Shown here piece by piece: positions 1 through 64,000 of a DNA stretch of 64,000 nt (within the stretch, counting starts at the first letter, position 1; every line of letters begins with the position of its first letter). This DNA is from Psychrobacter sp. P2G3 (GTDB taxonomy: Bacteria; Pseudomonadota; Gammaproteobacteria; Pseudomonadales; Moraxellaceae), in NCBI RefSeq assembly GCF_001593285.1, contig NZ_CP012529.1, positions 1,054,001 to 1,118,000 of the forward strand, given 5' to 3'. The notes beneath the pieces are model-generated. The model saw only the letters and a list, made by a program, of their open reading frames with translations, searched no databases and had not been told where the DNA came from. The translations under genes and the position numbers were made by a program.

Positions 1-1
1 A

Positions 2-298
2 GTAGGACAGGCAAGCTATGCATCGTCCAAAGCTGGCGTGGTCGGTTTAACTTTGCCATTAGCGCGTGAGCTGGCACGTCATGGTATACGCGTCATGACT
101 ATCGCACCTGGGGTGTTTGCGACTCCAATGATGGAGACTATCCCTGAAAAAGCTCGTGAGCAGTTAGAGGCTAGCGTTCCTTATCCTAAGCGTTTGGGCA
201 ATCCTGATGAATTTGCCAAATTGGTGACTCAGATTATTGATAATGCCTACTTAAATGGAGAAGTCATTCGCCTAGATGGTGCCATTCGTATGGTCTAA
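2..298 (+). CDS. Short-chain dehydrogenase, C-terminal part (3-hydroxyacyl-CoA dehydrogenase type-2-like)
   Basis: The gene runs in from the left edge; only the last 98 codons are visible, in one open frame from base 2. The fragment begins just before the SDR catalytic Tyr-x-x-x-Lys (SYASSKAG). It continues through the helix after the active site and the PG-x-F/V-x-T-P cofactor loop ([10 protein letters not shown]), and ends with [13 protein letters not shown]. The PYPKRLG and EVIRLDGA segments resemble HSD10-type 3-hydroxyacyl-CoA dehydrogenases, which oxidise 3-hydroxyacyl-CoA with NAD+ in fatty acid or branched amino acid breakdown. That subfamily call is by similarity of motifs only; any classical SDR remains possible. 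The start and Rossmann motif lie outside the window. Confidence 0.8.
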
Positions 299-457
299 CT
301 TATACCAGCTAGTTGGAAAATATCTTTAACAATTGAGTCTTATTCATAAAATTTTCACAAAATTTGGCATAGCGCTTTGATACATTAGGCAGATTCATTA
401 TCAGATTGGTACATTGTGATTTAGTTCTCCAATAGTCAATCATAAGGATCAAAGCCT

Positions 458-1039
458 ATGTCGTTTTCTCCCATGGATTTCAGCAAACATTGGCTAATTA
501 TTTCTATTGGACTTGCGATTGCTGTCGTTAGTACAAGTGCGATAGCTCATATAAAAAAAGTATCGGTCGATACGCAAGCTCTCTTTCATAACCCCAAAGC
601 CATTCCTAATACGGTAATTATTGATAAAGTCTTTGTCGATAAATCTGCGCGCGCGTTACAGTTACTCAGCAATAACGAAGTGATTAAATCCTATCGTATT
701 GCGCTAGGAGATAGTCCAGTAGGTCATAAGCAGTAAGAAGGTGATCAGCGTACGCCAGTAGGCATCTATAACTTAGATTATAAGAATGAAAACCCTATCG
801 CCTATCGTTCTATCCATATCAGTTATCCTAATGCCGCTGACAAGGCCCAAGCTGAAGCACTCGGTATTAATCCGAGCGGGGATATTATGATTCATGGGCA
901 AATGAATGGCTTTGGTCATCTAGCGTGGATTAATCAAAAAAGCGACTGGACTGATGGTTGTATCGCTGTCACCAACAATGAGATGGATGAGATTATAGAT
1001 GCCGTTGCGCTTGGTATTCCGATTGAAATAGTAGAGTAA
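458..1039 (+). pseudogene. L,D-transpeptidase (YkuD family) interrupted by an in-frame stop
   Basis: An open frame starts at 458 with an N-terminal hydrophobic segment (residues about 10-30, signal peptide or anchor). It stops at TAA 734-736 after 92 codons, then continues in the same frame without any shift to TAA 1037-1039, giving 193 codons in total. The second half carries the YkuD core: GDQRTPVGIY right after the stop, IMIHG with the conserved His, and DGCIAVTN with the catalytic Cys. Such enzymes make 3-3 cross-links or anchor lipoproteins in the periplasm. The stop sits in the usual G-x-K-x-x-EGD-x-R-TP stretch, so the first half is useless alone and no plausible restart precedes the second half. 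One base change explains it; a sequencing error is the main alternative. Confidence 0.8.
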
Positions 1040-1295
1040 TGAGCACTTTTCTTTTCTGTTGCATTAATAATGAACGTTAATTATAATTTTTCACTCTCAA
1101 GCACTAGGGCGTGTCCTCAATTTGAAAGAACCTCTTTACCTATAAAAAGTGAATTGAATATTATTACTAGGTTATAACAACACCGTATATCGTGGTTATA
1201 AGACCGTATATCAATTATGTTTTATGTTGCTAGTTTTCTTTTAATGTTTCTATGCTATTGTCTATAATCGTTTATACGAATGTAAGGGGAAAACT

Positions 1296-3269
1296 GTGTT
1301 TGATAAATATACTCACCACGAGTATAGAAATGACATCCAAGGGTTAAGAGCAGTAGGCGCCATTATTATTATGGTTTTCCATATATGGTTCAATAAGGTA
1401 TCAGGCGGAGTTGATGTCTTTTTCGTCGTTTCTGGGTTTTTGATGGCTTCAATTGTATTGAAGAGTTATTTTTTAAACGGTACATTTAGCCCATTTCCTT
1501 TCTGGGGAGGGGTGATAAAGAGAGTGGCACCATCAGCATATATCGTGCTTGCAGCCACATTAATTGCTAGCTACTTTATTTCATCTCCAGTCCTTATATA
1601 TACTGTGCTACATGAGATAATTGCCAGCGCCTTACATCTTGAAAATATACAACTGATCAGACTTTCTGTCGATTATTTATCTTCTGGTAGTCCGCCTAGT
1701 CCTGTACAACAGTTTTGGGCGCTATCTATCCAGATGCAGTTTTATGTGGTTTTCCCGCTAATTCTAATTCCTCTAGCTTATATCGCTAAGAAAAAACAAA
1801 CCTCAGCGCCTTTATTTTTAGGAGTAATTTTCGTCATATTGGCGTCTTTTGCATATGCTACGGTGTTGGTTAAAGACGATCCAGCGATGAGTTACTTTAA
1901 TCCGCTATCAAGGATTTGGGAGTTTTTCTTTGGATCACTCGCATTTCTTTTAATCTCAAATGCTAAAAAAATAAAATATAGACAAGCATTGGGGATTGTA
2001 GGTATTGCTCTGATTGTTGGTGGAGCTATATTGATTCCTAGAGGGGCAAGTTTTTCAGGTCCTGTATCATTGATTCCGGTACTTGGTGCAGTTTTTATTA
2101 TCATGTCTGGCATTGGTGGTAAGGGCGTAGTAAACAACCTATTATCAAATAAATTCTTAGTGTTTTTAGGCGGTATATCTTTTACTATTTACCTTTGGCA
2201 CTGGCCTATCTTAGTATTTTATAAAGAATATTTTGGTTATGAATCTGTTAGTCTGTTGCAAGGACTAATGATTATGATTGCCTCTACAGTTTTGGCATAC
2301 TTCACCAGTAAAAAAATAGAATCTCCTTTTAGAAAAATACCAAGAGAAAAAGTACTTGTTAACTTCTCAATCGGAGTCCTGTTTTTCTTACCGGTGATGG
2401 TAGCGGCTTTCGCATTTAGACATGAAGTAGTATCTACCACCGAAAGTGCAAAGACAGCGTTGGAAAGTAAGTCTGTTGAACCCTTTAAGGGCGACAGTAT
2501 CTACGTAGAAGATCGAGCCTTCAAACCAGATCGCGATCGGCTGCTTACGATAAAACAAAGAGTTCCTGCTGCCTATGCTCCTGGCTGTAATCAATCTATG
2601 GATGGAGAGGAGGTCACTACTTGCGAATTTGGAGACCTGAGTTCTGATAAAGAAATTGTACTAGCAGGAGGATCTCATGCCGTACAATGGATTACAGCGC
2701 TAGATACCATTGGACAAGATAATAATTTTAAAGTTATCAATATGACTAAGGCCGGATGCCCTTTAGGAGCACTTGAAGAGTCGAATGAATCTTGTCAAAA
2801 ATGGAACGAAGCCGCCATTGAAAAAATTATAGATATAAACCCTTATGCAGTCATTACAAACTCTACTAGAGTGAACTTAGAGAAAGGCGAATTTATTCCT
2901 CCATCATATGTTGATAGCTGGAAAGTGCTTGCTGATAACAAAATCGATGTTATCGGTATAAGAGATAATCCACGTTTCGACTTTGATGTACCGGACTGTC
3001 TACATAGGAATAGAAACGGGTCAGACGCAGATGCTTGTACCATAGATCGTGCAGATGCTTTACTACCGACTGATCCTACTTTAGAGTATCAAGACATTAT
3101 TACGGGCATTGATATGTCAGATATGTTCTGTACCGCCGAAAAATGTCTGACTACTTTTTCTGAAAAAATAATGTACCGTGATGCTGAACATATCAGCATA
3201 GAGTATGCTCATTTTATAAAAGATAAATTTGAGGATAAGCTAAAAGGCGCATTATCCACTCTCAGTTAA
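1296..3269 (+). CDS. OafA/YrhL-type membrane O-acyltransferase with C-terminal SGNH domain
   Basis: This 657-residue protein has the two-part layout of surface-sugar acetyltransferases. The N-terminal acyltransferase-3 domain (about 8-340) opens with YRNDIQGLRAVG, then a conserved His in the first membrane segment (MVFHIWF) and GGVDVFFVVSGFLM, and has about ten hydrophobic helices. The extracytoplasmic C-terminal part (about 430-650) resembles an SGNH domain: GGSHAVQW near 460 and RDAEHIS near 630 supply the Ser and the Asp/His. Block I reads GGSH rather than the usual GDSH. It probably acetylates lipopolysaccharide, capsule or peptidoglycan. The GTG start at 1296 follows AAGGGGA at 1284-1290. 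It stands alone, with no polysaccharide genes beside it, so the target is unknown. Confidence 0.85.
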   Translation: MFDKYTHHEYRNDIQGLRAVGAIIIMVFHIWFNKVSGGVDVFFVVSGFLMASIVLKSYFLNGTFSPFPFWGGVIKRVAPSAYIVLAATLIASYFISSPVLIYTVLHEIIASALHLENIQLIRLSVDYLSSGSPPSPVQQFWALSIQMQFYVVFPLILIPLAYIAKKKQTSAPLFLGVIFVILASFAYATVLVKDDPAMSYFNPLSRIWEFFFGSLAFLLISNAKKIKYRQALGIVGIALIVGGAILIPRGASFSGPVSLIPVLGAVFIIMSGIGGKGVVNNLLSNKFLVFLGGISFTIYLWHWPILVFYKEYFGYESVSLLQGLMIMIASTVLAYFTSKKIESPFRKIPREKVLVNFSIGVLFFLPVMVAAFAFRHEVVSTTESAKTALESKSVEPFKGDSIYVEDRAFKPDRDRLLTIKQRVPAAYAPGCNQSMDGEEVTTCEFGDLSSDKEIVLAGGSHAVQWITALDTIGQDNNFKVINMTKAGCPLGALEESNESCQKWNEAAIEKIIDINPYAVITNSTRVNLEKGEFIPPSYVDSWKVLADNKIDVIGIRDNPRFDFDVPDCLHRNRNGSDADACTIDRADALLPTDPTLEYQDIITGIDMSDMFCTAEKCLTTFSEKIMYRDAEHISIEYAHFIKDKFEDKLKGALSTLS

Positions 3270-3316
3270 ATAGAGTTTATAGTCGTATATAAGCAAATCA
3301 AGATAGCACCAAAATT

Positions 3317-3374
3317 AGGAAGTAGGGTAATGGATATACGACAAGTATAACTGTTAGCCTACTTCCTTTTTTGC
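3317..3374 (+). terminator. Terminator-like hairpin after the acyltransferase gene
   Basis: Ten-base arms AGGAAGTAGG (3318-3327) and CCTACTTCCT (3358-3367) flank a loop of about 30 bases and are followed by a run of T. The loop is long for an intrinsic terminator. The intergenic stretch 3270-3666 holds only this hairpin and the clpB promoter. Confidence 0.55.
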
Positions 3375-3556
3375 TTAAAAATATTGTCTTTTGTCTTGAG
3401 ATTTTGCACTTGAAATATATTCTAAAAATACCAATTAATAGTCAATATTAATATCAATACTAGTGGTAAGGTTTAATCTTTGCAGAGGTTGTAATCAGTC
3501 TGTCTTATGTATATACCAGAAAGTCATTATCTATTATTGACACGGTATACTTTTTA

Positions 3557-3585
3557 GTTGAAATACAATTCAACATACCGCATAT
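3557..3585 (+). promoter_or_regulatory. Sigma-32 (RpoH)-like heat-shock promoter of clpB
   Basis: GTTGAAA at 3557-3563, then 14 bases, then CCGCATAT at 3578-3585. This matches the sigma-32 consensus (CTTGAAA, 13-15 bases, CCCCATNT) at all but two positions. It lies about 80 bases before the clpB start, as expected for a heat-shock chaperone gene. Inferred from sequence only. Confidence 0.6.
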
Positions 3586-3666
3586 ATATAACAGTTGAAC
3601 AAAAGGGTTACACTATAAATCCACTACAAAGACTATTGATAAATACTAATTATAAAAGGTGAGAAT

Positions 3667-6264
3667 ATGAGGTTTGAAAAATTTACGCAGAAGCTACAGG
3701 CCGCCATTCAAGAGGCGCAAAGTCTAGCACTAGGTCGTGATAATACTGGGATTGATCCGGTGCATTTACTGGCAGTTTTATTACAGGATGAGTCTAACTT
3801 GTCTATCTGTCAGCAAGCAGGTGCATCTATTCCAGCATTAAAGAATGGCGTGGCGAAGGCATTGGACAATCAAGCTAAGATTGCTGAACCTACCGGTGAT
3901 GTAAATCTAAATCCAAACGCAGTTAAAATTCTAAATTTGGCCGATCGCCAAGCGCAAAAAGCTGGTGATGATTTTATTGCAACAGAATGGGTTATATTGG
4001 CACTGGCTGAACAAGGCGAGACTAAAAAAATATTTGAAAGTGCAGGAGTGACTGCTGCTAAGTTAAAAGTAGTAATCGAGCAGCTACGTGGTAATGAGAA
4101 GGTAGACAATCAAAACGCTGAAGATCAGCGTGATGCACTGAATAAGTATACGATTAACTTAACTGAGCAAGCAGAACTCGGTAAGCTTGATCCAGTCATT
4201 GGCCGTGATGAAGAGATTCGCCGTACCATTCAGGTACTGTCACGTCGTACTAAGAATAACCCAGTACTAATTGGTGAGCCAGGTGTTGGTAAGACTGCTA
4301 TTGTCGAAGGCTTGGCGCAAAAAATTATCAACGGTGATGTACCAGAAGGTCTACGCCGCAAAGAAGTGCTATCGCTAGATTTAGGTGCATTGATTGCCGG
4401 TGCAAAATTCCGTGGCGAGTTTGAAGAGCGTCTCAAAAGTGTGCTTAGTGATTTAGCCAAGCAAGAAGGTAATGTCATCTTATTCATTGATGAGCTGCAT
4501 ACCATGGTTGGGGCGGGTAAATCGGAAGGTGCGATGGATGCAGGTAACATGTTAAAACCTGCGCTGGCACGTGGTGAGCTACATTGCGTCGGTGCCACTA
4601 CTTTGGATGAGTATCGTCAGTATATCGAAAAGGATGCGGCGCTTGAGCGTCGTTTCCAAAAAGTCTTGGTCGATGAGCCGACAGTTGAAGATACTATTGC
4701 TATTCTGCGTGGTCTCAAAGACCGTTATGAGCTGCATCATGGGGTCGTTATTCAAGATAGCGCTATCATTGCGGCTGCGCGTATGAGTCATCGCTATATT
4801 ACTGATCGTAAACTGCCGGATAAGGCGATTGATCTCATTGACGAAGCAGCCAGTCGTCTGCGGATGGAGATGGACAGTAAGCCTGAGGCATTAGGTAAGC
4901 TCGATAGCCGTCTGATTCAGTTAAAAATGCAGCGCGAAGTGTTGAAAAACGAAGAAGATGCGGGTGCGAAAGCAGAGCTCAAAATACTAGATACACAGAT
5001 TGAAGAAGTTGAAAAAGAGTCTGCTGACCTCAATGAGATTTGGCAGGCTGAAAAGGCTTTAGTTGAAGGTAGTAAACAACATAAAGAAAACTTGGATAAA
5101 GCACGTATTCAGCTAGAAAAAGCCTCGCGTGATGGCGATTATGCAGAAATGTCTCGATTACAATATGGTGTGATACCCGAACTTGAAAAACAAATTGCCG
5201 AGATTGATTTGGCTGAGCAAAAGGAGCAAGCAGGCGAGCCAATATCCGTCAAATTATTGCGGAATAAAGTAACTGACAATGAGGTTGCAGAAGTCGTTGC
5301 GGCAGCCACAGGGATTCCTGTCAGTAAAATGATGCAAGGTGAACGCGATAAGATGCTGGCGATGGAAGACAAGCTCCACGAACGCGTCATTGGTCAAGAT
5401 GAAGCAGTTGAGTCGGTTGCCAATGCGGTGCGCCGTAGTCGTGCAGGCTTATCTGACCCGAATCGTCCTTCTGGCTCGTTCTTATTTCTAGGGCCAACAG
5501 GCGTAGGTAAGACTGAGCTGACCAAATCTTTGGCAAACTTCTTGTTTGATAGTGAAGATGCGATGGTGCGTATCGACATGAGTGAGTTCATGGAAAAGCA
5601 CAGTGTCAGTCGCTTGGTAGGTGCGCCTCCTGGTTATGTCGGCTACGAAGAGGGTGGTACATTGACAGAAGCGGTACGCCGCAAGCCTTATAGTGTCGTG
5701 CTGTTCGATGAGGTAGAAAAAGCGCACCCTGATGTGTTCAATATCTTGTTGCAAGTATTGGACGATGGGCGCTTGACTGACTCGCAAGGTCGCGTAGTAG
5801 ACTTTAAGAATACCGTTATCATTATGACCAGTAACTTGGGTTCACATAAAATCCAAGAAATGGTTGGCGACGATTACAAAGACATCAAAGCGGCAGTGAT
5901 GGATTCAGTTGGCGAGCATTTCCGTCCTGAGTTTGTGAACCGTATTGATGAGATTGTAGTGTTCCATGCGCTGGGTCAAGAACAAATGGCCGGTATTGCT
6001 GATATTCAGCTAGAGCGTCTGCGCCATCGCTTGCAAGAGCGTGAGCTAGACATTACGCTATCTGATGAAGCAATGAGTCAGCTGGTCGCAGTTGGTTATG
6101 ATCCTGTATACGGTGCGCGTCCGCTCAAGCGTGCTATCCAACAAGAGATTGAAAACCCGCTATCATTGAAATTGCTGGCAGGTGACTTTGTCGCGGGTGA
6201 CATCATTAAAGTCGATGTTGGCCTAGATGATAAGCTGACTTTCGATAAGCTTAGAATGAGCTAA
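3667..6264 (+). CDS. clpB: ClpB disaggregase (Hsp100 AAA+ ATPase)
   Basis: This 865-residue protein is full length for ClpB (E. coli 857). ClpB works with DnaK/DnaJ/GrpE to pull proteins out of aggregates after heat stress, as a cytoplasmic hexamer. Order of parts: N-terminal double Clp-N repeat (1-145); first AAA+ domain with GEPGVGKT near 203 and the Walker B FIDELH near 275; a long coiled-coil middle domain (about 400-530, rich in Glu/Lys/Gln), which separates ClpB from ClpA; second AAA+ domain with GPTGVGKT near 609 and [14 protein letters not shown]; and the C-terminal D2-small domain ending in [14 protein letters not shown]. The ATG follows AAGGTGAG. It appears monocistronic, with its own heat-shock-type promoter and a terminator. 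Confidence 0.98.
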
Positions 6265-6310
6265 TAAAGTCAAAATGATCCTATATTAGAATATTAGTTT
6301 GGCAATAAAC

Positions 6311-6347
6311 CAACCCCTTATTTGCAATAGCAGGTAAGGGGTTTTTC
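6311..6347 (+). terminator. Intrinsic terminator of clpB
   Basis: Inverted repeat ACCCCTTA ... TAAGGGGT followed by TTTTTC, about 50 bases after the clpB stop. Confidence 0.8.
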
Positions 6348-6426
6348 TATACAAAAACATAATCTGTACCAGAGCGTGCGTTATGCTTGTTATATTAGAG
6401 GAAAGCGGACTTAAAGGAATAATATT

Positions 6427-7662
6427 ATGATAACGAATACTAAGCTTATAAAAGTACCTTTGACCATAATAGCGCTATTATTTAGCGCCTCTGCTTGCTC
6501 TAATCCATCTACAGTGAATAATGACACAGCCACTGTGCAATCAGAAGCGTCCGACAGCTCTGCTACCGAGGTAAAAGCCGATGGCGACGAACCTGAATTC
6601 ACGACTAAGACTCTAACCAGCTTTGATGAGCCATGGGCGATGACAGCGCTACCTAAAAGCGATAATGAGTCACGTAAACTACTAGTGACTCAAAAAGCAG
6701 GTGAGCTGTTTATTGTCGATACCGCAACAGGGAACAAGACAAAAGTAAACGATGTACCCAAGGTCGCTTATGGTGGGCAGGGGGGACTCGGTGATTTAAT
6801 TCTTGCGCCAGACTTTGCTACTACCAACATGGTATATCTTAGCTACGTTGAAGCAGGAAGTGGCGCAGATAGCAATCAATTTGGGGCTAAGGTTATCAAA
6901 GCCAAACTTGCAGGATTAGATACTGATGCGCCAAGCTTGCAAGATATTACGCCAATTTGGCAGCAAACGCCAAAAGTTAAAGGTCAAGGCCATTATAGCC
7001 ATCGTTTACTATTCTCTCCTGATGGACAGTACTTATATATCAGCTCAGGTGAACGTCAGAAAAAAGACCCTGCACAAGATATGACGGTCAATTTGGGCAA
7101 GATAATACGGCTAAACGCTGATGGCTCTGTACCAAAAGACAATCCATTTGTAGGCAATGCTAACGATATCGCCTCGCAGTTTTGGACGATAGGTCATCGT
7201 AACGTACTCGGTATGACGTTTGATGATAGTGGTAGACTCTGGGCGCACGAGATGGGTCCAAAAGGCGGTGATGAATTTAACCTGATTAAAAAAGGTAGCA
7301 ATTATGGTTGGCCTATCGTCTCTAATGGGCGTAACTATTCAGGCACTGATATTCCTGATCATAATACTCGTCATGAATTTGAAGCGCCTAAAATCACTTG
7401 GACACCAGTGATATCACCGTCGTCTATGAGTATATATTCTTCTGGTACTCAAAACGATTTTCCAGCATGGCAAAGCAGTGCACTTATCAGTGGTCTATCA
7501 TCCAAAGCATTGATAGTGGTAAGTTTGGATGAGAATGACGCAGCTCATGAACGTTACCGTTATGATATGGGTGAGCGTATTCGTAGCGTGCTGGCAGTAG
7601 ATGGAGAAGTATGGCTACTAGAAGATGGTGATAATGGTAAGTTGCTAAAATTGCTACCTTAA
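6427..7662 (+). CDS. PQQ-dependent soluble aldose sugar dehydrogenase-like lipoprotein
   Basis: The 411-residue protein starts with a lipoprotein-type signal (hydrophobic stretch, then SASACS near residue 24) and a low-complexity Ser/Thr/Asp/Glu linker to about 50. The rest is a six-bladed beta-propeller of the GSDH family (like E. coli YliI). Recognisable pieces are GGQGGLGDLILAPDF, GHYSHRLLFSPDG, YISSGERQ, GKIIRLNADGSVP, IGHRNVLGMTFD, LWAHEMGPKGGDE and GSNYGWP. His in the SHR and GHRN segments and the GGDE acid are the usual PQQ and Ca2+ site neighbours. It would oxidise aldoses in the periplasm or at the outer membrane if PQQ is available. No pqq genes lie in the window, so the cofactor supply is unknown. 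Confidence 0.88.
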   Translation: MITNTKLIKVPLTIIALLFSASACSNPSTVNNDTATVQSEASDSSATEVKADGDEPEFTTKTLTSFDEPWAMTALPKSDNESRKLLVTQKAGELFIVDTATGNKTKVNDVPKVAYGGQGGLGDLILAPDFATTNMVYLSYVEAGSGADSNQFGAKVIKAKLAGLDTDAPSLQDITPIWQQTPKVKGQGHYSHRLLFSPDGQYLYISSGERQKKDPAQDMTVNLGKIIRLNADGSVPKDNPFVGNANDIASQFWTIGHRNVLGMTFDDSGRLWAHEMGPKGGDEFNLIKKGSNYGWPIVSNGRNYSGTDIPDHNTRHEFEAPKITWTPVISPSSMSIYSSGTQNDFPAWQSSALISGLSSKALIVVSLDENDAAHERYRYDMGERIRSVLAVDGEVWLLEDGDNGKLLKLLP

Positions 7663-7719
7663 TCGGGTGATTGCATTAGACAGCATTGATAGATGAGCTG
7701 ACTAATTATTCTATACCTC

Positions 7720-7751
7720 AACCTCACATTTGTACGAAATGTGAGGTTTTT
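7720..7751 (+). terminator. Intrinsic terminator after the sugar dehydrogenase
   Basis: Perfect 12-base arms, AACCTCACATTT (7720-7731) and its complement (7737-7748), with a 5-base loop and a T run. Confidence 0.9.
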
Positions 7752-7918
7752 CAACATTTGACTATTAAAAATATTGAGTAAAAATATTGGTTTTTTTAAA
7801 TCAATTTGGATTAGAGCGAGTGGTTTATCTAATGATACATTGGCATTAAGACAAACTTAGTAGTAGTTAAACACAGAGATAACGGAAGTATTTTTATTGA
7901 GTTTTATTTTGTAATTAA

Positions 7919-7947
7919 TTGATAATTAAGGATTAGTTTGTTAAGGT
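7919..7947 (+). promoter_or_regulatory. Sigma-70 promoter of the first BCCT gene
   Basis: TTGATA (7919-7924), 17 bases, TAAGGT (7942-7947), ending 30 bases before the ATG. The same -35, spacing and distance recur before the next two BCCT genes, which strengthens the call. The gene-free stretch 7663-7977 otherwise contains only the upstream terminator and AT-rich DNA. Confidence 0.65.
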
Positions 7948-7977
7948 GACATTCCTTAGATTACGAGATTTTAACCC

Positions 7978-9627
7978 ATGAACGAAGTAAAAGTAGAAAG
8001 ATTGGGTCCATTCCCAAGGGTTAATAAGCCTGTTTTTATTACCTCAGGTGTTTTAATTGTTGGTTTCATTATTTTTGGTGCTTTTTTTACTGAAACTGCA
8101 TCCGCACTTTTTAGTTTTTTACAAAGTTTTATTGCTGATAAGTTTGGCTGGCTGTTCATTATATTAATGAACGTGGCATTAGTCTTTTGTATCTATCTAG
8201 CAGCGAGTCGCTACGGTGACATTCGTTTAGGTAAACAGACAGAGCGACCACAATATAGTCTTGTCTCTTGGATAGGTATGTTGTTCTCAGCTGGTATTGG
8301 TATTGGGCTGGTATACTGGGGCACAGCGGAGCCCTTGTACCACTTCATGGCACCACCAATGGGTGAAGCAGAAACAGTAGAAGCCGCCAAACAAGCGATG
8401 AATATCTCATTTGTACATTGGGGATTGCATGCTTGGGCAATTTATACCATCGTAGCGCTCTCCTTAGCTTATTTTCATTTTCGCCGTGGTCTGCCTCTAT
8501 CCATTCGCTCAACACTATATCCATTATTGGGTCAAAGGATTTATGGCGGTTGGGGACATACTGTCGATATTTTGGCGGTATTTGGTACGATGTTTGGTGT
8601 CGTAACTTCGCTAGGTTTGGGAGTTATGCAGATCAACTCAGGCCTTGAGGGTTTGTTTGGCATACCAAACAGCTTACCTGTGCAGTTTCTCATTATTGCC
8701 TTTGTGACTGCATTAGCCTGCGTATCTCTTATGTTGGGTCTTGATAAAGGTATCAAGCGCTTAAGTGATATCAATATGGGCCTTACTGGTGTGCTGTTAG
8801 CCTTTATAGTGATTTTAGGTCCAACACTATTTATTTTTGATAGTTTCATTGAAAATATTGGTAACTATCTAATGTCTGTCATTCCATTAGGTTTTTGGGG
8901 TGAGGCTTACAGTAATACCGATTGGCAGTCGTCATGGACAATTTTCTATTGGGCATGGTGGGTAAGTTGGGCGCCATTTGTAGGTGTATTTATTGCCCGT
9001 ATTAGCCGTGGTCGTACCATCCGTGAGTTTGTATTGGGTGTGCTATTAATCCCAATGACCATTTTATTCTTCTGGTTTACTGCCTTCGGTGGTGTTGCTA
9101 TTCATATGGAGCTGTTGGCAGCTCTTGATCCAGCCTTGGTTAGCCCAGGATTGGTCGAAGCCGTACAAGCAGATACTGGTAGCGCAATCTTTAAATTGGT
9201 CGAGTACTATCCACTTACCAAACCTATTACTTTGTTGATCGTCATTATGATTGTACTTTGGTTTGTGACCTCATCAGACTCCGCAAGCTTTGTTATCGAT
9301 ATGTTGACGGCTGGTGGTGATACCAATCCACCAAAGATTCAGCGTTTATTTTGGGCAACGATGGAAGGTCTGATTGCGGCTATATTATTAGCAGCAGGTG
9401 GATTAGGTGCACTGCAAGCAGCAGCTATTGTGGCAGGACTACCGTTTGCCTTAGTGATATTTGTAATGATGTATGCACTTTTACGTGGTCTGGGTCGAGA
9501 TCGTTTGATACTTTATCGCGCTCAACAACAATTTATTACTGATGAATCTGCGGATCATAACTCAGCCAATGAATTTATTGATGAAAAACTGCTAAAGGGA
9601 CCACCTAAAATTGTAAAAGGTGACTAA
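7978..9627 (+). CDS. BCCT family osmolyte (betaine/choline/carnitine-type) transporter, copy 1
   Basis: The 549-residue protein has 12 predicted membrane helices and the BCCT signature. SWIGMLFSAGIGIGLVYWGTAEP in TM3 carries the glycine-rich substrate/ion motif (written here as its segments GMLFSAGIGIG and YWGTAEP). The tryptophan box FYWAWWVSWAPFVG with ISRGRTIREF lies near residues 330-350. FVTSSDSASFVIDML near 430 carries the Thr/Ser that line the second sodium site in BetP. It should import a quaternary ammonium osmoprotectant with Na+ across the inner membrane. The exact solute cannot be read from sequence. It is the first of three tandem paralogues; the tails are also conserved (ITDES, SANEF, GPP). 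Confidence 0.93.
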   Translation: MNEVKVERLGPFPRVNKPVFITSGVLIVGFIIFGAFFTETASALFSFLQSFIADKFGWLFIILMNVALVFCIYLAASRYGDIRLGKQTERPQYSLVSWIGMLFSAGIGIGLVYWGTAEPLYHFMAPPMGEAETVEAAKQAMNISFVHWGLHAWAIYTIVALSLAYFHFRRGLPLSIRSTLYPLLGQRIYGGWGHTVDILAVFGTMFGVVTSLGLGVMQINSGLEGLFGIPNSLPVQFLIIAFVTALACVSLMLGLDKGIKRLSDINMGLTGVLLAFIVILGPTLFIFDSFIENIGNYLMSVIPLGFWGEAYSNTDWQSSWTIFYWAWWVSWAPFVGVFIARISRGRTIREFVLGVLLIPMTILFFWFTAFGGVAIHMELLAALDPALVSPGLVEAVQADTGSAIFKLVEYYPLTKPITLLIVIMIVLWFVTSSDSASFVIDMLTAGGDTNPPKIQRLFWATMEGLIAAILLAAGGLGALQAAAIVAGLPFALVIFVMMYALLRGLGRDRLILYRAQQQFITDESADHNSANEFIDEKLLKGPPKIVKGD

Positions 9628-9665
9628 TTTTTAGTGTTTAAGTTCTAGTGATTAAGTTCTATAAG

Positions 9666-9698
9666 AAAGCCCAACTCTGTATGAGTTGGGCTTTTTTT
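9666..9698 (+). terminator. Intrinsic terminator after BCCT copy 1
   Basis: Perfect 12-base arms AAAGCCCAACTC / GAGTTGGGCTTT with a 5-base loop and a run of T. Confidence 0.92.
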
Positions 9699-9867
9699 GA
9701 GAGCGAGTTTGTAATGATAAAGGCTTAGCGATATATGTACTCTGAAGGTAGCTTTTTAATCATTCATATTTAAAATCAATACGTTACTTAAGCAAAAAAT
9801 AAACTATAACTTAAATCAATAACTCCTTTTTTATTGCAAACTTTTTTTACAATAAAATCCCATTAAA

Positions 9868-9896
9868 TTGATAATTGGGTAACATCTTGTTATGGT
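9868..9896 (+). promoter_or_regulatory. Sigma-70 promoter of the second BCCT gene
   Basis: TTGATA (9868-9873), 17 bases, TATGGT (9891-9896), 28 bases before the chosen ATG. It is near-identical to the promoter of copy 1, including the sequence just after the -35 (ATT) and before the -10 (TTGT). Confidence 0.65.
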
Positions 9897-9924
9897 AGCA
9901 ACCCCTTAGATTTTGGAAAGCATA

Positions 9925-11553
9925 ATGAGCGAACTCAAAATTGGCCGTTTAGGGCCTTTTCCACGAGTAAACAAACCTGTATTTATTGCTTCAGCAGTAC
10001 TGATCTTAGGTTTTATTATATTTGGTGCTTTGTTTCAAGAGCTGGCAAGCACTCTATTTAGTACCATGCAGACTTTTATTACCCAACGTTTTGGCTGGCT
10101 ATTTGTCATACTGATGAACGTTGCCGTATTTTTATGTTTGTATTTAATATTTAGTAAATATGGTGATATCCGTTTAGGTCATCAAACCGAAACGCCGCAA
10201 TACAGTTTGCCCTCTTGGATTGGCATGTTGTTTTCAGCCGGTATTGGTATTGGCATTATGTATTGGGGTACAGCTGAGCCTGTTTATCACTTTATGTCAC
10301 CGCCACTGGGTGAAGCGGAAACAGTAGAAGCTGCCAAACAAGCGATGAATATCTCCTTTTTACATTATGGGATACACGCTTGGGCAATTTATGCTGTGGT
10401 TGCATTGTCATTAGCCTATTTTCATTTTCGCCGTGGCTTACCTCTCGCTATTCGTTCTAGCCTATATCCGATATTAGGTCAGAAGATTTATGGCAAATGG
10501 GGACATACTGTTGATACGTTGGCAGTATTTGGTACGATGTTTGGTGTGGTGACCACGTTAGGTTTTGGCGTGTTGCAGATTAACTCTGGATTAGAAGGGT
10601 TGTTTGGACTGCCTAATACAGTAACGATGCAAGTTATCTTAATCGCTTTGATTACTATGCTTGCGTGTGGCTCATTAATGATGGGTTTAGATAAAGGTAT
10701 CAAGCGCTTAAGTGATACTAATATTATTTTGACATTTGTGTTGTTGGGCTTTGCCTTTATCATGGGTCCTACTCAATACATCATGGATAGTTTGGTAGAA
10801 AATACTGGTAACTATCTACAAAACCTTGTCCAGCTTGGTTTTTGGAGTGAGGCTTATAGCAAAGGTGATTGGCAGTCATCATGGACGATATTTTACTGGG
10901 CATGGTGGGTCAGTTGGTCACCATTTGTAGGTGTATTCATCGCCCGCATTAGCCGTGGTCGTACTATCCGTGAATTTTTGCTAGGTGTTTTATTTGTACC
11001 TATGATTATTCTGTTTTTCTGGTTCACGACCTTTGGTGGTGTGGCAGTAAATATGGAATTAATTGGTAATCCTGGATTTATCGAAGTAGTACAGAATGAT
11101 TATGGTAGTGCTATCTTTAAGTTGATGGAGTTCTATCCATTGACCAAAGCCACTACGATGTTGATTGTCATTATGATTGTACTGTGGTTTGTGACTTCAT
11201 CAGATTCAGCCAGTTTTGTCATCGATATGTTGACGTCTGGCGGTGAAACCAACCCACCTAAAATTCAGCGTTTATTTTGGGCTATTCTGCAGGGTTTGGT
11301 TGCAGCTATCTTGTTGGCGGCTGGTGGCTTAGGTGCTCTACAGGCGGCAGCTATCGTCGCTGGATTTCCATTCGCTATCGTTGTCTTCGTCATGCTATAC
11401 GCTATGTTGCGAGGGTTTAGTCGTGATGAGCTGATACTGTATCGAGCAGAACAACGATTTATCACTGATGAGTCAGTTCAGCACAATACGGCCAATGAAT
11501 TCACTGATGAAGAGTTTTTAGAAGGCCCCCCTGAAGTTGCCAAAGGTGACTAA
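9925..11553 (+). CDS. BCCT family osmolyte transporter, copy 2
   Basis: I place the start at ATG 9925 (GGAAAG at 9915-9920 as ribosome site), which aligns with copy 1; a TTG at 9913 would add four residues. The 542-residue product has the same 12-helix plan: GMLFSAGIGIG and YWGTAEP, the tryptophan box FYWAWWVSWSPFVG, ISRGRTIREF, and FVTSSDSASF. It differs from copy 1 mostly in loops and TM1, and lacks a short stretch in the TM9-10 loop (after NMELIGNPGF). It probably imports betaine-like solutes with Na+. It has its own promoter and terminator, so it can be expressed separately from its neighbours. Confidence 0.93.
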   Translation: MSELKIGRLGPFPRVNKPVFIASAVLILGFIIFGALFQELASTLFSTMQTFITQRFGWLFVILMNVAVFLCLYLIFSKYGDIRLGHQTETPQYSLPSWIGMLFSAGIGIGIMYWGTAEPVYHFMSPPLGEAETVEAAKQAMNISFLHYGIHAWAIYAVVALSLAYFHFRRGLPLAIRSSLYPILGQKIYGKWGHTVDTLAVFGTMFGVVTTLGFGVLQINSGLEGLFGLPNTVTMQVILIALITMLACGSLMMGLDKGIKRLSDTNIILTFVLLGFAFIMGPTQYIMDSLVENTGNYLQNLVQLGFWSEAYSKGDWQSSWTIFYWAWWVSWSPFVGVFIARISRGRTIREFLLGVLFVPMIILFFWFTTFGGVAVNMELIGNPGFIEVVQNDYGSAIFKLMEFYPLTKATTMLIVIMIVLWFVTSSDSASFVIDMLTSGGETNPPKIQRLFWAILQGLVAAILLAAGGLGALQAAAIVAGFPFAIVVFVMLYAMLRGFSRDELILYRAEQRFITDESVQHNTANEFTDEEFLEGPPEVAKGD

Positions 11554-11584
11554 AAAACAGCGTTAAATCTATGGTTGATAAACG

Positions 11585-11615
11585 AACCCCCAGTCTCTTC
11601 GTAGACTGGGGTTTT
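11585..11615 (+). terminator. Intrinsic terminator after BCCT copy 2
   Basis: Nine-base arms CCCCAGTCT / AGACTGGGG with loop CTTCGT, then TTTT. Confidence 0.88.
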
Positions 11616-11745
11616 ACTTATTAAGATAGTTAATAAAGTAACGAACGTAAAAAAGCTATTCCAAAGAAGTACTTATAAACAAAAAATAGTCCCAAAATTT
11701 TTAGGTTCGTTTCTTATATTAGAGTTAAGCATAACGACTTTATAT

Positions 11746-11774
11746 TTGATAATTGATTGATATCTTGATATTGT
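11746..11774 (+). promoter_or_regulatory. Sigma-70 promoter of the third BCCT gene
   Basis: TTGATA (11746-11751), 17 bases, TATTGT (11769-11774), 27 bases before the chosen ATG; same architecture as the two upstream copies. Confidence 0.6.
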
Positions 11775-11801
11775 GACGCTATTTTGTCTCTAGGAAGCTC
11801 T

Positions 11802-13460
11802 ATGGATCATGTCAAAGTTGGCAGAGTGGGCCCTTTTCCACGGGTAAGTAAACCGGTTTTTTTAACCTCGGTAATTTTGATTACCTTGTTTATTATCTTT
11901 GGCGCTTTTTTTAATGAACAAGCAGAAATAGTATTTGGCCAAGCAAAAGAATTTGTTTCTTTGCGCTTTGGCTGGTTCTTTATTGTGGTTATTAATGCCA
12001 CCGTGATGATGAGTATCTATATGATATTTAGTCGTTACGGCGATATCAGGCTTGGTCATCAGACAGAAAAACCTGAATATAAATTGCTTTCTTGGATTGG
12101 TATGCTGTTCTCCGCCGGTATCGGTATCGGACTGTTGTACTGGGGAACGGCTGAGCCGCTTTATCACTATATGGCACCGCCACTTGGTGAGGGAGAGACT
12201 GTCGCATCTGCTAAGCTTGCGATGAACATCTCATTCTTGCATTATGGTTTCCATGTGTGGGCACTGTATGGCATGGTCGCTTTGGCTTTGGCCTACTTTC
12301 ACTATCGCCGTGGTTTGCCACTAGCTATTCGCTCAACGCTATATCCCATATTAGGTAAAAAGATATACGGTGGTTGGGGTCATACGGTCGATACGCTAGC
12401 GGTATTTGGTACGATGTTTGGGGTGGTGACCACCTTAGGTCTTGGGGTGTTACAGATTAACTCTGGTCTTGAGAGTGTATTCGGTATCCCTAACAATATT
12501 ACCGTGCAGATTATCTTGATTGCATTTATCACTGTGCTGGCAGGATTGTCCTTGTTTATGGGACTAGATAAAGGTATCAAGCGCTTAAGCGATATCAATA
12601 TCTTTTTGACTATTGTGCTATTGAGCTTTGTGATTATTTTGGGCCCTACGCAGTTTATTTTTAATAGCTTTGTAGAAAACATTGGTAATTATCTACATCA
12701 AGTGATTCCTTTAGGTACGTGGACAGAGTCTTATGAAGGTCAAGAAAACTGGCAGTCATCGTGGACTATTTTCTATTGGGCATGGTGGATTAGCTGGTCA
12801 CCATTCGTTGGGGTATTCGTGGCCCGTATCTCTCGTGGTCGTACCATTCGTGAGTTCACGTTAGGGGTGTTATTAATCCCTATTACTATTTTATTCTTAT
12901 GGTTTACTGCTTTTGGTGGATCAGCTGTACATATGGAACTCATGGCTGCAGCTGATCCAAATATGGCAAGTCCTGGGTTGGTTGAAGCTGTTAGAGCAGA
13001 TACGGGTAGTGCTATCTTTAAGCTGATGGAGTCTTATCCATTAACGACCGTATTCAACTTGCTGATTGTGCTGATGATTGTGCTTTGGTTCGTCACCTCA
13101 TCAGATTCTGCTAGTTTTGTTATTGATATGCTGACCTCAGGTGGTGATACTGATCCACCAAAGATTCAGCGTCTATTCTGGGCAGGAACTGAAGGCGTCA
13201 TTGCTGCAGTACTATTAGCAGCAGGCGGGTTAGGGGCATTGCAGGCAGCTTCTATTGTGTCGGGCTTTCCCTTCGCTGTTGTGATACTAGTGATGATGTA
13301 TTCTCTATTACGGGGTTTGAGTCGAGATCACTTGATCCTTTATCGTCAGCAGCAATGGTTTACGACTGAAGAGTCAGCAGAGCATAACTCAGCAAACGAG
13401 TTCCGCGATGAGGATCTGTTAGAGGGTCCGCCTGATATCGTTGTAAAACCTAACAAGTAA
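11802..13460 (+). CDS. BCCT family osmolyte transporter, copy 3
   Basis: The start is set at ATG 11802, which has TAGGAAG just upstream and aligns with copies 1 and 2; a TTG at 11784 would add six residues. The 552-residue product carries the BCCT TM3 motif (GMLFSAGIGIG, YWGTAEP), the tryptophan box FYWAWWISWSPFVG, ISRGRTIREF, and FVTSSDSASF. It has a few extra residues in the loop before the tryptophan box (TESYEGQENW) relative to the other two. It is an inner-membrane importer of a betaine-type solute; the specificity is unknown. As the most divergent of the three at both termini, it may serve a different solute or osmolarity range (inference). Confidence 0.93.
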   Translation: MDHVKVGRVGPFPRVSKPVFLTSVILITLFIIFGAFFNEQAEIVFGQAKEFVSLRFGWFFIVVINATVMMSIYMIFSRYGDIRLGHQTEKPEYKLLSWIGMLFSAGIGIGLLYWGTAEPLYHYMAPPLGEGETVASAKLAMNISFLHYGFHVWALYGMVALALAYFHYRRGLPLAIRSTLYPILGKKIYGGWGHTVDTLAVFGTMFGVVTTLGLGVLQINSGLESVFGIPNNITVQIILIAFITVLAGLSLFMGLDKGIKRLSDINIFLTIVLLSFVIILGPTQFIFNSFVENIGNYLHQVIPLGTWTESYEGQENWQSSWTIFYWAWWISWSPFVGVFVARISRGRTIREFTLGVLLIPITILFLWFTAFGGSAVHMELMAAADPNMASPGLVEAVRADTGSAIFKLMESYPLTTVFNLLIVLMIVLWFVTSSDSASFVIDMLTSGGDTDPPKIQRLFWAGTEGVIAAVLLAAGGLGALQAASIVSGFPFAVVILVMMYSLLRGLSRDHLILYRQQQWFTTEESAEHNSANEFRDEDLLEGPPDIVVKPNK

Positions 13461-13510
13461 AAACCTAGTAAGTAAATAGACAGAATATCTTTAAAAAGCA
13501 ATATTGATAA

Positions 13511-13542
13511 AAACCCCAACTGATATCAAGTTGGGGTTTTTT
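13511..13542 (+). terminator. Intrinsic terminator after BCCT copy 3
   Basis: Arms AAACCCCAACT / AGTTGGGGTTT with loop TGATATCA and a run of T. It also separates the + strand BCCT cluster from the convergent Kazal-like gene. Confidence 0.9.
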
Positions 13543-13585
13543 ATTATTAGGATATTAAATGTTTTTGGTTCGAGCTATTGAAAGA

Positions 13586-13927
13586 TTAGATACATTTGCC
13601 TGGTACATAACCTATTGCTGCAGTGGTGCCACAGGCTGAGCAGGCATTACCCGCCGTACGATAACTCACTACCGAACCAACTTTAGTAGTAACGCAAACA
13701 GGGTCATATTGCATAGTACACATGTTTTGCTCTGGATTGTGAGGCGGGCACTTAGTAAACAAATTATCACTGGGTGCTGGTTGATTAGTGGCTGGTGTGT
13801 GAATCGGAGTGGTATCAGGCTCGGTACCACTCGGTATATTACTACAGCCTGCTAACGTCATTGCTACGGATATTCCTAGTAACGACAAGCATGAACGCCA
13901 AGATGTCCAAAAATTATTGTTAAACAT
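13586..13927 (-). CDS. Small lipoprotein with a Kazal-like cysteine domain
   Basis: The 113-residue protein has a signal peptide with lipobox LAGC (Cys near 28), then a Pro/Thr-rich spacer (to about 52). The C-terminal domain has evenly placed cysteines: C-PPHNPEQNM-C, then YDPVC, a Tyr (SYRTAGNAC), SAC and a final KC. The order C, DPVC, Y-x-N-x-C-x-x-C, C is that of Kazal-type protease inhibitor domains. A role in blocking host or competitor serine proteases at the outer membrane is an inference; simple structural disulphides are also possible. AAGGA precedes the ATG. It is isolated and convergent with the BCCT cluster. The region 13928-14140 upstream shows no gene. Confidence 0.7.
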   Translation of the reverse strand: MFNNNFWTSWRSCLSLLGISVAMTLAGCSNIPSGTEPDTTPIHTPATNQPAPSDNLFTKCPPHNPEQNMCTMQYDPVCVTTKVGSVVSYRTAGNACSACGTTAAIGYVPGKCI

Positions 13928-14141
13928 AAGATGTCCTTATCTATTAGAGTCACGATTTATGAAGGTCGCAATTTATGAAAACTATAACGTCCTATTGTAG
14001 GGAATGAGCTAATAATCGGTTGCGTAGCAGACTCTTCTGCTATATCTGCTTTTGTAAGTTAATGATAGCCTAAGCTCGAAGAGCTTGAACTTCTTTTAAT
14101 ATCAATCTAATTGTAGTCAGTCATCTGCTAAAAAGATAGCC

Positions 14142-14178
14142 AATAAAAAACCCCAGTCTATGAATAGGCTGAGGTTTT
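14142..14178 (-). terminator. Terminator of the DUF3144 gene
   Basis: Imperfect inverted repeat (CCCCAGTCTAT with ATAGGCTGAGG). Read on the minus strand it ends in TTTTTTATTG, a good T run, some 25-60 bases past the DUF3144 stop. Confidence 0.75.
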
Positions 14179-14203
14179 GTTTTAAGACTGAATAATAAAG
14201 CAC

Positions 14204-14581
14204 TTATTTAGCCGGTTTATCATCTTGATTAAGCTGAACATATTTATCGAAGTTCTGTGCATAATCGGTTAAATTGTCACTCAGCATCTGACGGTACTGC
14301 TTAACGTAAAACTCTACGATATCGTCTTTTTCTTTTGCAAAGTCATCACCCTTTATGAAGCCAATAGAGGCAACCGAAGCGCTATAACGAGCTGCAGCAT
14401 AAAGTAGTGAAGCACCGACTTGCCCTGAATGAGCATCAGGACCTAATTGGCTATTCGCGATACCAATGATAGCATCGGCACGCTGATAAAACGCCTGCAT
14501 TTCAGGGGTGATTTCAGCCATTGCTTCAGCATTGTCGTTTACGTTAGCGTTAACATTGTTATCGATATTGTCTTGAGACAT
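14204..14581 (-). CDS. DUF3144 family protein
   Basis: The 125-residue protein has an Asn/Asp/Ala-rich, probably disordered N-terminus (1-25). A helical domain follows: ITPEMQAFYQRADAIIGIAN, then LLYAAARYSASVASIG, and a tail that includes DIVEFYVKQYRQML. This pattern is the DUF3144 family found in Moraxellaceae and other gamma-proteobacteria; its function is unknown. No signal peptide or membrane segment is seen, so it should be cytoplasmic. The ATG has AGGAGT seven bases upstream. It follows metK by about 30 bases on the same strand, so co-transcription with metK is likely. Confidence 0.8.
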   Translation of the reverse strand: MSQDNIDNNVNANVNDNAEAMAEITPEMQAFYQRADAIIGIANSQLGPDAHSGQVGASLLYAAARYSASVASIGFIKGDDFAKEKDDIVEFYVKQYRQMLSDNLTDYAQNFDKYVQLNQDDKPAK

Positions 14582-14615
14582 AAGCTACTCCTATTGAGTG
14601 TATTTGAATATAGAT

Positions 14616-15782
14616 TTATAGACCTGCATCTGCTTTTAAAATCTCAGCTTTGTCTGTTTTTTCCCAAGTAAAGGCAGTTTCAGAACCTTCGCGACCAAAG
14701 TGTCCAAAGGTCGCCGTTCGTTGATACATAGGCTGGAGTAAGTTGAGCATTTGCGTAATGCCATAAGGACGCAGGTCAAAATGAGTGCGAATCAGGCGAA
14801 TGATTTCTTCAGAGCTGATTTTACTCGTACCAAAAGTATTGACCGAAATAGAGGTTGGTTCAGCGACCCCAATTGCGTAGCTAACTTGCACTTCACAGCG
14901 CTCAGCCAATCCAGCTGCGACGATGTTTTTGGCGACATAACGTACCGCGTAAGCAGCGCTACGGTCAACTTTTGAGGGATCTTTACCACTGAATGCGCCG
15001 CCACCATGACGAGCCATACCGCCGTAAGTGTCGACAATGATTTTACGTCCGGTTAAGCCTGCATCACCAACGGGACCACCAATGACAAACTTGCCAGTTG
15101 GGTTGATGTGGTAGCGAGTACCAGCATGTAACAGATCGGCTGGCAGTACTTCTTTAATGATAGATTCCATAATCGCTTCTTGCAGATCTTTCTGCGAGAT
15201 ACTGGGATCATGTTGAGTAGAGAGCACCACTGCATCAATCGCAGTTGGACGATTGCCATCATATCTTAGTGTCACTTGCGCTTTGGCATCTGGACGTAAC
15301 CAAGGTAGATCGCCTGCACGGCGCAGCTCAGACTGGCGCTCCATAAGACGATGTGCAAACTCGATAGGGGCAGGCATCAAGACTTCTGTTTCATTACTAG
15401 CATAGCCAAACATCAAGCCTTGGTCACCAGCGCCTTGCTCTTCTGGACTACTGCGATCAACGCCTTGAGCAATCTCAGGTGATTGTTTGCCAAGCATATT
15501 AATAACCGCGCAAGTCTCGCCATCAAAGCCGAGATCTGAATGATGATAGCCGATACCGTTGACTGTATCACGTACAATGCGTTCTACGTCGATGTTAGCA
15601 GTAGTTGTCACTTCGCCTGCTAGTATGACTGCACCAGTTTTAACCAGCGTTTCACACGCTACACGTGCTTGTAGGTCTTCACGTAAGATGGCATCAAGGA
15701 TAGCGTCTGAGATTTGGTCAGCCATTTTATCAGGATGGCCTTCGCTCACGGATTCAGATGTAAATAAGTTGTATTCACGCAT
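14616..15782 (-). CDS. metK: S-adenosylmethionine synthetase
   Basis: MetK joins methionine and ATP to make S-adenosylmethionine, the methyl donor of the cell (and of the Mod and RlmN proteins encoded in this window). The ATG at 15782 gives 388 residues beginning [18 protein letters not shown], the usual MetK start; an in-frame TTG at 15803 would add seven residues not typical of the family. Other signatures are [12 protein letters not shown] and the glycine-rich [19 protein letters not shown]. The length matches E. coli (384). A DUF3144 gene follows closely downstream. No SAM riboswitch-like leader was recognised upstream (15783-15926). Confidence 0.97.
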
Positions 15783-15926
15783 AGTTGGATCGCTTAATTG
15801 CAAGGACTGTTATTAATAAAATCAGTCATAATTGAATGTTAACGGAAAATAAGAGGCAAAAGTGAATCAAAAAATTAGCACATTTTACCGTGAATCGAGT
15901 TAAAACTCTAGTGTCAGCTATTGTTG

Positions 15927-16523
15927 CTAACAATCGTAGAAATCATCAAGCTGGCTATCTTCTTGCCAGCGATACTCTGTATAGTTAGCGATTTGTCGCA
16001 CAGTAGCAATATCATGTCTATCAGCAATAAAACCAAGCGTCATATCCATTCCAGCACTGACGCCTGAGGAAGTATAGAACTTGCTGTCTACTACCCAGCG
16101 TGCTTGCTGTACCCAATTAACTTTGTCTGATTGCTCAATAACCCATTGCCAAGAAAGCTTATTAGAAGTTGCGCGCTTACCATCCAAGATATTAGCCTTG
16201 GCTAATAACGCACTGCCAGTACAGACGCTGAGCACCCAGTCAGCGTTATCAGAGAGTTTGGTAAGAGTCTGCAAAAACTGGCTGTCCTCGATTACTTGAC
16301 GCGTACCTTTACCACCGACAATTAATAAAATATTAGTTTGATGCTCTAACTCTGCTACTGCAACAGTTTGCAACGCGACACCATGATGATTATGAATAAT
16401 ACCACCTGCTATAGAAGCAAATTGGATACTATAATGCTCAGGTAGGCAGCCGAACATCTCTATTGGTCCAAACAGGTCTAGCGTCTCAAAATTATCAAAT
16501 ACTAGGGCAGTGAGCGTTTGCAT
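15927..16523 (-). CDS. DJ-1/PfpI family (class I glutamine amidotransferase-like) protein
   Basis: The 198-residue protein has the DJ-1/ThiJ fold layout. It begins with LTALVFDNFETLDLFGPIEMFG, where the acidic residue (E of GPIEMF) is the usual partner of the active-site Cys. It continues to LLIVGGKGTR and the nucleophile elbow VLSVCTGSALLAKANILDG (Cys near 102). The following ATSNKLSW is like the DNA-binding-less relatives of AraC/GATase regulators. Members act as proteases, glyoxalases, isonitrile hydratases or stress chaperones, so the reaction cannot be named. GAGGAA precedes the ATG. It lies downstream of nth on the same strand. Confidence 0.85.
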   Translation of the reverse strand: MQTLTALVFDNFETLDLFGPIEMFGCLPEHYSIQFASIAGGIIHNHHGVALQTVAVAELEHQTNILLIVGGKGTRQVIEDSQFLQTLTKLSDNADWVLSVCTGSALLAKANILDGKRATSNKLSWQWVIEQSDKVNWVQQARWVVDSKFYTSSGVSAGMDMTLGFIADRHDIATVRQIANYTEYRWQEDSQLDDFYDC

Positions 16524-16604
16524 TATTTTTCCTCAAGTTGAGACAGCTATAATCAGATAGCTATTAAGGTAGCTATAAAAGGTCGTGCTAACTGTATAGA
16601 ATTT

Positions 16605-17300
16605 TTAAATCTCTACAAACGCTGCTTTATCTTTAAACATGCATTCTTCATAGACTGGACAGGCACCGCATTTGGGGGTGCGCGCTTGACAAGTATAGCG
16701 CCCATGCAAAATTAGATAGTGATGAGCGTCAACTAAGAGATCTTCTGGAATACGCTCGACCAAATTTTTTTCTACTATTAATACGTTCTTACCAGTGGCC
16801 AGCCCCGTGCGATTGCCTACACGGAAGATATGCGTATCAACAGCCATTGTTGGTTGTCCAAAGGCAGTGTTCAAGACCACATTAGCGGTTTTGCGTCCGA
16901 CCCCAGCGAGCGACTCTAAGTCTTTACGGTTATCGGGTACGATGCTATCAAACTTTTCTATTAAGTCGCGACAGGTTTTGATTACATTTTTGGCTTTGGC
17001 ATTATATAAGCCAATATTTTTGATATAGGATTTCAGCCCTTCTTCACCTAATGCCAATATAGCCTCAGGGGTGTTCGCGACTGGATACAGCTGCTGAGTG
17101 GCAATGTTGACGCTCACATCAGTCGCTTGTGCCGAGAGTATTACTGCAATAAGCAGCTCAAAGTTACTACTATAGTTTAATTCAGTGACAGGCTCGTCAA
17201 TAGTAGCAGCCAGCTTTTCAAAGAACGGTCGCACGTCACGATTGGGCATGCGTCTTGATGGTGGCGTATTGGCAGTTTTATGTTTAACAGTTTTACTCAT
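16605..17300 (-). CDS. nth: Endonuclease III (DNA glycosylase/AP lyase)
   Basis: Nth removes oxidised pyrimidines from DNA and cleaves the abasic site (base excision repair). The 231-residue protein has the helix-hairpin-helix LAGVGRKTANVVLN with the catalytic Lys, followed by VDTHIFRVGNR with the catalytic Asp. The C-terminal 4Fe-4S loop is formed by the four Cys of CQARTPKCGACPVYEEC. An N-terminal extension of about 20 basic residues (HKTANTPPSRRMP) precedes the core, making it longer than E. coli Nth (211). It lies between rsxB and the DJ-1 gene, all on the minus strand; nth next to rsx genes is common in gamma-proteobacteria. Confidence 0.97.
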   Translation of the reverse strand: MSKTVKHKTANTPPSRRMPNRDVRPFFEKLAATIDEPVTELNYSSNFELLIAVILSAQATDVSVNIATQQLYPVANTPEAILALGEEGLKSYIKNIGLYNAKAKNVIKTCRDLIEKFDSIVPDNRKDLESLAGVGRKTANVVLNTAFGQPTMAVDTHIFRVGNRTGLATGKNVLIVEKNLVERIPEDLLVDAHHYLILHGRYTCQARTPKCGACPVYEECMFKDKAAFVEI

Positions 17301-17387
17301 GGTATTCAGGTAATCATTTCAGCTGTTGATGTTAGTGAGAGCAGATATTGAGTTAGATTGAATCAAACAGTGAAGCACTCTCTAAAA

Positions 17388-18278
17388 CTATATCTGAGAC
17401 AGTTGTGCTTGTAATGCGGCTAATTCAGCACTTTTTTCTGGATTAGGACGGACGCTTAGCCGTTTTTCTAGCTTTTTAATTTTACTACGTAGTTTGGCGG
17501 CAGCAATAGTATCTTTTGCTTGCTGCTCATTGATATCAATAGTTTGGGCACTGGCATTATTGAGCTTGGCTTCTACCATACTCACGACAGGTCTGCTATT
17601 GCTGCTATCTGAAAGCTGTTCGGTGACGCGTCTAAGGTGAGTATGATAACGTTGGCGTAGCTCGTTTTGCTCTTGAACGCGCTCAGCGGCTGACAATTCA
17701 CGCTCAATAGGAACAAGATCAATGCAATCAACAGGGCAAGGCGCAATGCATAGCTCACAACCTGTACATAGGTCGGTAAAAATCGTATGCATATGCTTGC
17801 CCGTACCGACGATGGCATCGACTGGGCAGGCTGGGATACATTTTGTGCAACCAATACAATCATCTTCCTGAATAATAGCACGTACTTCATGCGGACGTTC
17901 GGTCACAGGGTCTATCGACCACTTTGATGGTACGGCAATCAGCCCTCCATGATCATTACTGGATGCTATACTTTCTGAGAAAACATTATCTAAAGTGACA
18001 TTATCTGCGCTCAAAATAAGGGCAATCGCATCACTGACAGGTTGACCACCAGGCACACACTTATTATACGGCTCACCGTCTACAACGATAGCAGTGGCGT
18101 AGGGTAAACAACCATCTGGATGCTCGCAGAGACCACATTGAGTCTGAGGCAGGCACGAATCGACATATGCAATCCGCTGTTGTATATCAGCAGATTGCGT
18201 CTCTAAGGTTAACGTATCAAATAGTATAGGCAGATTCGTTAAACGGGCATGGGTAAGGGAATGGACATTACTGGGCAT
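17388..18278 (-). CDS. rsxB: RnfB/RsxB-type iron-sulfur ferredoxin protein, standing alone
   Basis: RsxB is the ferredoxin subunit of the Rnf/Rsx complex. This 296-residue form has the 4Fe-4S domain with cysteines in [18 protein letters not shown] (near 45-60) and KCVPGG. Two ferredoxin clusters follow, [16 protein letters not shown] and [16 protein letters not shown] (about 150-195). A charged C-terminal tail (about 200-296) contains a coiled-coil-like stretch ([13 protein letters not shown]). It lacks the hydrophobic N-terminal anchor of typical RnfB, and no rsxA, C, D, G or E gene is adjacent. It may therefore be a soluble electron carrier rather than part of a full membrane complex (inference). 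It sits between nudC and nth on the same strand. Confidence 0.88.
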
Positions 18279-18389
18279 TTAATTCATGGCCTTAAAACTG
18301 GCTTAAAAAATTGGAGATAAATAATAGTCGGTGTAAAAAGTTATATATAGCGGAAAACTATACTTTAAACGCTAACATATCATATAAAG

Positions 18390-19388
18390 CTAAAGTATTA
18401 TGCCTTGCTCATGAGCAATCTGTGCGATTAAATCGTAAGCAATACTGCCTTTAAAAGGTATCTTCGGTAAGTTTGAGATATCAAAAAAGTCAGCGTGTGA
18501 TAACTCATCTTCTTGTATGACTATCTCGCCGCTTGCATAAGAGGCTCGAAATCCTAACATCAAATTAGAGGGAAATGGCCATGGCTGACTACTAACATAG
18601 CGAATATCAGTCAAACGAATACCGACTTCCTCTTCTACTTCACGCACTACCGCATGCTCCAAGCTTTCACCTACTTCTACAAAGCCTGCAATCAGTCCAT
18701 ATAGTAGCTGCGTGCTTGGCTGACCATAGCGATGGTGATGCGCTAATAGTATTTGCATCTCACCTGTTTGCGGGTTTGGGCGAGTGATCGCTGTGATGAC
18801 ACAAGGTTGCACACGTGGATATTGACGCAAACGGCAGACCGGACAGACCATCGCTCGCTCACCGAATTTAGTAGTGGTCACTGATGCACTGCAACGACTA
18901 CAAAACTGAGTATCTGCCTGCCAGCGCAGCAATTGAATAGCTTGGCTCAGCTGCGTGGAAAGGGCAGCAGGAAGTTGTGTTATAAGCTGTCGATAAGTGA
19001 TGAAATCAACGTTTTCAGTATGTTCGGATGATGAAAGTAACGTGGCTAACTCATGAGAGTTTTTAGTCAACTCAGGGGTAGCAATGCCATGAGTTTGTGC
19101 ATAATGATAAGTGATAGCATTGTTAACTGGTACATCATCATTGTTTGTAGGCTCCTGATGGGTAGCAAATGCTTGCGACTCATCAGGCTTCCAATGGCTT
19201 GCTGCTAAGCTTGCCAGCAACTTAACACGTCCGACTTGATACATATCATCTGATAAGTCTTCTTCCGCTACGCCTTGCTCAACTATATTATTTTCAATAG
19301 CTGAAAGGGAGACTTGTAAGGGCCACCAGCCCTTTGCTGTATAGCGGCAGAGTATCGTTTCATTATCAAGTACAAACGCGGTGGTCAT
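18390..19388 (-). CDS. nudC: NAD+/NADH diphosphatase (Nudix hydrolase NudC)
   Basis: NudC splits NADH or NAD+ into nicotinamide mononucleotide and AMP, and removes NAD caps from RNA. The 332-residue protein has a variable N-terminal half. A zinc ribbon follows with four Cys (FCSRCSAS and MVCPVCRLRQYPR, near 170-195). The Nudix box is GFVEVGESLEHAVVREVEEEVG (G-x5-E-x7-REVEEEVG, near 240-262), preceded by the substrate segment YPRVQPCVI. The SQPWPFPSNLMLGF motif after the box is the NudC-specific SQPWPFPxS signature. It is longer than E. coli NudC (257) because of N-terminal insertions (about 70-145). It is upstream of rsxB, transcribed the same way. Confidence 0.95.
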   Translation of the reverse strand: MTTAFVLDNETILCRYTAKGWWPLQVSLSAIENNIVEQGVAEEDLSDDMYQVGRVKLLASLAASHWKPDESQAFATHQEPTNNDDVPVNNAITYHYAQTHGIATPELTKNSHELATLLSSSEHTENVDFITYRQLITQLPAALSTQLSQAIQLLRWQADTQFCSRCSASVTTTKFGERAMVCPVCRLRQYPRVQPCVITAITRPNPQTGEMQILLAHHHRYGQPSTQLLYGLIAGFVEVGESLEHAVVREVEEEVGIRLTDIRYVSSQPWPFPSNLMLGFRASYASGEIVIQEDELSHADFFDISNLPKIPFKGSIAYDLIAQIAHEQGIIL

Positions 19389-19445
19389 AAATGGCTATCC
19401 AAAGCAGCAATAAGCTTGCTTAAAAGTTGTTTATATTAATCTTAT

Positions 19446-21128
19446 TTAAGCGGCAATTAATTGACTTAGACTATGTTGACCGGCATCAAGTGACTGTTTG
19501 CTTACAGGGTGATTATTCTCAAAACCCTCTAAGCGATAGTCTACTGCCATTAACACATCAGCAATATGAGCAAGCGTGCGATCATCTATATTTCGACCAC
19601 TTGCAAGGCGCTCTTGCATATTAGTAGTCAATTGGCTAAGCATATTGGCAGCGGTAGGTAATTGTAAAAAACGGACTGCCCCAGCGACTTGGTGCATCAT
19701 ATCAGGTATGTTCTGAATATTGAGTAGGTCGCGCTTGTCATCTGCTAAATAGTCGTTAATCGCTTGCTCTGCACTCGATATCGCCATACGGCTTTCTTGT
19801 ACTAAAGTGTTGTAGGCAGTATCAATTTGGTGTAGTGAGATATGTTGACTATGCGCAGATAGATGAATGGCACCTGGGGTATGCATTTTTGCCATCGCAA
19901 TTGAAGCGTTCTCTGCATGCATAAGTGCTAATAATAGACTATCGAATTCTTCAGGTGTTGGGGTCTGCCAAGTTAATACGGCATCTGCGGCAGTTTTTAA
20001 TGACGCTGCAGCATCTGTTAAGCATAATAACCGTAATACTGAGCTAAGTTCTGTGAGGTCAGCGGCTATTGAGTTCACTTGCAGAGCAGTAGAGCTAAGC
20101 GTATCACCACGTGCATAACTATCGACTTTTTCTTTAATTGTGCTAATTTGATTTTGAATAATATCGTTTAGAGTATCAGTAATGGCGCGGTTTGGACCAA
20201 ATAAGAAGCGTTGCATTTGTTCGCGTTGTGGCGAATCTATCTGATTGCTCGCATATTGGATGCGTAGCTTTTGCGCTTGTTCGTTATCACGCTGGCAGGC
20301 AAAACTCACTAAGTCAGCAAAACGTGCATCCATCACTGGAAGGTAGCTATGGAACTGCTGTTCTAAGTAAATAAGGGTATGCTTTTGACTAAGGCTCAAT
20401 GGCAAAATAGTTTGGATATCTGTAACAGCGGCGGTTGCTGCTTGCCAAAATAGGCTACTAGTATGCGCGGCAATCATCGCACAGGCAGCACTCATAGCAT
20501 CAAGCTTCTGCTGATCATCTGCTGTTAGTGGGGCATTTTGTTGGGTAAGTACCACACTCAGACCACTACGGTAAGCATTGGTCAGTAACTTACTATCCAG
20601 ATTTAACTCACTTAATGGCTGAAAGTTTTGTTCAGGATTAGCGATAATCACGCTGCTGCTACCAAAATCGGAGAAGTAACTGGCATCGATTGCATCTTGC
20701 TGACTATAAGCATGCAGTTTATTAATGATTGGCAGTAGCAGTGTAGGCTCTACCGTCTCAGTTAATAGTACGAATTCAATATAGCGATCAAGCGTCATGA
20801 TTGCTTCTGATAAATCCATAATCAGCGCTGTATCGTTATTATTGCTATCATCATGAAGCTGTTGTAAGCCTTGTGCGATAGCGGCGCTCAATAATTGGCC
20901 ACCAGCCAATGCAATTAGCTCAAAAATACGAGACAGTTGGGTTAAGACGCTGATGGAATCTAATAATAAAGGTGCTTGCTCTTTATCGTCGTTGAATTCA
21001 CTCAGATGGTTTTCAGTATCTTTGAGAATAACAGTGATTTCATTATGAAGCAGATGCAACGAAGGTAGTTTAAAGTTAGTAATACTAAGGGTAGGAGTGG
21101 TTAACGTTGTTTGCTCAGATTGGCTCAT
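19446..21128 (-). CDS. FimL-like protein (ChpA/PilL N-terminal homologue)
   Basis: The 560-residue, almost wholly helical protein has no membrane segment. The stretch LLLDSISVLTQLSRIFELIALAGGQLLSAAIAQGL (here in parts: LLLDSISVLTQL, IFELIALAGGQLLS) repeats in looser form near 365 (LTELSSVLRLLCLTDAAASL) and 475 (MMHQVAGAVRFLQLPTAANML). Those are the degenerate Hpt-like repeats of the ChpA/PilL N-terminus. Where Hpt domains carry the phospho-His, the repeats here mostly lack it. Pseudomonas FimL has this size and build; it links the Pil-Chp system to cAMP and type IV pilus assembly at the pole. I infer a similar role in twitching or surface sensing. No kinase or receiver domain is present. Confidence 0.6.
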   Translation of the reverse strand: MSQSEQTTLTTPTLSITNFKLPSLHLLHNEITVILKDTENHLSEFNDDKEQAPLLLDSISVLTQLSRIFELIALAGGQLLSAAIAQGLQQLHDDSNNNDTALIMDLSEAIMTLDRYIEFVLLTETVEPTLLLPIINKLHAYSQQDAIDASYFSDFGSSSVIIANPEQNFQPLSELNLDSKLLTNAYRSGLSVVLTQQNAPLTADDQQKLDAMSAACAMIAAHTSSLFWQAATAAVTDIQTILPLSLSQKHTLIYLEQQFHSYLPVMDARFADLVSFACQRDNEQAQKLRIQYASNQIDSPQREQMQRFLFGPNRAITDTLNDIIQNQISTIKEKVDSYARGDTLSSTALQVNSIAADLTELSSVLRLLCLTDAAASLKTAADAVLTWQTPTPEEFDSLLLALMHAENASIAMAKMHTPGAIHLSAHSQHISLHQIDTAYNTLVQESRMAISSAEQAINDYLADDKRDLLNIQNIPDMMHQVAGAVRFLQLPTAANMLSQLTTNMQERLASGRNIDDRTLAHIADVLMAVDYRLEGFENNHPVSKQSLDAGQHSLSQLIAA

Positions 21129-21273
21129 AGTTATTTTTCCATAAATAAAGTATTGATAGAGTCGACTCTAACAGCAGATATTGATTTATAAAAGTTGGTA
21201 TTTTAATATATTGTTAGACTTTTCAATGTATTACACTAAGTTAAGTCAACTTAGTTATGCACTTTAATGTGTT

Positions 21274-22920
21274 TTACCACTGCGATAGTCTGGTTTTCAA
21301 ATCAGGATAATCTTCTGCTAAACCTGCGAACCAATTTTGATTGGCTTGGTTATCTACGGTTGACTCTAGCAATAAAGATGCCAAATTAGCAAAATTAGCA
21401 TGAGCGGTATGCCCGCCATCTGCTTGGCTGTCCTCTTCGATCGCTAGCGTCACCTGTCCACCGGTCATTGCCAGATAAACTTCCGCTAAAATCTCCGAAT
21501 CTAGTAATGCTCCGTGAAAAGTACGATCTTGTTTACCAACATCTAATCGGCGAACCAAAGCATCCAAGGTATTCTTTTGCCCAGGATATTGCTGCTTTGC
21601 CATTACTAATGAGTCGGTGACTTGAACACGTTCCGCAAAGTCTGTCATACCAACTTTGCTAAATTCCATATTTAAAAAGTTCATATCAAACGTGGCGTTG
21701 TGAGCGATGATTTCTGCACCATCCATGAACTCATATAGCGACTGAGCAACCTGATCAAAGGTAGGTTTATCTGTCAAAAAGGCCTCAGAGATACCGTGAA
21801 TACGGATGACTTCTTCATCCATGCCGCGCTGCGGGTTGATATAAACGTGCAGCTTTTCACCGGTGAATTTACGACCGATCATCTCAACGATACCGACTTC
21901 AATGATTCGATCGCCTTTTAGTGGATCAAGTCCCGTAGTCTCCGTATCCATAATCAGCTGGCGATTAGGTTCATGCCGATGGATAGGCTTGGGTAACAAA
22001 GGACGAAAGTGTGGGTTCGCACGACTGGTATCGCCATCGAATTTTGGTAATTCTGCAGATGCGTCTAGTGTATTGCTGTCTGCCGTCGTCTCGTTTACTG
22101 TCATGTCATCTGATATCATGGCATTGGTACTCATAGGGTGTGTAGCATTATTCGGTTTGCTGCTGACTTGAATAGGAATTGAATCATCATTATCTGGCGT
22201 TTCATCTAAATCGCTTTCATCTAATAACTCTTCATCGAAATCTTCATCCATCATGTTAAAGCCTAATGGATCGTCATTTAGCCAGTCATTAGCGGCTATT
22301 TTATCTTTTTTTTTAGCAATATCAGTGTTAATAGTGGCAGGACTATCTACAGAGTTAGATGCAGATAGATGCTCGCTACTAGAAGTCACGCCTAGATTGG
22401 CCAGCTCATCAGCTTTTTCGTTGCCTGCGTGCCCAGCATGACCTTTAACCCAATGCCAATCAACGTCGCGTGCTTGACGAAGCTCATCCAATTGTTGCCA
22501 TAAGTCTTGATTGGCAACAGGCTTTTTGCTGGCAGTTTTCCAGCCACGTTTTTTCCAATTGGCAATCCATTCGGTAATGCCATTTTTAACGTAGCTGGAG
22601 TCAGTCCAAATCTCAAGCTTCAAGTCGCGTGGACTGTACTCTAGGGCTTTTATTGCGCCCGTTAGCTCCATACGATTATTGGTGGTTTCTTTATCACTAC
22701 CGTACAAATCTTGCGTACGTCCATCACTGAATATCAGATGTGCGCCCCAACCACCAGCGCCAGGATTACCTTTACAAGCACCATCAGTATAAGCGACGGT
22801 AGTATTTGCTTTCACTGCTAGCGGATCAGCTGCATTTTGCTGACTTGCGCTAAAAACATTTGCAGTTGTGCCAACAGATGCACTAGAAGTATGGAATGAT
22901 AGAGCAGGGTTGTCTGACAT
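21274..22920 (-). CDS. Fused ribonuclease HI and DNA polymerase III epsilon (proofreading exonuclease)
   Basis: One open frame of 548 codons joins two enzymes that are separate, adjacent genes in E. coli (rnhA, dnaQ). Residues about 38-185 are RNase HI with all four acids ([38 protein letters not shown]). An acidic Asp/Glu/Ser/Asn-rich linker (about 190-310) follows. Residues about 315-500 are a DEDDh exonuclease ([36 protein letters not shown]). QVTLAI after the exonuclease fits a beta-clamp-binding motif. It would remove RNA from DNA hybrids and proofread replication. About 35 residues before the RNase H core are of unknown use. The DNA shows no frameshift at the join. Confidence 0.93.
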
Positions 22921-23254
22921 AAAAATCTAATGGCCTAATAGATAGTTAACGTACGATAAACAGATATATTATTCGCTTCGCAAGCTCATTTCTGTAGAGC
23001 CTCTGCGCTATTTATTTATATCTATACTATCGATATTGACTATAGTGTAACTGAAAGTTTAACTGGAATTAATGCGCTTGATTATAGCAAATCCATTGGC
23101 AACATGCGCCATCGCTAAGCACAAAACTGTAAAACTAAATATCAAAACAGAAAGGGGATTGTTTTCTGTTAAAATGAGCCTGATGAGAGCACAGGTTTTC
23201 AGTTGAAACTGATTGCACATGCCTCAGTCCCTTTTAACGCAGGATGACATTATC
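22921..23254. other. Divergent intergenic region between rnhA-dnaQ and a lipoprotein gene
   Basis: No gene seen in these 334 bases. It should hold both promoters. A hairpin with 8-base arms AACAGAAA (23146-23153) and TTTCTGTT (23163-23170) lies about 85 bases before the lipoprotein start and lacks a T run, so an operator or leader structure is more likely than a terminator. Confidence 0.4.
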
Positions 23255-23818
23255 ATGCTCAAGCGCTCAGACGTTATTTGCAAAAGACTTACCTTGTTAG
23301 CAGTTAGCGGTATCACTTGTAGTGCGCTATTGCTAGCAGGTTGTGATGATAGCAGCACGACCGCGGTAGAAGATGTGGCGAAGACCGAGACGGATTTATC
23401 CATATTTGAAGGTTGCTATACGGTTAGTAATGACGAGCCTGCGCAGATCAAAGTTAGTCAGCAGGCAGGTAAGTGGGTCATGCAGATGAAAGAGCCGGCA
23501 AGTGCCAAGCGTGTCTGGGATACTGCTGAGCCATTAGAAGTGCTTGATAACAGTGAGATACCCAATTTTTTCTCTATCGATCCTGACAATGTCGATGCAG
23601 TTATTGGACGTCCTGATAGAGTGCTGGTCATGGCGCATGTCAAACCTGTTTACGCCAATATCGATCCACTACTTGATAGTGAGTATTTGTCTTATATCTA
23701 TAAAGGCGCAAATACTATTTATCGGGTAGAGTGTGATGAGGTCAATACTGATATTTTGGCCAATCCACATGCCAGTATTATTATTGATAATGTTGGGCCG
23801 AGTAATGAAAGTCTTTGA
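23255..23818 (+). CDS. Hypothetical lipoprotein
   Basis: I use ATG 23255 (AGGA at 23241-23244) rather than the in-frame TTG at 23213, because it places the signal peptide correctly. The 187-residue product has a basic start, a hydrophobic core and lipobox LLLAGC with Cys at 30. The mature part contains GCYTVSNDEPAQIKVSQQAGKWVMQMKEP (in parts: GCYTVSNDEPAQIKV, GKWVMQMKEP), which reads like a small beta-rich domain. The product has three Cys in or near the mature part. No family was recognised. It is probably attached to the inner or outer membrane. It lies upstream of a small membrane protein gene on the same strand, 76 bases apart. Confidence 0.7.
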   Translation: MLKRSDVICKRLTLLAVSGITCSALLLAGCDDSSTTAVEDVAKTETDLSIFEGCYTVSNDEPAQIKVSQQAGKWVMQMKEPASAKRVWDTAEPLEVLDNSEIPNFFSIDPDNVDAVIGRPDRVLVMAHVKPVYANIDPLLDSEYLSYIYKGANTIYRVECDEVNTDILANPHASIIIDNVGPSNESL

Positions 23819-23894
23819 TAGAAAACAGTATTTATTATAGGTTTATTGGACAGCAATATGTTCTGCCAGTCATTTAGTAATAGAGTCAGATAAT

Positions 23895-24200
23895 ATGAAT
23901 TTTTTGAGTTATGTCGTGTTAGGCGGATTATCCTATGCAGCTGGTTGGGCCATACGTATGTACGTGCTCGACAAGCAACCTGCACCAGAGCAACCTTATA
24001 ACTTAAAGCATCCTGCCATCCTAGGATATTTAGGCGCATTTTTCATTATTATGCTCATTATTTCATGGTTGATTGGACGCTATTTACTTGGGCACGTCAC
24101 CATTGATTTACCGTTTATTATCATTAACAGTATCGTTGCGACCTTTGTTTATTCATTCGGTCTGAACCCAGAAAAAGCGCGTTATGATGTGCCTGATTGA
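23895..24200 (+). CDS. Small membrane protein with three membrane helices
   Basis: The 101-residue protein has hydrophobic helices at about 3-22 (SYVVLGGLSYAAGWAI), 45-66 (GYLGAFFIIMLIISWLIG) and 72-92 (DLPFIIINSIVATFVYSFG), and a short cytoplasmic tail with Lys/Arg. No motif or family was recognised. It follows the lipoprotein gene and ends at a strong bidirectional terminator, so it may be co-transcribed with the lipoprotein. Confidence 0.6.
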   Translation: MNFLSYVVLGGLSYAAGWAIRMYVLDKQPAPEQPYNLKHPAILGYLGAFFIIMLIISWLIGRYLLGHVTIDLPFIIINSIVATFVYSFGLNPEKARYDVPD

Positions 24201-24251
24201 TTGCTAGTTATCATTTACTAATGATGGTTTACTAATTTTTAGCTTAATGCG

Positions 24252-24295
24252 CACAAAAACACGGTCATGATGAACTCATTGACCGTGTTTTTGTG
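24252..24295. terminator. Bidirectional terminator between convergent genes
   Basis: Perfect 16-base arms (CACAAAAACACGGTCA at 24252-24267 and its complement at 24280-24295) with a 12-base loop. T runs are present on either strand. It serves the + strand membrane protein gene and the minus-strand YkvA gene. Confidence 0.88.
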
Positions 24296-24327
24296 ATTAA
24301 AGATATTATTAACGACTATTTTAGTCA

Positions 24328-24768
24328 TTAAGGTTTTTTCTTAGCTTTGGCATTTTTGTCTTCAGTATCAGAAGCTTTATCTTCAGACTTTGCATCATCT
24401 TTAGACGTTGACTGCTCGTTTTTCCAAGTTTTATACTTGTTTAAGTCTTTTTCCATCAGTTTTAAGCAAAACCCTAGTACCAAGGCATCATCAACTTGAC
24501 CAATAAAGGGTATAAAATCTGGAATAATATCAATAGGGTTTAATACGTACAACAACCCAACCACTGCCGCTGAAATGGTTTTGTAAGGTATATTGCGATA
24601 ATTACCTTGGTAATAATCTTTTACCAAACTCATAAGCAACATCAAGTCTTTAGCGTAACGCTCAAGACCGCGATCCTTGTCGACTTGATTCTTTATTCTG
24701 TCTTCTTTGCTTAAGATGAGTTTGATATTGTCTAGAAGAGACTTATCATCTTTTTCTTTATCAGCCAT
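24328..24768 (-). CDS. YkvA family (DUF1232) membrane-associated protein
   Basis: The 146-residue protein has the DUF1232 core near 65-105: a hydrophobic helix (KTISAAVVGLLYVLNPID), then the signature NPIDIIPDFIPFIGQVDDALVLG. This family includes YkvA of Bacillus, of unknown function. The N-terminal part is charged and helical. The C-terminal 35 residues are Lys/Asp/Glu/Ser-rich and probably disordered (EDKASDTEDKNAKAKKKP). AAGGAA stands before the ATG. No operon partner is seen. Confidence 0.85.
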   Translation of the reverse strand: MADKEKDDKSLLDNIKLILSKEDRIKNQVDKDRGLERYAKDLMLLMSLVKDYYQGNYRNIPYKTISAAVVGLLYVLNPIDIIPDFIPFIGQVDDALVLGFCLKLMEKDLNKYKTWKNEQSTSKDDAKSEDKASDTEDKNAKAKKKP

Positions 24769-25028
24769 ACTAGCGTTCCTTTCATTATTAGTGAATCATT
24801 CATTACTATTTACTATAACAAGAGTAATGGTAAGTACCAAACATGGTTGTTTAACAATTTGTTGTCGTTGTAATAAGCAATAGTTATAAGGTTATGCAAT
24901 CATTATCGTAATAGAAGGCGAAACACTGTGATGTCTCTATCAAACTACGATGCTTGTATAAAGTTAATGTTAAAAACGTTGATAATTAAATCATTATTCT
25001 AAAATAAGTTTTGAGGTAATAGTTCAGT

Positions 25029-26288
25029 ATGCTTACAAAAAATCCGACTCTTTTACAGCAAGCTGATATAAACACTGCGGCTAATAAGGAGCTTAATCGT
25101 CGCCAATTCTTATGTCGACTAGGGGTGAGTACAGGTGCTGGACTACTTGCAACTCAAGGTATTGCTCAAGGCTTGACCGTTAAAACTAACGGTAAAAATC
25201 ATAGCATGCAGTTGACCAAAGATGATCTGCCAACTGCGCTGACAGACAGTAATCAGTCAATAGCGTCCAACTCACGTTGCATTAATCCTACTATTGAGAC
25301 GCGTCTATTCGCCAGCTCCAACGTTGGCGGTAGTAACGAGCGTAACCAATTGGCATTAGAGCGTATGGCTTGCGCAGGTTTTGAAGTGCAGAATCCTACT
25401 ATTACTGAGCGACAATATTTGCGCTTTGCAGGAACGGACACGCAGCGGGCGAGTGATCTACAAAATATCGCGACTGGCGCGATTGCTGCACCCAAACTGT
25501 TTATGGGTGTACGCGGTGGCTATGGCGCAATGCGTCTATTGCCGCTGATTGATTGGCAAACGCTGGGACGCATTATGAACGAGCGGGGCACGATATTGAC
25601 AGGCTTTAGTGACGTCACTGCCATTCAATGTGCACTGCTGGCGAAAGGGCAAATGAGTTCGCTCGCTGGCCCCATGCTCTATAGCGAATTTGGTAAAACG
25701 ACCCCTGATGAGATTAGTTGTAGGCAGTTTGCAGAAGCGCTTACTAACCCTAATTTGAGCATTGCTGTTCAAAATGCCGATTTGACCAGTAAGCAATTAC
25801 CAGCGATTCTAGCGACTGATAATACTCAAACAGTCACGGGAACGATTTGGGGCGGTAATCTGAGTGTGGTATCAGCGCTGGCAGGTAGCGAGTATTTGCC
25901 GAGTATTGATGGTGGCATTGTGTTTTTAGAAGATGTGGGTGAGCAGGCTTATCGTATTGAGCGCATGCTTTATGATTTATATTTGGCAGGTGTGTTCAAG
26001 CGTCAGCAAGCAATTGTGTTTGGCTCACTGTCTGGCACGGGTGAAGATAGCTACGATAAGCGTTACGATGTCGCGATGGTCATTCGCCAGTTGCATAAGC
26101 TGACTGGATTATCTATCTATAATGGCATGAGCTTTGGGCATATCAGTAAAAAACATAGCTTTCCACTGGGTGCGACCTGTCAGATTACACCAGCCAGTAA
26201 TGCAGAAGACGGCTATACATTGAACTTTACGGATTATCCGACTATTGAGGCAAATAAGATGAATGTCGAAGGGTTGTGGCAGGGGTAA
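25029..26288 (+). CDS. LD-carboxypeptidase (peptidase family S66), Tat-exported
   Basis: S66 enzymes such as LdcA remove the terminal D-Ala from murein tetrapeptides during peptidoglycan recycling, or resist microcin C. The 419-residue protein starts with a twin-arginine signal, NRRQFLCRLG (near 17) and a hydrophobic stretch GAGLLATQGIAQG, so it should be exported folded. The catalytic triad is visible: Ser in GFSDVTAIQ, Glu in FLEDVGEQAYRIERML, and His in GMSFGHISKKHSFPLG. GVRGGYGAMRLLPLIDW is the family hallmark. E. coli LdcA is cytoplasmic and about 305 residues; the extra length here is the N-terminal signal and a spacer (30-90), which points to a periplasmic form. Confidence 0.9.
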   Translation: MLTKNPTLLQQADINTAANKELNRRQFLCRLGVSTGAGLLATQGIAQGLTVKTNGKNHSMQLTKDDLPTALTDSNQSIASNSRCINPTIETRLFASSNVGGSNERNQLALERMACAGFEVQNPTITERQYLRFAGTDTQRASDLQNIATGAIAAPKLFMGVRGGYGAMRLLPLIDWQTLGRIMNERGTILTGFSDVTAIQCALLAKGQMSSLAGPMLYSEFGKTTPDEISCRQFAEALTNPNLSIAVQNADLTSKQLPAILATDNTQTVTGTIWGGNLSVVSALAGSEYLPSIDGGIVFLEDVGEQAYRIERMLYDLYLAGVFKRQQAIVFGSLSGTGEDSYDKRYDVAMVIRQLHKLTGLSIYNGMSFGHISKKHSFPLGATCQITPASNAEDGYTLNFTDYPTIEANKMNVEGLWQG

Positions 26289-26402
26289 TGTAGGGTAATT
26301 AAAATGCTTTAAGCTATTGAATTAACAATTAAATTACGGAAGATATGATTAATATCTGCCAAGATTGATTACTAATCGTTCTATTATGAATAAGGATTTA
26401 TT

Positions 26403-26552
26403 ATGATGTTGACCTCTAAAAAAACGAAATTATCATTACCTTCTATTCATTGTAATTCTAGCTGCAGCTGCAAGAAATGTGGATGTACGAGTCCTTCCAC
26501 TTGTGAAAAATGTGACATGTGCTCAAAGTGTTGCCAATGTGACCAAACTTAA
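26403..26552 (+). CDS. Very small cysteine-rich protein, metallothionein-like
   Basis: A 49-codon frame starting ATG-ATG, with AAGGA at 26392-26396 six bases upstream and a strong terminator at 26601. The first 16 residues are basic and lack Cys. The rest has 11 Cys in 33 residues, arranged as C-x4-CSCKKCGC, then C-x2-C-x2-C-x2-CC-x-C. There are no aromatic residues and one His. Closely spaced C-x-C and C-x-x-C groups with Lys between them are typical of metallothioneins, which bind Zn, Cu or Cd in the cytosol. I cannot place it in a named family. The RBS, terminator and composition argue for a real gene. A zinc-ribbon-like fold or metal chaperone is the alternative. Confidence 0.72.
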   Translation: MMLTSKKTKLSLPSIHCNSSCSCKKCGCTSPSTCEKCDMCSKCCQCDQT

Positions 26553-26600
26553 TAAGACCGAGCTTAACAAACAGCTGCTAATTAATTAATAGTTACTTAA

Positions 26601-26638
26601 AAGAAGCCTTCTAAATTTTTCTAGAAGGCTTCTTTTTT
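26601..26638 (+). terminator. Intrinsic terminator after the cysteine-rich gene
   Basis: Perfect 13-base arms (AAGAAGCCTTCTA and complement, 26601-26613 and 26622-26634) followed by T residues. Confidence 0.92.
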
Positions 26639-26712
26639 GGTTCTGATATATCGATGCGCGTTTAATACATTGGTCTCAGTAATTTTGATAGTACCTTCCT
26701 CATTATTAGATC

Positions 26713-26967
26713 GTGACTTATCAAGTAGTTGAGCATTATTCCCATAATAATTTTTTGCATAGCAAGTATGCTTATAAGCATGGTGCTGAAGGCGCGAATA
26801 TTAACTTTAATGAAGATGGTTCACTGATGTTCATTATGGACTCAGGGTGGATTGAACAAACGCTACATGCGGTAGCGAAAGCCACTGGTCAAAAGATGCC
26901 TCGCTATATCAAGCCAAACGCTAATAATGACTTTAGTGAGAAAGCCAGTAATAATCCTACGGTTTAA
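26713..26967 (+). CDS. Hypothetical small protein
   Basis: An 84-codon frame starting at GTG 26713, just after an in-frame stop (26707-26709). No convincing ribosome site precedes the GTG and there is no ATG in the first half. The middle (HGAEGANINFNEDGSLMFIMDSGWIEQTLHAVAKATGQ, in parts) reads like a compact alpha/beta domain with a helix at 55-68. No family was recognised. It may be a real orphan or the tail of a decayed gene. Confidence 0.4.
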   Translation: MTYQVVEHYSHNNFLHSKYAYKHGAEGANINFNEDGSLMFIMDSGWIEQTLHAVAKATGQKMPRYIKPNANNDFSEKASNNPTV

Positions 26968-27123
26968 GAGTCAGTTTATGTTATTTTAAAATTAACTCAG
27001 ACAAACTCAATAGCTTGTCTGAATTAATAATTCTTATTATTCATAGCCGTAGCAGGTGCTTGGCATTCAAGGATACTTTAAATAAGAATAATCTTACTTT
27101 TAAATAAATACAGGGAATGTATT

Positions 27124-28752
27124 ATGTTAGGAAAAATGATGTATCAGCCATTGCTGATTAGTAGCCTCATCGAGCATGCTGCTCGCTATCATGGCGACAC
27201 CGCTGTGTTGTCTAAAGAAGTCGATGGGCAAATTACCCATAGTGATTGGCTTACCATCTCTAACAATTCAAAACGTTTGGCAAATGCATTAGCATCTCTA
27301 GGTTTAAAATCATCAGAGCGTATAGCTACATTGGCTTGGAATAACCGTCGCCACTTAGAAGCTTGGTACGCTATTTCAGGCAGTGGCATGATTTGTCATA
27401 CCATCAATCCGCGTCTGTTTCCTGAGCAGCTCAGCTACATTATTAATGATGCTGATGATCGAGTATTATTTTTTGATGTGACCTTCCTACCACTGATTCT
27501 GGCAATTAAAGATCAAATCGATAATATTAAGCATTTCATCTGTTTGGGCGCTCGAGAAAATAAAGTATTAGAACAACTGCCTGAGGTTTTGTTTTTTGAT
27601 GAATTACTAGCAGATCATTCTACTGACTTTGAGTGGCCTCAATTTGATGAAACGACGGCCAGCTCCTTATGCTATACCTCGGGAACGACTGGCAACCCCA
27701 AAGGAATTTTATACACTCATCGTTCCTCTGTGCTTCATGCCATTGCATTATCCATGCCTGACATCTCAGCACTATCCGCAAAAGACGTTTTGCTACCGGT
27801 AGTGCCTATGTTCCATGTCAATGCATGGGGTACGCCCTATGCTGCTGCCCTGACAGGTTGCTCTTTGATATTACCTGGCCCTAATCTTGATGGTGACAGC
27901 TTAGTGTCTTTAATTGATGATTATAAGGTCACTGTTGCTTTAGGTGTTCCTACGATTTGGCAAAGCCTACTAACGGCTGCCAAAGCTCGTGGCAGCAAAC
28001 TTGAGAGCATGACTCGAACCATTGTCGGTGGCGCTGCTTGTCCGCCATCGGTGATCAAAACCTTTAGAGAGGATTTTGATTGCGATGCGATACACGGTTG
28101 GGGTATGACGGAGACCAGTCCGCTTGGCACGATGAATCAGATCAAGGCCAAGCACAAATCGCTTAGCAAAGATGAGATTAACGAATTGCGCAAATCTCAA
28201 GGTCGTCCACCTTACGGCGTTGAGATACGGCTTATGGACACCGATCAACCACTGGAGCCAGTTGAAGAGGATGGGGTATCTCAGGGACGTCTACAAATTC
28301 GGGGTCACTGGATTATTAACGACTATTACAATCATAATCCTGACGCTATTACTGAAGACGGTTGGTTTGATACCGGTGATATAGCCACCATCGATTCAGA
28401 TGGCTATATGAATATTCGTGATCGCTCAAAAGACTTGATTAAATCTGGTGGCGAATGGATATCTTCAGTGGAGCTTGAGAATATTGCCGCCGCGCATCCA
28501 CAGATAACAATGGCAGCTGCCATTGCTGCAGCCCATAAGAAATGGGGCGAGCGCCCAGTGTTGATTGTGGTTAAAGAGCAAAATTCAGAACTGACTGAGG
28601 CACAAGTGCTTGCATTTTACGAAGAGAAAATTGCCAGTTGGCAAATACCTGATAAAGTTATTTTTGTAGAAAGTATCTTGTTAAATGGGGCGGGGAAAAT
28701 GGTGAAAAAGGATTTACGTGATGAATATGGCGATGTGCTGCTGAGTGCCTGA
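27124..28752 (+). CDS. Fatty acid (medium/long-chain) acyl-CoA ligase, AMP-forming
   Basis: The 542-residue protein is a full ANL-superfamily ligase that activates a carboxylic acid to acyl-AMP, then acyl-CoA. Motifs: the P-loop CYTSGTTGNPKGILYTH near 180; VPMFHVNAWG near 237; GWGMTETSPLG near 330; GWFDTGDIATIDSDGYMNIRDRSKDLIKSGGEWIS (in parts GWFDTGDI, RDRSKDLIKSGGEWIS) near 415-440; and the C-terminal GAGKMVKKDLR with the catalytic Lys. The SGGEWISSVELE form and MFHVNAWG are typical of AlkK-like medium-chain ligases. Cytoplasmic. RBS GGGA lies at 27113-27116, about eight bases before ATG 27124. An SDR gene fragment follows immediately. Confidence 0.93.
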   Translation: MLGKMMYQPLLISSLIEHAARYHGDTAVLSKEVDGQITHSDWLTISNNSKRLANALASLGLKSSERIATLAWNNRRHLEAWYAISGSGMICHTINPRLFPEQLSYIINDADDRVLFFDVTFLPLILAIKDQIDNIKHFICLGARENKVLEQLPEVLFFDELLADHSTDFEWPQFDETTASSLCYTSGTTGNPKGILYTHRSSVLHAIALSMPDISALSAKDVLLPVVPMFHVNAWGTPYAAALTGCSLILPGPNLDGDSLVSLIDDYKVTVALGVPTIWQSLLTAAKARGSKLESMTRTIVGGAACPPSVIKTFREDFDCDAIHGWGMTETSPLGTMNQIKAKHKSLSKDEINELRKSQGRPPYGVEIRLMDTDQPLEPVEEDGVSQGRLQIRGHWIINDYYNHNPDAITEDGWFDTGDIATIDSDGYMNIRDRSKDLIKSGGEWISSVELENIAAAHPQITMAAAIAAAHKKWGERPVLIVVKEQNSELTEAQVLAFYEEKIASWQIPDKVIFVESILLNGAGKMVKKDLRDEYGDVLLSA

Positions 28753-28766
28753 TATTATATTTGAAA

Positions 28767-28997
28767 ATGAGTACCACACCTTACTTAAAGGATACTAGAA
28801 ACAAACAGCATCCTAAATTGGTACTGATATCTTCCATGGCTGGATTAATGGGGTGCTACGGATACGCAGGATATTGTGCTTCCAAGTTTGGTGTTGTTGG
28901 TTTAGCAGATGTACTTGGGATAGATAGAACAGGACAGAATATCAGACATAAAAAAACCGCAAATCATTATGATTTGCGGTTTTTCGTACTACTGTAA
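28767..28997 (+). pseudogene. Fragment of a short-chain dehydrogenase gene
   Basis: Codons for about 40 residues match the centre of an SDR: HPKLVLISSMAGLMG holds the active-site Ser strand, and GYAGYCASKFGVVGLADVL holds Tyr-x-x-x-Lys. The N-terminal Rossmann fold and the C-terminal half are absent. The similarity stops near 28920, just before a terminator and the left island boundary. The 5' 14 codons do not look SDR-like. It seems to be the remnant of a gene that once followed the acyl-CoA ligase, lost by deletion at both ends, perhaps linked to rearrangement at the tRNA-Leu site. Confidence 0.7.
28952..28984. terminator. Strong bidirectional terminator, originally next to tRNA-Leu
   Basis: Perfect 14-base arms (AAAAACCGCAAATC at 28952-28965, complement at 28971-28984) with loop ATTAT. 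It sits nine bases outside the left attachment repeat. Before the island inserted, this would have been directly downstream of the minus-strand tRNA-Leu. Confidence 0.88.
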
Positions 28998-29014
28998 TGG
29001 TACCCGGAGCCGGA
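28993..29014. repeat. Left attachment site (attL), copy of the tRNA-Leu 3' end
   Basis: A 22-base stretch identical to 51109-51130. It comprises five bases downstream of the tRNA (TGTAA) plus the last 17 bases of tRNA-Leu (complement of the CCA end and acceptor/T-arm). After it the sequences diverge, so it marks the left crossover of the island. Confidence 0.92.
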
Positions 29015-29070
29015 ACGGTTAATTATTGTTAAGTATTTGATATATATGGATAAATATATAAGATTATAAT

Positions 29071-29096
29071 TCGGTACACTTGTGAGTATACTTAAG
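29071..29096 (+). repeat. Left inner end-repeat (possible integrase arm site)
   Basis: CGGTACACTTGTGAGTATAC and following bases match the right-end copy at 50981-51006 with only about four differences over 24 bases, in the same orientation. It lies 57 bases inside attL. A further partial copy (GAGTATACT) is at 30903-30911. Confidence 0.6.
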
Positions 29097-29174
29097 ATTT
29101 GTTTTTCAGTTTTATGGTAATTTGGTAACAGAGAACTGATAGCTTCAATCAGTACTGAGCTACCAGTTGGTTTT

Positions 29175-30806
29175 TTATGCTCTTCCAACCTTTTGCTTTA
29201 TCAGCTTGGCATTTATCGAAAAAGGATCGTCATCAACTATTTTATCATCAATGTTGTGAAGATTCTCATCTGTAGCTAAAGTACCTTCAATAGCATGCGA
29301 GCTAACCACAGGTTTTACATTTTCAATCGTAATGATGTCTACAGTTGTATCAATGTTTTTGCGGGGAGTCATAGCAAGAATGAGTTCATCTGTTAAGTTG
29401 CCACTAGCGCTATTATCAGCGTCTTCCAAGTTTTTACATCGATTATCAAACTCTTTTGGTTCAGTATTTTTGACTTGCTCATCATTCTCGATTTGCTCAT
29501 CATTCTTAATGCATTCGTCGGTCTCAGTATATTCAACACATTTACGGTTTTCACATTCAAAGCCTGTTGCTGGTTCTAATATATCAGTTCCAGAAACTAC
29601 ATCTGTATCCTCCTCACTATCAACCAGCATAGTCTCAGAGCTAGCCTGTTTAGCTTTAAAGCTTTGCTGCGTTTCAAATGTATCTATATACGGTTTTCCA
29701 TAATCACCCACTATATAAGTACCAGTAGCTGTAGTGGTTTTAGGTACTTCGGAGAAAAAAGTTTGATTGTAGCTGGCAACGATATCGTTAAGCATTTGCG
29801 TACGAGTTTTACCCTGTCTTTTAGCAATCAGACTGAGGGTTTTCTTGTTTGCACTGGTAAGTACTAGACCTTTTTCTTTTATGTTTTTATTACTAAGACG
29901 GTTAGCCTTTGAATTTGAGACGTTCTTCATCATCTCTATAAATGTAATTCTATTATTGGCTTTGTCTCCTTTTACCGCCACACCCTCTCCATCAAACCAA
30001 TAAGTATCAAACATCCAATAATCGAGTGAAGCCAGCATATGGTTAAGCCTACTGACCCTATCTGATTCTTTTATGACAATAGTATCAGCACAAATCAAAG
30101 CTTGATTAGGATTAGACGTAACGCCCTCCAGCTTAATAAGGGTATTAGCTTTTTTATTTATTTTATTTACATAAAGGTTATTAAGATCGCAAGGTTTTTG
30201 CATATATTGGTATAAGTGATTAACCTGAATATTATTGCGACTATCCAGCCATTTTGTTTTCCCTAAGCCAACCTTACTACGAACGTAAGCTTGTTCTAAA
30301 AAACCTAAAACTTGTTTTTTATTCAGTACTAAAGAGTCGTTGTAAGAATCAGATCCTATGTGAATATTTTTTCCTGAAATACGAATATTTGCATTGAAAA
30401 TAAGGTTATGAGCAAAAATCGTGATGTCTGATTTCGTTTGTATATAATCGCTTGCTACATTATATTTTTTCAAAACCATATTTATCCACAAAGCCGCTCT
30501 ATCGTCTTCATAAAACCATCTAACGTAGGATAGAGGTACGCTTTCGTCAGCACTTATCTGTAAGATTTCATCCAAATTCTTAGGGCTATAATTTACCTTT
30601 TTTAAGATACGAATCAACTTTGATTTAACGTTAGTGTCGTCTCTTAAAATCTGTCTATCAAGGAATTTATTTAGAGATCGCAATGTAAATAAACACCAAT
30701 AAGCGCTATACACACTAAGACTGTTGATCTTCTTTTCGATATATTCTGCATTTTTTTGAGTCTGACTTAACTGATTAAATTCAGTTCGGGCCTCAGCTTC
30801 ACTCAT
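29175..30806 (-). CDS. Unknown 543-residue island protein
   Basis: No family recognised. The N-terminal third is helical and basic (EKKINSLSVYSAYWCLF to KLIRILKKVNYSP). The middle has a beta-rich part (NLIFNANIRISGKNIHIGS). Near 350-385, KKTLSLIAKRQGKTRTQMLNDIVASY has the spacing of a ribbon-helix-helix DNA-binding unit. The last 160 residues are acidic and low-complexity, with repeats of NDEQ (KNDEQIENDEQVKN) and probably disordered. No signal or membrane segment is seen. It has a good GGAG site. It is transcribed away from the rest of the left module, so it may be a regulator or partition-like protein of the island; that is inference only. Confidence 0.8.
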   Translation of the reverse strand: MSEAEARTEFNQLSQTQKNAEYIEKKINSLSVYSAYWCLFTLRSLNKFLDRQILRDDTNVKSKLIRILKKVNYSPKNLDEILQISADESVPLSYVRWFYEDDRAALWINMVLKKYNVASDYIQTKSDITIFAHNLIFNANIRISGKNIHIGSDSYNDSLVLNKKQVLGFLEQAYVRSKVGLGKTKWLDSRNNIQVNHLYQYMQKPCDLNNLYVNKINKKANTLIKLEGVTSNPNQALICADTIVIKESDRVSRLNHMLASLDYWMFDTYWFDGEGVAVKGDKANNRITFIEMMKNVSNSKANRLSNKNIKEKGLVLTSANKKTLSLIAKRQGKTRTQMLNDIVASYNQTFFSEVPKTTTATGTYIVGDYGKPYIDTFETQQSFKAKQASSETMLVDSEEDTDVVSGTDILEPATGFECENRKCVEYTETDECIKNDEQIENDEQVKNTEPKEFDNRCKNLEDADNSASGNLTDELILAMTPRKNIDTTVDIITIENVKPVVSSHAIEGTLATDENLHNIDDKIVDDDPFSINAKLIKQKVGRA

Positions 30807-30861
30807 CTTTATATCTCCAAAATTAAAAAAACAGACTTAAGTTTGCTAAATAATCATGATA

Positions 30862-30894
30862 AAAACGTTATTAAAACGTTATTAAAACGTATTT
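30862..30894. repeat. Three 11-bp tandem repeats upstream of the 543-residue gene
   Basis: Units AAAACGTTATT (30862-30872), AAAACGTTATT (30873-30883) and AAAACGTATTT (30884-30894). They start about 55 bases before the minus-strand start codon. An 11-base period places copies on one helix face, which suggests a protein-binding array. Confidence 0.7.
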
Positions 30895-31128
30895 AATTAT
30901 CTGAGTATACTACCACATAATGAGACATGAGCTTACGAAATACACTCAAATTATTGTAGATATCAAAGTGCTAACTCCACTTTAACCATTTGTCTTTAAA
31001 GTCCTATAATCCACTGCTACCTATCACCATAATTTCTAGAGCGCGCCTACACAAAGCTGCACTACGGCAGCTCATCCTTAGTGGGTTATTTATATTATTA
31101 TTTAAACACAGCAGCTACATGTTCTACT

Positions 31129-31149
31129 GCTGAGGGCATAACCCTCAGC
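31129..31149. repeat. Perfect inverted repeat upstream of the HUH-like gene
   Basis: GCTGAGGG (31129-31136), loop CATAA, CCCTCAGC (31142-31149). No T run follows, so it is not an obvious terminator. Hairpins with such arms often mark nick or binding sites of rolling-circle replication proteins, but no nick consensus was recognised. The gap 30807-31213 holds only this, the tandem repeats and the leader hairpin. Confidence 0.5.
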
Positions 31150-31161
31150 GACCATTATTAT

Positions 31162-31204
31162 AAAAATACGGACTGATCCCACCCTATGAAACTAACTTCA
31201 TAGG
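31162..31204 (+). promoter_or_regulatory. Structured 5' leader of the HUH-like gene (shared with alpA-like leader)
   Basis: AAAAATACGGACT followed by a hairpin with perfect arms CCTATGAA (31183-31190) and TTCATAGG (31197-31204), nine bases before the ATG. The AGGA that should bind the ribosome overlaps the 3' arm, so folding would hide it. A very similar leader is found at 36601-36644. Confidence 0.5.
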
Positions 31205-31213
31205 AATACCATA

Positions 31214-32149
31214 ATGTCTTACTCACACTTAAACCAACCGCTAGCTGCTGCAAACGTCCATAGTCTGGTTACGGATATACTAGCGAACACTATCTGTTTT
31301 AATGAGGTCTTAAATAAACTGAACGGATTTTATTATCCGTTCATGAATCATCTTAATACAGAGTTATCTTATTCAGAGCCAGCTTTAGCATTTTTTAATA
31401 GCACTCAAGCAATCGTTGGTGACATCTATCCAGAAAATGTGATTTGGGATCATGATAAAACTCAGCGTTTTATCGACATACTGCCATGCTATAAAAATGA
31501 TATTGAAAATGAACGTAATGCATTCATTTACCAAGAATCTCAAAATAAAAATGAACTAGGGTGCTATATTAATAATCTAATCGGGCATTATTCAAGACTG
31601 CTCTTTATTCGTGTGGACTTAAAATACGCTCAAGAAATGAGTCACCTTGTTAGTATTGAAGATTTTTATAATCATATGAGCAAGCTTCGAGGTTTGATTG
31701 GTAAAGCGAATGATCCTAAAATAAAGAACTGCTTTGATGATTTGCAAGGTAATGCTTGGGCTATTGAGCAAGGAGGGGTCAACGGTGGATTACACTGCCA
31801 TTTACTGCTTATGTATGATGGAGCGAGGCGACAGAATGATTGGTATATTGCTAAAGAGGTGGGTGAGAAATGGAAAATGATTACTGGAGGCTTAGGCGAG
31901 TACTATAGCTACCACGATAAAGAACGCAAGCAGCAGTATAGTCAATACGGTAAATTGGGTATCGGTATGATTCATCGAAATAATCCACAAGAAGTGGAAA
32001 ATGCAGTGCGCTCAGCTTTATACTTAACCGATCCCAATAAACATGAGCAGCAGCTCAAATTATGGATATCTGGTAAACGTACTTTTGGTCATGGTAAGTT
32101 TCGTACAGAAAACCGTAGAGGCCTACCGCCTATATCAAAACAATTTTAG
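31214..32149 (+). CDS. Inovirus Gp2-like / YagK-YfjJ C-terminal family protein (HUH-type)
   Basis: The 311-residue protein ends in a domain like that of YagK/YfjJ of E. coli cryptic prophages and of inovirus Gp2 proteins. The clearest mark is GGLHCHLLLMYDG near 195, an HxH motif followed by hydrophobic residues, as in HUH nucleases. AWAIEQGG lies just before, and a later segment runs RSALYLTDPNKHEQQLKLW near 275-290. HUH proteins nick DNA through a Tyr to start rolling-circle replication or transfer; several Tyr lie in GEYYSYHDKERKQQY. A replication or mobilisation role for the island is therefore plausible but not shown. It has a hairpin leader and a terminator, so it is its own transcription unit. 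Confidence 0.7.
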   Translation: MSYSHLNQPLAAANVHSLVTDILANTICFNEVLNKLNGFYYPFMNHLNTELSYSEPALAFFNSTQAIVGDIYPENVIWDHDKTQRFIDILPCYKNDIENERNAFIYQESQNKNELGCYINNLIGHYSRLLFIRVDLKYAQEMSHLVSIEDFYNHMSKLRGLIGKANDPKIKNCFDDLQGNAWAIEQGGVNGGLHCHLLLMYDGARRQNDWYIAKEVGEKWKMITGGLGEYYSYHDKERKQQYSQYGKLGIGMIHRNNPQEVENAVRSALYLTDPNKHEQQLKLWISGKRTFGHGKFRTENRRGLPPISKQF

Positions 32150-32220
32150 ATATACAGTATCATCATGAGATAAAACAGGAAGCCTAGCTACCTGTCTACT
32201 AACCTCGATCCACACTAATT

Positions 32221-32250
32221 AAAGGTCTGCTTAATCGCAGGCCTTTTTTA
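32221..32250 (+). terminator. Intrinsic terminator after the HUH-like gene
   Basis: AAAGGTCTGC / GCAGGCCTTT arms with loop TTAATC and a T run (one G-U pair). Confidence 0.88.
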
Positions 32251-32275
32251 TGCGCAATCGAAAAAGGAGCAATTT

Positions 32276-32566
32276 ATGAGACCGATCTGCCCACACTGTC
32301 ATTCAGCGAACGTAAAAAGCAATACCGATACTGACAGCCCCTTTAATATCTTCGAGCAACTGTGTTCACAATCTGCCTTATCAGGTCTTGGTGTGAGTAT
32401 CTGTAAGTACTACAAAATCAATTCAGCAATCGGTGTGGTGGTAGGAACGGCACTGGCTTCTGCGATTAGCTTGGCTAAAGACAAACTACAACAGCCACCC
32501 TTACTCGTTTTGGCAGCAAAGCCCAGTTATACCTGCAATACCTGCTCAAGAACTTTCAGCATTTAA
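32276..32566 (+). CDS. Small zinc-ribbon protein of the island
   Basis: The 96-residue protein has a Cys pair at each end: CPHC near residue 5 with a His next to it, and CNTC near 89. Together they can form one zinc ribbon. Between them lies a Gly/Ala/Val-rich segment (SAIGVVVGTALASAISLAK, about 58-76) that could be a membrane helix or a hairpin. Such double-ended ribbons occur in phage and plasmid genes of unknown use. AAGGAG precedes the ATG. It is upstream of the DUF932 gene by about 50 bases without a terminator, so the two may be co-transcribed. Confidence 0.65.
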   Translation: MRPICPHCHSANVKSNTDTDSPFNIFEQLCSQSALSGLGVSICKYYKINSAIGVVVGTALASAISLAKDKLQQPPLLVLAAKPSYTCNTCSRTFSI

Positions 32567-32615
32567 CCTATCCATATAACCCATAATTCTAATCAAATCT
32601 AAAAGGACAATGATC

Positions 32616-33608
32616 ATGGCACATTTAATCGAATCAATGGCATACGTTGGCGAAACCCCTTGGCATGGCTTAGGTAATGAGCTGGCTCCCAAGCAGCCTA
32701 TCGAGATCTGGGCAAAGCAAGCGGGTATGGATTGGCGTATAGAATCCTCAGACGTTAGCTACATGGCGAATAATGATAAAGGGCACAATCTGATTTTGCC
32801 CTTTGCTGAGCAAAAGGTGTTGTACCGTAGCGATAACTTTGAGCCGCTATCGGTGGTCAGTCAACGCTATCAGGAAGTACAGCCGCGTGAGATCTTAGAA
32901 TTCTATCGTGATCTTACCGAGCAATCCGACTTTGAATTAGAGACCGCAGGCGTCTTAAAAGGAGGGCGTAAGCTATGGGCATTGGCTCGTACAGGGCAGT
33001 CAGCAACGCTTAAGGGTAAAGATGTCAGTAATGGCTACTTGCTTCTTGCAACCGCTTGTGATGGCACGCTAGCGACCACAGCACAGTTCACATCAATCCG
33101 TGTGGTCTGTAATAACACGCTTGCTATTAGCTTAGCTAACGGAAGCGGAGGCGTAGTAAAAGTACCGCACAGCACATCCTTTGATGCTGACAAAGTCAAG
33201 CAGCAATTAGGTGTATCCGTCAAACAATGGGATGAGCACAGCTATGAGATGAAGCAGCTATCAGAGCGCCGTGTCACCCAAGCAGAAGCAGCCAATTATT
33301 TAAGCCGTGTATTCAATGATCAGGACAATGACATCATTCTGTTTAACAGCGCTAAGAAAGAGAAAGACGCTGTGCCCAATGCTCGTGCCATGAATCAGGT
33401 CATGAACATGTTTAACGGTCAAGGTCGCGGAGCCGATCTAGATGCTGCCAAAGATACTGCTTACGGTCTGCTGTGCAGTATTACTGAATACGTCGATCAC
33501 GAACGTAGGGCGATGTCTAGAGACCATCGATTAGATGGCGCTTGGTTTGGCTCTGGCGCTAAGCTTAAACAAAAGGGTTTAGAAGAATCGCTACTGATGC
33601 TGGCTTAA
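32616..33608 (+). CDS. DUF932 family protein
   Basis: The start is ATG 32616, eight bases after AAGGA; an ATG at 32610 adds two residues. The 330-residue product opens AHLIESMAYVGETPWHGLG, the family hallmark. It continues with WRIESSDVSY, PLSVVSQRYQEVQPREILEFY, and RVVCNNTLAISLA, which carries the conserved V-C-x-N-T-L. DUF932 proteins (phage/plasmid 'LGT_TIGR03299-like') occur next to recombination genes in phages, plasmids and ICEs; their role is not established. Here it sits before a YqaJ exonuclease, as in many other mobile elements, suggesting a shared recombination or repair function. Confidence 0.88.
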   Translation: MAHLIESMAYVGETPWHGLGNELAPKQPIEIWAKQAGMDWRIESSDVSYMANNDKGHNLILPFAEQKVLYRSDNFEPLSVVSQRYQEVQPREILEFYRDLTEQSDFELETAGVLKGGRKLWALARTGQSATLKGKDVSNGYLLLATACDGTLATTAQFTSIRVVCNNTLAISLANGSGGVVKVPHSTSFDADKVKQQLGVSVKQWDEHSYEMKQLSERRVTQAEAANYLSRVFNDQDNDIILFNSAKKEKDAVPNARAMNQVMNMFNGQGRGADLDAAKDTAYGLLCSITEYVDHERRAMSRDHRLDGAWFGSGAKLKQKGLEESLLMLA

Positions 33609-33640
33609 CTAGCCACATTTAAAACCTGACAATACAATCA

Positions 33641-33666
33641 ACCACGCCTTCGAGCGTGGTTTTTTA
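33641..33666 (+). terminator. Intrinsic terminator after DUF932
   Basis: ACCACGC / GCGTGGT arms with a tight loop (CTTCGA region), then TTTTTTA. Confidence 0.9.
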
Positions 33667-33717
33667 TGCCGCTTATTTCATTTAATACCAATAATCAATT
33701 TATCGAAGGAGTTTGTC

Positions 33718-34815
33718 ATGAACATGATCGCATTAAACAGCACTACTCAGCCGAGACAAACCAAACGTGCAACCGTTAGGCTTAAACCATCAGTAGTGAA
33801 AACCAAGCAAAATGATACTGCTGATAAACCTGCCCAATCTAATACTTCAAAGACTGCCAAGCGTTTAATTAATACTAAAGATTTAAGCCGTGAGGACTGG
33901 CTACAAGTACGCAAGCAAGGCATTGGCAGCTCTGACGCAGCAGCTGCTTGTGGTATTCATCCGTATCTCTCTATGCTGGAATTATGGATGATTAAGACAG
34001 GACGCATGAGCTCCGACATCGATGAGAGCATTGAGGGTTATTCACCCCTCTATTGGGGCAATACCTTAGAGCCGATGGTCGCTAAATACTATCAAGAACA
34101 TACCGGCAATAAGGTACGCCGCGTGAATGCTATCTTACAGCATCCTGAGCAGCCATTCATGCTAGCAAATTTAGACTATGCCATTACTGGTAGTGGTGAG
34201 GTACAGATTTTAGAGTGCAAAACCGCTGGTGAACATGGTGCCAAGCTCTGGAAGCATGGCGTGCCGTTATACGTCACCTGCCAAGTGCAGCATCAGCTGG
34301 CGGTCACTGGTAAAACTGCTGCGCACATCTGTGTCCTGCTTTGTGGACACGAGGCTAAGATATACAAGGTTGAGCGGGATGAGCGCTTGATTGAGTCCAT
34401 CATGGAGCATGAGCGTCTGTTCTGGCAATACGTGCAGACCGACACCCCACCAACGCCTGATCATTCAGAATCCGCAGCTCGAGCATTAAAGCAGCTTTAT
34501 CCAACGCCCAAACCCTCAAGCAAGGTTGATCTACGAGATGACGATGGTGCCAATAAGTTATTTGAGCAACTACTGAGTTATCGTGATTACATGCAAGAGT
34601 TAGAGCAGCGCCATGATCAGGTTAAGCACCAGCTGCAAACACTGATTGCCGATAATGAAGTCGCTGTGTTTGAAAAAGGCGCAATTTCTTGGAAGCGCTC
34701 GAAAGATAGTATCGGTCTGGATAGCAAAGCCGTTATCAAAGCGCATCCTGAGCTGTTAGCTAAATTTAGTAAAACCAAGCAAGGTAGTCGCCGCTTCGTC
34801 ATCTTAAACGACTAA
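33718..34815 (+). CDS. YqaJ-type viral recombinase/exonuclease (lambda exonuclease fold)
   Basis: This is a 365-residue protein. After a basic, disordered N-terminus (1-55), residues 60-250 form the YqaJ domain: WLQVRKQGIGSSDAAAACG, then SPLYWGNTLEPMVAKYY with the first acid, PFMLANLDYAI with the Asp, and VQILECKTA with the Glu-x-Lys of the PD-(D/E)xK site. The C-terminal part (about 260-365) has a coiled-coil-like stretch and a small domain also seen in phage homologues. Such enzymes chew one strand of double-stranded DNA to start single-strand annealing. A partner annealing protein is not evident, though the DUF932 or Gp3-like neighbours might serve. Confidence 0.88.
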   Translation: MNMIALNSTTQPRQTKRATVRLKPSVVKTKQNDTADKPAQSNTSKTAKRLINTKDLSREDWLQVRKQGIGSSDAAAACGIHPYLSMLELWMIKTGRMSSDIDESIEGYSPLYWGNTLEPMVAKYYQEHTGNKVRRVNAILQHPEQPFMLANLDYAITGSGEVQILECKTAGEHGAKLWKHGVPLYVTCQVQHQLAVTGKTAAHICVLLCGHEAKIYKVERDERLIESIMEHERLFWQYVQTDTPPTPDHSESAARALKQLYPTPKPSSKVDLRDDDGANKLFEQLLSYRDYMQELEQRHDQVKHQLQTLIADNEVAVFEKGAISWKRSKDSIGLDSKAVIKAHPELLAKFSKTKQGSRRFVILND

Positions 34816-34856
34816 GCCGAAACCTACTACACTTAACCAAAACAAGCGCATAACTG

Positions 34857-34881
34857 CCCACCCTAATCGGTGGGCTTTTTT
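34857..34881 (+). terminator. Intrinsic terminator after the YqaJ gene
   Basis: GCCCACC / GGTGGGC arms with loop CTAATC, followed by TTTTTTA. Confidence 0.92.
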
Positions 34882-34922
34882 ATGGCTAAACACATTTTAT
34901 TAAACCCATAAGGAATATCACC

Positions 34923-35834
34923 ATGATTAAAGGTCTAACCATAACCCCACCAGTTTTAGGTCGTATCAGTATTGGACGTGTCATTCAAAAAGATGGCAAG
35001 CGTTTGCCTGCTAAAGACGATCAATTCACTATCACCAGCCAAGTTCAAAATAAGGATGGCTGGATTAACCATCCACTCGATGCAAAGCTACGCGAAAAGA
35101 ATGACGGTAAGCTGAGACACATACCGGTACGCATGTTGTTTAACGATCCTGAGCTAAACCTGCGAGCTGAGTACACCTTGTTCGATAGACAAACCGGACG
35201 GCCACTATGCGTGGGTGACGGTGAGCAGTGTCAACGCCGTACAAACAATGGCGTGGAAACGTTGCTTTGCCCGTCACCTGATCGTTGCCCATTAGCGCAA
35301 GGCGGTGCTTGTAAGCCGTATGGCAGACTTTACGCAAATCTGAGTGAAGACGACGAGTTAGGCACGTTTATCTTTCGCACCACAGGCTTTAACAGTATTC
35401 GCACGCTTGCCGCACGGCTGAGCTACTTTGCTGCGGTATCAGGCAATAAGCTGTCCTGCTTACCACTGCAATTAACCCTAAGAGGCAAAAGCACCACGCA
35501 AAGCTATCGTACGCCGATTTACTTTGTGGATTTGACACTACGTGATGGGGTGACACTAAAGCAAGCAGTGCAAGATGCGCAGGCAATTGATGCGGAGCTT
35601 AGCGAACACGGCTTTGATCAAGCAGCGCTAGAAGAGGCTGCAAAACAGGGTTACGTCAATTCATCCTTTGAAATTGATAACGATGGTTTGTTAGACGTGG
35701 CTGAAGAGTTTTATCCCATGGAGACAGATGACGTTAGCAATAGTCAGCAGGGGAATTATCAGAACGGGTTAGCCACTCATAACGTGACTAGCATAGAGCA
35801 AGGGCTACGGCAAAGCGTGACGGCGGTGAGCTAA
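34923..35834 (+). CDS. Gp3-like protein (annotated elsewhere as recombination directionality factor or metal-binding protein)
   Basis: The 303-residue protein starts MIKGLTITPPVLGRISIG and has a middle section with six Cys or so: LCVGDGEQCQRR, LLCPSPDRCPLAQGGACKPYGRLY. This resembles a zinc site within a beta-rich domain and the Gp3-like/RDF family named after phage phiC31 gp3. IFRTTGFNSIRTLAARL follows. In other plasmids and ICEs this protein is next to YqaJ and DUF932 genes, as here. If it acts as a directionality factor, its partner would normally be a serine integrase, but the island has a tyrosine integrase, so a role in recombination as a DNA-binding protein is equally likely. The C-terminal 60 residues are acidic and weakly conserved in look. 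Confidence 0.7.
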   Translation: MIKGLTITPPVLGRISIGRVIQKDGKRLPAKDDQFTITSQVQNKDGWINHPLDAKLREKNDGKLRHIPVRMLFNDPELNLRAEYTLFDRQTGRPLCVGDGEQCQRRTNNGVETLLCPSPDRCPLAQGGACKPYGRLYANLSEDDELGTFIFRTTGFNSIRTLAARLSYFAAVSGNKLSCLPLQLTLRGKSTTQSYRTPIYFVDLTLRDGVTLKQAVQDAQAIDAELSEHGFDQAALEEAAKQGYVNSSFEIDNDGLLDVAEEFYPMETDDVSNSQQGNYQNGLATHNVTSIEQGLRQSVTAVS

Positions 35835-35875
35835 AGTAATTGAGGAAGATATGCGGCGTAAATTAGTTAGGTTGA

Positions 35876-35904
35876 AACAAGCGATTTTAGGTCGCTTGTT
35901 TTAT
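35876..35904 (+). terminator. Intrinsic terminator after the Gp3-like gene
   Basis: AAACAAGCGA / TCGCTTGTTT arms with loop TTTTAGG-like spacer and T-rich end. Confidence 0.82.
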
Positions 35905-36020
35905 TTCTTATCGGTTTATTTTTAGTGGCTTAATACCTAGGTTAAGTCTTACAATGTGCTAGTTCTTCATAACGGCATATTAAAAACAGATTATTACTGT
36001 TTAACGTAAGGATAGCTAAA

Positions 36021-36479
36021 ATGGATTTAGAAAAGACAATGGCATTAAGTAATTCAGTACAACTGTCTAAGAAAATATCTAAAAGAATTGCCAATCAGAC
36101 TGAACGTTATTTACAGAGCTTTGGTGAAGATACGGTAACCACAAAACCTCTTAAAAATGTATGGGATGATATTTGCTATAAGTTCCAAACAGAAGAATTT
36201 TGCGGCAAGGTTTACGAGTCCATGGTTGTAGAATATGTTGGTTCACTGGTCGATGCTTTAGAAGACTATGAATTTAATGCCCTCTACCTTCAAATTGAAA
36301 GCCTGCGTACGATCCTAGCTGATTCAGCTAAGAGTACGCCATCAGATATAGATGAACACAGTCTTATCAGCATGCGTTTTTTCAAAGATCGAGTTATTTT
36401 ATATCTCATTGAAGAGTATATTTATAAACGGGCTAAAGGCTACACAAACAAAAGGCTTAGGAAAGCTCTAAATAGTTAA
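36021..36479 (+). CDS. Unknown 152-residue island protein
   Basis: It is a helical, slightly basic protein with no signal or membrane segment and no recognised family. The N-terminal part is rich in Lys/Ser/Gln (LSKKISKRIANQTERYLQSF). The middle contains an acidic helix (VGSLVDALEDYEFNALYLQIESL) and the C-terminus is basic (YKRAKGYTNKRLRKALNS). AAGGA precedes the ATG. It stands between two terminators, about 180 bases before the alpA-like gene. A small accessory or regulatory role is possible, but nothing in the sequence shows it. Confidence 0.65.
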   Translation: MDLEKTMALSNSVQLSKKISKRIANQTERYLQSFGEDTVTTKPLKNVWDDICYKFQTEEFCGKVYESMVVEYVGSLVDALEDYEFNALYLQIESLRTILADSAKSTPSDIDEHSLISMRFFKDRVILYLIEEYIYKRAKGYTNKRLRKALNS

Positions 36480-36524
36480 GATAGTCGTGTATGTAACTTA
36501 TTATTAAAAGTATTTTTAACACAG

Positions 36525-36556
36525 AAAAAGGAGCTGATGATTCAGCTCCTTTTTAT
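36525..36556 (+). terminator. Intrinsic terminator after the 152-residue gene
   Basis: Perfect 13-base arms AAAAAGGAGCTGA (36525-36537) and complement (36542-36554) with a 4-base loop. Confidence 0.92.
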
Positions 36557-36600
36557 TACTCTATGCATAAGGTCTATCGGACGATATAAGTCTCATAAAA

Positions 36601-36644
36601 AAATACAGGACTCCCTGACTGTATGAGAACAGATGTTCCCATAC
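36601..36644 (+). promoter_or_regulatory. Structured 5' leader of the alpA-like gene
   Basis: AAATACAGGACT followed by arms GTATGAGAAC (36621-36630) and GTTCCCATAC (36635-36644), nine of ten pairs, about 18 bases before the ATG. It shares the TACxGGACT box and the TATGA stem with the leader at 31162-31204. Confidence 0.5.
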
Positions 36645-36662
36645 AATAATTCGGAGATAATC

Positions 36663-36914
36663 ATGGAAAATTCAAACGCAGCACAGCCAGTAATTGAGCA
36701 ATGTAATCACATACCACAGCTATTGAGTATTAAAGATGTTGGTAGCTATACTGGTCTTAGTCGTTCTACGATTTATGAGATGGTTAATGAAAATTCTGAT
36801 CGTTATGATCCAACATTCCCTAAGAAGGTACAACTGACACAGGTAAGGGTGGTGTGGGTAGCAAGCGAGATTGCAGAATGGATTAATACGAAGATTGCAG
36901 AACGTTCAGTATAG
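36663..36914 (+). CDS. AlpA family helix-turn-helix regulator (prophage CP4-57 type)
   Basis: Starting at ATG 36663 (CGGAG just upstream), the 83-residue protein has the AlpA/MerR-like winged helix: LLSIKDVGSYTGLSRSTIYEMVNE (in parts LLSIKDVGSYTGLSRSTIY) is the helix-turn-helix. FPKKVQLTQVRVVWVASEIAEWI is the wing and last helix with the characteristic W-x-x-x-EIxxWI end. AlpA of CP4-57 turns on the island's excision function; relatives control int/xis in P4-like elements. Here it lies upstream of a repeat-rich control region and the defence genes, so it might control either excision or those genes (inference). Confidence 0.92.
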   Translation: MENSNAAQPVIEQCNHIPQLLSIKDVGSYTGLSRSTIYEMVNENSDRYDPTFPKKVQLTQVRVVWVASEIAEWINTKIAERSV

Positions 36915-36924
36915 ATTTATCTGA

Positions 36925-36962
36925 CCGTCCTAACTTTAAAAGTAGGGCGGTTTATTTTTTTT
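36925..36962 (+). terminator. Intrinsic terminator after the alpA-like gene
   Basis: Arms CCGTCCTA (36925-36932) and TAGGGCGG (36943-36950), one G-U pair, followed by TTTATTTTTTTT. Confidence 0.85.
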
Positions 36963-37066
36963 GTATTATGAGAGGTTTCTTAATCTAATACACTAAGTAA
37001 TATACTTTAGGCAGAAGAAAAGGCCTCAGCCACTTTGTGTTTACAATCAAAGTTTTATCGCAATTA

Positions 37067-37212
37067 AAAGGCTATTTCATGCGCAAAATCTTGTTAGGGA
37101 AAAATTGTGTAGGGTGGTACTTGGCGTTCATAGAAATAGGCAAATAGTCTTTCGAATAAAAGACTATTTAAACAGGCTAAAAGACTATTTAAAGATTCTT
37201 TAAAGGCTATTT
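37067..37212. repeat. Array of AAARRCTATTT repeats, three spaced 21-22 bp
   Basis: Direct copies at 37067-37077 (AAAGGCTATTT), 37159-37169 and 37180-37190 (both AAAGACTATTT) and 37202-37212 (AAAGGCTATTT); an inverted copy at 37142-37152 (AAATAGTCTTT). The last three lie 21 and 22 bases apart, two turns of the helix. They fill part of the 638-base gene-free stretch 36963-37600 and resemble iterons or an operator array. Confidence 0.75.
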
Positions 37213-37492
37213 TTCACTATTAAACATATATAAAACAAGGGCTTAAGGGTCTCTCCAGAGAAATGATAAAAGTATTTATCTTGTTAATAATCATCTATCA
37301 CTATCTTGATCAAAAGCAGCCGCTAGTAGGGCGCTGTAAGGGGTCGCCTCATTCTCATGCATATAGATTTAATAGGATGACGTTGAATGGCTATATCTAA
37401 GCTTAGCAGGCTATCCGACAGATTACAGCTTAAACGTTTGGAAGTAGGGCAATATCAAGAATCGTGAGCTGTTAAATATGTCAGACAGAAGT

Positions 37493-37510
37493 ATATCCTT
37501 AGAAGGATAT
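37493..37510. promoter_or_regulatory. Palindromic operator-like site before the defence genes
   Basis: ATATCCTT, two bases (AG), AAGGATAT. The two-base centre is too short for a hairpin, so a dimeric DNA-binding protein is the likely reader. A TATAAT at 37543-37548 (no good -35) lies downstream, about 55 bases before the DUF262 gene. Confidence 0.5.
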
Positions 37511-37600
37511 TTCAAGCTCGTATGGTAGACTACTTCGAATAATATAATCACAAAACAATAATCATCATGTATAAGTTAATCTTTAATAGAGAGTTTACGA

Positions 37601-39298
37601 ATGAGCAAAAACCTTAGCGGTGCGGACTACCCTTTATCAAAAATATTTAGCTCAGATTTTGAATACGTTATTCCACCTTATCAAAGACCATATGCATGGA
37701 CGATAGATCAGGCATCCGAGTTATTTGAAGATTTACATAGTTTCTATCAATATGAACCTGATGAGGAATATTTTCTTGGTAGTATTGTTCTGATTAAGGA
37801 GGAAAATAAGCCTCATTCTGAAGTAATTGATGGTCAGCAAAGATTGACCACTTTAACAATCCTACTAGCTGTGCTATCAAATAAACTACAGGGTGATGAT
37901 AGGAAGGCACTACTGCAATACATACTAGAGCCAGGGAATAAATTTGAAGGATTAGAGAGTAAGCCACGATTGACTGTTCGCAGTCGAGATCGAGATTTTT
38001 TTGCATCTTACGTTCAAGGCCTAAAGTTTGATGAACTTTTCGCAATGGATGAAAAAGCGCTTGAGAATGAATCACGTCTAAATATCAAACGCAATAGTCA
38101 GCTTCTAGATAAGTACGTTTCAGAAAAGCTTGGTGATGATGTAGAGCAAATTGAGAGTTTTACAGCTTTCCTACTTCGAAAGTGTTATTTAGTAGCGGTA
38201 TCAACCCCTAATCAAAAATCAGCCTTTAGAATATTTTCAGTAATGAATAGCCGAGGGTTAGACTTGCAGCCAACTGATATCATTAAGGCCGATACGATTG
38301 GCATGGTTGAATTAGAGGCCCAAAGAGAAAAATATAATGAACGTTGGGAAGAGATGGAGGTCGAGCTTGGACGGAGTCGTTTCAATGATTTGTTTTCTTA
38401 TATTCGTATGATTCATGCTAAAGAAAAGGCAAAACGTTCGTTGCTAGAAGAGTTTAGAGAACACGTATTAAGTAAAGGTATTAGTCCTGAAGATCTAATT
38501 TCAGCAGTATTAGAGCCTTATGCAGAAGCATTGTTGATTGCAAAAAATAGTGATTATGTAGCGGTAGCCTATGCCGAAGAAGTTAACAGGTATTTAAAAT
38601 GGTTAAATAGAATTGATAACTCTGATTGGGTGCCAACAGCAATCGAATTTATAAAGAATAATAAAGCTAAGCCTGAGTACATGGCTTGGTTTTTTGAAAG
38701 ATTAGAGCGACTGGCAGCATTTATGCATATTTGTGCCTATAACATAAACCAACGCATCGAACGTTATAACAAGGTGCTTAGCGCACTTGAAAACAATCAT
38801 TCTCTTACTAATCCTATAAACGAGGTAGAATTAACAGATGATGAAAAGCATAAAATGATTAAGGTGCTTGATAGTGATATTTACGATCTAACATCAAGAA
38901 GAAGAAACTACTTAATATTGCGATTAGATGCATTTATATCAGATGGGGGAGCAACTTATGATCCTACTATCTTAACTATTGAGCACGTTTTACCCCAGAC
39001 AGTAGACAAGGAAAGTGAATGGGCCCAATGGTGGCCTGTAGCAGAAGAAAGAAAAATATGGGTACATAGATTAGCTAATTTAGTACCATTAAATAAGAGA
39101 CGCAATTCAAGTGCTAGAAACTTCGATTTTGATAAAAAGAAAAATGCTTACTTTTTAGGTCGAAAAGGAGTTTCTTCGTATGCACTGACTACACAAGTCA
39201 TTGGCTATGCTCAGTGGAAGCCAGAGGATTTGCCTAAACGTCAAATGGAGCTTATGGACATTCTAGCTGATAACTGGCGATTGAAGATCGACGCATAA
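37601..39298 (+). CDS. GmrSD-like DUF262/DUF1524 protein (type IV restriction-type nuclease)
   Basis: The 565-residue protein joins the two parts of GmrSD. The DUF262 domain (about 5-230) opens with YPLSKIFSSDFEYVIPPYQRPYAW. It holds EVIDGQQRLTTLTILLAVL near 77, the ParB-like NTP site with DGQQR, and later FRIFSVMNSRGLDLQPTDIIKA. The C-terminal DUF1524 nuclease domain has TIEHVLPQ near 460 and HRLANLVPLNKRRNSSARN near 490-505, an HNH-like His-Me motif. Known relatives use NTP to cut DNA with modified cytosine, or act as the nuclease in BREX (BrxU) and SspE systems. It is the first of four genes in line (36 bases before the SNF2 helicase), so probably part of one defence system. Confidence 0.9.
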   Translation: MSKNLSGADYPLSKIFSSDFEYVIPPYQRPYAWTIDQASELFEDLHSFYQYEPDEEYFLGSIVLIKEENKPHSEVIDGQQRLTTLTILLAVLSNKLQGDDRKALLQYILEPGNKFEGLESKPRLTVRSRDRDFFASYVQGLKFDELFAMDEKALENESRLNIKRNSQLLDKYVSEKLGDDVEQIESFTAFLLRKCYLVAVSTPNQKSAFRIFSVMNSRGLDLQPTDIIKADTIGMVELEAQREKYNERWEEMEVELGRSRFNDLFSYIRMIHAKEKAKRSLLEEFREHVLSKGISPEDLISAVLEPYAEALLIAKNSDYVAVAYAEEVNRYLKWLNRIDNSDWVPTAIEFIKNNKAKPEYMAWFFERLERLAAFMHICAYNINQRIERYNKVLSALENNHSLTNPINEVELTDDEKHKMIKVLDSDIYDLTSRRRNYLILRLDAFISDGGATYDPTILTIEHVLPQTVDKESEWAQWWPVAEERKIWVHRLANLVPLNKRRNSSARNFDFDKKKNAYFLGRKGVSSYALTTQVIGYAQWKPEDLPKRQMELMDILADNWRLKIDA

Positions 39299-39334
39299 AA
39301 ATTCTATGTTGCGACTAATAATAAGATTTGAATT

Positions 39335-42187
39335 ATGAATAAGGTAACCAACCACCAATTAAAGTATTTTGCTTGGGAAATTACTAAGCAGCGTAGTAGC
39401 TCCGACGACGCACGTATTGCGCAGTCGCTATTCGATGCTCAGGTTGACGTAAACCCACACCAGATTGAAGCGGCATTATTTGCGTTGAGTAATCCTTTAA
39501 GTCGAGGTGTTGTCTTAGCCGACGAAGTAGGTTTAGGTAAAACTATCGAAGCGGCTTTAGTGCTTTGCCAATACTGGGCAGAGTATAGAAGAAATTTATT
39601 AGTTATCTGCCCTGCGTCGTTACGTAAGCAATGGGCATTGGAATTACAAGATAAATTCAACCTACCTGTACAAGTACTAGACTCGTTTACTTGGAAGAAG
39701 TTACGTCAAGAAGGTGTCTACAATCCTTTTGAAAATAAAAAGATCACTGTTATATCCTATCCATTTGCAACCAGAATGGAGCATGAGCTGGCTAAAATAC
39801 CTTGGGATATGGTTGTAATTGATGAGGCGCATCGGCTGCGTAATGCCCATCGTCCCAGTAATAAAACAGGCAATAGCTTTAAAAAGTCTCTAGTTGCTCG
39901 TAATAAACTGCTACTGACAGCCACTCCACTACAAAACTCATTAATGGAGCTATATGGGCTTAGTACTATTATAGATGAGCATTTATTTGGTGACGATAAG
40001 GCGTTCCGCCGTCAATATGTTAACGAAGATAACTTGCCAGCCCTTAAGCGCCGATTGGATCAGTTTATCCATCGTACGTTACGTAAGGATGTTTTGGAGT
40101 ATATTCCATATACAAGACGCCATGCTTTAACGGTACCATTTACACCTAGCGATGTTGAACAGCGTTTGTATGATCAAATTAATAGCTACTTACAAAGAGA
40201 GTTTAGCTATGCCTTTCCTGTACAGCAGCGCCACCTAATCACCATTGTTTTACGTAAGCTATTGGCGTCTTCTACTTCTGCTGTTATAGCAACATTAGAA
40301 TCGATTCGTAACCGTCTCCAAGCTCTTTTAGACAATCAAACCATTGATGCAGAATGGATAGAGCATTTTATTGCTGATGAAGATATAGATGAAGAGCTTA
40401 TCGAAGAAGACGAGGACGAGTATAGCGAATATGAAACTCGTGGCGTTGATGCAGATTTACTTAAATCTGAAATTAAAGAGGTCGATCAGTATCTTGCTTT
40501 AGCTCATGAAATTGATGAAGACCGTAAGTCTTATGCGCTATTAACAGCATTGGAGCGTGGGTTTGCCCGTATGTTTGAAATGGGGGCACCAAAGAAGGCC
40601 GTGATATTCACTGAGTCACGCCGTACTCAAACCTATCTTGTAGAGTTTTTGCAGTCTCATGGTTTCAATGGCAAGGTAGTCGCTTTTAATGGTAGTAATA
40701 ATAGCCCAGTCAATACTGGCATCTATCACAGATGGTTAGCTAAACACGTAGGTAGCGACAGAGTTACTGGCTCATCGTCAATAGATAGACGTACAGCGCT
40801 CATTGATTATTTCAGAGATGACGTTGAAATTATGATTGCTACCGAAGCCGCTGCTGAGGGTGTCAACTTACAATTCTGCTCCTTAGTGGTTAACTATGAT
40901 TTACCTTGGAATCCACAAAGAGTCGAGCAGCGTATTGGTCGCTGTCATCGCTACGGCCAAGCTTTTGATGTGGTTGTAGTCAACTTTGTCAACGAGCGTA
41001 ATGCAGCTGATCAAAGAGTGATGGAGCTACTGAGTGAAAAGTTTGATCTGTTTGAAGGTGTGTTTGGCGCTTCGAACGAAATACTAGGATCGATAGAAAG
41101 TGGTATTGATTTCGAGAAACGTATTTTAGAGATTTACGATAAATGCCGTACAAATCAGGAGATTCAAGAAAGCTTTAATAAACTACAGTCTGAGCTTGAG
41201 GCTCAAATCAATCAAAAAATGCTACAAACTCGTGACCTTCTACTAAAGCATTTTGATGCAGATATTCATGAGCTGCTCAAGATTCATAAGCAACGAGCTG
41301 AAGAGCAGCTTGATCGTATTAGTAATTTCTTTTGGGCGATTAGCCGAGCACTACTAGCGCCCTATGCTGACTTCCATCCTAATCAGTTAAATTTTACGCT
41401 GCATAAGTCGCCTACAGTAGATATAAAGGTTGGTAGCTATCAGCTGATCAGAAAGGGCGAATCTGTACCTGATAATACCTACATATATCGTCTAACGCAT
41501 CCACTCGGTGAGTATGTACTAAATAAGGCAAAGTACCTACCTACTGAGACTGCGCAGATAAACTTTGATTACAGCAATTATGATAAAAAAGTATCCAGCC
41601 TTGAGCCATTAGTAGGGCAGTCAGGATGGTTGTCGCTTAGTTTATTATCACTAGACTCGTTTGCAAAAGAAGAGCATTTAATATTGACAGGAATGACTGA
41701 TAATAATACTGTCTTAGATGCTGATATCTGTGAGCGTATTTTACGTTTAGAAGGGGTAGTGGTTGAAGATAAAATAACGAAAGCTATTCCGAAACTATTC
41801 ACTGATACAATCGAGTTTCAGCATAAAAACAAACTGAGTGAGGCGCTTGATAGTAATCAGGTGTTTTTCAAACGTGAGCAAGAAAAGATTGAAAGTTGGG
41901 CAGATGACCATATGGCATCAGCTGAGTCAGCGCTTGATGACATTAAGCTCAAAATACGTAGCCTAAAGCGAGAAGCTCGCCAAGCCAGTACTATCGATGA
42001 GCAAAAGCAAAAGCAAGAGCAGCTCAAAAAGGCAGAACGTGAACAGCGTAAACTTCGTCAAAATATCTTTGATGTGACTGATGAGATTGAGGAAAGGCGC
42101 GATACATTAATTGAAAACTTAGAACAGATGATGCATAAAAAAAGCCAGTTTGAAACGCTTTATCATATTCGTTGGCACGTAAAATGA
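39335..42187 (+). CDS. SNF2-family (RapA/HepA-like) helicase of the defence locus
   Basis: The 950-residue protein has both RecA-like lobes. Lobe 1: VLADEVGLGKTIEAALVL (Walker A, Lys near 68), LLVICPASLRKQW, VVIDEAHRLRN (DEAH, near 162) and LLLTATPLQNSLMELYGL. Lobe 2: AVIFTESRRTQTYLVEFL near 435, and motif VI in LPWNPQRVEQRIGRCHRYGQ near 530. An acidic insert lies near 345-370 (DEDIDEELIEEDEDEYSEYE in parts). The C-terminal 350 residues include a long coiled coil (860-940, KLKIRSLKREARQ to KKAEREQRKLRQN). SNF2 motors move on double-stranded DNA. DISARM DrmD is of this class, but here no drmA, drmB or drmC follows. It overlaps no neighbour; a new promoter-like site and hairpins follow it. Confidence 0.93.
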   Translation: MNKVTNHQLKYFAWEITKQRSSSDDARIAQSLFDAQVDVNPHQIEAALFALSNPLSRGVVLADEVGLGKTIEAALVLCQYWAEYRRNLLVICPASLRKQWALELQDKFNLPVQVLDSFTWKKLRQEGVYNPFENKKITVISYPFATRMEHELAKIPWDMVVIDEAHRLRNAHRPSNKTGNSFKKSLVARNKLLLTATPLQNSLMELYGLSTIIDEHLFGDDKAFRRQYVNEDNLPALKRRLDQFIHRTLRKDVLEYIPYTRRHALTVPFTPSDVEQRLYDQINSYLQREFSYAFPVQQRHLITIVLRKLLASSTSAVIATLESIRNRLQALLDNQTIDAEWIEHFIADEDIDEELIEEDEDEYSEYETRGVDADLLKSEIKEVDQYLALAHEIDEDRKSYALLTALERGFARMFEMGAPKKAVIFTESRRTQTYLVEFLQSHGFNGKVVAFNGSNNSPVNTGIYHRWLAKHVGSDRVTGSSSIDRRTALIDYFRDDVEIMIATEAAAEGVNLQFCSLVVNYDLPWNPQRVEQRIGRCHRYGQAFDVVVVNFVNERNAADQRVMELLSEKFDLFEGVFGASNEILGSIESGIDFEKRILEIYDKCRTNQEIQESFNKLQSELEAQINQKMLQTRDLLLKHFDADIHELLKIHKQRAEEQLDRISNFFWAISRALLAPYADFHPNQLNFTLHKSPTVDIKVGSYQLIRKGESVPDNTYIYRLTHPLGEYVLNKAKYLPTETAQINFDYSNYDKKVSSLEPLVGQSGWLSLSLLSLDSFAKEEHLILTGMTDNNTVLDADICERILRLEGVVVEDKITKAIPKLFTDTIEFQHKNKLSEALDSNQVFFKREQEKIESWADDHMASAESALDDIKLKIRSLKREARQASTIDEQKQKQEQLKKAEREQRKLRQNIFDVTDEIEERRDTLIENLEQMMHKKSQFETLYHIRWHVK

Positions 42188-42240
42188 GTTGATAAATTTT
42201 ATAATGGAGCAAGCGTTTTTTAGCTATTGAAGCACTGATC

Positions 42241-42249
42241 TGATATAAT
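42241..42249 (+). promoter_or_regulatory. Extended -10 promoter-like site for mod-res
   Basis: TGATATAAT fits the extended -10 form TGnTATAAT exactly. No good -35 is present at 17 bases, which extended -10 promoters can lack. It would start a leader of about 115 bases before the methyltransferase ATG. Confidence 0.5.
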
Positions 42250-42274
42250 GTTTGGCTGATTTTTTTCTATTTTA

Positions 42275-42339
42275 GAGCTAGGTTTGGTTTCATTAATTGA
42301 GACTAGCCTAGCTCGTTTTGTCATAAGCCTATGACAAAA
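42275..42339 (+). promoter_or_regulatory. Two tandem hairpins in the mod leader
   Basis: First hairpin: GAGCTAGG (42275-42282) with CCTAGCTC (42307-42314), then GTTTTG, terminator-like. Second: TTTTGTCATA (42316-42325), loop AGCC, TATGACAAAA (42330-42339), ending about 20 bases before the ribosome site of mod. Either may attenuate readthrough from the helicase gene or control mod translation. Confidence 0.55.
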
Positions 42340-42372
42340 TGCTGCTATAAAAACCCTGTCGAAGGACTCACC

Positions 42373-45300
42373 ATGAGCCAATATGCCAATCTTAATCAAA
42401 AACTAAAAAATATCTTTCAAATTGATCGTCCTGATCTAGATTTTGGTATTTATCGCATTTTGAACGCGCGTCGTAATGAAATTAGCGACTATCTAGATAA
42501 TCGTCTCAGAGCCAAAGTAGAGACGTATCTGACGGACGCCAAAAGCGATGTTCATGACAGCCAGCTTGAGAGTATCACTAATCAAATTAAGGACGAGTTT
42601 GGTAAGCGTGCGTTCGATGAGGCAGGCAAATTAGTCAATGAAACCGCTATCGAAAGCTCACTTGGACAGCAGTACCAAGAGCTACGCGATCATGCTGATA
42701 GCAGCTTTGATCAAGCGCAAGTGTTTAGCCATTTGTACACCTTTTTTAGTCGCTATTATGATGAGGGCGACTTTATCAGTCAGCGCCGTTATAAAGGCGA
42801 CACCTATGCCATTCCTTATTCTGGCGAAGAGGTGATGCTGCATTGGGCGAATAAAGACCAGTACTATACCAAGTCAGGTGAGATGTTTAGCAACTACCGT
42901 ATTCGCTTCAATTCGATAGGTGAGTCAGACAAATCCGTCTTATTCCGTTTGTTATCTGCTGATACGGCGAAGGATAATCAAAAAGACAATGATAAAAACC
43001 GTCGCTTCGTTATTCTCTCTAAGCCAAAGACGGTAACTCGTACCGATGAAGAAGGCGAGGAATATGAAGAAACCGTACATCCTATAGAGCTTAATGACGC
43101 TGGCGATGAGCTGACGGTATGGTTTGAATACGCGGTAATGGACAGCAAGGCCAGACAAGATAAGCTCAATACAGAAGCTCATGACGATATATTGGCAAAT
43201 ACCACAGTCAGTACAGCATGGGCAACCTTACTCAAGCATCCAGCACCAACCGAAAAACAGGCTGATCGTGACTTACTGCGTAAGCATCTAGATACTTATA
43301 CACAAAAAAACACAGCTGATTATTTCATCCATAAAGACTTAGGTAAATTCTTAAATAATGAGCTGGACTTCTATATCAAAAACGAAGTCATGCATTTAGA
43401 CGATGTGGTTAATAGCTCAGGCTTTATAGAGATAGAGCGCCAGCTTGCGCTGATTAAATGCTTACGCAAAATTGGCCGTGAGTTAATTGACTTTTTAGCG
43501 TCGCTAGAAAACTTTCAAAAGAAGCTGTGGCTTAAAAAGAAGTTTGTGGTGTCGAGCCATTATTGTATTACGCTTGATCGTGTCGATGAAGCGCTGTATA
43601 GCGAAATTGCTGATAATGAGGCTCAGTGGCAGCAGTGGGAGAGCTTAGGGTTTAAAGTAACTGATGATAGCCTACCGCATTGGGGTAGCAGCCAGTATTT
43701 AAAAGCACATCCGTATCTCATGGTAGATACCAGCTTGTTTGAGTTGGGCTTTAAAGCTAAGCTATTAAATAGCATTGATGATTTGGATGAGCAGACGGAT
43801 GGTCTCGTAATCAATGGTGATAATTTTCAGGCATTGAATTTAATGCAAGAGAAATACCAAGAAAAGATTAATTGTGTCTATATTGACCCTCCTTACAATA
43901 CAGGTAGTGATACGGAAAACAATACTTTTTTGTATAAAGACAGCTATAAACATTCATCTTGGGCAACGATGCTTGAAAGCCGCTTGATTTTAAGTCGTGA
44001 GTTGATTAATGATTTCGGGGGTATTTGGGTTAGTACTGATGATGGTGAGTATGCTCGTCTAAACTTAATTTTAGAAGGTATGTTTGGGGCCGATAACTTT
44101 ATTGCAGATGTAATCTGGAAAAGTCGTTCGTCTGTTTCAAGTGATACTATAATTTCTGGCTCGATTAACCATACAACTTTTTATTCAAAAAATAAGAGCT
44201 ATCTCAATACTCACAAAGGTGATTTTAGACTCCCTGAATCTTTGGACGGTTTTATCAATCCAGATAATGACTCAAGAGGTCCATGGAAGCTAGATCCAAT
44301 GGATGCTCCTGATATTCGTGAAAACTTGAGTTATGCTATAACTAACCCTGATACTGAAGAAGTTTTTTATCCTCCTGAAGGAAGACATTGGCGTTTTGAA
44401 GAAAAAGATGTCATTGATTTACTAAAGGAAGGCACAATCATATTCGGCAAGTCAGGTAAATCAAGACCTGCGTTTAAGCGCTTTTATAGCGATGCTCAAG
44501 GTAAAGGAAGAACAACAACTACGCTGTGGGATGATGTGAAAACAACTAGCCATGCAACTAAAGGCTTATACGATTTATTTAGCAATATATCTAAAGAAAC
44601 ATTAAACAGAATAAAGCCAAAACCAATTGAGCTAGTAAAAAGAATATTGGTACTGTATAGCAAAGTTCAAAAAGACACAATCAACTTAGATTACTTTGCA
44701 GGAAGTGGAACAACTGCACACGCAGCAATAAATTTAAATCGTGAAGATGGTGGTAATCGTAAATATATTCTAGTTGAGCAAGGTGAGTATTTTGATACTG
44801 TACTCAAGCCACGTATTCAAAAAGTAGTCTATAGCGAAGGTTGGAAAGGCGGTAAGCCTTTATTGCCTAAAAGTAAGAGTAGCGGAAGTACAGAAAACCC
44901 TTATAAAGGCATCAGTCATTGTCTAAAAGTCGTCAAGCTTGAAAGCTATGAAGACACTTTAAATAACCTGGAGCTTAACCGTAGTCCCGCTCAGAACGAT
45001 TTGTTTGGTGATTTAACACCTGCTCAGCAAGACGACTATCTCATGCATTATATGCTCGATATCGAGAGTAAGGAATCACTACTAAACGTTGCTGATTTTG
45101 CTAATCCATTTGATTATCAGCTAAAGATAACCGCCGATAGCGCTGGTGCTTATACGGTACAAAACGTCGATCTTATCGATACTTTTAACTATCTCATAGG
45201 GTTAAAGGTTAGAAATATAGACTATCAGCTAGATCGAGGATTTGTACAGGTAGATGGGCACTTGCGCACAGGTGAGCTAGTTACCGTGTTTTGGCGTGAC

Positions 45301-45501
45301 TGTGAACAGATTGGTTATGATGAGCTGGATAAGACGCTTCAAAAGCTGCGTATCAATGCCTTAGATAGCGAGTATCAGCAGATATATGTCAATGGTGATC
45401 ATAACATCAACACCAAGCTTACCAGTACTGATGGTAATGAGAGACAACTAAAAGTCCGCTCGATAGAGCAGGTATTCCTTGAGCGCATGTTTGCAGAGTA
45501 A
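42373..45501 (+). CDS. Long beta-class N6-adenine DNA methyltransferase (type III Mod-like)
   Basis: The start at ATG 42373 (GAAGGAC upstream) gives 1042 residues; a further in-frame ATG at 42331 lies inside the leader hairpin. Motif IV is DPPYNTG near 505. Motif I is DYFAGSGTTAHAAINLN near 775, and ILVEQGEYF follows. The order IV then I defines the beta class. The 270 residues between them include the probable target-recognition part. Classical Mod subunits are about 600-680 residues; here about 490 extra N-terminal residues (helical, FQIDRPDLDFGIYRILNARR at the start) and about 200 at the C-terminus are added. It should protect host DNA by adenine methylation. It is three bases before res, so the two are translated together. 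Confidence 0.92.
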   Translation: MSQYANLNQKLKNIFQIDRPDLDFGIYRILNARRNEISDYLDNRLRAKVETYLTDAKSDVHDSQLESITNQIKDEFGKRAFDEAGKLVNETAIESSLGQQYQELRDHADSSFDQAQVFSHLYTFFSRYYDEGDFISQRRYKGDTYAIPYSGEEVMLHWANKDQYYTKSGEMFSNYRIRFNSIGESDKSVLFRLLSADTAKDNQKDNDKNRRFVILSKPKTVTRTDEEGEEYEETVHPIELNDAGDELTVWFEYAVMDSKARQDKLNTEAHDDILANTTVSTAWATLLKHPAPTEKQADRDLLRKHLDTYTQKNTADYFIHKDLGKFLNNELDFYIKNEVMHLDDVVNSSGFIEIERQLALIKCLRKIGRELIDFLASLENFQKKLWLKKKFVVSSHYCITLDRVDEALYSEIADNEAQWQQWESLGFKVTDDSLPHWGSSQYLKAHPYLMVDTSLFELGFKAKLLNSIDDLDEQTDGLVINGDNFQALNLMQEKYQEKINCVYIDPPYNTGSDTENNTFLYKDSYKHSSWATMLESRLILSRELINDFGGIWVSTDDGEYARLNLILEGMFGADNFIADVIWKSRSSVSSDTIISGSINHTTFYSKNKSYLNTHKGDFRLPESLDGFINPDNDSRGPWKLDPMDAPDIRENLSYAITNPDTEEVFYPPEGRHWRFEEKDVIDLLKEGTIIFGKSGKSRPAFKRFYSDAQGKGRTTTTLWDDVKTTSHATKGLYDLFSNISKETLNRIKPKPIELVKRILVLYSKVQKDTINLDYFAGSGTTAHAAINLNREDGGNRKYILVEQGEYFDTVLKPRIQKVVYSEGWKGGKPLLPKSKSSGSTENPYKGISHCLKVVKLESYEDTLNNLELNRSPAQNDLFGDLTPAQQDDYLMHYMLDIESKESLLNVADFANPFDYQLKITADSAGAYTVQNVDLIDTFNYLIGLKVRNIDYQLDRGFVQVDGHLRTGELVTVFWRDCEQIGYDELDKTLQKLRINALDSEYQQIYVNGDHNINTKLTSTDGNERQLKVRSIEQVFLERMFAE

Positions 45502-45504
45502 GTT

Positions 45505-48500
45505 ATGGCTAATCCCAGTAAAAAGAAAAGCAAAAAGATAAACTTTCATGAGCAGCTGGTACTTACGCAGTGGCTATGGTCAAAGTTCAATCCTGACAAT
45601 ATCAAAGGTATGCATACGCTATTGGATTTGCCTGTTCATGAAGGTGTTGAACACGAAGGTGAGGACGCAGGTCAAACCAAGTTTTTCACTGAGCTTACCA
45701 GAGACTTAGTCGGTAAGCAGACTTTAGATATCGATACCTTAAGACGCTATGATAGAAATATCGTGCGTTACTGGCTACAGATTAGTGAGGCTCGCAATGA
45801 GCAAGCTAATAGTGAGTTGAATCTAAAATACTTTCAGTATTTGTCACTGCTGTTTACGGAGTATTACTTAGATCAATACTTCAATAATTCTGAGCAGATG
45901 CTAGAGGAGCTAAACGCTACCGTAGTTGCCTATAACGAGGACAAAAGCGATAGCGAGATATTACAACCGTATGTAGCCAATGACTTAAACAAAGTTGCGT
46001 ACTGGAGTGCCACAGGTAGCGGTAAGACGCTATTGATGCATATTAATATTTTGCAGTATCAGTACTACACTGAGCATGCCAGCCACAATGATAAAATAGA
46101 GCAGATAATTCTACTGACTCCTAATGATGGGCTTAGTAATCAGCACCTTGAAGAGTTCAAGATGTCTGGTATCGAAGCTATGATATTCCAAAAAAACAAA
46201 TCCCGTGACCAGTTTTTAAAATATGTGCAAATTATTGATATCCATAAGCTGGCTGAGAGGGATGGTGATAAGACGATAGCGGTAGAGTCACTAGAAGGTC
46301 AGAACCTTGTACTAATCGATGAAGGTCATCGTGGCACAAGTAGTGCTGGTGTATGGATGAGCTATCGTGACACGCTGACAAAAGATGGCTTTAGCTTTGA
46401 ATATTCAGCGACCTTTGGTCAAGCGATTAATAAATCTAACAACGTCATCAAGCAAGAAGAAGAAGAGATAAAAACCAAAGCAAAAATGCACTTTGGTACT
46501 AAGGCGTTAACTAAACTAGACGATACTCAGTTGAAGGCTCTAAGTTTAGATGAGCTGGAAAAGCAAAAAGCAAGGCGCGAAGCCTTGCGTGAAGTCTATG
46601 CAAAAAACATCTTGTTTGACTACTCGTACAAGTATTTTTATGATGATGGCTATGGTAAAGAAGTCAATATTCTCAATATGAAAAAAGGTGAGACGCAGGA
46701 TAATCAGCAGCTATATCTAACCGCCTGCTTATTGGCTTTTTACCAGCAGCAGCACCTTTATCAAAATAACGTCGGACGTCTTAAGCAGTTCAAAGTTGAA
46801 AACCCCCTTTGGGTATTTGTCGGTAATAAAGTAAATGATGATGATTCAGATATTTTGACCATCATCAAATTTTTAGCTGACTTTTTAGACAGTCGTCATA
46901 AAGCAGAAACTATCAACTGGATTCATGACTTTATTACCAATAAGTCACGTTTGGTCGATAGCAAAGGTAACAATATTTTTGTTAATCGTTTTGCTCCATT
47001 GCATGGTAGAGACGCTGAAGCTATTTATCAAGATATACTCAGCCAGTTCTTTAATGCAGGGAGTAACCAGCGTCTAAACGTCATACGGATCACTCAAAAC
47101 ACAGGTGAGCTACGCCTACAAATTGGTGAGAATACACCGTTTGGTGTGATAAACGTAGGCGATGAAAAAGGCTTGTTTGATCACTGTGAAAAGCTAAGTG
47201 ATAGCCATTATCTTAATACGCGTACAGATGAATTTACCCCGACGCTGTTTGATACCATCAACGACGATAATAGCAAAACCAATCTGTTAATTGGCTCACG
47301 TAAATTTACCGAAGGGTGGAGTAGTTGGCGCGTCTCGACTATGGGTCTGTTGAACATGGGTTCTGGTGAAGGCTCACAAATCATTCAATTGTTCGGACGA
47401 GGTGTACGTTTAAAAGGTGAGGGCTTCTCACTTAAACGAACGCCGCACAATATTTATAGTAAAGCTGAATATAAAGATCTGTATCTAGATTTGCTACAAA
47501 CCATTAATATCTTTGGCTTACATGCTGACTATATGGAAAAATTCCGTGATTATCTAAACGATGAAGGGATCGTCCTTAACCAAGATTTAGTCACTTTAGA
47601 TTTCAATACCAATCGTATAGCAGCGCCACATAGACTCAAGACTTTGACGCTTAAAGATGGTTACAAAGATAATCAGCCAAATGGCTTCAAGGCACAGGTT
47701 AAGCTGTCGCTATTTGAAATTCCTGATAAGTATCAGGGGAAAATTAAAAAGCCGTTTGTGATTTTAGACTTATACCCACGACTCCAAGCCTATCATACCG
47801 ATAAGCGCAAGCGTAATAATGACTTAAAAGACAAGCGTCAAGAGCATGAAATATCGCCTGATATCATGCCGTTCTTTGATTTTGACAGTTTATATTTACA
47901 ATTACAGCAGTATAAGATGCAACGTGGCTATACCAATATACGTCTTGGTATCGACGAGCTTAGAGCGTTCTGCTGTAAGCCAATTAAGAATACCCATGAT
48001 GACTGGTATAGGCTATTGGTCGATAGCGAAAAGCTGACGAAAGATGTAGAGGGTATTCGCTTTCAGCAAAGCGTCTTATTAGAGCTGCTACAAGCGTACA
48101 TGGACAGATTTTACAAAACCATGAAAAACGCATACGAAGGTCAGTACTATGAAGTGACAGAGTTTAATGTCGGTGACGATGATCTGCCTATTCACATGTG
48201 CGACAAATATGTATTTACATCAAAAGAAGGGTTTAATGGTGAGGCAGAAGAGTACTTTAAACGCCTTACCAAGTTACAAGATATAGTCAATGATGGAAAG
48301 CTAGAGAAGACAGTCAACTGGCAGGATGGTAGCTTACGTACAGTCGTATTTGACAAGCATCTGTATTATCCATTGTTCAGCAAAAATGATGATAGCTTGC
48401 CATTTACTTGGTCGCCTTCAGTATTTGATTATGACAGTAAGGGTGAGAGTAGCGAAGTCAAATTCGTCGATGATCTACAGCACTATATCAATTCTGATAA

Positions 48501-48906
48501 ACAGATTGATGCGCTTAAAGATTACCATATCTATTTACTTCGTAATCCTGATAACCGTTACAAAGGATTAGGTTTTGCACTAGCAGGTAATTTTTATCCA
48601 GACTTTTTATTGTGGTTAGTACACAAAGAGACGGGTGAGCAGTACCTGACCTTGATTGATCCTAAGGGTATCCGCAACATGAATACTGATGATGCCAAAA
48701 TTAATCTATATAAAGAAATAAAAACCCTTGAGAGCCGCTTAGAAGATAAGCTGATACTAAATAGCTTTATTTTGACCACGACGCCAATGAAAGAGTTGAT
48801 AAATAACTCATTGAGCGAAGATGAGCTTAAAGAGCGAAATGTGTTGTTTATGGTAGGTAATCAAACCGCTTATTTAAATGATATGTTTGAGGGGATTTTG
48901 AGCTGA
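45505..48906 (+). CDS. Type III Res-like helicase-endonuclease
   Basis: The 1133-residue protein has a superfamily 2 motor. YWSATGSGKTLLM near 168 is Walker A, LVLIDEGHRGTSS near 271 is motif II (DEGH), and EYSATFGQ is motif III. FTEGWSSWRVSTMGLLNMG and IIQLFGRGVRLKGEG near 615-640 correspond to motifs V-VI. Close to the C-terminus, FYPDFLLWL (about 1032) and LIDPKGIRN (about 1052) form a PD-x(about 18)-DxK nuclease core. Type III Res proteins translocate on DNA with Mod and cut when two complexes meet. Start ATG 45505 is immediately behind mod. The long 180-residue N-terminus and central part are unlike EcoP1 Res, so a variant family is likely. Confidence 0.92.
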   Translation: MANPSKKKSKKINFHEQLVLTQWLWSKFNPDNIKGMHTLLDLPVHEGVEHEGEDAGQTKFFTELTRDLVGKQTLDIDTLRRYDRNIVRYWLQISEARNEQANSELNLKYFQYLSLLFTEYYLDQYFNNSEQMLEELNATVVAYNEDKSDSEILQPYVANDLNKVAYWSATGSGKTLLMHINILQYQYYTEHASHNDKIEQIILLTPNDGLSNQHLEEFKMSGIEAMIFQKNKSRDQFLKYVQIIDIHKLAERDGDKTIAVESLEGQNLVLIDEGHRGTSSAGVWMSYRDTLTKDGFSFEYSATFGQAINKSNNVIKQEEEEIKTKAKMHFGTKALTKLDDTQLKALSLDELEKQKARREALREVYAKNILFDYSYKYFYDDGYGKEVNILNMKKGETQDNQQLYLTACLLAFYQQQHLYQNNVGRLKQFKVENPLWVFVGNKVNDDDSDILTIIKFLADFLDSRHKAETINWIHDFITNKSRLVDSKGNNIFVNRFAPLHGRDAEAIYQDILSQFFNAGSNQRLNVIRITQNTGELRLQIGENTPFGVINVGDEKGLFDHCEKLSDSHYLNTRTDEFTPTLFDTINDDNSKTNLLIGSRKFTEGWSSWRVSTMGLLNMGSGEGSQIIQLFGRGVRLKGEGFSLKRTPHNIYSKAEYKDLYLDLLQTINIFGLHADYMEKFRDYLNDEGIVLNQDLVTLDFNTNRIAAPHRLKTLTLKDGYKDNQPNGFKAQVKLSLFEIPDKYQGKIKKPFVILDLYPRLQAYHTDKRKRNNDLKDKRQEHEISPDIMPFFDFDSLYLQLQQYKMQRGYTNIRLGIDELRAFCCKPIKNTHDDWYRLLVDSEKLTKDVEGIRFQQSVLLELLQAYMDRFYKTMKNAYEGQYYEVTEFNVGDDDLPIHMCDKYVFTSKEGFNGEAEEYFKRLTKLQDIVNDGKLEKTVNWQDGSLRTVVFDKHLYYPLFSKNDDSLPFTWSPSVFDYDSKGESSEVKFVDDLQHYINSDKQIDALKDYHIYLLRNPDNRYKGLGFALAGNFYPDFLLWLVHKETGEQYLTLIDPKGIRNMNTDDAKINLYKEIKTLESRLEDKLILNSFILTTTPMKELINNSLSEDELKERNVLFMVGNQTAYLNDMFEGILS

Positions 48907-48930
48907 AGGCATCTTTAGTTATAGGTAATT

Positions 48931-48977
48931 AACATAATGGCCGACATGGTAGTTATTACTATGTCGGCCATTATGTT
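48931..48977. repeat. Perfect inverted repeat after res
   Basis: 17-base arms (48931-48947 and 48961-48977, containing AATGGCCGACAT and its complement) with a 13-base loop. Only TTTAATAAA follows, so it is a weak terminator for res at best, or a binding site. The remaining stretch to 49032 is gene-free. Confidence 0.7.
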
Positions 48978-49032
48978 TAATAAATAAAGAATACCTATAA
49001 ACTGAGCATAATTTTCTTATAAATAATAATGG

Positions 49033-49368
49033 TTAAGATTTAAGAATATCTTGATCTGCAAAGCCCAAATCTTTCAAAAAAGAAGTAGCTTCATCATCAT
49101 TCCTAAAAATCATTGCTTTAGACAAGTCGGAAGAATGACATAAAAAGTGTGGCTTACCTTCATATAGTGGCTCTCCGTTAGAACCGTTAAATAAAATAGT
49201 GACACCATCTCCGGCTGTAAGTAAAGTAGCTTGTTGAATTATACCAGCTTCATATCTTATTCTAGCTAAAGATGATATTACAGAATCGCCACCATTCATG
49301 CCGCCGAATTTAATCTTACCTGCCCCAGTTTTATTAGCTGAAGACTTTTTGTTCAAATTATCTATCAT
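49033..49368 (-). CDS. Unknown 111-residue island protein
   Basis: No family recognised. The N-terminal 30 residues are Lys/Asn/Gly-rich and likely disordered (NKKSSANKTGAGKIKFGG). The rest reads as an alpha/beta domain: ARIRYEAGIIQQATLLTAGDGVTILFNG (in parts) and EGKPHFLCHSSDLSKAMIF, ending in an acidic helix. It has no signal and no membrane segment. AAGAGAA stands before the ATG. It is on the minus strand between the defence locus and the integrase, 219 bases downstream of int. It might be a small modulator of excision or of the neighbouring system, but the sequence does not say. Confidence 0.6.
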   Translation of the reverse strand: MIDNLNKKSSANKTGAGKIKFGGMNGGDSVISSLARIRYEAGIIQQATLLTAGDGVTILFNGSNGEPLYEGKPHFLCHSSDLSKAMIFRNDDEATSFLKDLGFADQDILKS

Positions 49369-49587
49369 AATAAATTCTCTTAAATTATTGTTATGTGGTA
49401 GTTTTACACGCTATTTATAAACACTTATATTTATATACTACACATAAATAATCATGAGATACAAATCTGTCTAAAGGCTGTGTTACAAAAGCTTTTATAG
49501 CTAACAAAATAATTCATGAATTAAAAATGTTTCTATTAATAATATATATTTGACTAATGTTAATAATACAGCTGGCTTTACCTATAT

Positions 49588-50949
49588 TCACATTACATCA
49601 GCTTGAAGTATCCTTAAAACCTTATCCTCTCCCAGCTGGTCAATCAACGCTTGCAGATGGGTAGTAGAATCAGACTTGTTTTGGGCATCTGCTCTAAATT
49701 CTGCCGTATCTCTACCTTCACGCAAAGCATCTAAATAGTCCGCCCACTTCTGCATCATATTACTACGATCATCAATGTATTCAAATCGACCATAGGCGGT
49801 TCCATTAGGATCTTTCGTCGTATGACCCAATGCCATCTCTACAAGCACAAGTGGATACTTTAACTGCTCTTGTAGGATGGTCTTCGCTGTCGCTCTAAAG
49901 CCATGAGCACAATGTATATCTTTATAGCCTAAATCCTTTAACCGCTTATTCGCTGTCGCATCTGATATGATCTGATGCTTTTTTGCCGTTTCGCTAAAAA
50001 AGACATATTCGGTGTGACCATTAATCTTTTGCTGCTTACGTAATATTGCTACCGCTTGACGCGGTAGGGGAACGACCATGTCTTTGACCATGTTTACCTT
50101 GCCTTGCCCCTTCAATGGCTTTAATCGCCATCTGCCAGTTTCTAGGTCTAGATCAGCCCAGCGCATACGTCTTAAATCACCATTGCGAACAAACAGAAGC
50201 GCTAATAGCCTAAGGGAATTTATGGTGTTTGGGTCACCTTCTATTGTCTCGATAGCTTTAAGTAATTTAGCCAAGTCCTTCGGTTTAGTAACCGCAGGAC
50301 GATGACCGTAACTTGACTTAGCCAACTGGCTCTTAATGAGCGCCGCAGGATCACTCGTACAGAAACCTCGTGCCCCAGCATAGACAAACACATCACTGGC
50401 AATGCCAGCACAGCGTTCAGCCTTGTCTGTGGGCTTACCATCCTTGTTTAATGACTTAGCTTGGATGTCTAATAGCACTTCAAGCATTTTAGGTGAGGTG
50501 ATATCGCTGATTGGCTCGTCACCAATATATTTGCATATAAGATCAAGACGACCTTTCTTACGAATGAGGGTGTTACTTTTCTGAGTCTGATCTAAGCTAT
50601 CAAAATACTCCCAAGCAAAATGATTAAAAGAGTTTTTAGTTTTACTAATAATAATTTTCTTTATTTCTTCACGATGAAATTTTGGGTCAATACCTTTGCT
50701 TAACAGGTCTTCATATTCACGCCAAACCTCACACGCACGTGCATACGAGATACTTGGATATATACCAATGGATATAATACTTTGCTTAGAATTTGAAGGA
50801 GGGTAGTAGCGGTACATCCATGACTTAGTCTCAGTAGGACGTACCATTAAGAATAGTTTGGGATGATTTTTGACAGCAACGAAGTACTTCTTATCTTCAG
50901 GCTTATGGCTGCTGATGCTTCTGTCTGAACTGATCGCTTTTCTTTCCAT
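49588..50949 (-). CDS. int: P4-type tyrosine integrase
   Basis: This is a 453-residue site-specific recombinase that inserts the island in tRNA-Leu. The N-terminal arm-binding region (about 10-90) contains KYFVAVKNHPKLFLMVRPTETKSWMYRY, as in DUF4102 integrases (read in parts). The SAM-like core-binding domain follows. The catalytic domain has the first Arg in FVRNGDLRRMRWADLD near 254, HGFRATAKTIL (HxxR) near 350, GHTTKDPNG (His) near 378 and the Tyr of AYGRFEYIDDR near 390. The first Arg box reads RNGDLRRM instead of the more usual RxGEL. It lies 160 bases from the right attachment site, facing away from the tRNA, as in most such islands. Confidence 0.95.
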   Translation of the reverse strand: MERKAISSDRSISSHKPEDKKYFVAVKNHPKLFLMVRPTETKSWMYRYYPPSNSKQSIISIGIYPSISYARACEVWREYEDLLSKGIDPKFHREEIKKIIISKTKNSFNHFAWEYFDSLDQTQKSNTLIRKKGRLDLICKYIGDEPISDITSPKMLEVLLDIQAKSLNKDGKPTDKAERCAGIASDVFVYAGARGFCTSDPAALIKSQLAKSSYGHRPAVTKPKDLAKLLKAIETIEGDPNTINSLRLLALLFVRNGDLRRMRWADLDLETGRWRLKPLKGQGKVNMVKDMVVPLPRQAVAILRKQQKINGHTEYVFFSETAKKHQIISDATANKRLKDLGYKDIHCAHGFRATAKTILQEQLKYPLVLVEMALGHTTKDPNGTAYGRFEYIDDRSNMMQKWADYLDALREGRDTAEFRADAQNKSDSTTHLQALIDQLGEDKVLRILQADVM

Positions 50950-50980
50950 ATCCTAGATCTCTATGAGTAGACTCAAAACT

Positions 50981-51006
50981 CGGTATACTTGACAGTATAC
51001 TCAAAG
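50981..51006 (+). repeat. Right inner end-repeat (possible integrase arm site / int operator)
   Basis: CGGTATACTTGACAGTATAC and following bases match 29072-29096. It contains GTATAC-TTGACA-GTATAC, itself an inverted repeat, 31-50 bases upstream of the int start codon, so it may also control int. Confidence 0.6.
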
Positions 51007-51056
51007 TGCATGGATTAGGATAGATTCATAGGACAGTATAGAACGCCAGATACAAC

Positions 51057-51080
51057 AAAGCCCCTGATATCAGGGGCTTT
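51057..51080 (-). terminator. Island-borne terminator now serving tRNA-Leu
   Basis: A 24-base perfect palindrome, AAAGCCCCTGAT and its complement, about 34 bases beyond the tRNA 3' end on the minus strand. The tail is CTTTGTTG, a modest T run. Confidence 0.6.
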
Positions 51081-51108
51081 AGCTGTTCTATAAGATAGTA
51101 TAGGACTA

Positions 51109-51130
51109 TGTAATGGTACCCGGAGCCGGA
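51109..51130. repeat. Right attachment site (attR)
   Basis: A 22-base direct repeat of 28993-29014, overlapping the last 17 bases of tRNA-Leu. The tRNA remains whole on this side. Confidence 0.92.
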
Positions 51131-51200
51131 CTTGAACCGGCACGCTATTGCTAGCGAGGGATTTTAAATCCCTTGTGTCTACCAATTTCACCACCCGGGC
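51114..51200 (-). tRNA. tRNA-Leu (anticodon UAA)
   Basis: 87 bases on the minus strand with encoded CCA. The acceptor stem GCCCGGG pairs with TCCGGGT. The anticodon loop is in GGGATTTAAAATCCC, giving UAA. A long variable arm, as expected for Leu, and the T-arm GGTTCAAGTCC are present. It is the integration target of the island. Confidence 0.95.
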
Positions 51201-51311
51201 AAAACTTGTAATATCTATTCAGTAAGCTTTCTACTTCTTAGATAAGTGGTCGCATTATAAACGGTTGTACTAATAATGCAAGCCAAAATTAACATAAAGT
51301 TAATAAATAAT

Positions 51312-51385
51312 TGGAGGCTGGAGTCGGAATCGAACCGGCGTTAACGGAGTTGCAGTCCGCTGCATGACCACTCTGCCATCCAGCC
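51312..51385 (-). tRNA. tRNA-Cys (anticodon GCA)
   Basis: 74 bases on the minus strand with encoded CCA. The acceptor stem GGCTGGA pairs with TCCAGCC, with the discriminator U typical of tRNA-Cys. The anticodon arm GGACTGCAACTCC gives GCA and the T-arm holds GGTTCGATTCC. It lies about 110 bases upstream of tRNA-Leu, probably in one transcript. Confidence 0.96.
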
Positions 51386-51570
51386 AATCAAGGAGGACTA
51401 TATTAGCAAAAATATTTTAAATTACAAGACATTTTTTAACCAAACTGATTTTAATTCATTTAATGATGGTGTTTTACAAGATTTGGCTGAGTATGTAGGC
51501 GTAAAATCATTAAGCCCTACCTATTATTAAGCCTGATTTATAGAGTCATCGCTGATCTTATTTGATGACA

Positions 51571-51610
51571 ATAAAAAAGCCACACCGTTTTTACTAAGTG
51601 CGGCCTTTCA
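51571..51610 (-). terminator. Terminator after the small transporter subunit gene
   Basis: On the minus strand, GCCGCAC pairs with GTGTGGC (one G-U), followed by TTTTTTATT. The stretch 51386-51681 contains only this. Confidence 0.7.
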
Positions 51611-51681
51611 TTAATGATATCACCATCAAGACTAAGCTTAATGATGACAATTATTTAAAATTAGATAATTGAACGGAAAGT

Positions 51682-51816
51682 TTATACGATATCTTTGTTA
51701 TTACGGCGTGATTTTTTCAGATCGCGATAAGTCGCAGTACAGATCAGTACGAGCACTGCAAGGGTAATCACGGGCCAAATTAAAATATATAAGCCGTAGA
51801 TAAATGTATTGTCCAT
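51682..51816 (-). CDS. Putative transporter small subunit (44 residues)
   Basis: An ATG at 51816 with a perfect AAGGAG seven bases upstream opens 44 codons. The product has one membrane helix (about 7-30, YGLYILIWPVITLAVLVLI) and a basic cytoplasmic tail (ATYRDLKKSRRNNKDIV). It lies 34 bases downstream of the sodium:solute symporter gene on the same strand. Tiny one-helix partners of this form (GLYxLIWPxIT, RDxxK) accompany symporters of this class in related bacteria and are labelled putative transporter small subunits. I infer that it binds or stabilises the symporter in the inner membrane. Confidence 0.75.
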   Translation of the reverse strand: MDNTFIYGLYILIWPVITLAVLVLICTATYRDLKKSRRNNKDIV

Positions 51817-51850
51817 AATAGCTCCTTAAAGTAATTATTAAGTCGTGTAC

Positions 51851-53521
51851 TTAAGCGTCTGTTACCGGTTTTACGTTTACTTTAGGCTTGTCATAATCAC
51901 CAACTCGTTGTTTGATTAAATCAAAGTCAAAGTGTTCATTGCCCATCAAGCTAATCGCTATACAGACCACAGTACTCACACCGTAAGCCGTTAATGAAGC
52001 GACCAATATCATATATTGACGTAGGAAGCCTGTTGCATATATAAGCATCAGTATGAGCGTAATAACGGCAGCACCCATACCCATCTTACGGCCTAAGAAA
52101 CCAAAGACCATAAGACCGATCACCACTGCACCCCCGACACTTGCCATCACTTCAAAGAAGAGCGCAGTCACGCCAGTAATCGGTATTAGCTCAAAGCGCG
52201 CAATACAGAAGAAAATAAGCGCGGCAATGACAGAAGTGGTGAAGGCAACATTAGTCACGCGATTCCAGAACACACTGGCAATCACAGGGAATACTATCGC
52301 ACCCCATAGCGCCCCAACGAAGACGAGCATCACGAGGATATCAAGCTTAAAGCTGGCAAAGATAAGTCCTGCTGCCGTGGCAACAATCATCGTCGAACGA
52401 CCAACAAGCATCATTGTTTTTGGCTTTACGCGACCTTTGGCGATATTCTTTGCATAAATATCGGCCATCATAATAGTCGATAACGCTGACAAATCAGAAT
52501 CGGCAGTCGAGGACAATGCGCCAATAACCAAAATGAAGAACAGTGCAATAAATACTGGATGCAGATACATACTAACCATCTGCGGAATTAAGTTATTCAT
52601 GTTGCCATCTAATGGCTCAACACCAACGGTTAGCGCCATAAGTCCAATCATACCCAGACCAATGACAATACCGGCATAACCAACAGTGGCAGTAATAAAG
52701 GTCGCTTTAATCTTAGTCTTATCAATTGCAAATAGCCGCTGAGTAATCGTTTGATTACCAATGGCATAAGCTAACACTGCTACAAAATAAGGCGCACCTT
52801 GCTGAAAAAACGCTTCAGATGAAAATATATCTTGCTGCTGTAAAGTCAGGTTTGATAATCCGCTGACCATTGCCTCGGGCCCACCCATTGAAAATAGTAT
52901 CGCAGGAATAATAACGACACCAATCGCCATTAACGCGATTAATTGGGCAAAATCAGTAAAGACCGATGCTCGAAACCCTGAGGTTAAAGTGTAGCTTAGG
53001 ACACCGACACCAGCGATCATTACACCTGTCTGAAAGGACAGTGGTGACAATACTGATACTAATGCACCGGCTGCCGTGAAGTTGACCATCAAGCTAATTA
53101 AGCTGCCCATAAGGTTAGATATGGCTAAAATTAATTGGCTTGATGCGCCATGACGGGCATTAATAAGCTCGCCTAAAGTGTGTCCATTGGGCGCCAGTTC
53201 ACGAAAGCGCATACCAAAGGGGTAGATGAACAAAATCATTAATGCGCCCCAAAAGCCATAATGTAGTGGCCCTGATACGCCATATTTATAGCCGGATGTA
53301 GCAGCGGCATAAAACGATGCCGCCCAAATCCACGTGGCGGTCATACTTGCCGCGCCCATCCCGAAGCCAACACCGTGGCCTGCAACCATAAATCCTGTGG
53401 TAGATTCTTTGTCTTTCTTAATCAACAAAGACAGCAGATACGTACCACCATAAAACGCCACCAATAATAAAATGATGGTAAGTGCCGAAAATTGGAACAA
53501 TGACTCAGTTTTCAAATTCAT
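51851..53521 (-). CDS. Sodium:solute symporter family (SSS) permease
   Basis: From ATG 53521 the protein has 556 residues and about 13-14 membrane helices. SSS features: GFMVAGHGVGFGMGAASMTATWIWAASFY (in parts GFMVAGHGVGFG, ATWIWAAS) for the TM1 break, YKYGVSGPLHYGFWG, TLGELINARHG in the TM3-4 loop, and GALSSTADSDLSALST near 325-340, which holds the Ser/Asp of the sodium site. The TATWIWAAS and YGVSGP forms recall the DUR3 urea/polyamine branch rather than PutP, but the solute is uncertain. GAGG lies only one base before the ATG, so a start a few codons away (TTG 53530) cannot be excluded. It shares a strand and probably an operon with the 44-residue protein. Confidence 0.88.
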   Translation of the reverse strand: MNLKTESLFQFSALTIILLLVAFYGGTYLLSLLIKKDKESTTGFMVAGHGVGFGMGAASMTATWIWAASFYAAATSGYKYGVSGPLHYGFWGALMILFIYPFGMRFRELAPNGHTLGELINARHGASSQLILAISNLMGSLISLMVNFTAAGALVSVLSPLSFQTGVMIAGVGVLSYTLTSGFRASVFTDFAQLIALMAIGVVIIPAILFSMGGPEAMVSGLSNLTLQQQDIFSSEAFFQQGAPYFVAVLAYAIGNQTITQRLFAIDKTKIKATFITATVGYAGIVIGLGMIGLMALTVGVEPLDGNMNNLIPQMVSMYLHPVFIALFFILVIGALSSTADSDLSALSTIMMADIYAKNIAKGRVKPKTMMLVGRSTMIVATAAGLIFASFKLDILVMLVFVGALWGAIVFPVIASVFWNRVTNVAFTTSVIAALIFFCIARFELIPITGVTALFFEVMASVGGAVVIGLMVFGFLGRKMGMGAAVITLILMLIYATGFLRQYMILVASLTAYGVSTVVCIAISLMGNEHFDFDLIKQRVGDYDKPKVNVKPVTDA

Positions 53522-54345
53522 ACCTCGCAATTGTTTTAGATAAAAAAAAGCTGGTACTATAATTTATAGTCCCAACTATGATGAATTTAATAAGCAGCCC
53601 AACACCATTCGTGCTATTGATACACAGGGCCGTTGCTTTATTAACAGTCGGTCAGCAGAACATACTACGAAAGCGTTATATACGAAGAGTGGAGGCGTGA
53701 CTCATGACTTGCGTCTGATAATGGAATCACGTTAATAGCGTATAAACTTGCATTTCTTAGTAGTTACTACGAATAAGTATTTATTAGATAAGCACTTATT
53801 ATTTGTGATAGGCAAGTTGGTAGCATAGAAATACTAACCAATTGCATGTGATACATAGAAAATAGTAGAGTTGTTATTTAGCGTAACGTACGTTTTACAT
53901 GCATATGCATCTTAGTATTGATAAATAAAACTACATCTAAGTTAAGGATAAGTAACATTTGCGTGTCAACAGAGTAACACTATTGAGTATTAAATCCCAA
54001 ATTTTCGAGAGATTTAACAATTAAAAGTCGATAATTAACTGTTTTCAATCGCTAATATTAATAGGGTTTACATTAGTTTTTTTATAAAAAAATCTTTAGA
54101 TTTTGCATTAATTTTGACCTAAGTTATGTTGGTGGCTGGGCTTTTGGTCGCAAAATAGGTACAATGCCCAGCTTAATACAGTCGCTATTTTTTGATATGT
54201 TTATCAGCATGATTATCACCTCAATATTGTATAAAGTGTGAGACACATATGCTTACAGTTTGCGAGCGCTAATCTACGGTTACCGAGCAAAATAGTGGCC
54301 GACGCTGTTATCATCTTCCTTATTGCTTTATCTATTGGAGTTACT
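53522..54345. other. Long gene-free region between the symporter and folD
   Basis: 824 bases with no convincing frame, tRNA or strong hairpin. It must hold both divergent promoters. An in-frame extension upstream of folD (54238-54345) lacks a start codon with a ribosome site and encodes a hydrophobic stretch not typical of FolD. Confidence 0.4.
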
Positions 54346-55260
54346 ATGTCAAATGCCTCGCCAACTGAAACGACGATGACGTCTGATCACGAGTCTGCCA
54401 TATTATTAGACGGCAAAGCACTTGCTAAACAAATAGAGCAAGAACTGCGTACTCGTGTCGATGCTATTAAAGATAAGACTGGACGTACACCAAGCTTAGC
54501 GACGATATTGGTCGGTGATGATCCTGCTTCTGCCACTTACGTGCGTATGAAAGGCAATGCCTGTAAGCGTGTCGGCATGGATTCTATCCGAGTAGAGATG
54601 CCAAGTGTGACTACCACATCTCAGCTTATGGCTAAGATAGACGAGCTCAATAGCAACCCAGATGTACATGGCATCTTACTGCAACATCCTGTACCTAGCC
54701 ATATTGATGAGCGTGCATGTTTTGAGCAGATAGATCTTGCGAAGGATGTGGATGGGGTGACCTGTCTTGGCTTTGGACGTATGAGTATGCAAGAGTCAGC
54801 CTATGGCTCATGTACACCGCAAGGTATCATGCACTTGTTAAGCCATTATGATATTGAGCTTGCAGGCAAAGAAGCGGTGGTAGTAGGGCGTAGTGCTATC
54901 TTGGGTAAGCCGATGGCGATGATGCTATTGAATGCCAACTGTACGGTGACTATTTGCCATTCAAAGACAGAAAATCTAGCTGCTCATATTAATCGTGCTG
55001 ATATTGTCGTTGGCGCAGTAGGCGTGCCTGAGCTGATCAAAGCGGAATGGATAAAGAAGGGTGCTGTCGTCATTGATGCAGGCTTCCATCCCACTGACAA
55101 TGGCGGCGTAGGGGATATCGAGATGCACGGCGTCGAGAATATCGCTAGTGCTTATACACCAGTACCGGGTGGTGTCGGTCCGATGACTATCAATACGCTC
55201 ATCCGTCAAACAGTCGATGCTGCTGAAAAGTCAGCTGGTTTAGTATCAGCTGATGCGTGA
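54346..55260 (+). CDS. folD: Methylenetetrahydrofolate dehydrogenase/cyclohydrolase FolD
   Basis: FolD oxidises 5,10-methylene-THF with NADP+ and hydrolyses the product to 10-formyl-THF for purine and Met-tRNA formylation. ATG 54346 has GGAG five bases upstream. The 304-residue protein carries about 20 extra N-terminal residues. Then come [28 protein letters not shown] with the catalytic Tyr and Lys, [42 protein letters not shown] for NADP+ binding, and [13 protein letters not shown] at the end. It overlaps the PsiE-like gene by eight bases, so the two are likely translated from one mRNA. Confidence 0.97.
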
Positions 55261-55807
55261 ATCTTCCGAGCCACAACCGTCATTAAGCAAAGATCCTGAA
55301 CCTAAAATGGCGAAGACGAATGTAGATATTCATGAGCGTCTGCAATATATCGGTAGAGAGTTTGTTGATATTTGCCACTACATTATCCTATTTTTAATCA
55401 GTGTGGTGGTAGTTTGGACGGCTGGTAAAGAGTTCTTGGTGATTGTGCAAAAAGGCTCAGCAGATTTAAAAGATATCTTGATGCTGTTTATCTATCTTGA
55501 ACTACTGGCGATGATTGGTATTTATTTTAAGACTCATCGTCTGCCAGTACAGTTTTTGATATTTATTGCCATTACCGCGCTGTCACGACATTTGGTCGTT
55601 GATGTACAGGCGGTATCAGACTATTTTCATCTATGGTTATTGGCGACTATTTCTGTCGCTATCATGGTTTTAAGTGCCTCTGTTGTTATCCTTACTTGGA
55701 CGGCAAAAATGTTTGGTCGTCCTGAAGATTATTTAGATGATCATCAGAGCACCAGTACCGAGCATCACTTGCCTAGTGTTGAGAGTGCAAAAAATCGTCA
55801 TAAATAG
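55253..55807 (+). CDS. PsiE-like membrane protein
   Basis: The 184-residue protein has four membrane helices (about 42-62 [17 protein letters not shown], 78-95, 103-122 and 130-155) and hydrophilic ends. The order and the motifs [37 protein letters not shown] (in parts [31 protein letters not shown]) match the PsiE (phosphate-starvation-inducible) family, whose function is unknown. The ATG at 55253 overlaps the folD stop. A second ATG at 55307 ([15 protein letters not shown]) would give a more PsiE-like length, and the choice is open. No Pho box was recognised, since it reads through from folD. Confidence 0.85.
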
Positions 55808-55854
55808 TCATTGATAGATGATTTATCAATAAAAAAGGGCTAACCTGAACCGAC

Positions 55855-55890
55855 CCCCATAAGTTGGACACAACTTATGGGGTATTTTTA
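55855..55890. terminator. Terminator hairpin between convergent genes, IS-end-like
   Basis: Perfect 12-base arms CCCCATAAGTTG (55855-55866) and CAACTTATGGGG (55871-55882), loop GACA, then TATTTTTA. The sequence TGAACCGACCCCCATAAGT just before it recalls IS3-group insertion sequence ends, so it may be a relic recruited as a terminator. Confidence 0.7.
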
Positions 55891-55936
55891 TGCTTAAAAT
55901 TCTTGTGCCTGCCATTCGTGTACTTGGCAGTGCAAG

Positions 55937-57151
55937 CTATAACCATTTTAATCTTTTAAAGTTATAGTATAGATAACTACATAATGACAGGATAAATAGC
56001 ATAATTATTAAATAAGAGTACTGCCAGTGTAGCTCAGGCATAAAGTCAAAGTTCATCCCATATATACCAGCGATTGCCGTTGGTACTGCCAAGATACCTG
56101 CCCATGCAGCAAGCTTACGTACGACCTCGTTCTGCCCCATATTGACCATAGCTAAATAGGTGTTCATCACTACATTGAGCATCTCGTTCAGACCGTTGAT
56201 AGCATCTAAAGAGTGTAATAAATGGTCATTAACGTCGCGGAAATAGGGTTTAGCCGCTTGAGAAAATGCTGAAACTAAATCGCTTTTTTTATGATTAATA
56301 AAGAAGCTACAGATATCTTGTACTGGCAAAATAACTGCACGCATATGGACCAGTTGCGACTTAAGCTCATATAGGTTTTTTAGGGTGCTTTTATTAAATT
56401 CATAGGTAAATACATAGCGTTCTTGCTCACGCAAATAACTGCCTAAGCGATCAGTGACCGGCATATAGTTATCAACGATAAAATCGAGGACAGCATGGAG
56501 TACAAATATGGGTCCCATCCGTAGCTTTTCAGGCCGACGGTTACAGTGTTCACGTACCGGCGCATAAGAGTTAGAAGGGCCGTTACGAATGGTAATCAGA
56601 TAGTTTTTGCCCATGAATATTGCTGTAGTGCCGTAGCGAATAATATTGTTTTCAAGTTTAGCCGTACGTAGCACTACAAAGATCATATCGTTATCGTAGT
56701 TTTCGACTTTGGCGCGCTGATGGTCTGCAAAGGCATCTTCAATCGCCAACTCATGCAAGTCAAAGGCATTTTGGACTTTTACCATGGTTTCTAAGCTTGG
56801 ATCATAAAGACCAAGCCAAATAAACTGACCACTGTTACTCAGGGATTTATTGACATCATTAAGTGCTACCTGATCAAGCTGCTCGCCCGTTTTACGAGAA
56901 TAGGCATAGCAATTGACTACCTCGTCAGCACTAGATAAATCTATATCCTCATAGCGTTCAGAGTCAGGATCGTAAACAGTCATCGTTTCAATAGTATCTT
57001 CGGCAGTCGCATCGACATCACCGTAGATATAGCTGTCATAACTATTTAGATAAGGATGCTCGTCGCTGACATCAGAATAAATACGGCTGACATTAGAGTC
57101 AGGTGTGATACGAGTATTCGTCCTGACTAGTAGATCGTCATTGCGGTTCAT
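55937..57151 (-). CDS. CorA-type divalent metal (Mg2+) transporter
   Basis: The 404-residue protein has an N-terminal acidic extension (1-100, many Asp/Tyr/Ser), the cytoplasmic funnel domain, and two C-terminal membrane helices. The first ends in the selectivity loop IAGIYGMNFDFMPEL (GMN near 370); the second is LIIMLFILSLCSYLYYNF. CorA proteins form pentameric channels that import Mg2+, Co2+ or Ni2+. At 404 residues it is longer than E. coli CorA (316) because of the N-terminal part, which may sense metals or nothing at all. GGGAGG precedes the ATG. It converges on the PsiE-like gene. Confidence 0.93.
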   Translation of the reverse strand: MNRNDDLLVRTNTRITPDSNVSRIYSDVSDEHPYLNSYDSYIYGDVDATAEDTIETMTVYDPDSERYEDIDLSSADEVVNCYAYSRKTGEQLDQVALNDVNKSLSNSGQFIWLGLYDPSLETMVKVQNAFDLHELAIEDAFADHQRAKVENYDNDMIFVVLRTAKLENNIIRYGTTAIFMGKNYLITIRNGPSNSYAPVREHCNRRPEKLRMGPIFVLHAVLDFIVDNYMPVTDRLGSYLREQERYVFTYEFNKSTLKNLYELKSQLVHMRAVILPVQDICSFFINHKKSDLVSAFSQAAKPYFRDVNDHLLHSLDAINGLNEMLNVVMNTYLAMVNMGQNEVVRKLAAWAGILAVPTAIAGIYGMNFDFMPELHWQYSYLIIMLFILSLCSYLYYNFKRLKWL

Positions 57152-57333
57152 ACACCCTCCCTTAATATCGTCATAAGAACCCAGTAGAAAATTAACAATA
57201 AAGACTATGTTTATAAAACGCTTATAAAGTTTTCATAACAATATCTTGATTAAAGAATGTCTAGAATATGACGTAACGACGTAAATTAGTCAGCCTAAAC
57301 AAACTTAATCAGTCTCAATAGATAATGTTGAAT

Positions 57334-57723
57334 TTATAGTGCGTAGCGTTTTAAGGTTTCAATATCGACTAGGGTCAATAGACTTTCATGACAGCCTTCT
57401 AGTTTTAATTTTGGCGCGATATCAAAATCTAATGCCTCAACCCAACGTAGCGCACAGATACACCAGTAATCACCAGGTTTTAGGCCAGGAAAATTATACT
57501 CTGGTAGAGGCGTAATCAAGTCATTGCCCCGACTCGAGGAAAAGTTAAGAAATTCACTGGTCATTTTGGCACAAACAGTATGCTGACCGACATCATGATT
57601 GCCAGTATGACAAAATCCATTACGATAGTAGCCAGTAATAGGGTCAAAGCAGCAGCTGGCGAGGGCAGTACCTAATACATTGGTTTGATTAATAGCAGGG
57701 TTAGGATGGTAGTCAGATGACAT
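57334..57723 (-). CDS. DUF2237 family protein
   Basis: ATG 57723 with GGAGAC just upstream gives 129 residues; a TTG at 57777 would add 18. The core NVLGTALASCCFDPITGYYRNGFC (in parts), HDVGQHTVCAKMTSEFL, LPEYNFPGLKPGDYWCICALRWVEA and LEGCHESLLTLVDIETL match DUF2237, which is common in bacteria and has no proven function. Cys and His residues (CC, FC, HTVC, WCIC) suggest a metal or redox role, but that is conjecture. It is a lone gene, 182 bases upstream of corA on the same strand. Confidence 0.9.
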   Translation of the reverse strand: MSSDYHPNPAINQTNVLGTALASCCFDPITGYYRNGFCHTGNHDVGQHTVCAKMTSEFLNFSSSRGNDLITPLPEYNFPGLKPGDYWCICALRWVEALDFDIAPKLKLEGCHESLLTLVDIETLKRYAL

Positions 57724-58422
57724 AAGGTCTCCGAAATTAAGTGGTTTTATAGGGGTTGGTAAATTGCTTTTTTGCAATGAGTTGCTTGTGCAGTTGGTTA
57801 TTCATTGCAAAAATACTTTATAAAGTGGCCTTTTATTGATAACCAATTATATATAGCGTATTGCCAAATCGTAGTAATGCTATCAGTGGCTGTTATTCAT
57901 GAATAAACTGTAGTATTACAATGCTTACTGACAGCATCGAACGTGCGCCAGTGTAACATGAGTCTATCAAGAAGACGTCAATCAAATAACCCGTATAATG
58001 ACGTGTAGAGCATAGATGATAACTTTTTCTTACTATTTATCAGTAGCGGAAACCATAAAAAATGACGACTATAGCTTAGAGTAAATGGTATCGAGACTAC
58101 CAGATATTTATGACCATTCAGAACACATTGATTTGAATTGTGACTAGGCGAACCCTAGCTGCTATGATAAACTAAAACATAAAGTGCCCTGATGATTTAT
58201 CATATTTTATTAGCGCACAAAGATACTCGTCTTATCATCCTAACTAATACTTATTACTCACCCTTTTTGCGGTTACCTAGTTTGTTTATAAATAATTGGG
58301 TCAATGATGTTGCGCGTTAAAAAACTGTCAAAAATTTACAGTATTCATCGTTGATATGTTCGTAAATATAACCTTATCATGCCGCGTTTTTTGGTAAGCG
58401 ATACGCCAAACAAGGATTTATT
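57724..58422. other. Gene-free region before hisZ
   Basis: About 700 bases without a convincing gene or tRNA. ACTGT (58324-58328) and ACAGT (58337-58341) form a weak inverted repeat about 90 bases before hisZ. Promoters for hisZ and the DUF2237 gene must lie here but none stands out. Confidence 0.4.
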
Positions 58423-59730
58423 GTGTCTGCCAGTTCTGATTCAGCTGTACCCGTCCAATCACGCCCTGAAAATAATGCCACTACTCAGCATGCTGATAAC
58501 AGTAGCGTACCCAATCATCTACCTTATCTAAGTAATTTTACTGCAGAAGTCGCCAATAGCTGGCTGCTACCTGACGGTGTGGTTGATGTGTTATTTGAGG
58601 ATGCACAAAAGCAAGAAGTGCTTCGCCATCAACTAACCCAGCAGCTCATCACTCATGGCTATCAGCTCGTATGTCCGCCGATGATTGAGTTCACTGAGTC
58701 ACTACTTAGTGATGCATCAGAAGATCTAAAGCGCCAGACGTTTAAGATTATCGACCAGCTCACAGGTCGTTTGATGGGAGTACGTGCGGATATCACGCCG
58801 CAGATTTTGCGTATTGATGCGCATCATGGTGGCAACGGTATTGCGCGTTATTGTTATGCAGGCGATGTCATTCATACATTGCCATCAGGACTGTTTGGGT
58901 CGCGTACGCCATTACAATTGGGTGCTGAGATCTTTGGTTGTGCCTCACTCAGTGCAGATTTTGAGCTGATAGACGTTCTGTTTACGATGATTAATGATTT
59001 AAACATGAGTGCAGCCTTGCATATTGATTTAGGTCATGTAGCCATATTTAAACGTTTAGCCATATTAGCAGATCTGCCAGAGAATGATACCAAGCAGCTG
59101 ATGCACCTATATGCAAATAAGAATTTGCCAGAGCTCAAGCGCGTCTGCCAAGCACTGCCAATGGGTAGTGACTTTTATGCATTAGCGCGCTTTGGTCATG
59201 ATATGACACAGCTATTGGCTAAGCTTTCAGATACCGCTCAACAAGATGTTGATATTGCTACGGCGGTCGATGAGCTTCAACGCTTAAAAACGCATCTGCA
59301 AGAGCAATGGAATTGCGATGTCAGTATCGATGTCACTGAACTTTCAGGCTATCATTATCATACAGGTATCGTATTCAACGGCTACATCAATAGTGAAACC
59401 CAACCATTAGTACGCGGTGGGCGTTTTGATGGTATGCAGAGCGGTGATCACTTAACAGGTAGCCAGCTGCGCGAAGCCACTGGCTTTAGTATGGATGTCA
59501 GCCGCTTATTAGCACATGTTCAACTAGACGCTCCGATGGTCGTTATCGTTGATTATGATACCGTCAGTAATACGGACAGCGCACAAAAACAGACATTACA
59601 ACAGCAAGTTGATAGCTTGCGCCAGCAGGGTTATCGCGTGACTGTACCGCTAGATGCGCACGATTGTCCTCAGGGTATCACGCATCGCTTAAGCATCGTT
59701 AATAACCAATGGCAATTAACCGCTATTTAA
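58423..59730 (+). CDS. hisZ: ATP phosphoribosyltransferase regulatory subunit HisZ
   Basis: HisZ is a class II aminoacyl-tRNA synthetase-like protein that pairs with short-form HisG for the first step of histidine synthesis. The 435-residue protein begins at GTG 58423 after AAGGA. Residues 40-60 (NSWLLPDGVVDVLFEDAQKQEVLRHQL in parts) are the usual HisZ opening after a 30-residue low-complexity extension. The synthetase-like motifs are LVCPPMIEFTESLL, LMGVRADITPQILRIDAHH, and GYHYHTGIVFNGYI with VRGGRFDGM. Tyr-His-Tyr-His in that last part replaces the HisRS active site. hisZ next to purA is a common arrangement in beta/gamma-proteobacteria. A hisG is not in the window. Confidence 0.93.
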   Translation: MSASSDSAVPVQSRPENNATTQHADNSSVPNHLPYLSNFTAEVANSWLLPDGVVDVLFEDAQKQEVLRHQLTQQLITHGYQLVCPPMIEFTESLLSDASEDLKRQTFKIIDQLTGRLMGVRADITPQILRIDAHHGGNGIARYCYAGDVIHTLPSGLFGSRTPLQLGAEIFGCASLSADFELIDVLFTMINDLNMSAALHIDLGHVAIFKRLAILADLPENDTKQLMHLYANKNLPELKRVCQALPMGSDFYALARFGHDMTQLLAKLSDTAQQDVDIATAVDELQRLKTHLQEQWNCDVSIDVTELSGYHYHTGIVFNGYINSETQPLVRGGRFDGMQSGDHLTGSQLREATGFSMDVSRLLAHVQLDAPMVVIVDYDTVSNTDSAQKQTLQQQVDSLRQQGYRVTVPLDAHDCPQGITHRLSIVNNQWQLTAI

Positions 59731-59868
59731 TTAAGCTGTTCGTCAAAAAATAATTTTATCAAAAGATAATGTTGTCAAAAAAAGCACTACTTTTCGCTTA
59801 GTTTTTTAAATTGTTACCGTATAGCTGTTCGATAATAGACAGGCTATGCATCTAATAAATCATTGTAA

Positions 59869-61167
<1,299 letters not shown>

Positions 61168-61193
61168 GTAAATAGACTGAATTATCGAACAAT

Positions 61194-61227
61194 AAAACCC
61201 TGATGCATAAGTGTTGGGGTTTTTTTA
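61194..61227 (+). terminator. Intrinsic terminator after purA
   Basis: AAAACCC pairs with GGGGTTTT around a loop of about 15 bases, followed by a T run. The stretch 61228-61507 shows no gene and must hold the ndk promoter. Confidence 0.72.
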
Positions 61228-61507
61228 TTTATAAGACATTAAAGGTATAGGTAAATGTTTGGCACACCATGCAAGTGTTAACGTTTAATAAATGCTAAGT
61301 TTACGTTTAAGTAAGCTGCATTTATAAATTGCCTCTATCATTTATAGCGTCAATCATTATAATAGTCAGCAATCCTGTGTTGACGCTTGTGTTTTTGTAT
61401 TGATAAACCATGAGTAATCTAAGTCAGACCAAGTCAACGTTGTGATCAAAGAATAAATTAATTGCGATTTCATTTTTATTTAACTTATCATTTATTAGGA
61501 GCTTTTC

Positions 61508-61939
61508 ATGGCTAACGAACGTACTTTATCTATCATCAAACCTGACGCTGTTGCTGGCAACCACATCGGCGCTATCTATGACCGTTTTGAACAAGCTGGT
61601 CTAAAAATTGTTGCTGCTAAAATGATGCAACTTGATGATGAAAAAGCAGGCGGTTTCTACGCTGAGCATGCTGAGCGTCCATTTTACAATGACCTAAAAT
61701 CTTTCATGATGTCAGGTCCAGTATTGGTATCAGTACTAGAAGGCGAAAATGCTATCGCTAAACACCGCGAAATCATGGGTGCAACTAACCCAAAAGATGC
61801 AGACAAAGGCACTATCCGTGCTGATTTTGCTAGCAGCATCGATGAAAACGCGGTTCATGGTTCAGATTCAGCTGAATCAGCAGCACGTGAAATCAGCTAT
61901 TTTTTCAATGATAATGAAGTTTGTGCACGTACGCGTTAA
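61508..61939 (+). CDS. ndk: Nucleoside diphosphate kinase
   Basis: Ndk transfers the gamma-phosphate between nucleotides to balance NTP pools. The 143-residue protein is the standard length. It opens [18 protein letters not shown], with KPD the phosphate-binding Lys. It then has [16 protein letters not shown] and the NTP-binding [17 protein letters not shown]. The catalytic His is in [25 protein letters not shown] lies seven bases before the ATG. Ndk directly followed by rlmN is a common gamma-proteobacterial order. Confidence 0.98.
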
Positions 61940-62114
61940 TATAGTAAACCAACTATAAACTGCTACGTTGTCAGACTCGCTTAATGTACTAAATGTACAA
62001 TTTGCTCTCGTCTTTCTAGTATCAGTCTTATATTTGATTCACTATAGCTGAGCGTTGTTAAGCTGTAAGCCTAAGCATTAACAACGATCAGTATTAATCA
62101 GTAGTGTAGCAAAG

Positions 62115-62147
62115 CGGCTTATACTCAATAGGGTATAAGCCGTTTCA
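62115..62147 (+). terminator. Terminator-like hairpin after ndk
   Basis: Perfect arms CGGCTTATAC (62115-62124) and GTATAAGCCG (62133-62142) with an 8-base loop, then TTTCAT. The rest of 61940-62423 shows no gene; short AT-rich stretches there could hold the rlmN promoter. Confidence 0.72.
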
Positions 62148-62423
62148 TCTATTATCAATAATTTAGATATTTTATCAACGGCGCTGTTATTTATCGAAGC
62201 ATTATTAAGCTTATCGGTTGTTTTTATTGAAATTTATCGCTATGTCCCTCATTATTGATAATTAATCATTTAATTAGCGTTATCAATCCCTTATCAGCAC
62301 ATTGTCGCTATAGATAATTATTTGCATTCTATATAGGACAGGTTCTGCGCTCATAACGGATTGCTCAATGCATCATTTAATTGTAAAACTACGCTCATGG
62401 CTTATGCCAAAAGGTTACCTATT

Positions 62424-63668
62424 ATGTCAACGATTCAAACACCCACTCAGCACGTGCCCAACAAGCTTACTGGTAGCATTAAGCTAGTAGATGAAGCGCA
62501 GGCAAGAACCAATTTATTGGGAATGACGCAAGCCCAACTTGCTGATTACTTTAAGAGCATCGGTGAAAAGCCTTTCCGTGCCACTCAAGTGGTTAAGTGG
62601 ATATATCAGCAAGGTGTTACTGACTTTGAGCAGATGACTAATCTGAGTAAATCATTGCGCGATAAGCTGTCTATGCATGCCTGTGTGACCCCGCCAAAAG
62701 TTATTCATCGTCAATATAGTGAGGATGGTACGCGTAAATGGGTCTTTGAAGTGACAGGTGGCTCATTGGTTGAGACGGTGCTAATTCCAGCAGATGATAG
62801 CAAGGTAAATGGCCGCAAGACTTTATGTGTATCTTCACAAGTGGGCTGTGCACTTGATTGTAGCTTTTGTAGTACTGGTAAACAGGGCTTTGAGCGTGAT
62901 TTAAGTGCTGCTGAGATTATCGGGCAGCTATGGGTGGCCAATGCTTCTTATATGACGGATGAAAATGACAGTCTAGAAAATGTTGACCATAGCTTGTGGG
63001 AAAACAACGTGACCAACGTAGTCATGATGGGCATGGGTGAGCCGCTATTAAATTATAAACCAGTGGTTGGCTCAATGGAGCTAATGCTCAGCGACCACGC
63101 TTATGGTTTATCAAAACGTCGAGTGACTTTGTCAACCTCAGGCGTGGTACCTAAAATGTACCAATTAGCACAAGATATTGACGTAGCACTGGCTATCTCG
63201 TTACATGCGCCAAATGATGAGCTGCGTAATGAGCTTGTGCCAATCAATAAAAAGTATCCTTTGAGTGAGCTAATCGCTGCTGCAAAAAACTATGTTTATG
63301 ATGTTAATCCGCGTCATAAAAAACACGTGACCATCGAATACGTCATGTTAGATGGTGTTAACGATAGCAATGAGCACGCTGAACAAATGGTTAAGCTATT
63401 AGAAGGCTTGCCAAGTAAGATTAACCTTATTCCGTTCAATCCGTTCCCGCATGCGCCTTACGATAAATCAAGTAACAACCGCATTCACGCTTTTAGCAAT
63501 ATTCTTAGCGAAGCGGGTTTTGTCTGTACTATTCGCCAGACGCGTGGTGATGATATTGATGCGGCCTGTGGTCAGTTAGTGGGACAAGTGGCAGATCGAA
63601 CCAGACGCTCGGCAGCATGGCAGCAAAGTATTAAAGATCGCGGTATTAAAGACGATGCAACTGTTTGA
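62424..63668 (+). CDS. rlmN: Dual-specificity 23S rRNA/tRNA (adenine-C2) methyltransferase RlmN
   Basis: RlmN is a radical-SAM enzyme that methylates C2 of A2503 in 23S rRNA and A37 in some tRNAs. Among in-frame starts (TTG 62361, ATG 62397, ATG 62424) I favour 62424, about ten bases after AAGG, giving 414 residues. [20 protein letters not shown] opens the N-terminal RNA-binding region. [18 protein letters not shown] near 150 supplies the CxxxCxxC cluster. [23 protein letters not shown] and [14 protein letters not shown] follow. The C-terminal [15 protein letters not shown] carries the second catalytic Cys (about 382) that forms the methyl-Cys intermediate. Confidence 0.97.
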
Positions 63669-63689
63669 TAAATAGCAGATATATGGCGA

Positions 63690-63730
63690 ATGAAGGCTTA
63701 ACCGCAGATAAGGGCTAAGCTTTCTTTTCA
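63690..63730 (+). terminator. Terminator-like hairpin after rlmN
   Basis: AAGGCTTA pairs with TAAGCTTT around a 15-base loop, followed by CTTTTC; imperfect but in the expected place. Confidence 0.5.
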
Positions 63731-63872
63731 TTTTATAGATCGCATTAAATAGCCTTCATAACAATAAAAATGTAGTCATAGTAACTAAATTGTACTTAAG
63801 GGGTCTAAATCCATTAAACTAATGGCTGTTTGAAACCCTAGTGCTAAACTCACAGTACTGAAACTTAGTTTT

Positions 63873-64000
63873 ATGATGGCGGCTATGATGATTTCTAAAT
63901 ACTCTTGTCAACTCAAGACTCAGCGCAAAATTCCTTTATTAATGAATGAGTCCGCAACAGTGATCACGTATCAAGAAACACTTCATACTGCGCTTAGCAG
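63873..64000 (+). CDS. Start of an unidentified gene, cut by the window end
   Basis: An open frame from ATG 63873 (another ATG at 63876) runs off the edge after 42 codons with no stop. The visible part (SKYSCQLKTQRKIPLLMNESATVITYQETLHTALS in parts) shows no signal peptide or motif. In relatives, pilF often follows rlmN, but the lipobox expected for PilF is not visible here. No clear ribosome site stands before the first ATG, so this may not be the true start. Confidence 0.35.
   Translation, partial: MMAAMMISKYSCQLKTQRKIPLLMNESATVITYQETLHTALS

Follow-up and report, generated by a model that had tools for sequence, protein, structure and literature searches.

Type III restriction–modification (R-M) enzymes search for their sites, slide along DNA using ATP and cut when two complexes meet. 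A gene encoding a helicase-like ATPase (the term used in the original report, which does not call it SNF2) was found 5′ of mod in type III systems of over 500 genomes (Murray et al. 2021, PMC8259958). The extra ATPase of one of these systems, Eco86II, was dispensable for methylation and was not detected in the active enzyme fraction; of the six strains in that study, five carry a single putative type III system, the exception being Acinetobacter species H (PMC8259958). A second group of related enzymes comprises GmrSD, Eco94GmrSD and BrxU, single-chain proteins (RloF of type I loci included) with DUF262 and DUF1524 in one chain, a DGQQR motif and an HNH-like C-terminus. These enzymes commonly occupy R-M or BREX loci (PMC4619093, PMC8565348), and BrxU within BREX is an earlier case in which an enzyme of the GmrSD type complements a system based on modification (PMC8565348).

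The locus compared here with these systems lies in a 64,000-nucleotide stretch of Psychrobacter sp. P2G3 DNA (the window). An ORF check of the window located four intact ORFs with ATG starts in line on the + strand between 37601 and 48906. The first (37601–39298, 565 aa) encodes a DUF262/DUF1524 protein, a predicted single-chain type IV nuclease of the GmrSD/BrxU kind, assigned from Pfam, PADLOC, motifs and PDB relatives. The second (39335–42187, 950 aa) corresponds to a SNF2-family ATPase related to RapA and DrmD, the third gene of the Eco86II type, according to Pfam, identity to E. coli NCTC86 and linkage counts. It is followed by a type III Mod with an extended N-terminal region, an amino-methyltransferase of the beta class (42331–45501, 1056 aa; PADLOC, PDB type III Mods and NCTC86 identity), and by a type III Res with an SF2 motor and a C-terminal PD...DPK nuclease motif (45505–48906, 1133 aa; PADLOC, NCTC86 identity and conserved columns). 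The intergenic gaps are 36, 143 and 3 bp, in agreement with the initial annotation, which had described four large genes on one strand with short gaps. Its domain and motif reading was also confirmed: Pfam detected GmrSD_N and GmrSD_C, SNF2-rel_dom and Helicase_C, N6_N4_Mtase, and ResIII across the four proteins, and the DGQQR, DPPYN, FAGSGTT and PD...DPK motifs were all located. The best PADLOC matches were Orf5 (539 bits), DrmD (691), MTase_III (963) and REase_III (1108), all far above chance; the matches considered were the best 25 of 34, 48 and 31 for the DUF262, SNF2 and Mod proteins, respectively. We conclude, with a probability of about 0.86, that the locus combines two defence modules within one island, a GmrSD-like module (A) and a SNF2–Mod–Res type III module (B). 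This reading is based on the linkage of the trio, its anchoring to Eco86II, the homology breaks at the joint, the neighbourhoods of the DUF262 relatives and the exchanged recognition region of Mod.

Aligned over 963 columns, the SNF2 protein and the one encoded 5′ of mod in NCTC86 are 54% identical, and Mod and Res are 43% and 49% identical to the Mod and Res of that strain. From the strain, the gene order and the statement about single type III systems (PMC8259958), we infer that the NCTC86 locus (L142) is Eco86II. As in the Eco86II type, a homologous ATPase gene immediately precedes the gene of a beta-class Mod (143-bp gap), res follows, and all three proteins are homologous over their full length. 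Unlike in Eco86II, a GmrSD-like gene is present 36 bp upstream of the window trio, and the recognition part of the window Mod differs. Judged by sequence, the SNF2–Mod–Res segment (39335–48906) is a predicted three-gene type III R-M unit of the published kind. The earlier statement that the locus is not a classical R-M system is not supported: the three-gene type III arrangement had already been published in 2021 (PMC8259958).

In Mod, DPPYN (residue 519) precedes FAGSGTT (789), which corresponds to the beta order, motif IV before the AdoMet motif I. Its top PDB sequence matches were the type III Mods 6k0w, 4zcf and 7dsu, with the best-matching stretches within residues 475–819, and the same three structures were the top fold matches of a middling model (pLDDT 72, pTM 0.60). 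An identity profile between close relatives revealed that residues ~521–800, comprising the catalytic core and target recognition, have been replaced. This is the pattern of a working sequence-specific system and supports the type III reading. Res, encoded 3 bp downstream of mod, carries GSGKT (171), DEGH (272), PD (1032–1033) and DPK (1052–1054), and the SF2 motor and the C-terminal nuclease were assigned from these motifs. P1032 and D1033 are invariant in 20 aligned Res sequences. At position 1052, 15 of them have D and 5 have E; at position 1054, 14 have K and 6 have H, so not every member of the family keeps the nuclease lysine. A PDB sequence search with Res gave no match, and its fold model (pLDDT 74, pTM 0.42), in which the nuclease part is not resolved, matched SF2 motors weakly.

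The SNF2 protein carries the motifs GLGKT (66), DEAH (163) and QRIGR (532) and was found in 11 of the 348 genomes of the family (E ≤ 1e-100). Among 76 SNF2 loci from many phyla, counted because 5 kb or more of sequence was available downstream, a Mod adjoins SNF2 in 67; in 64 a type III-like Mod follows on the same strand no more than 8 kb away, and in 3 more it lies upstream. No Mod was detected in the other 9 of the 76, one of which (L077) contains a sub-threshold ORF of the Mod cluster. As a rough yardstick obtained with a different detector, PF01555 occupied 103 places in 100 phylum genomes, summed among the matches listed. These counts bear out the proposal that the SNF2 motor goes with the type III mod-res pair, and SNF2 relatives mostly lacking the pair were not what we observed.

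A likeness to BREX or DISARM had also been suggested, and the view that SNF2 represents the DrmD of DISARM, and that the locus derives from DISARM or BREX, has some basis in the matches of the protein to NCBIfam DrmD_b (697 bits), PADLOC DrmD (691 bits) and BrxHI/HII (238 bits). Like the DrmD of class 1 DISARM, BrxHII of BREX and RapA, the protein is a motor of the broad SNF2 family. However, it falls under both NCBI cut-offs for DISARM DrmD (697 versus 950 and 287 versus 610 bits), its usual neighbours are type III mod-res genes, and, as initially annotated, no pglZ, brxC, drmB or drmC model was present among the PADLOC matches listed for the four proteins and nine other island proteins. drmA likewise had no PADLOC match in those nine; the 147-bit DrmA match of SNF2 itself was taken as a shared helicase domain. 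We rejected membership of DISARM or BREX on the cut-offs and on the lack of partner genes among the listed matches, and a derivative of either is extremely improbable. In ARMADA (PMC12458937), too, a single defence operon encodes a methyltransferase together with an SNF2 helicase of the BrxHII/RapA kind; unlike the type III Mod–Res of the window, these are accompanied there by a YprA helicase and the methylase is PglX-like.

The DUF262 protein matched GmrSD_N (141 bits) and GmrSD_C (91 bits) in Pfam, and its PDB relatives include 9jfl and SspE. It has DGQQR at residue 77 and IEHVLPQ at 460, and D77, G78, Q79, Q80, R81, E461 and H462 are invariant in 11 aligned DUF262 sequences. Both domains and the DGQQR and HNH motifs that define the GmrSD family are therefore present, a composition shared with GmrSD, Eco94GmrSD and BrxU. 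Unlike those enzymes, it is encoded 5′ of a type III trio, and its best PADLOC models were Orf5 (539 bits) and HEC-06 (211 bits), among the best 25 of 34. Its subfamily occurs in 5 of the 348 family genomes (E ≤ 1e-60). Of 12 relatives inspected, which came from 4 genomes and from 8 plasmid records out of the 1178 that gave a match, none was adjoined by a SNF2–Mod–Res trio of the window type; they either lacked adjoining R-M genes or were next to a type I, an Hma-like or another type III-like system. The gene is, by these comparisons, a separate module, a predicted GmrSD/BrxU-like type IV nuclease.

The two modules meet at a 36-bp joint (39299–39334), on either side of which homology breaks. 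DNA homology to a Psychrobacter genome carrying the trio (G307) covers 39331–48902 in three pieces; this genome gave no DUF262 match, on a contig that ends ~1.4 kb before SNF2. Homology to another (G269), which has the DUF262 gene and the same left flank, covers 30970–39289 at 89.6% identity; it gave no SNF2 match, on a contig that ends ~230 bp past DUF262. These results bear on the possibility, proposed in the initial annotation, that the four genes form one machine, in which SNF2 would feed DNA to both nucleases, with one self mark and two nucleases destroying non-self DNA. All four genes share a strand, and no terminator-like site was found on the + strand within the joint, which suggests shared transcription of both modules; in addition, other DUF262 proteins directly adjoin SNF2 in two loci (L050, 24% identity; L124, 25%). 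However, SNF2 and this DUF262 subfamily coexist in only 1 of the 348 family genomes, that of the window itself (G000), and a DUF262 protein occurs in 3 of the 76 SNF2 loci, with 22–24% identity. Given these counts and the clean breaks in two genomes of the genus, we rejected the single four-gene machine, which is very unlikely. The conserved linkage of the four that a single system would show across diverse genomes was not observed, and DUF262 homologues occur mostly without the trio, which adjoined 0 of the 12 inspected. Consequently, what appeared to be a new composite machine corresponds to a published three-gene type III kind plus a mobile type IV nuclease, with the joint placed to 36 bp.

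DUF262 proteins are also encoded 3′ of Res in two loci (L018 and L133). Together with L050 and L124, this indicates that their recruitment is not a one-off and that a functional tie is possible. SNF2 might then be a platform with interchangeable mod-res pairs and effectors, into which the window DUF262 is functionally plugged without being conserved. In line with this, SNF2 pairs with three Mod–Res classes, and the Res class switches 10 times on a 66-row SNF2 tree (minimum possible 2; shuffled mean 26.0), although this tree is quick, has no bootstraps and contains one long branch (L080). Moreover, at least one extra same-strand ORF of at least 150 aa lies between SNF2 and Res in 36 of 62 complete loci (an AIPR in 12 of the 62), and in L050 SNF2 and DUF262 occur together with no Mod detected. 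However, the window DUF262 lies outside the SNF2–Res span, its subfamily is found elsewhere with no adjoining R-M genes or beside the other systems mentioned above, and 26 of the 62 loci have no extra gene. We consider this reading of the window unlikely. Its general form, a widespread modular immune system in which SNF2 stays in place as the hub while mod-res pairs are exchanged, slots are swapped and nucleases serve as back-up effectors, seems doubtful but conceivable. If true, the back-up effectors would act when restriction fails, and the one plugged in here would be a modification-dependent nuclease. The fillers seen between SNF2 and Res include AIPR, Schlafen/AlbA, SMC-like ATPases, AAA with DUF4276, and RhuM, and the nucleases at the edges are SbcCD-like or of the GmrSD type. 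AIPR is common in R-M operons (figure legend, PMC2292703). A title and abstract search, with subscription journals mostly outside it, returned no paper on extra genes in such SNF2–type III loci. The re-pairing of SNF2 with Mod–Res classes and the genes between SNF2 and Res appear less described before; they hint at a contribution of SNF2 to restriction or its back-up.

Under the preferred two-module reading, Mod would methylate a single base within a short, asymmetric recognition site, and the Mod–Res complex would locate unmethylated sites in incoming DNA, slide with ATP and cut upon meeting a second complex. The SNF2 ATPase would be a dedicated partner of type III systems; as a best guess, it would act as a motor on double-strand DNA, either removing or remodelling obstacles in the way of the restriction complex or restarting it. 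A motor role in cleavage stays tentative given the behaviour of the Eco86II ATPase, dispensable for methylation and not detected in the active fraction (PMC8259958). Its job, a question raised in 2021, remains testable; our literature search found no later answer, and only the 2021 paper names Eco86II. Module A (37601–39298), by analogy with its family, may hydrolyse NTP and cut DNA with modified bases, and would catch phages protected from the type III enzyme by their base modifications. Probably, unmodified phage DNA is cut by the type III enzyme and modified phage DNA by the GmrSD-like one.

Both modules ride on an island of ~22 kb at a tRNA-Leu gene (51114–51200, − strand). A putative left att repeat of 22 bp (28993–29014) is an exact copy of the putative right one (51109–51130), which overlaps the 3′ end of the tRNA gene. 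A tyrosine integrase (49588–50949, − strand; Phage_integrase and Arm-DNA-bind_3 in Pfam) and an AlpA-type regulator (36633–36914, + strand; Phage_AlpA, 57 bits) are also encoded, and the backbone (29015–36479) comprises a 543-aa gene, YagK/YfjJ-like and DUF932 genes, a YqaJ/RecE-like exonuclease, a Gp3-like RDF and a 152-aa gene. In a third genome of the genus (G287), the left-flank match stops 194 bp before the match to 51007–51437, which holds the tRNA-Leu, indicating that this site carries no island there. The tRNA-Leu was found inside 2 of 8 same-genus stretches (L143 and L149), ~1.5 kb from the left flank in L149. Sequence similar to 51007–51108 adjoins the att copies of L148 and L150, as well as the tRNA-Leu in L143, so on its right side the island may in fact end closer to 51007.

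The initial annotation presented four genes of the window as one composite restriction machine resembling BREX or DISARM in logic. ORF, Pfam and motif checks confirmed the genes themselves: a DUF262/DUF1524 gene (37601-39298), an SNF2 gene (39335-42187), mod (42331-45501) and res (45505-48906) are intact, lie in line on the + strand and carry the claimed domains. In the 3.37 Mb genome of Psychrobacter sp. P2G3 (G000:C1:1054001-1118000), this stretch is bordered by an AlpA-type regulator gene (36633-36914, +) and by an integrase gene (49588-50949, −) beside tRNA-Leu, and two identical 22-bp copies lie at 28993-29014 and 51109-51130, the second overlapping the 3' end of tRNA-Leu. G287, a genome of the same genus, matches the left flank and the tRNA-Leu-bearing segment 51007-51437 with only 194 bp between the two matches, so the insertion site is empty there. 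From the flanking regulator and integrase, the tRNA-Leu repeat and this empty site, we conclude that the genes belong to an integrated island of about 22 kb. Since sequence resembling 51007-51108 also occurs next to the att copies of other islands and next to the empty site (stretches L143, L148 and L150), the right end of the island is only approximate (51007-51130). The remaining island genes are plasmid- or satellite-like (YagK/YfjJ-like, DUF932, YqaJ/RecE-like and Gp3-like). The ORF adjoining the left att repeat on the island side (29175-30806, −, 543 aa), a candidate cargo gene, had no match in Pfam, PADLOC or PHROGs, and the island ORFs 49033-49368 (−, 111 aa) and 36021-36479 (+, 152 aa) matched no family in Pfam, NCBIfam, PADLOC or PHROGs.

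Relatives of SNF2 were collected from genome contigs (best 80 of at least 559 confirmed loci, found with a 20-row query alignment in which four rows were plasmid loci, three of these known beforehand to carry a window-type mod-res pair), from the 348 genomes of the family (10 loci) and from the phylum set (19 places in 18 of 398 genomes). Removal of 8 loci below 400 bits and 4 duplicate records reduced these 109 loci to 97, of which 76 had at least 5 kb downstream. In this sample, drawn in part from the best 80 of at least 559, 64/76 loci encoded a type III-like Mod on the SNF2 strand no more than 8 kb downstream, and 3 encoded one upstream; none was found in 9, one of which (L077) has a Mod-cluster ORF below threshold. 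As a yardstick, rough because its detector differs from that of the Mod count, 103 PF01555 places were present in 100 phylum genomes, about one per genome (summed from listed matches). In the reverse direction, window-class Res occurred in 6 of the 398 phylum genomes, with SNF2 on the same contig in four; in the fifth (G399, locus L134) a fragment of 109 aa (44%) immediately upstream of mod is all that is left of SNF2, and in the sixth (G509) the contig starts inside mod. A haloarchaeal plasmid stretch (L013) with window-class mod-res and no detected SNF2 counts against linkage. L134 is a decayed locus, as is L099 (genome G209), where SNF2 is split and the Res piece short; on a Salmonella plasmid (L009), an IS256 transposase gene lies between an intact SNF2 and an Abi gene with a shorter Mod-Res pair.

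The linkage of SNF2 to Mod-Res was therefore upheld (Mod beside SNF2 in 67/76 loci), but not its novelty, since the arrangement is of a known kind with homologues in E. coli NCTC86. Murray et al. (2021; PMC8259958) describe m4C type III systems, two of which, Eco86II and BspHIV, carry an additional gene for an SF2 helicase-like ATPase upstream of mod. They place this gene close to mod-res in over 500 genomes and report the Eco86II ATPase as dispensable for methylation and undetected in the active fraction. NCTC86 carries SNF2, Mod and Res with 54%, 43% and 49% identity to those of the window, and this locus is probably Eco86II. Strains F9792 and B4103-1 have the same SNF2 gene (98.8% to the XH990 query in each, as in NCTC86); both host predicted GAGCC systems, EcoF9792I and EcoB4103II (Table 4 of PMC8259958).

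The DUF262 gene is a module separate from SNF2-Mod-Res, and its membership in one novel machine was unsupported. Among the 348 family genomes, 5 had its subfamily (E ≤ 1e-60), 11 had SNF2 (E ≤ 1e-100) and only G000 had both. A window-type SNF2-Mod-Res adjoined none of 12 inspected DUF262 relatives (4 genomes and 8 of 1178 matching plasmids). Five plasmid relatives (L108-L111 and L113) had no adjoining annotated R-M gene; others adjoined type I hsdMSR (plasmid L112), lay about 2.5 kb from helicase/DUF1156/DUF499 genes (plasmid L114) or within a different type III-like operon (plasmid L011), or followed two Mod-like ORFs (L106, a genome). Conversely, DUF262 was found in 3/76 SNF2 loci (22-24% identity) and on the short-contig locus L124 (25%); it directly adjoins SNF2 in L124 and in L050, where no Mod was detected. 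DNA comparison at the module border covered three stretches (G307 and G269, of the same genus, and G313), G307 matching the window at 39331-48902 and G269 at 30970-39289. There are precedents for GmrSD-type genes inside other systems: BrxU belongs to BREX, where its protection is complementary (PMC8565348), and RloF lies in type I loci (PMC4619093). PMC10952713 reviews the domains of the family, and PMC12839542 surveys BREX-related SNF2 helicases. The plasmid DUF262 gene nearest to that of the window (L011:14001-15684, Acinetobacter gerneri, 64-69%) is disrupted, with an alignment split in two, stops in its translation and no annotated CDS.

Type III Mod-Res enzymes use ATP to slide and then cut unmodified DNA; modified DNA is the target of GmrSD enzymes. 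Gene content, intact motifs, linkage and module border are established here. The two modules jointly would cover unmodified and modified phages, and SNF2 may aid restriction as a motor. In 40-residue bins, the Mod proteins of the window and G307 are 62-97% identical up to residue 520 and 68-88% identical past 800, but 15-45% identical from 521 to 800, a stretch that begins with motif IV and extends slightly beyond motif I; an exchange of target specificity would give this pattern.

What remains novel is that a conserved SNF2 ATPase exchanges its partners and has accessory genes around it. The Res partner belonged to class c3, that of the window, at 20 SNF2 loci, to c2 at 35 and to c7 at 8, and ResIII was present in both representatives scanned, one from c2 and one from c7. 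A quick tree without bootstraps, with one row (L080) on a long branch, was built from 66 SNF2 proteins: those of at least 800 aa from loci with at least 5 kb downstream and one Res class, together with the window protein and those of three plasmid loci. Res class changed 10 times on it, against a minimum of 2 and a mean of 26.0 after shuffling (none of 200 shuffles went as low); for example, L017 (c7) stands next to L082 (c3) at SH-aLRT 99. These changes indicate that the SNF2 association is conserved, but the adjoining mod-res pair is exchanged.

At least one additional same-strand ORF of at least 150 aa lay within the SNF2-Res span in 36 of the 62 loci ordered SNF2, Mod, Res (between SNF2 and Mod in 31, between Mod and Res in 12) and none in 26; some may be spurious, given the simple script used for ORF calling. 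Clusters, named from one Pfam-scanned representative each, were AIPR (12 loci), RhuM (5), SMC-like AAA (4), AAA_21 (3), Schlafen/AlbA (3) and DUF4276 (2); 26 more ORFs fell outside them, 7 in four unscanned clusters and 19 others. Annotated insertions comprised AAA with DUF4276 in Aeromonas and, in E. coli, Abi with AIPR, preceded by a mads1 HTH gene, and AAA with an S8 peptidase. SbcD/SbcC-like genes lie 3' of res in L051, L059 and L063. In E. coli APEC E16002 (L138:11808-12008), a small HTH gene annotated mads1 (methylation-associated defence system) overlaps the SNF2 start, and plasmids of Klebsiella, Salmonella and Aeromonas likewise have small HTH genes in front of SNF2. In E. coli XH990 (L137) and NCTC86 (L142), the gene after the trio lies on the opposite strand and is annotated as a phosphorothioated-DNA-binding restriction endonuclease, another type IV-like enzyme adjoining such a trio.
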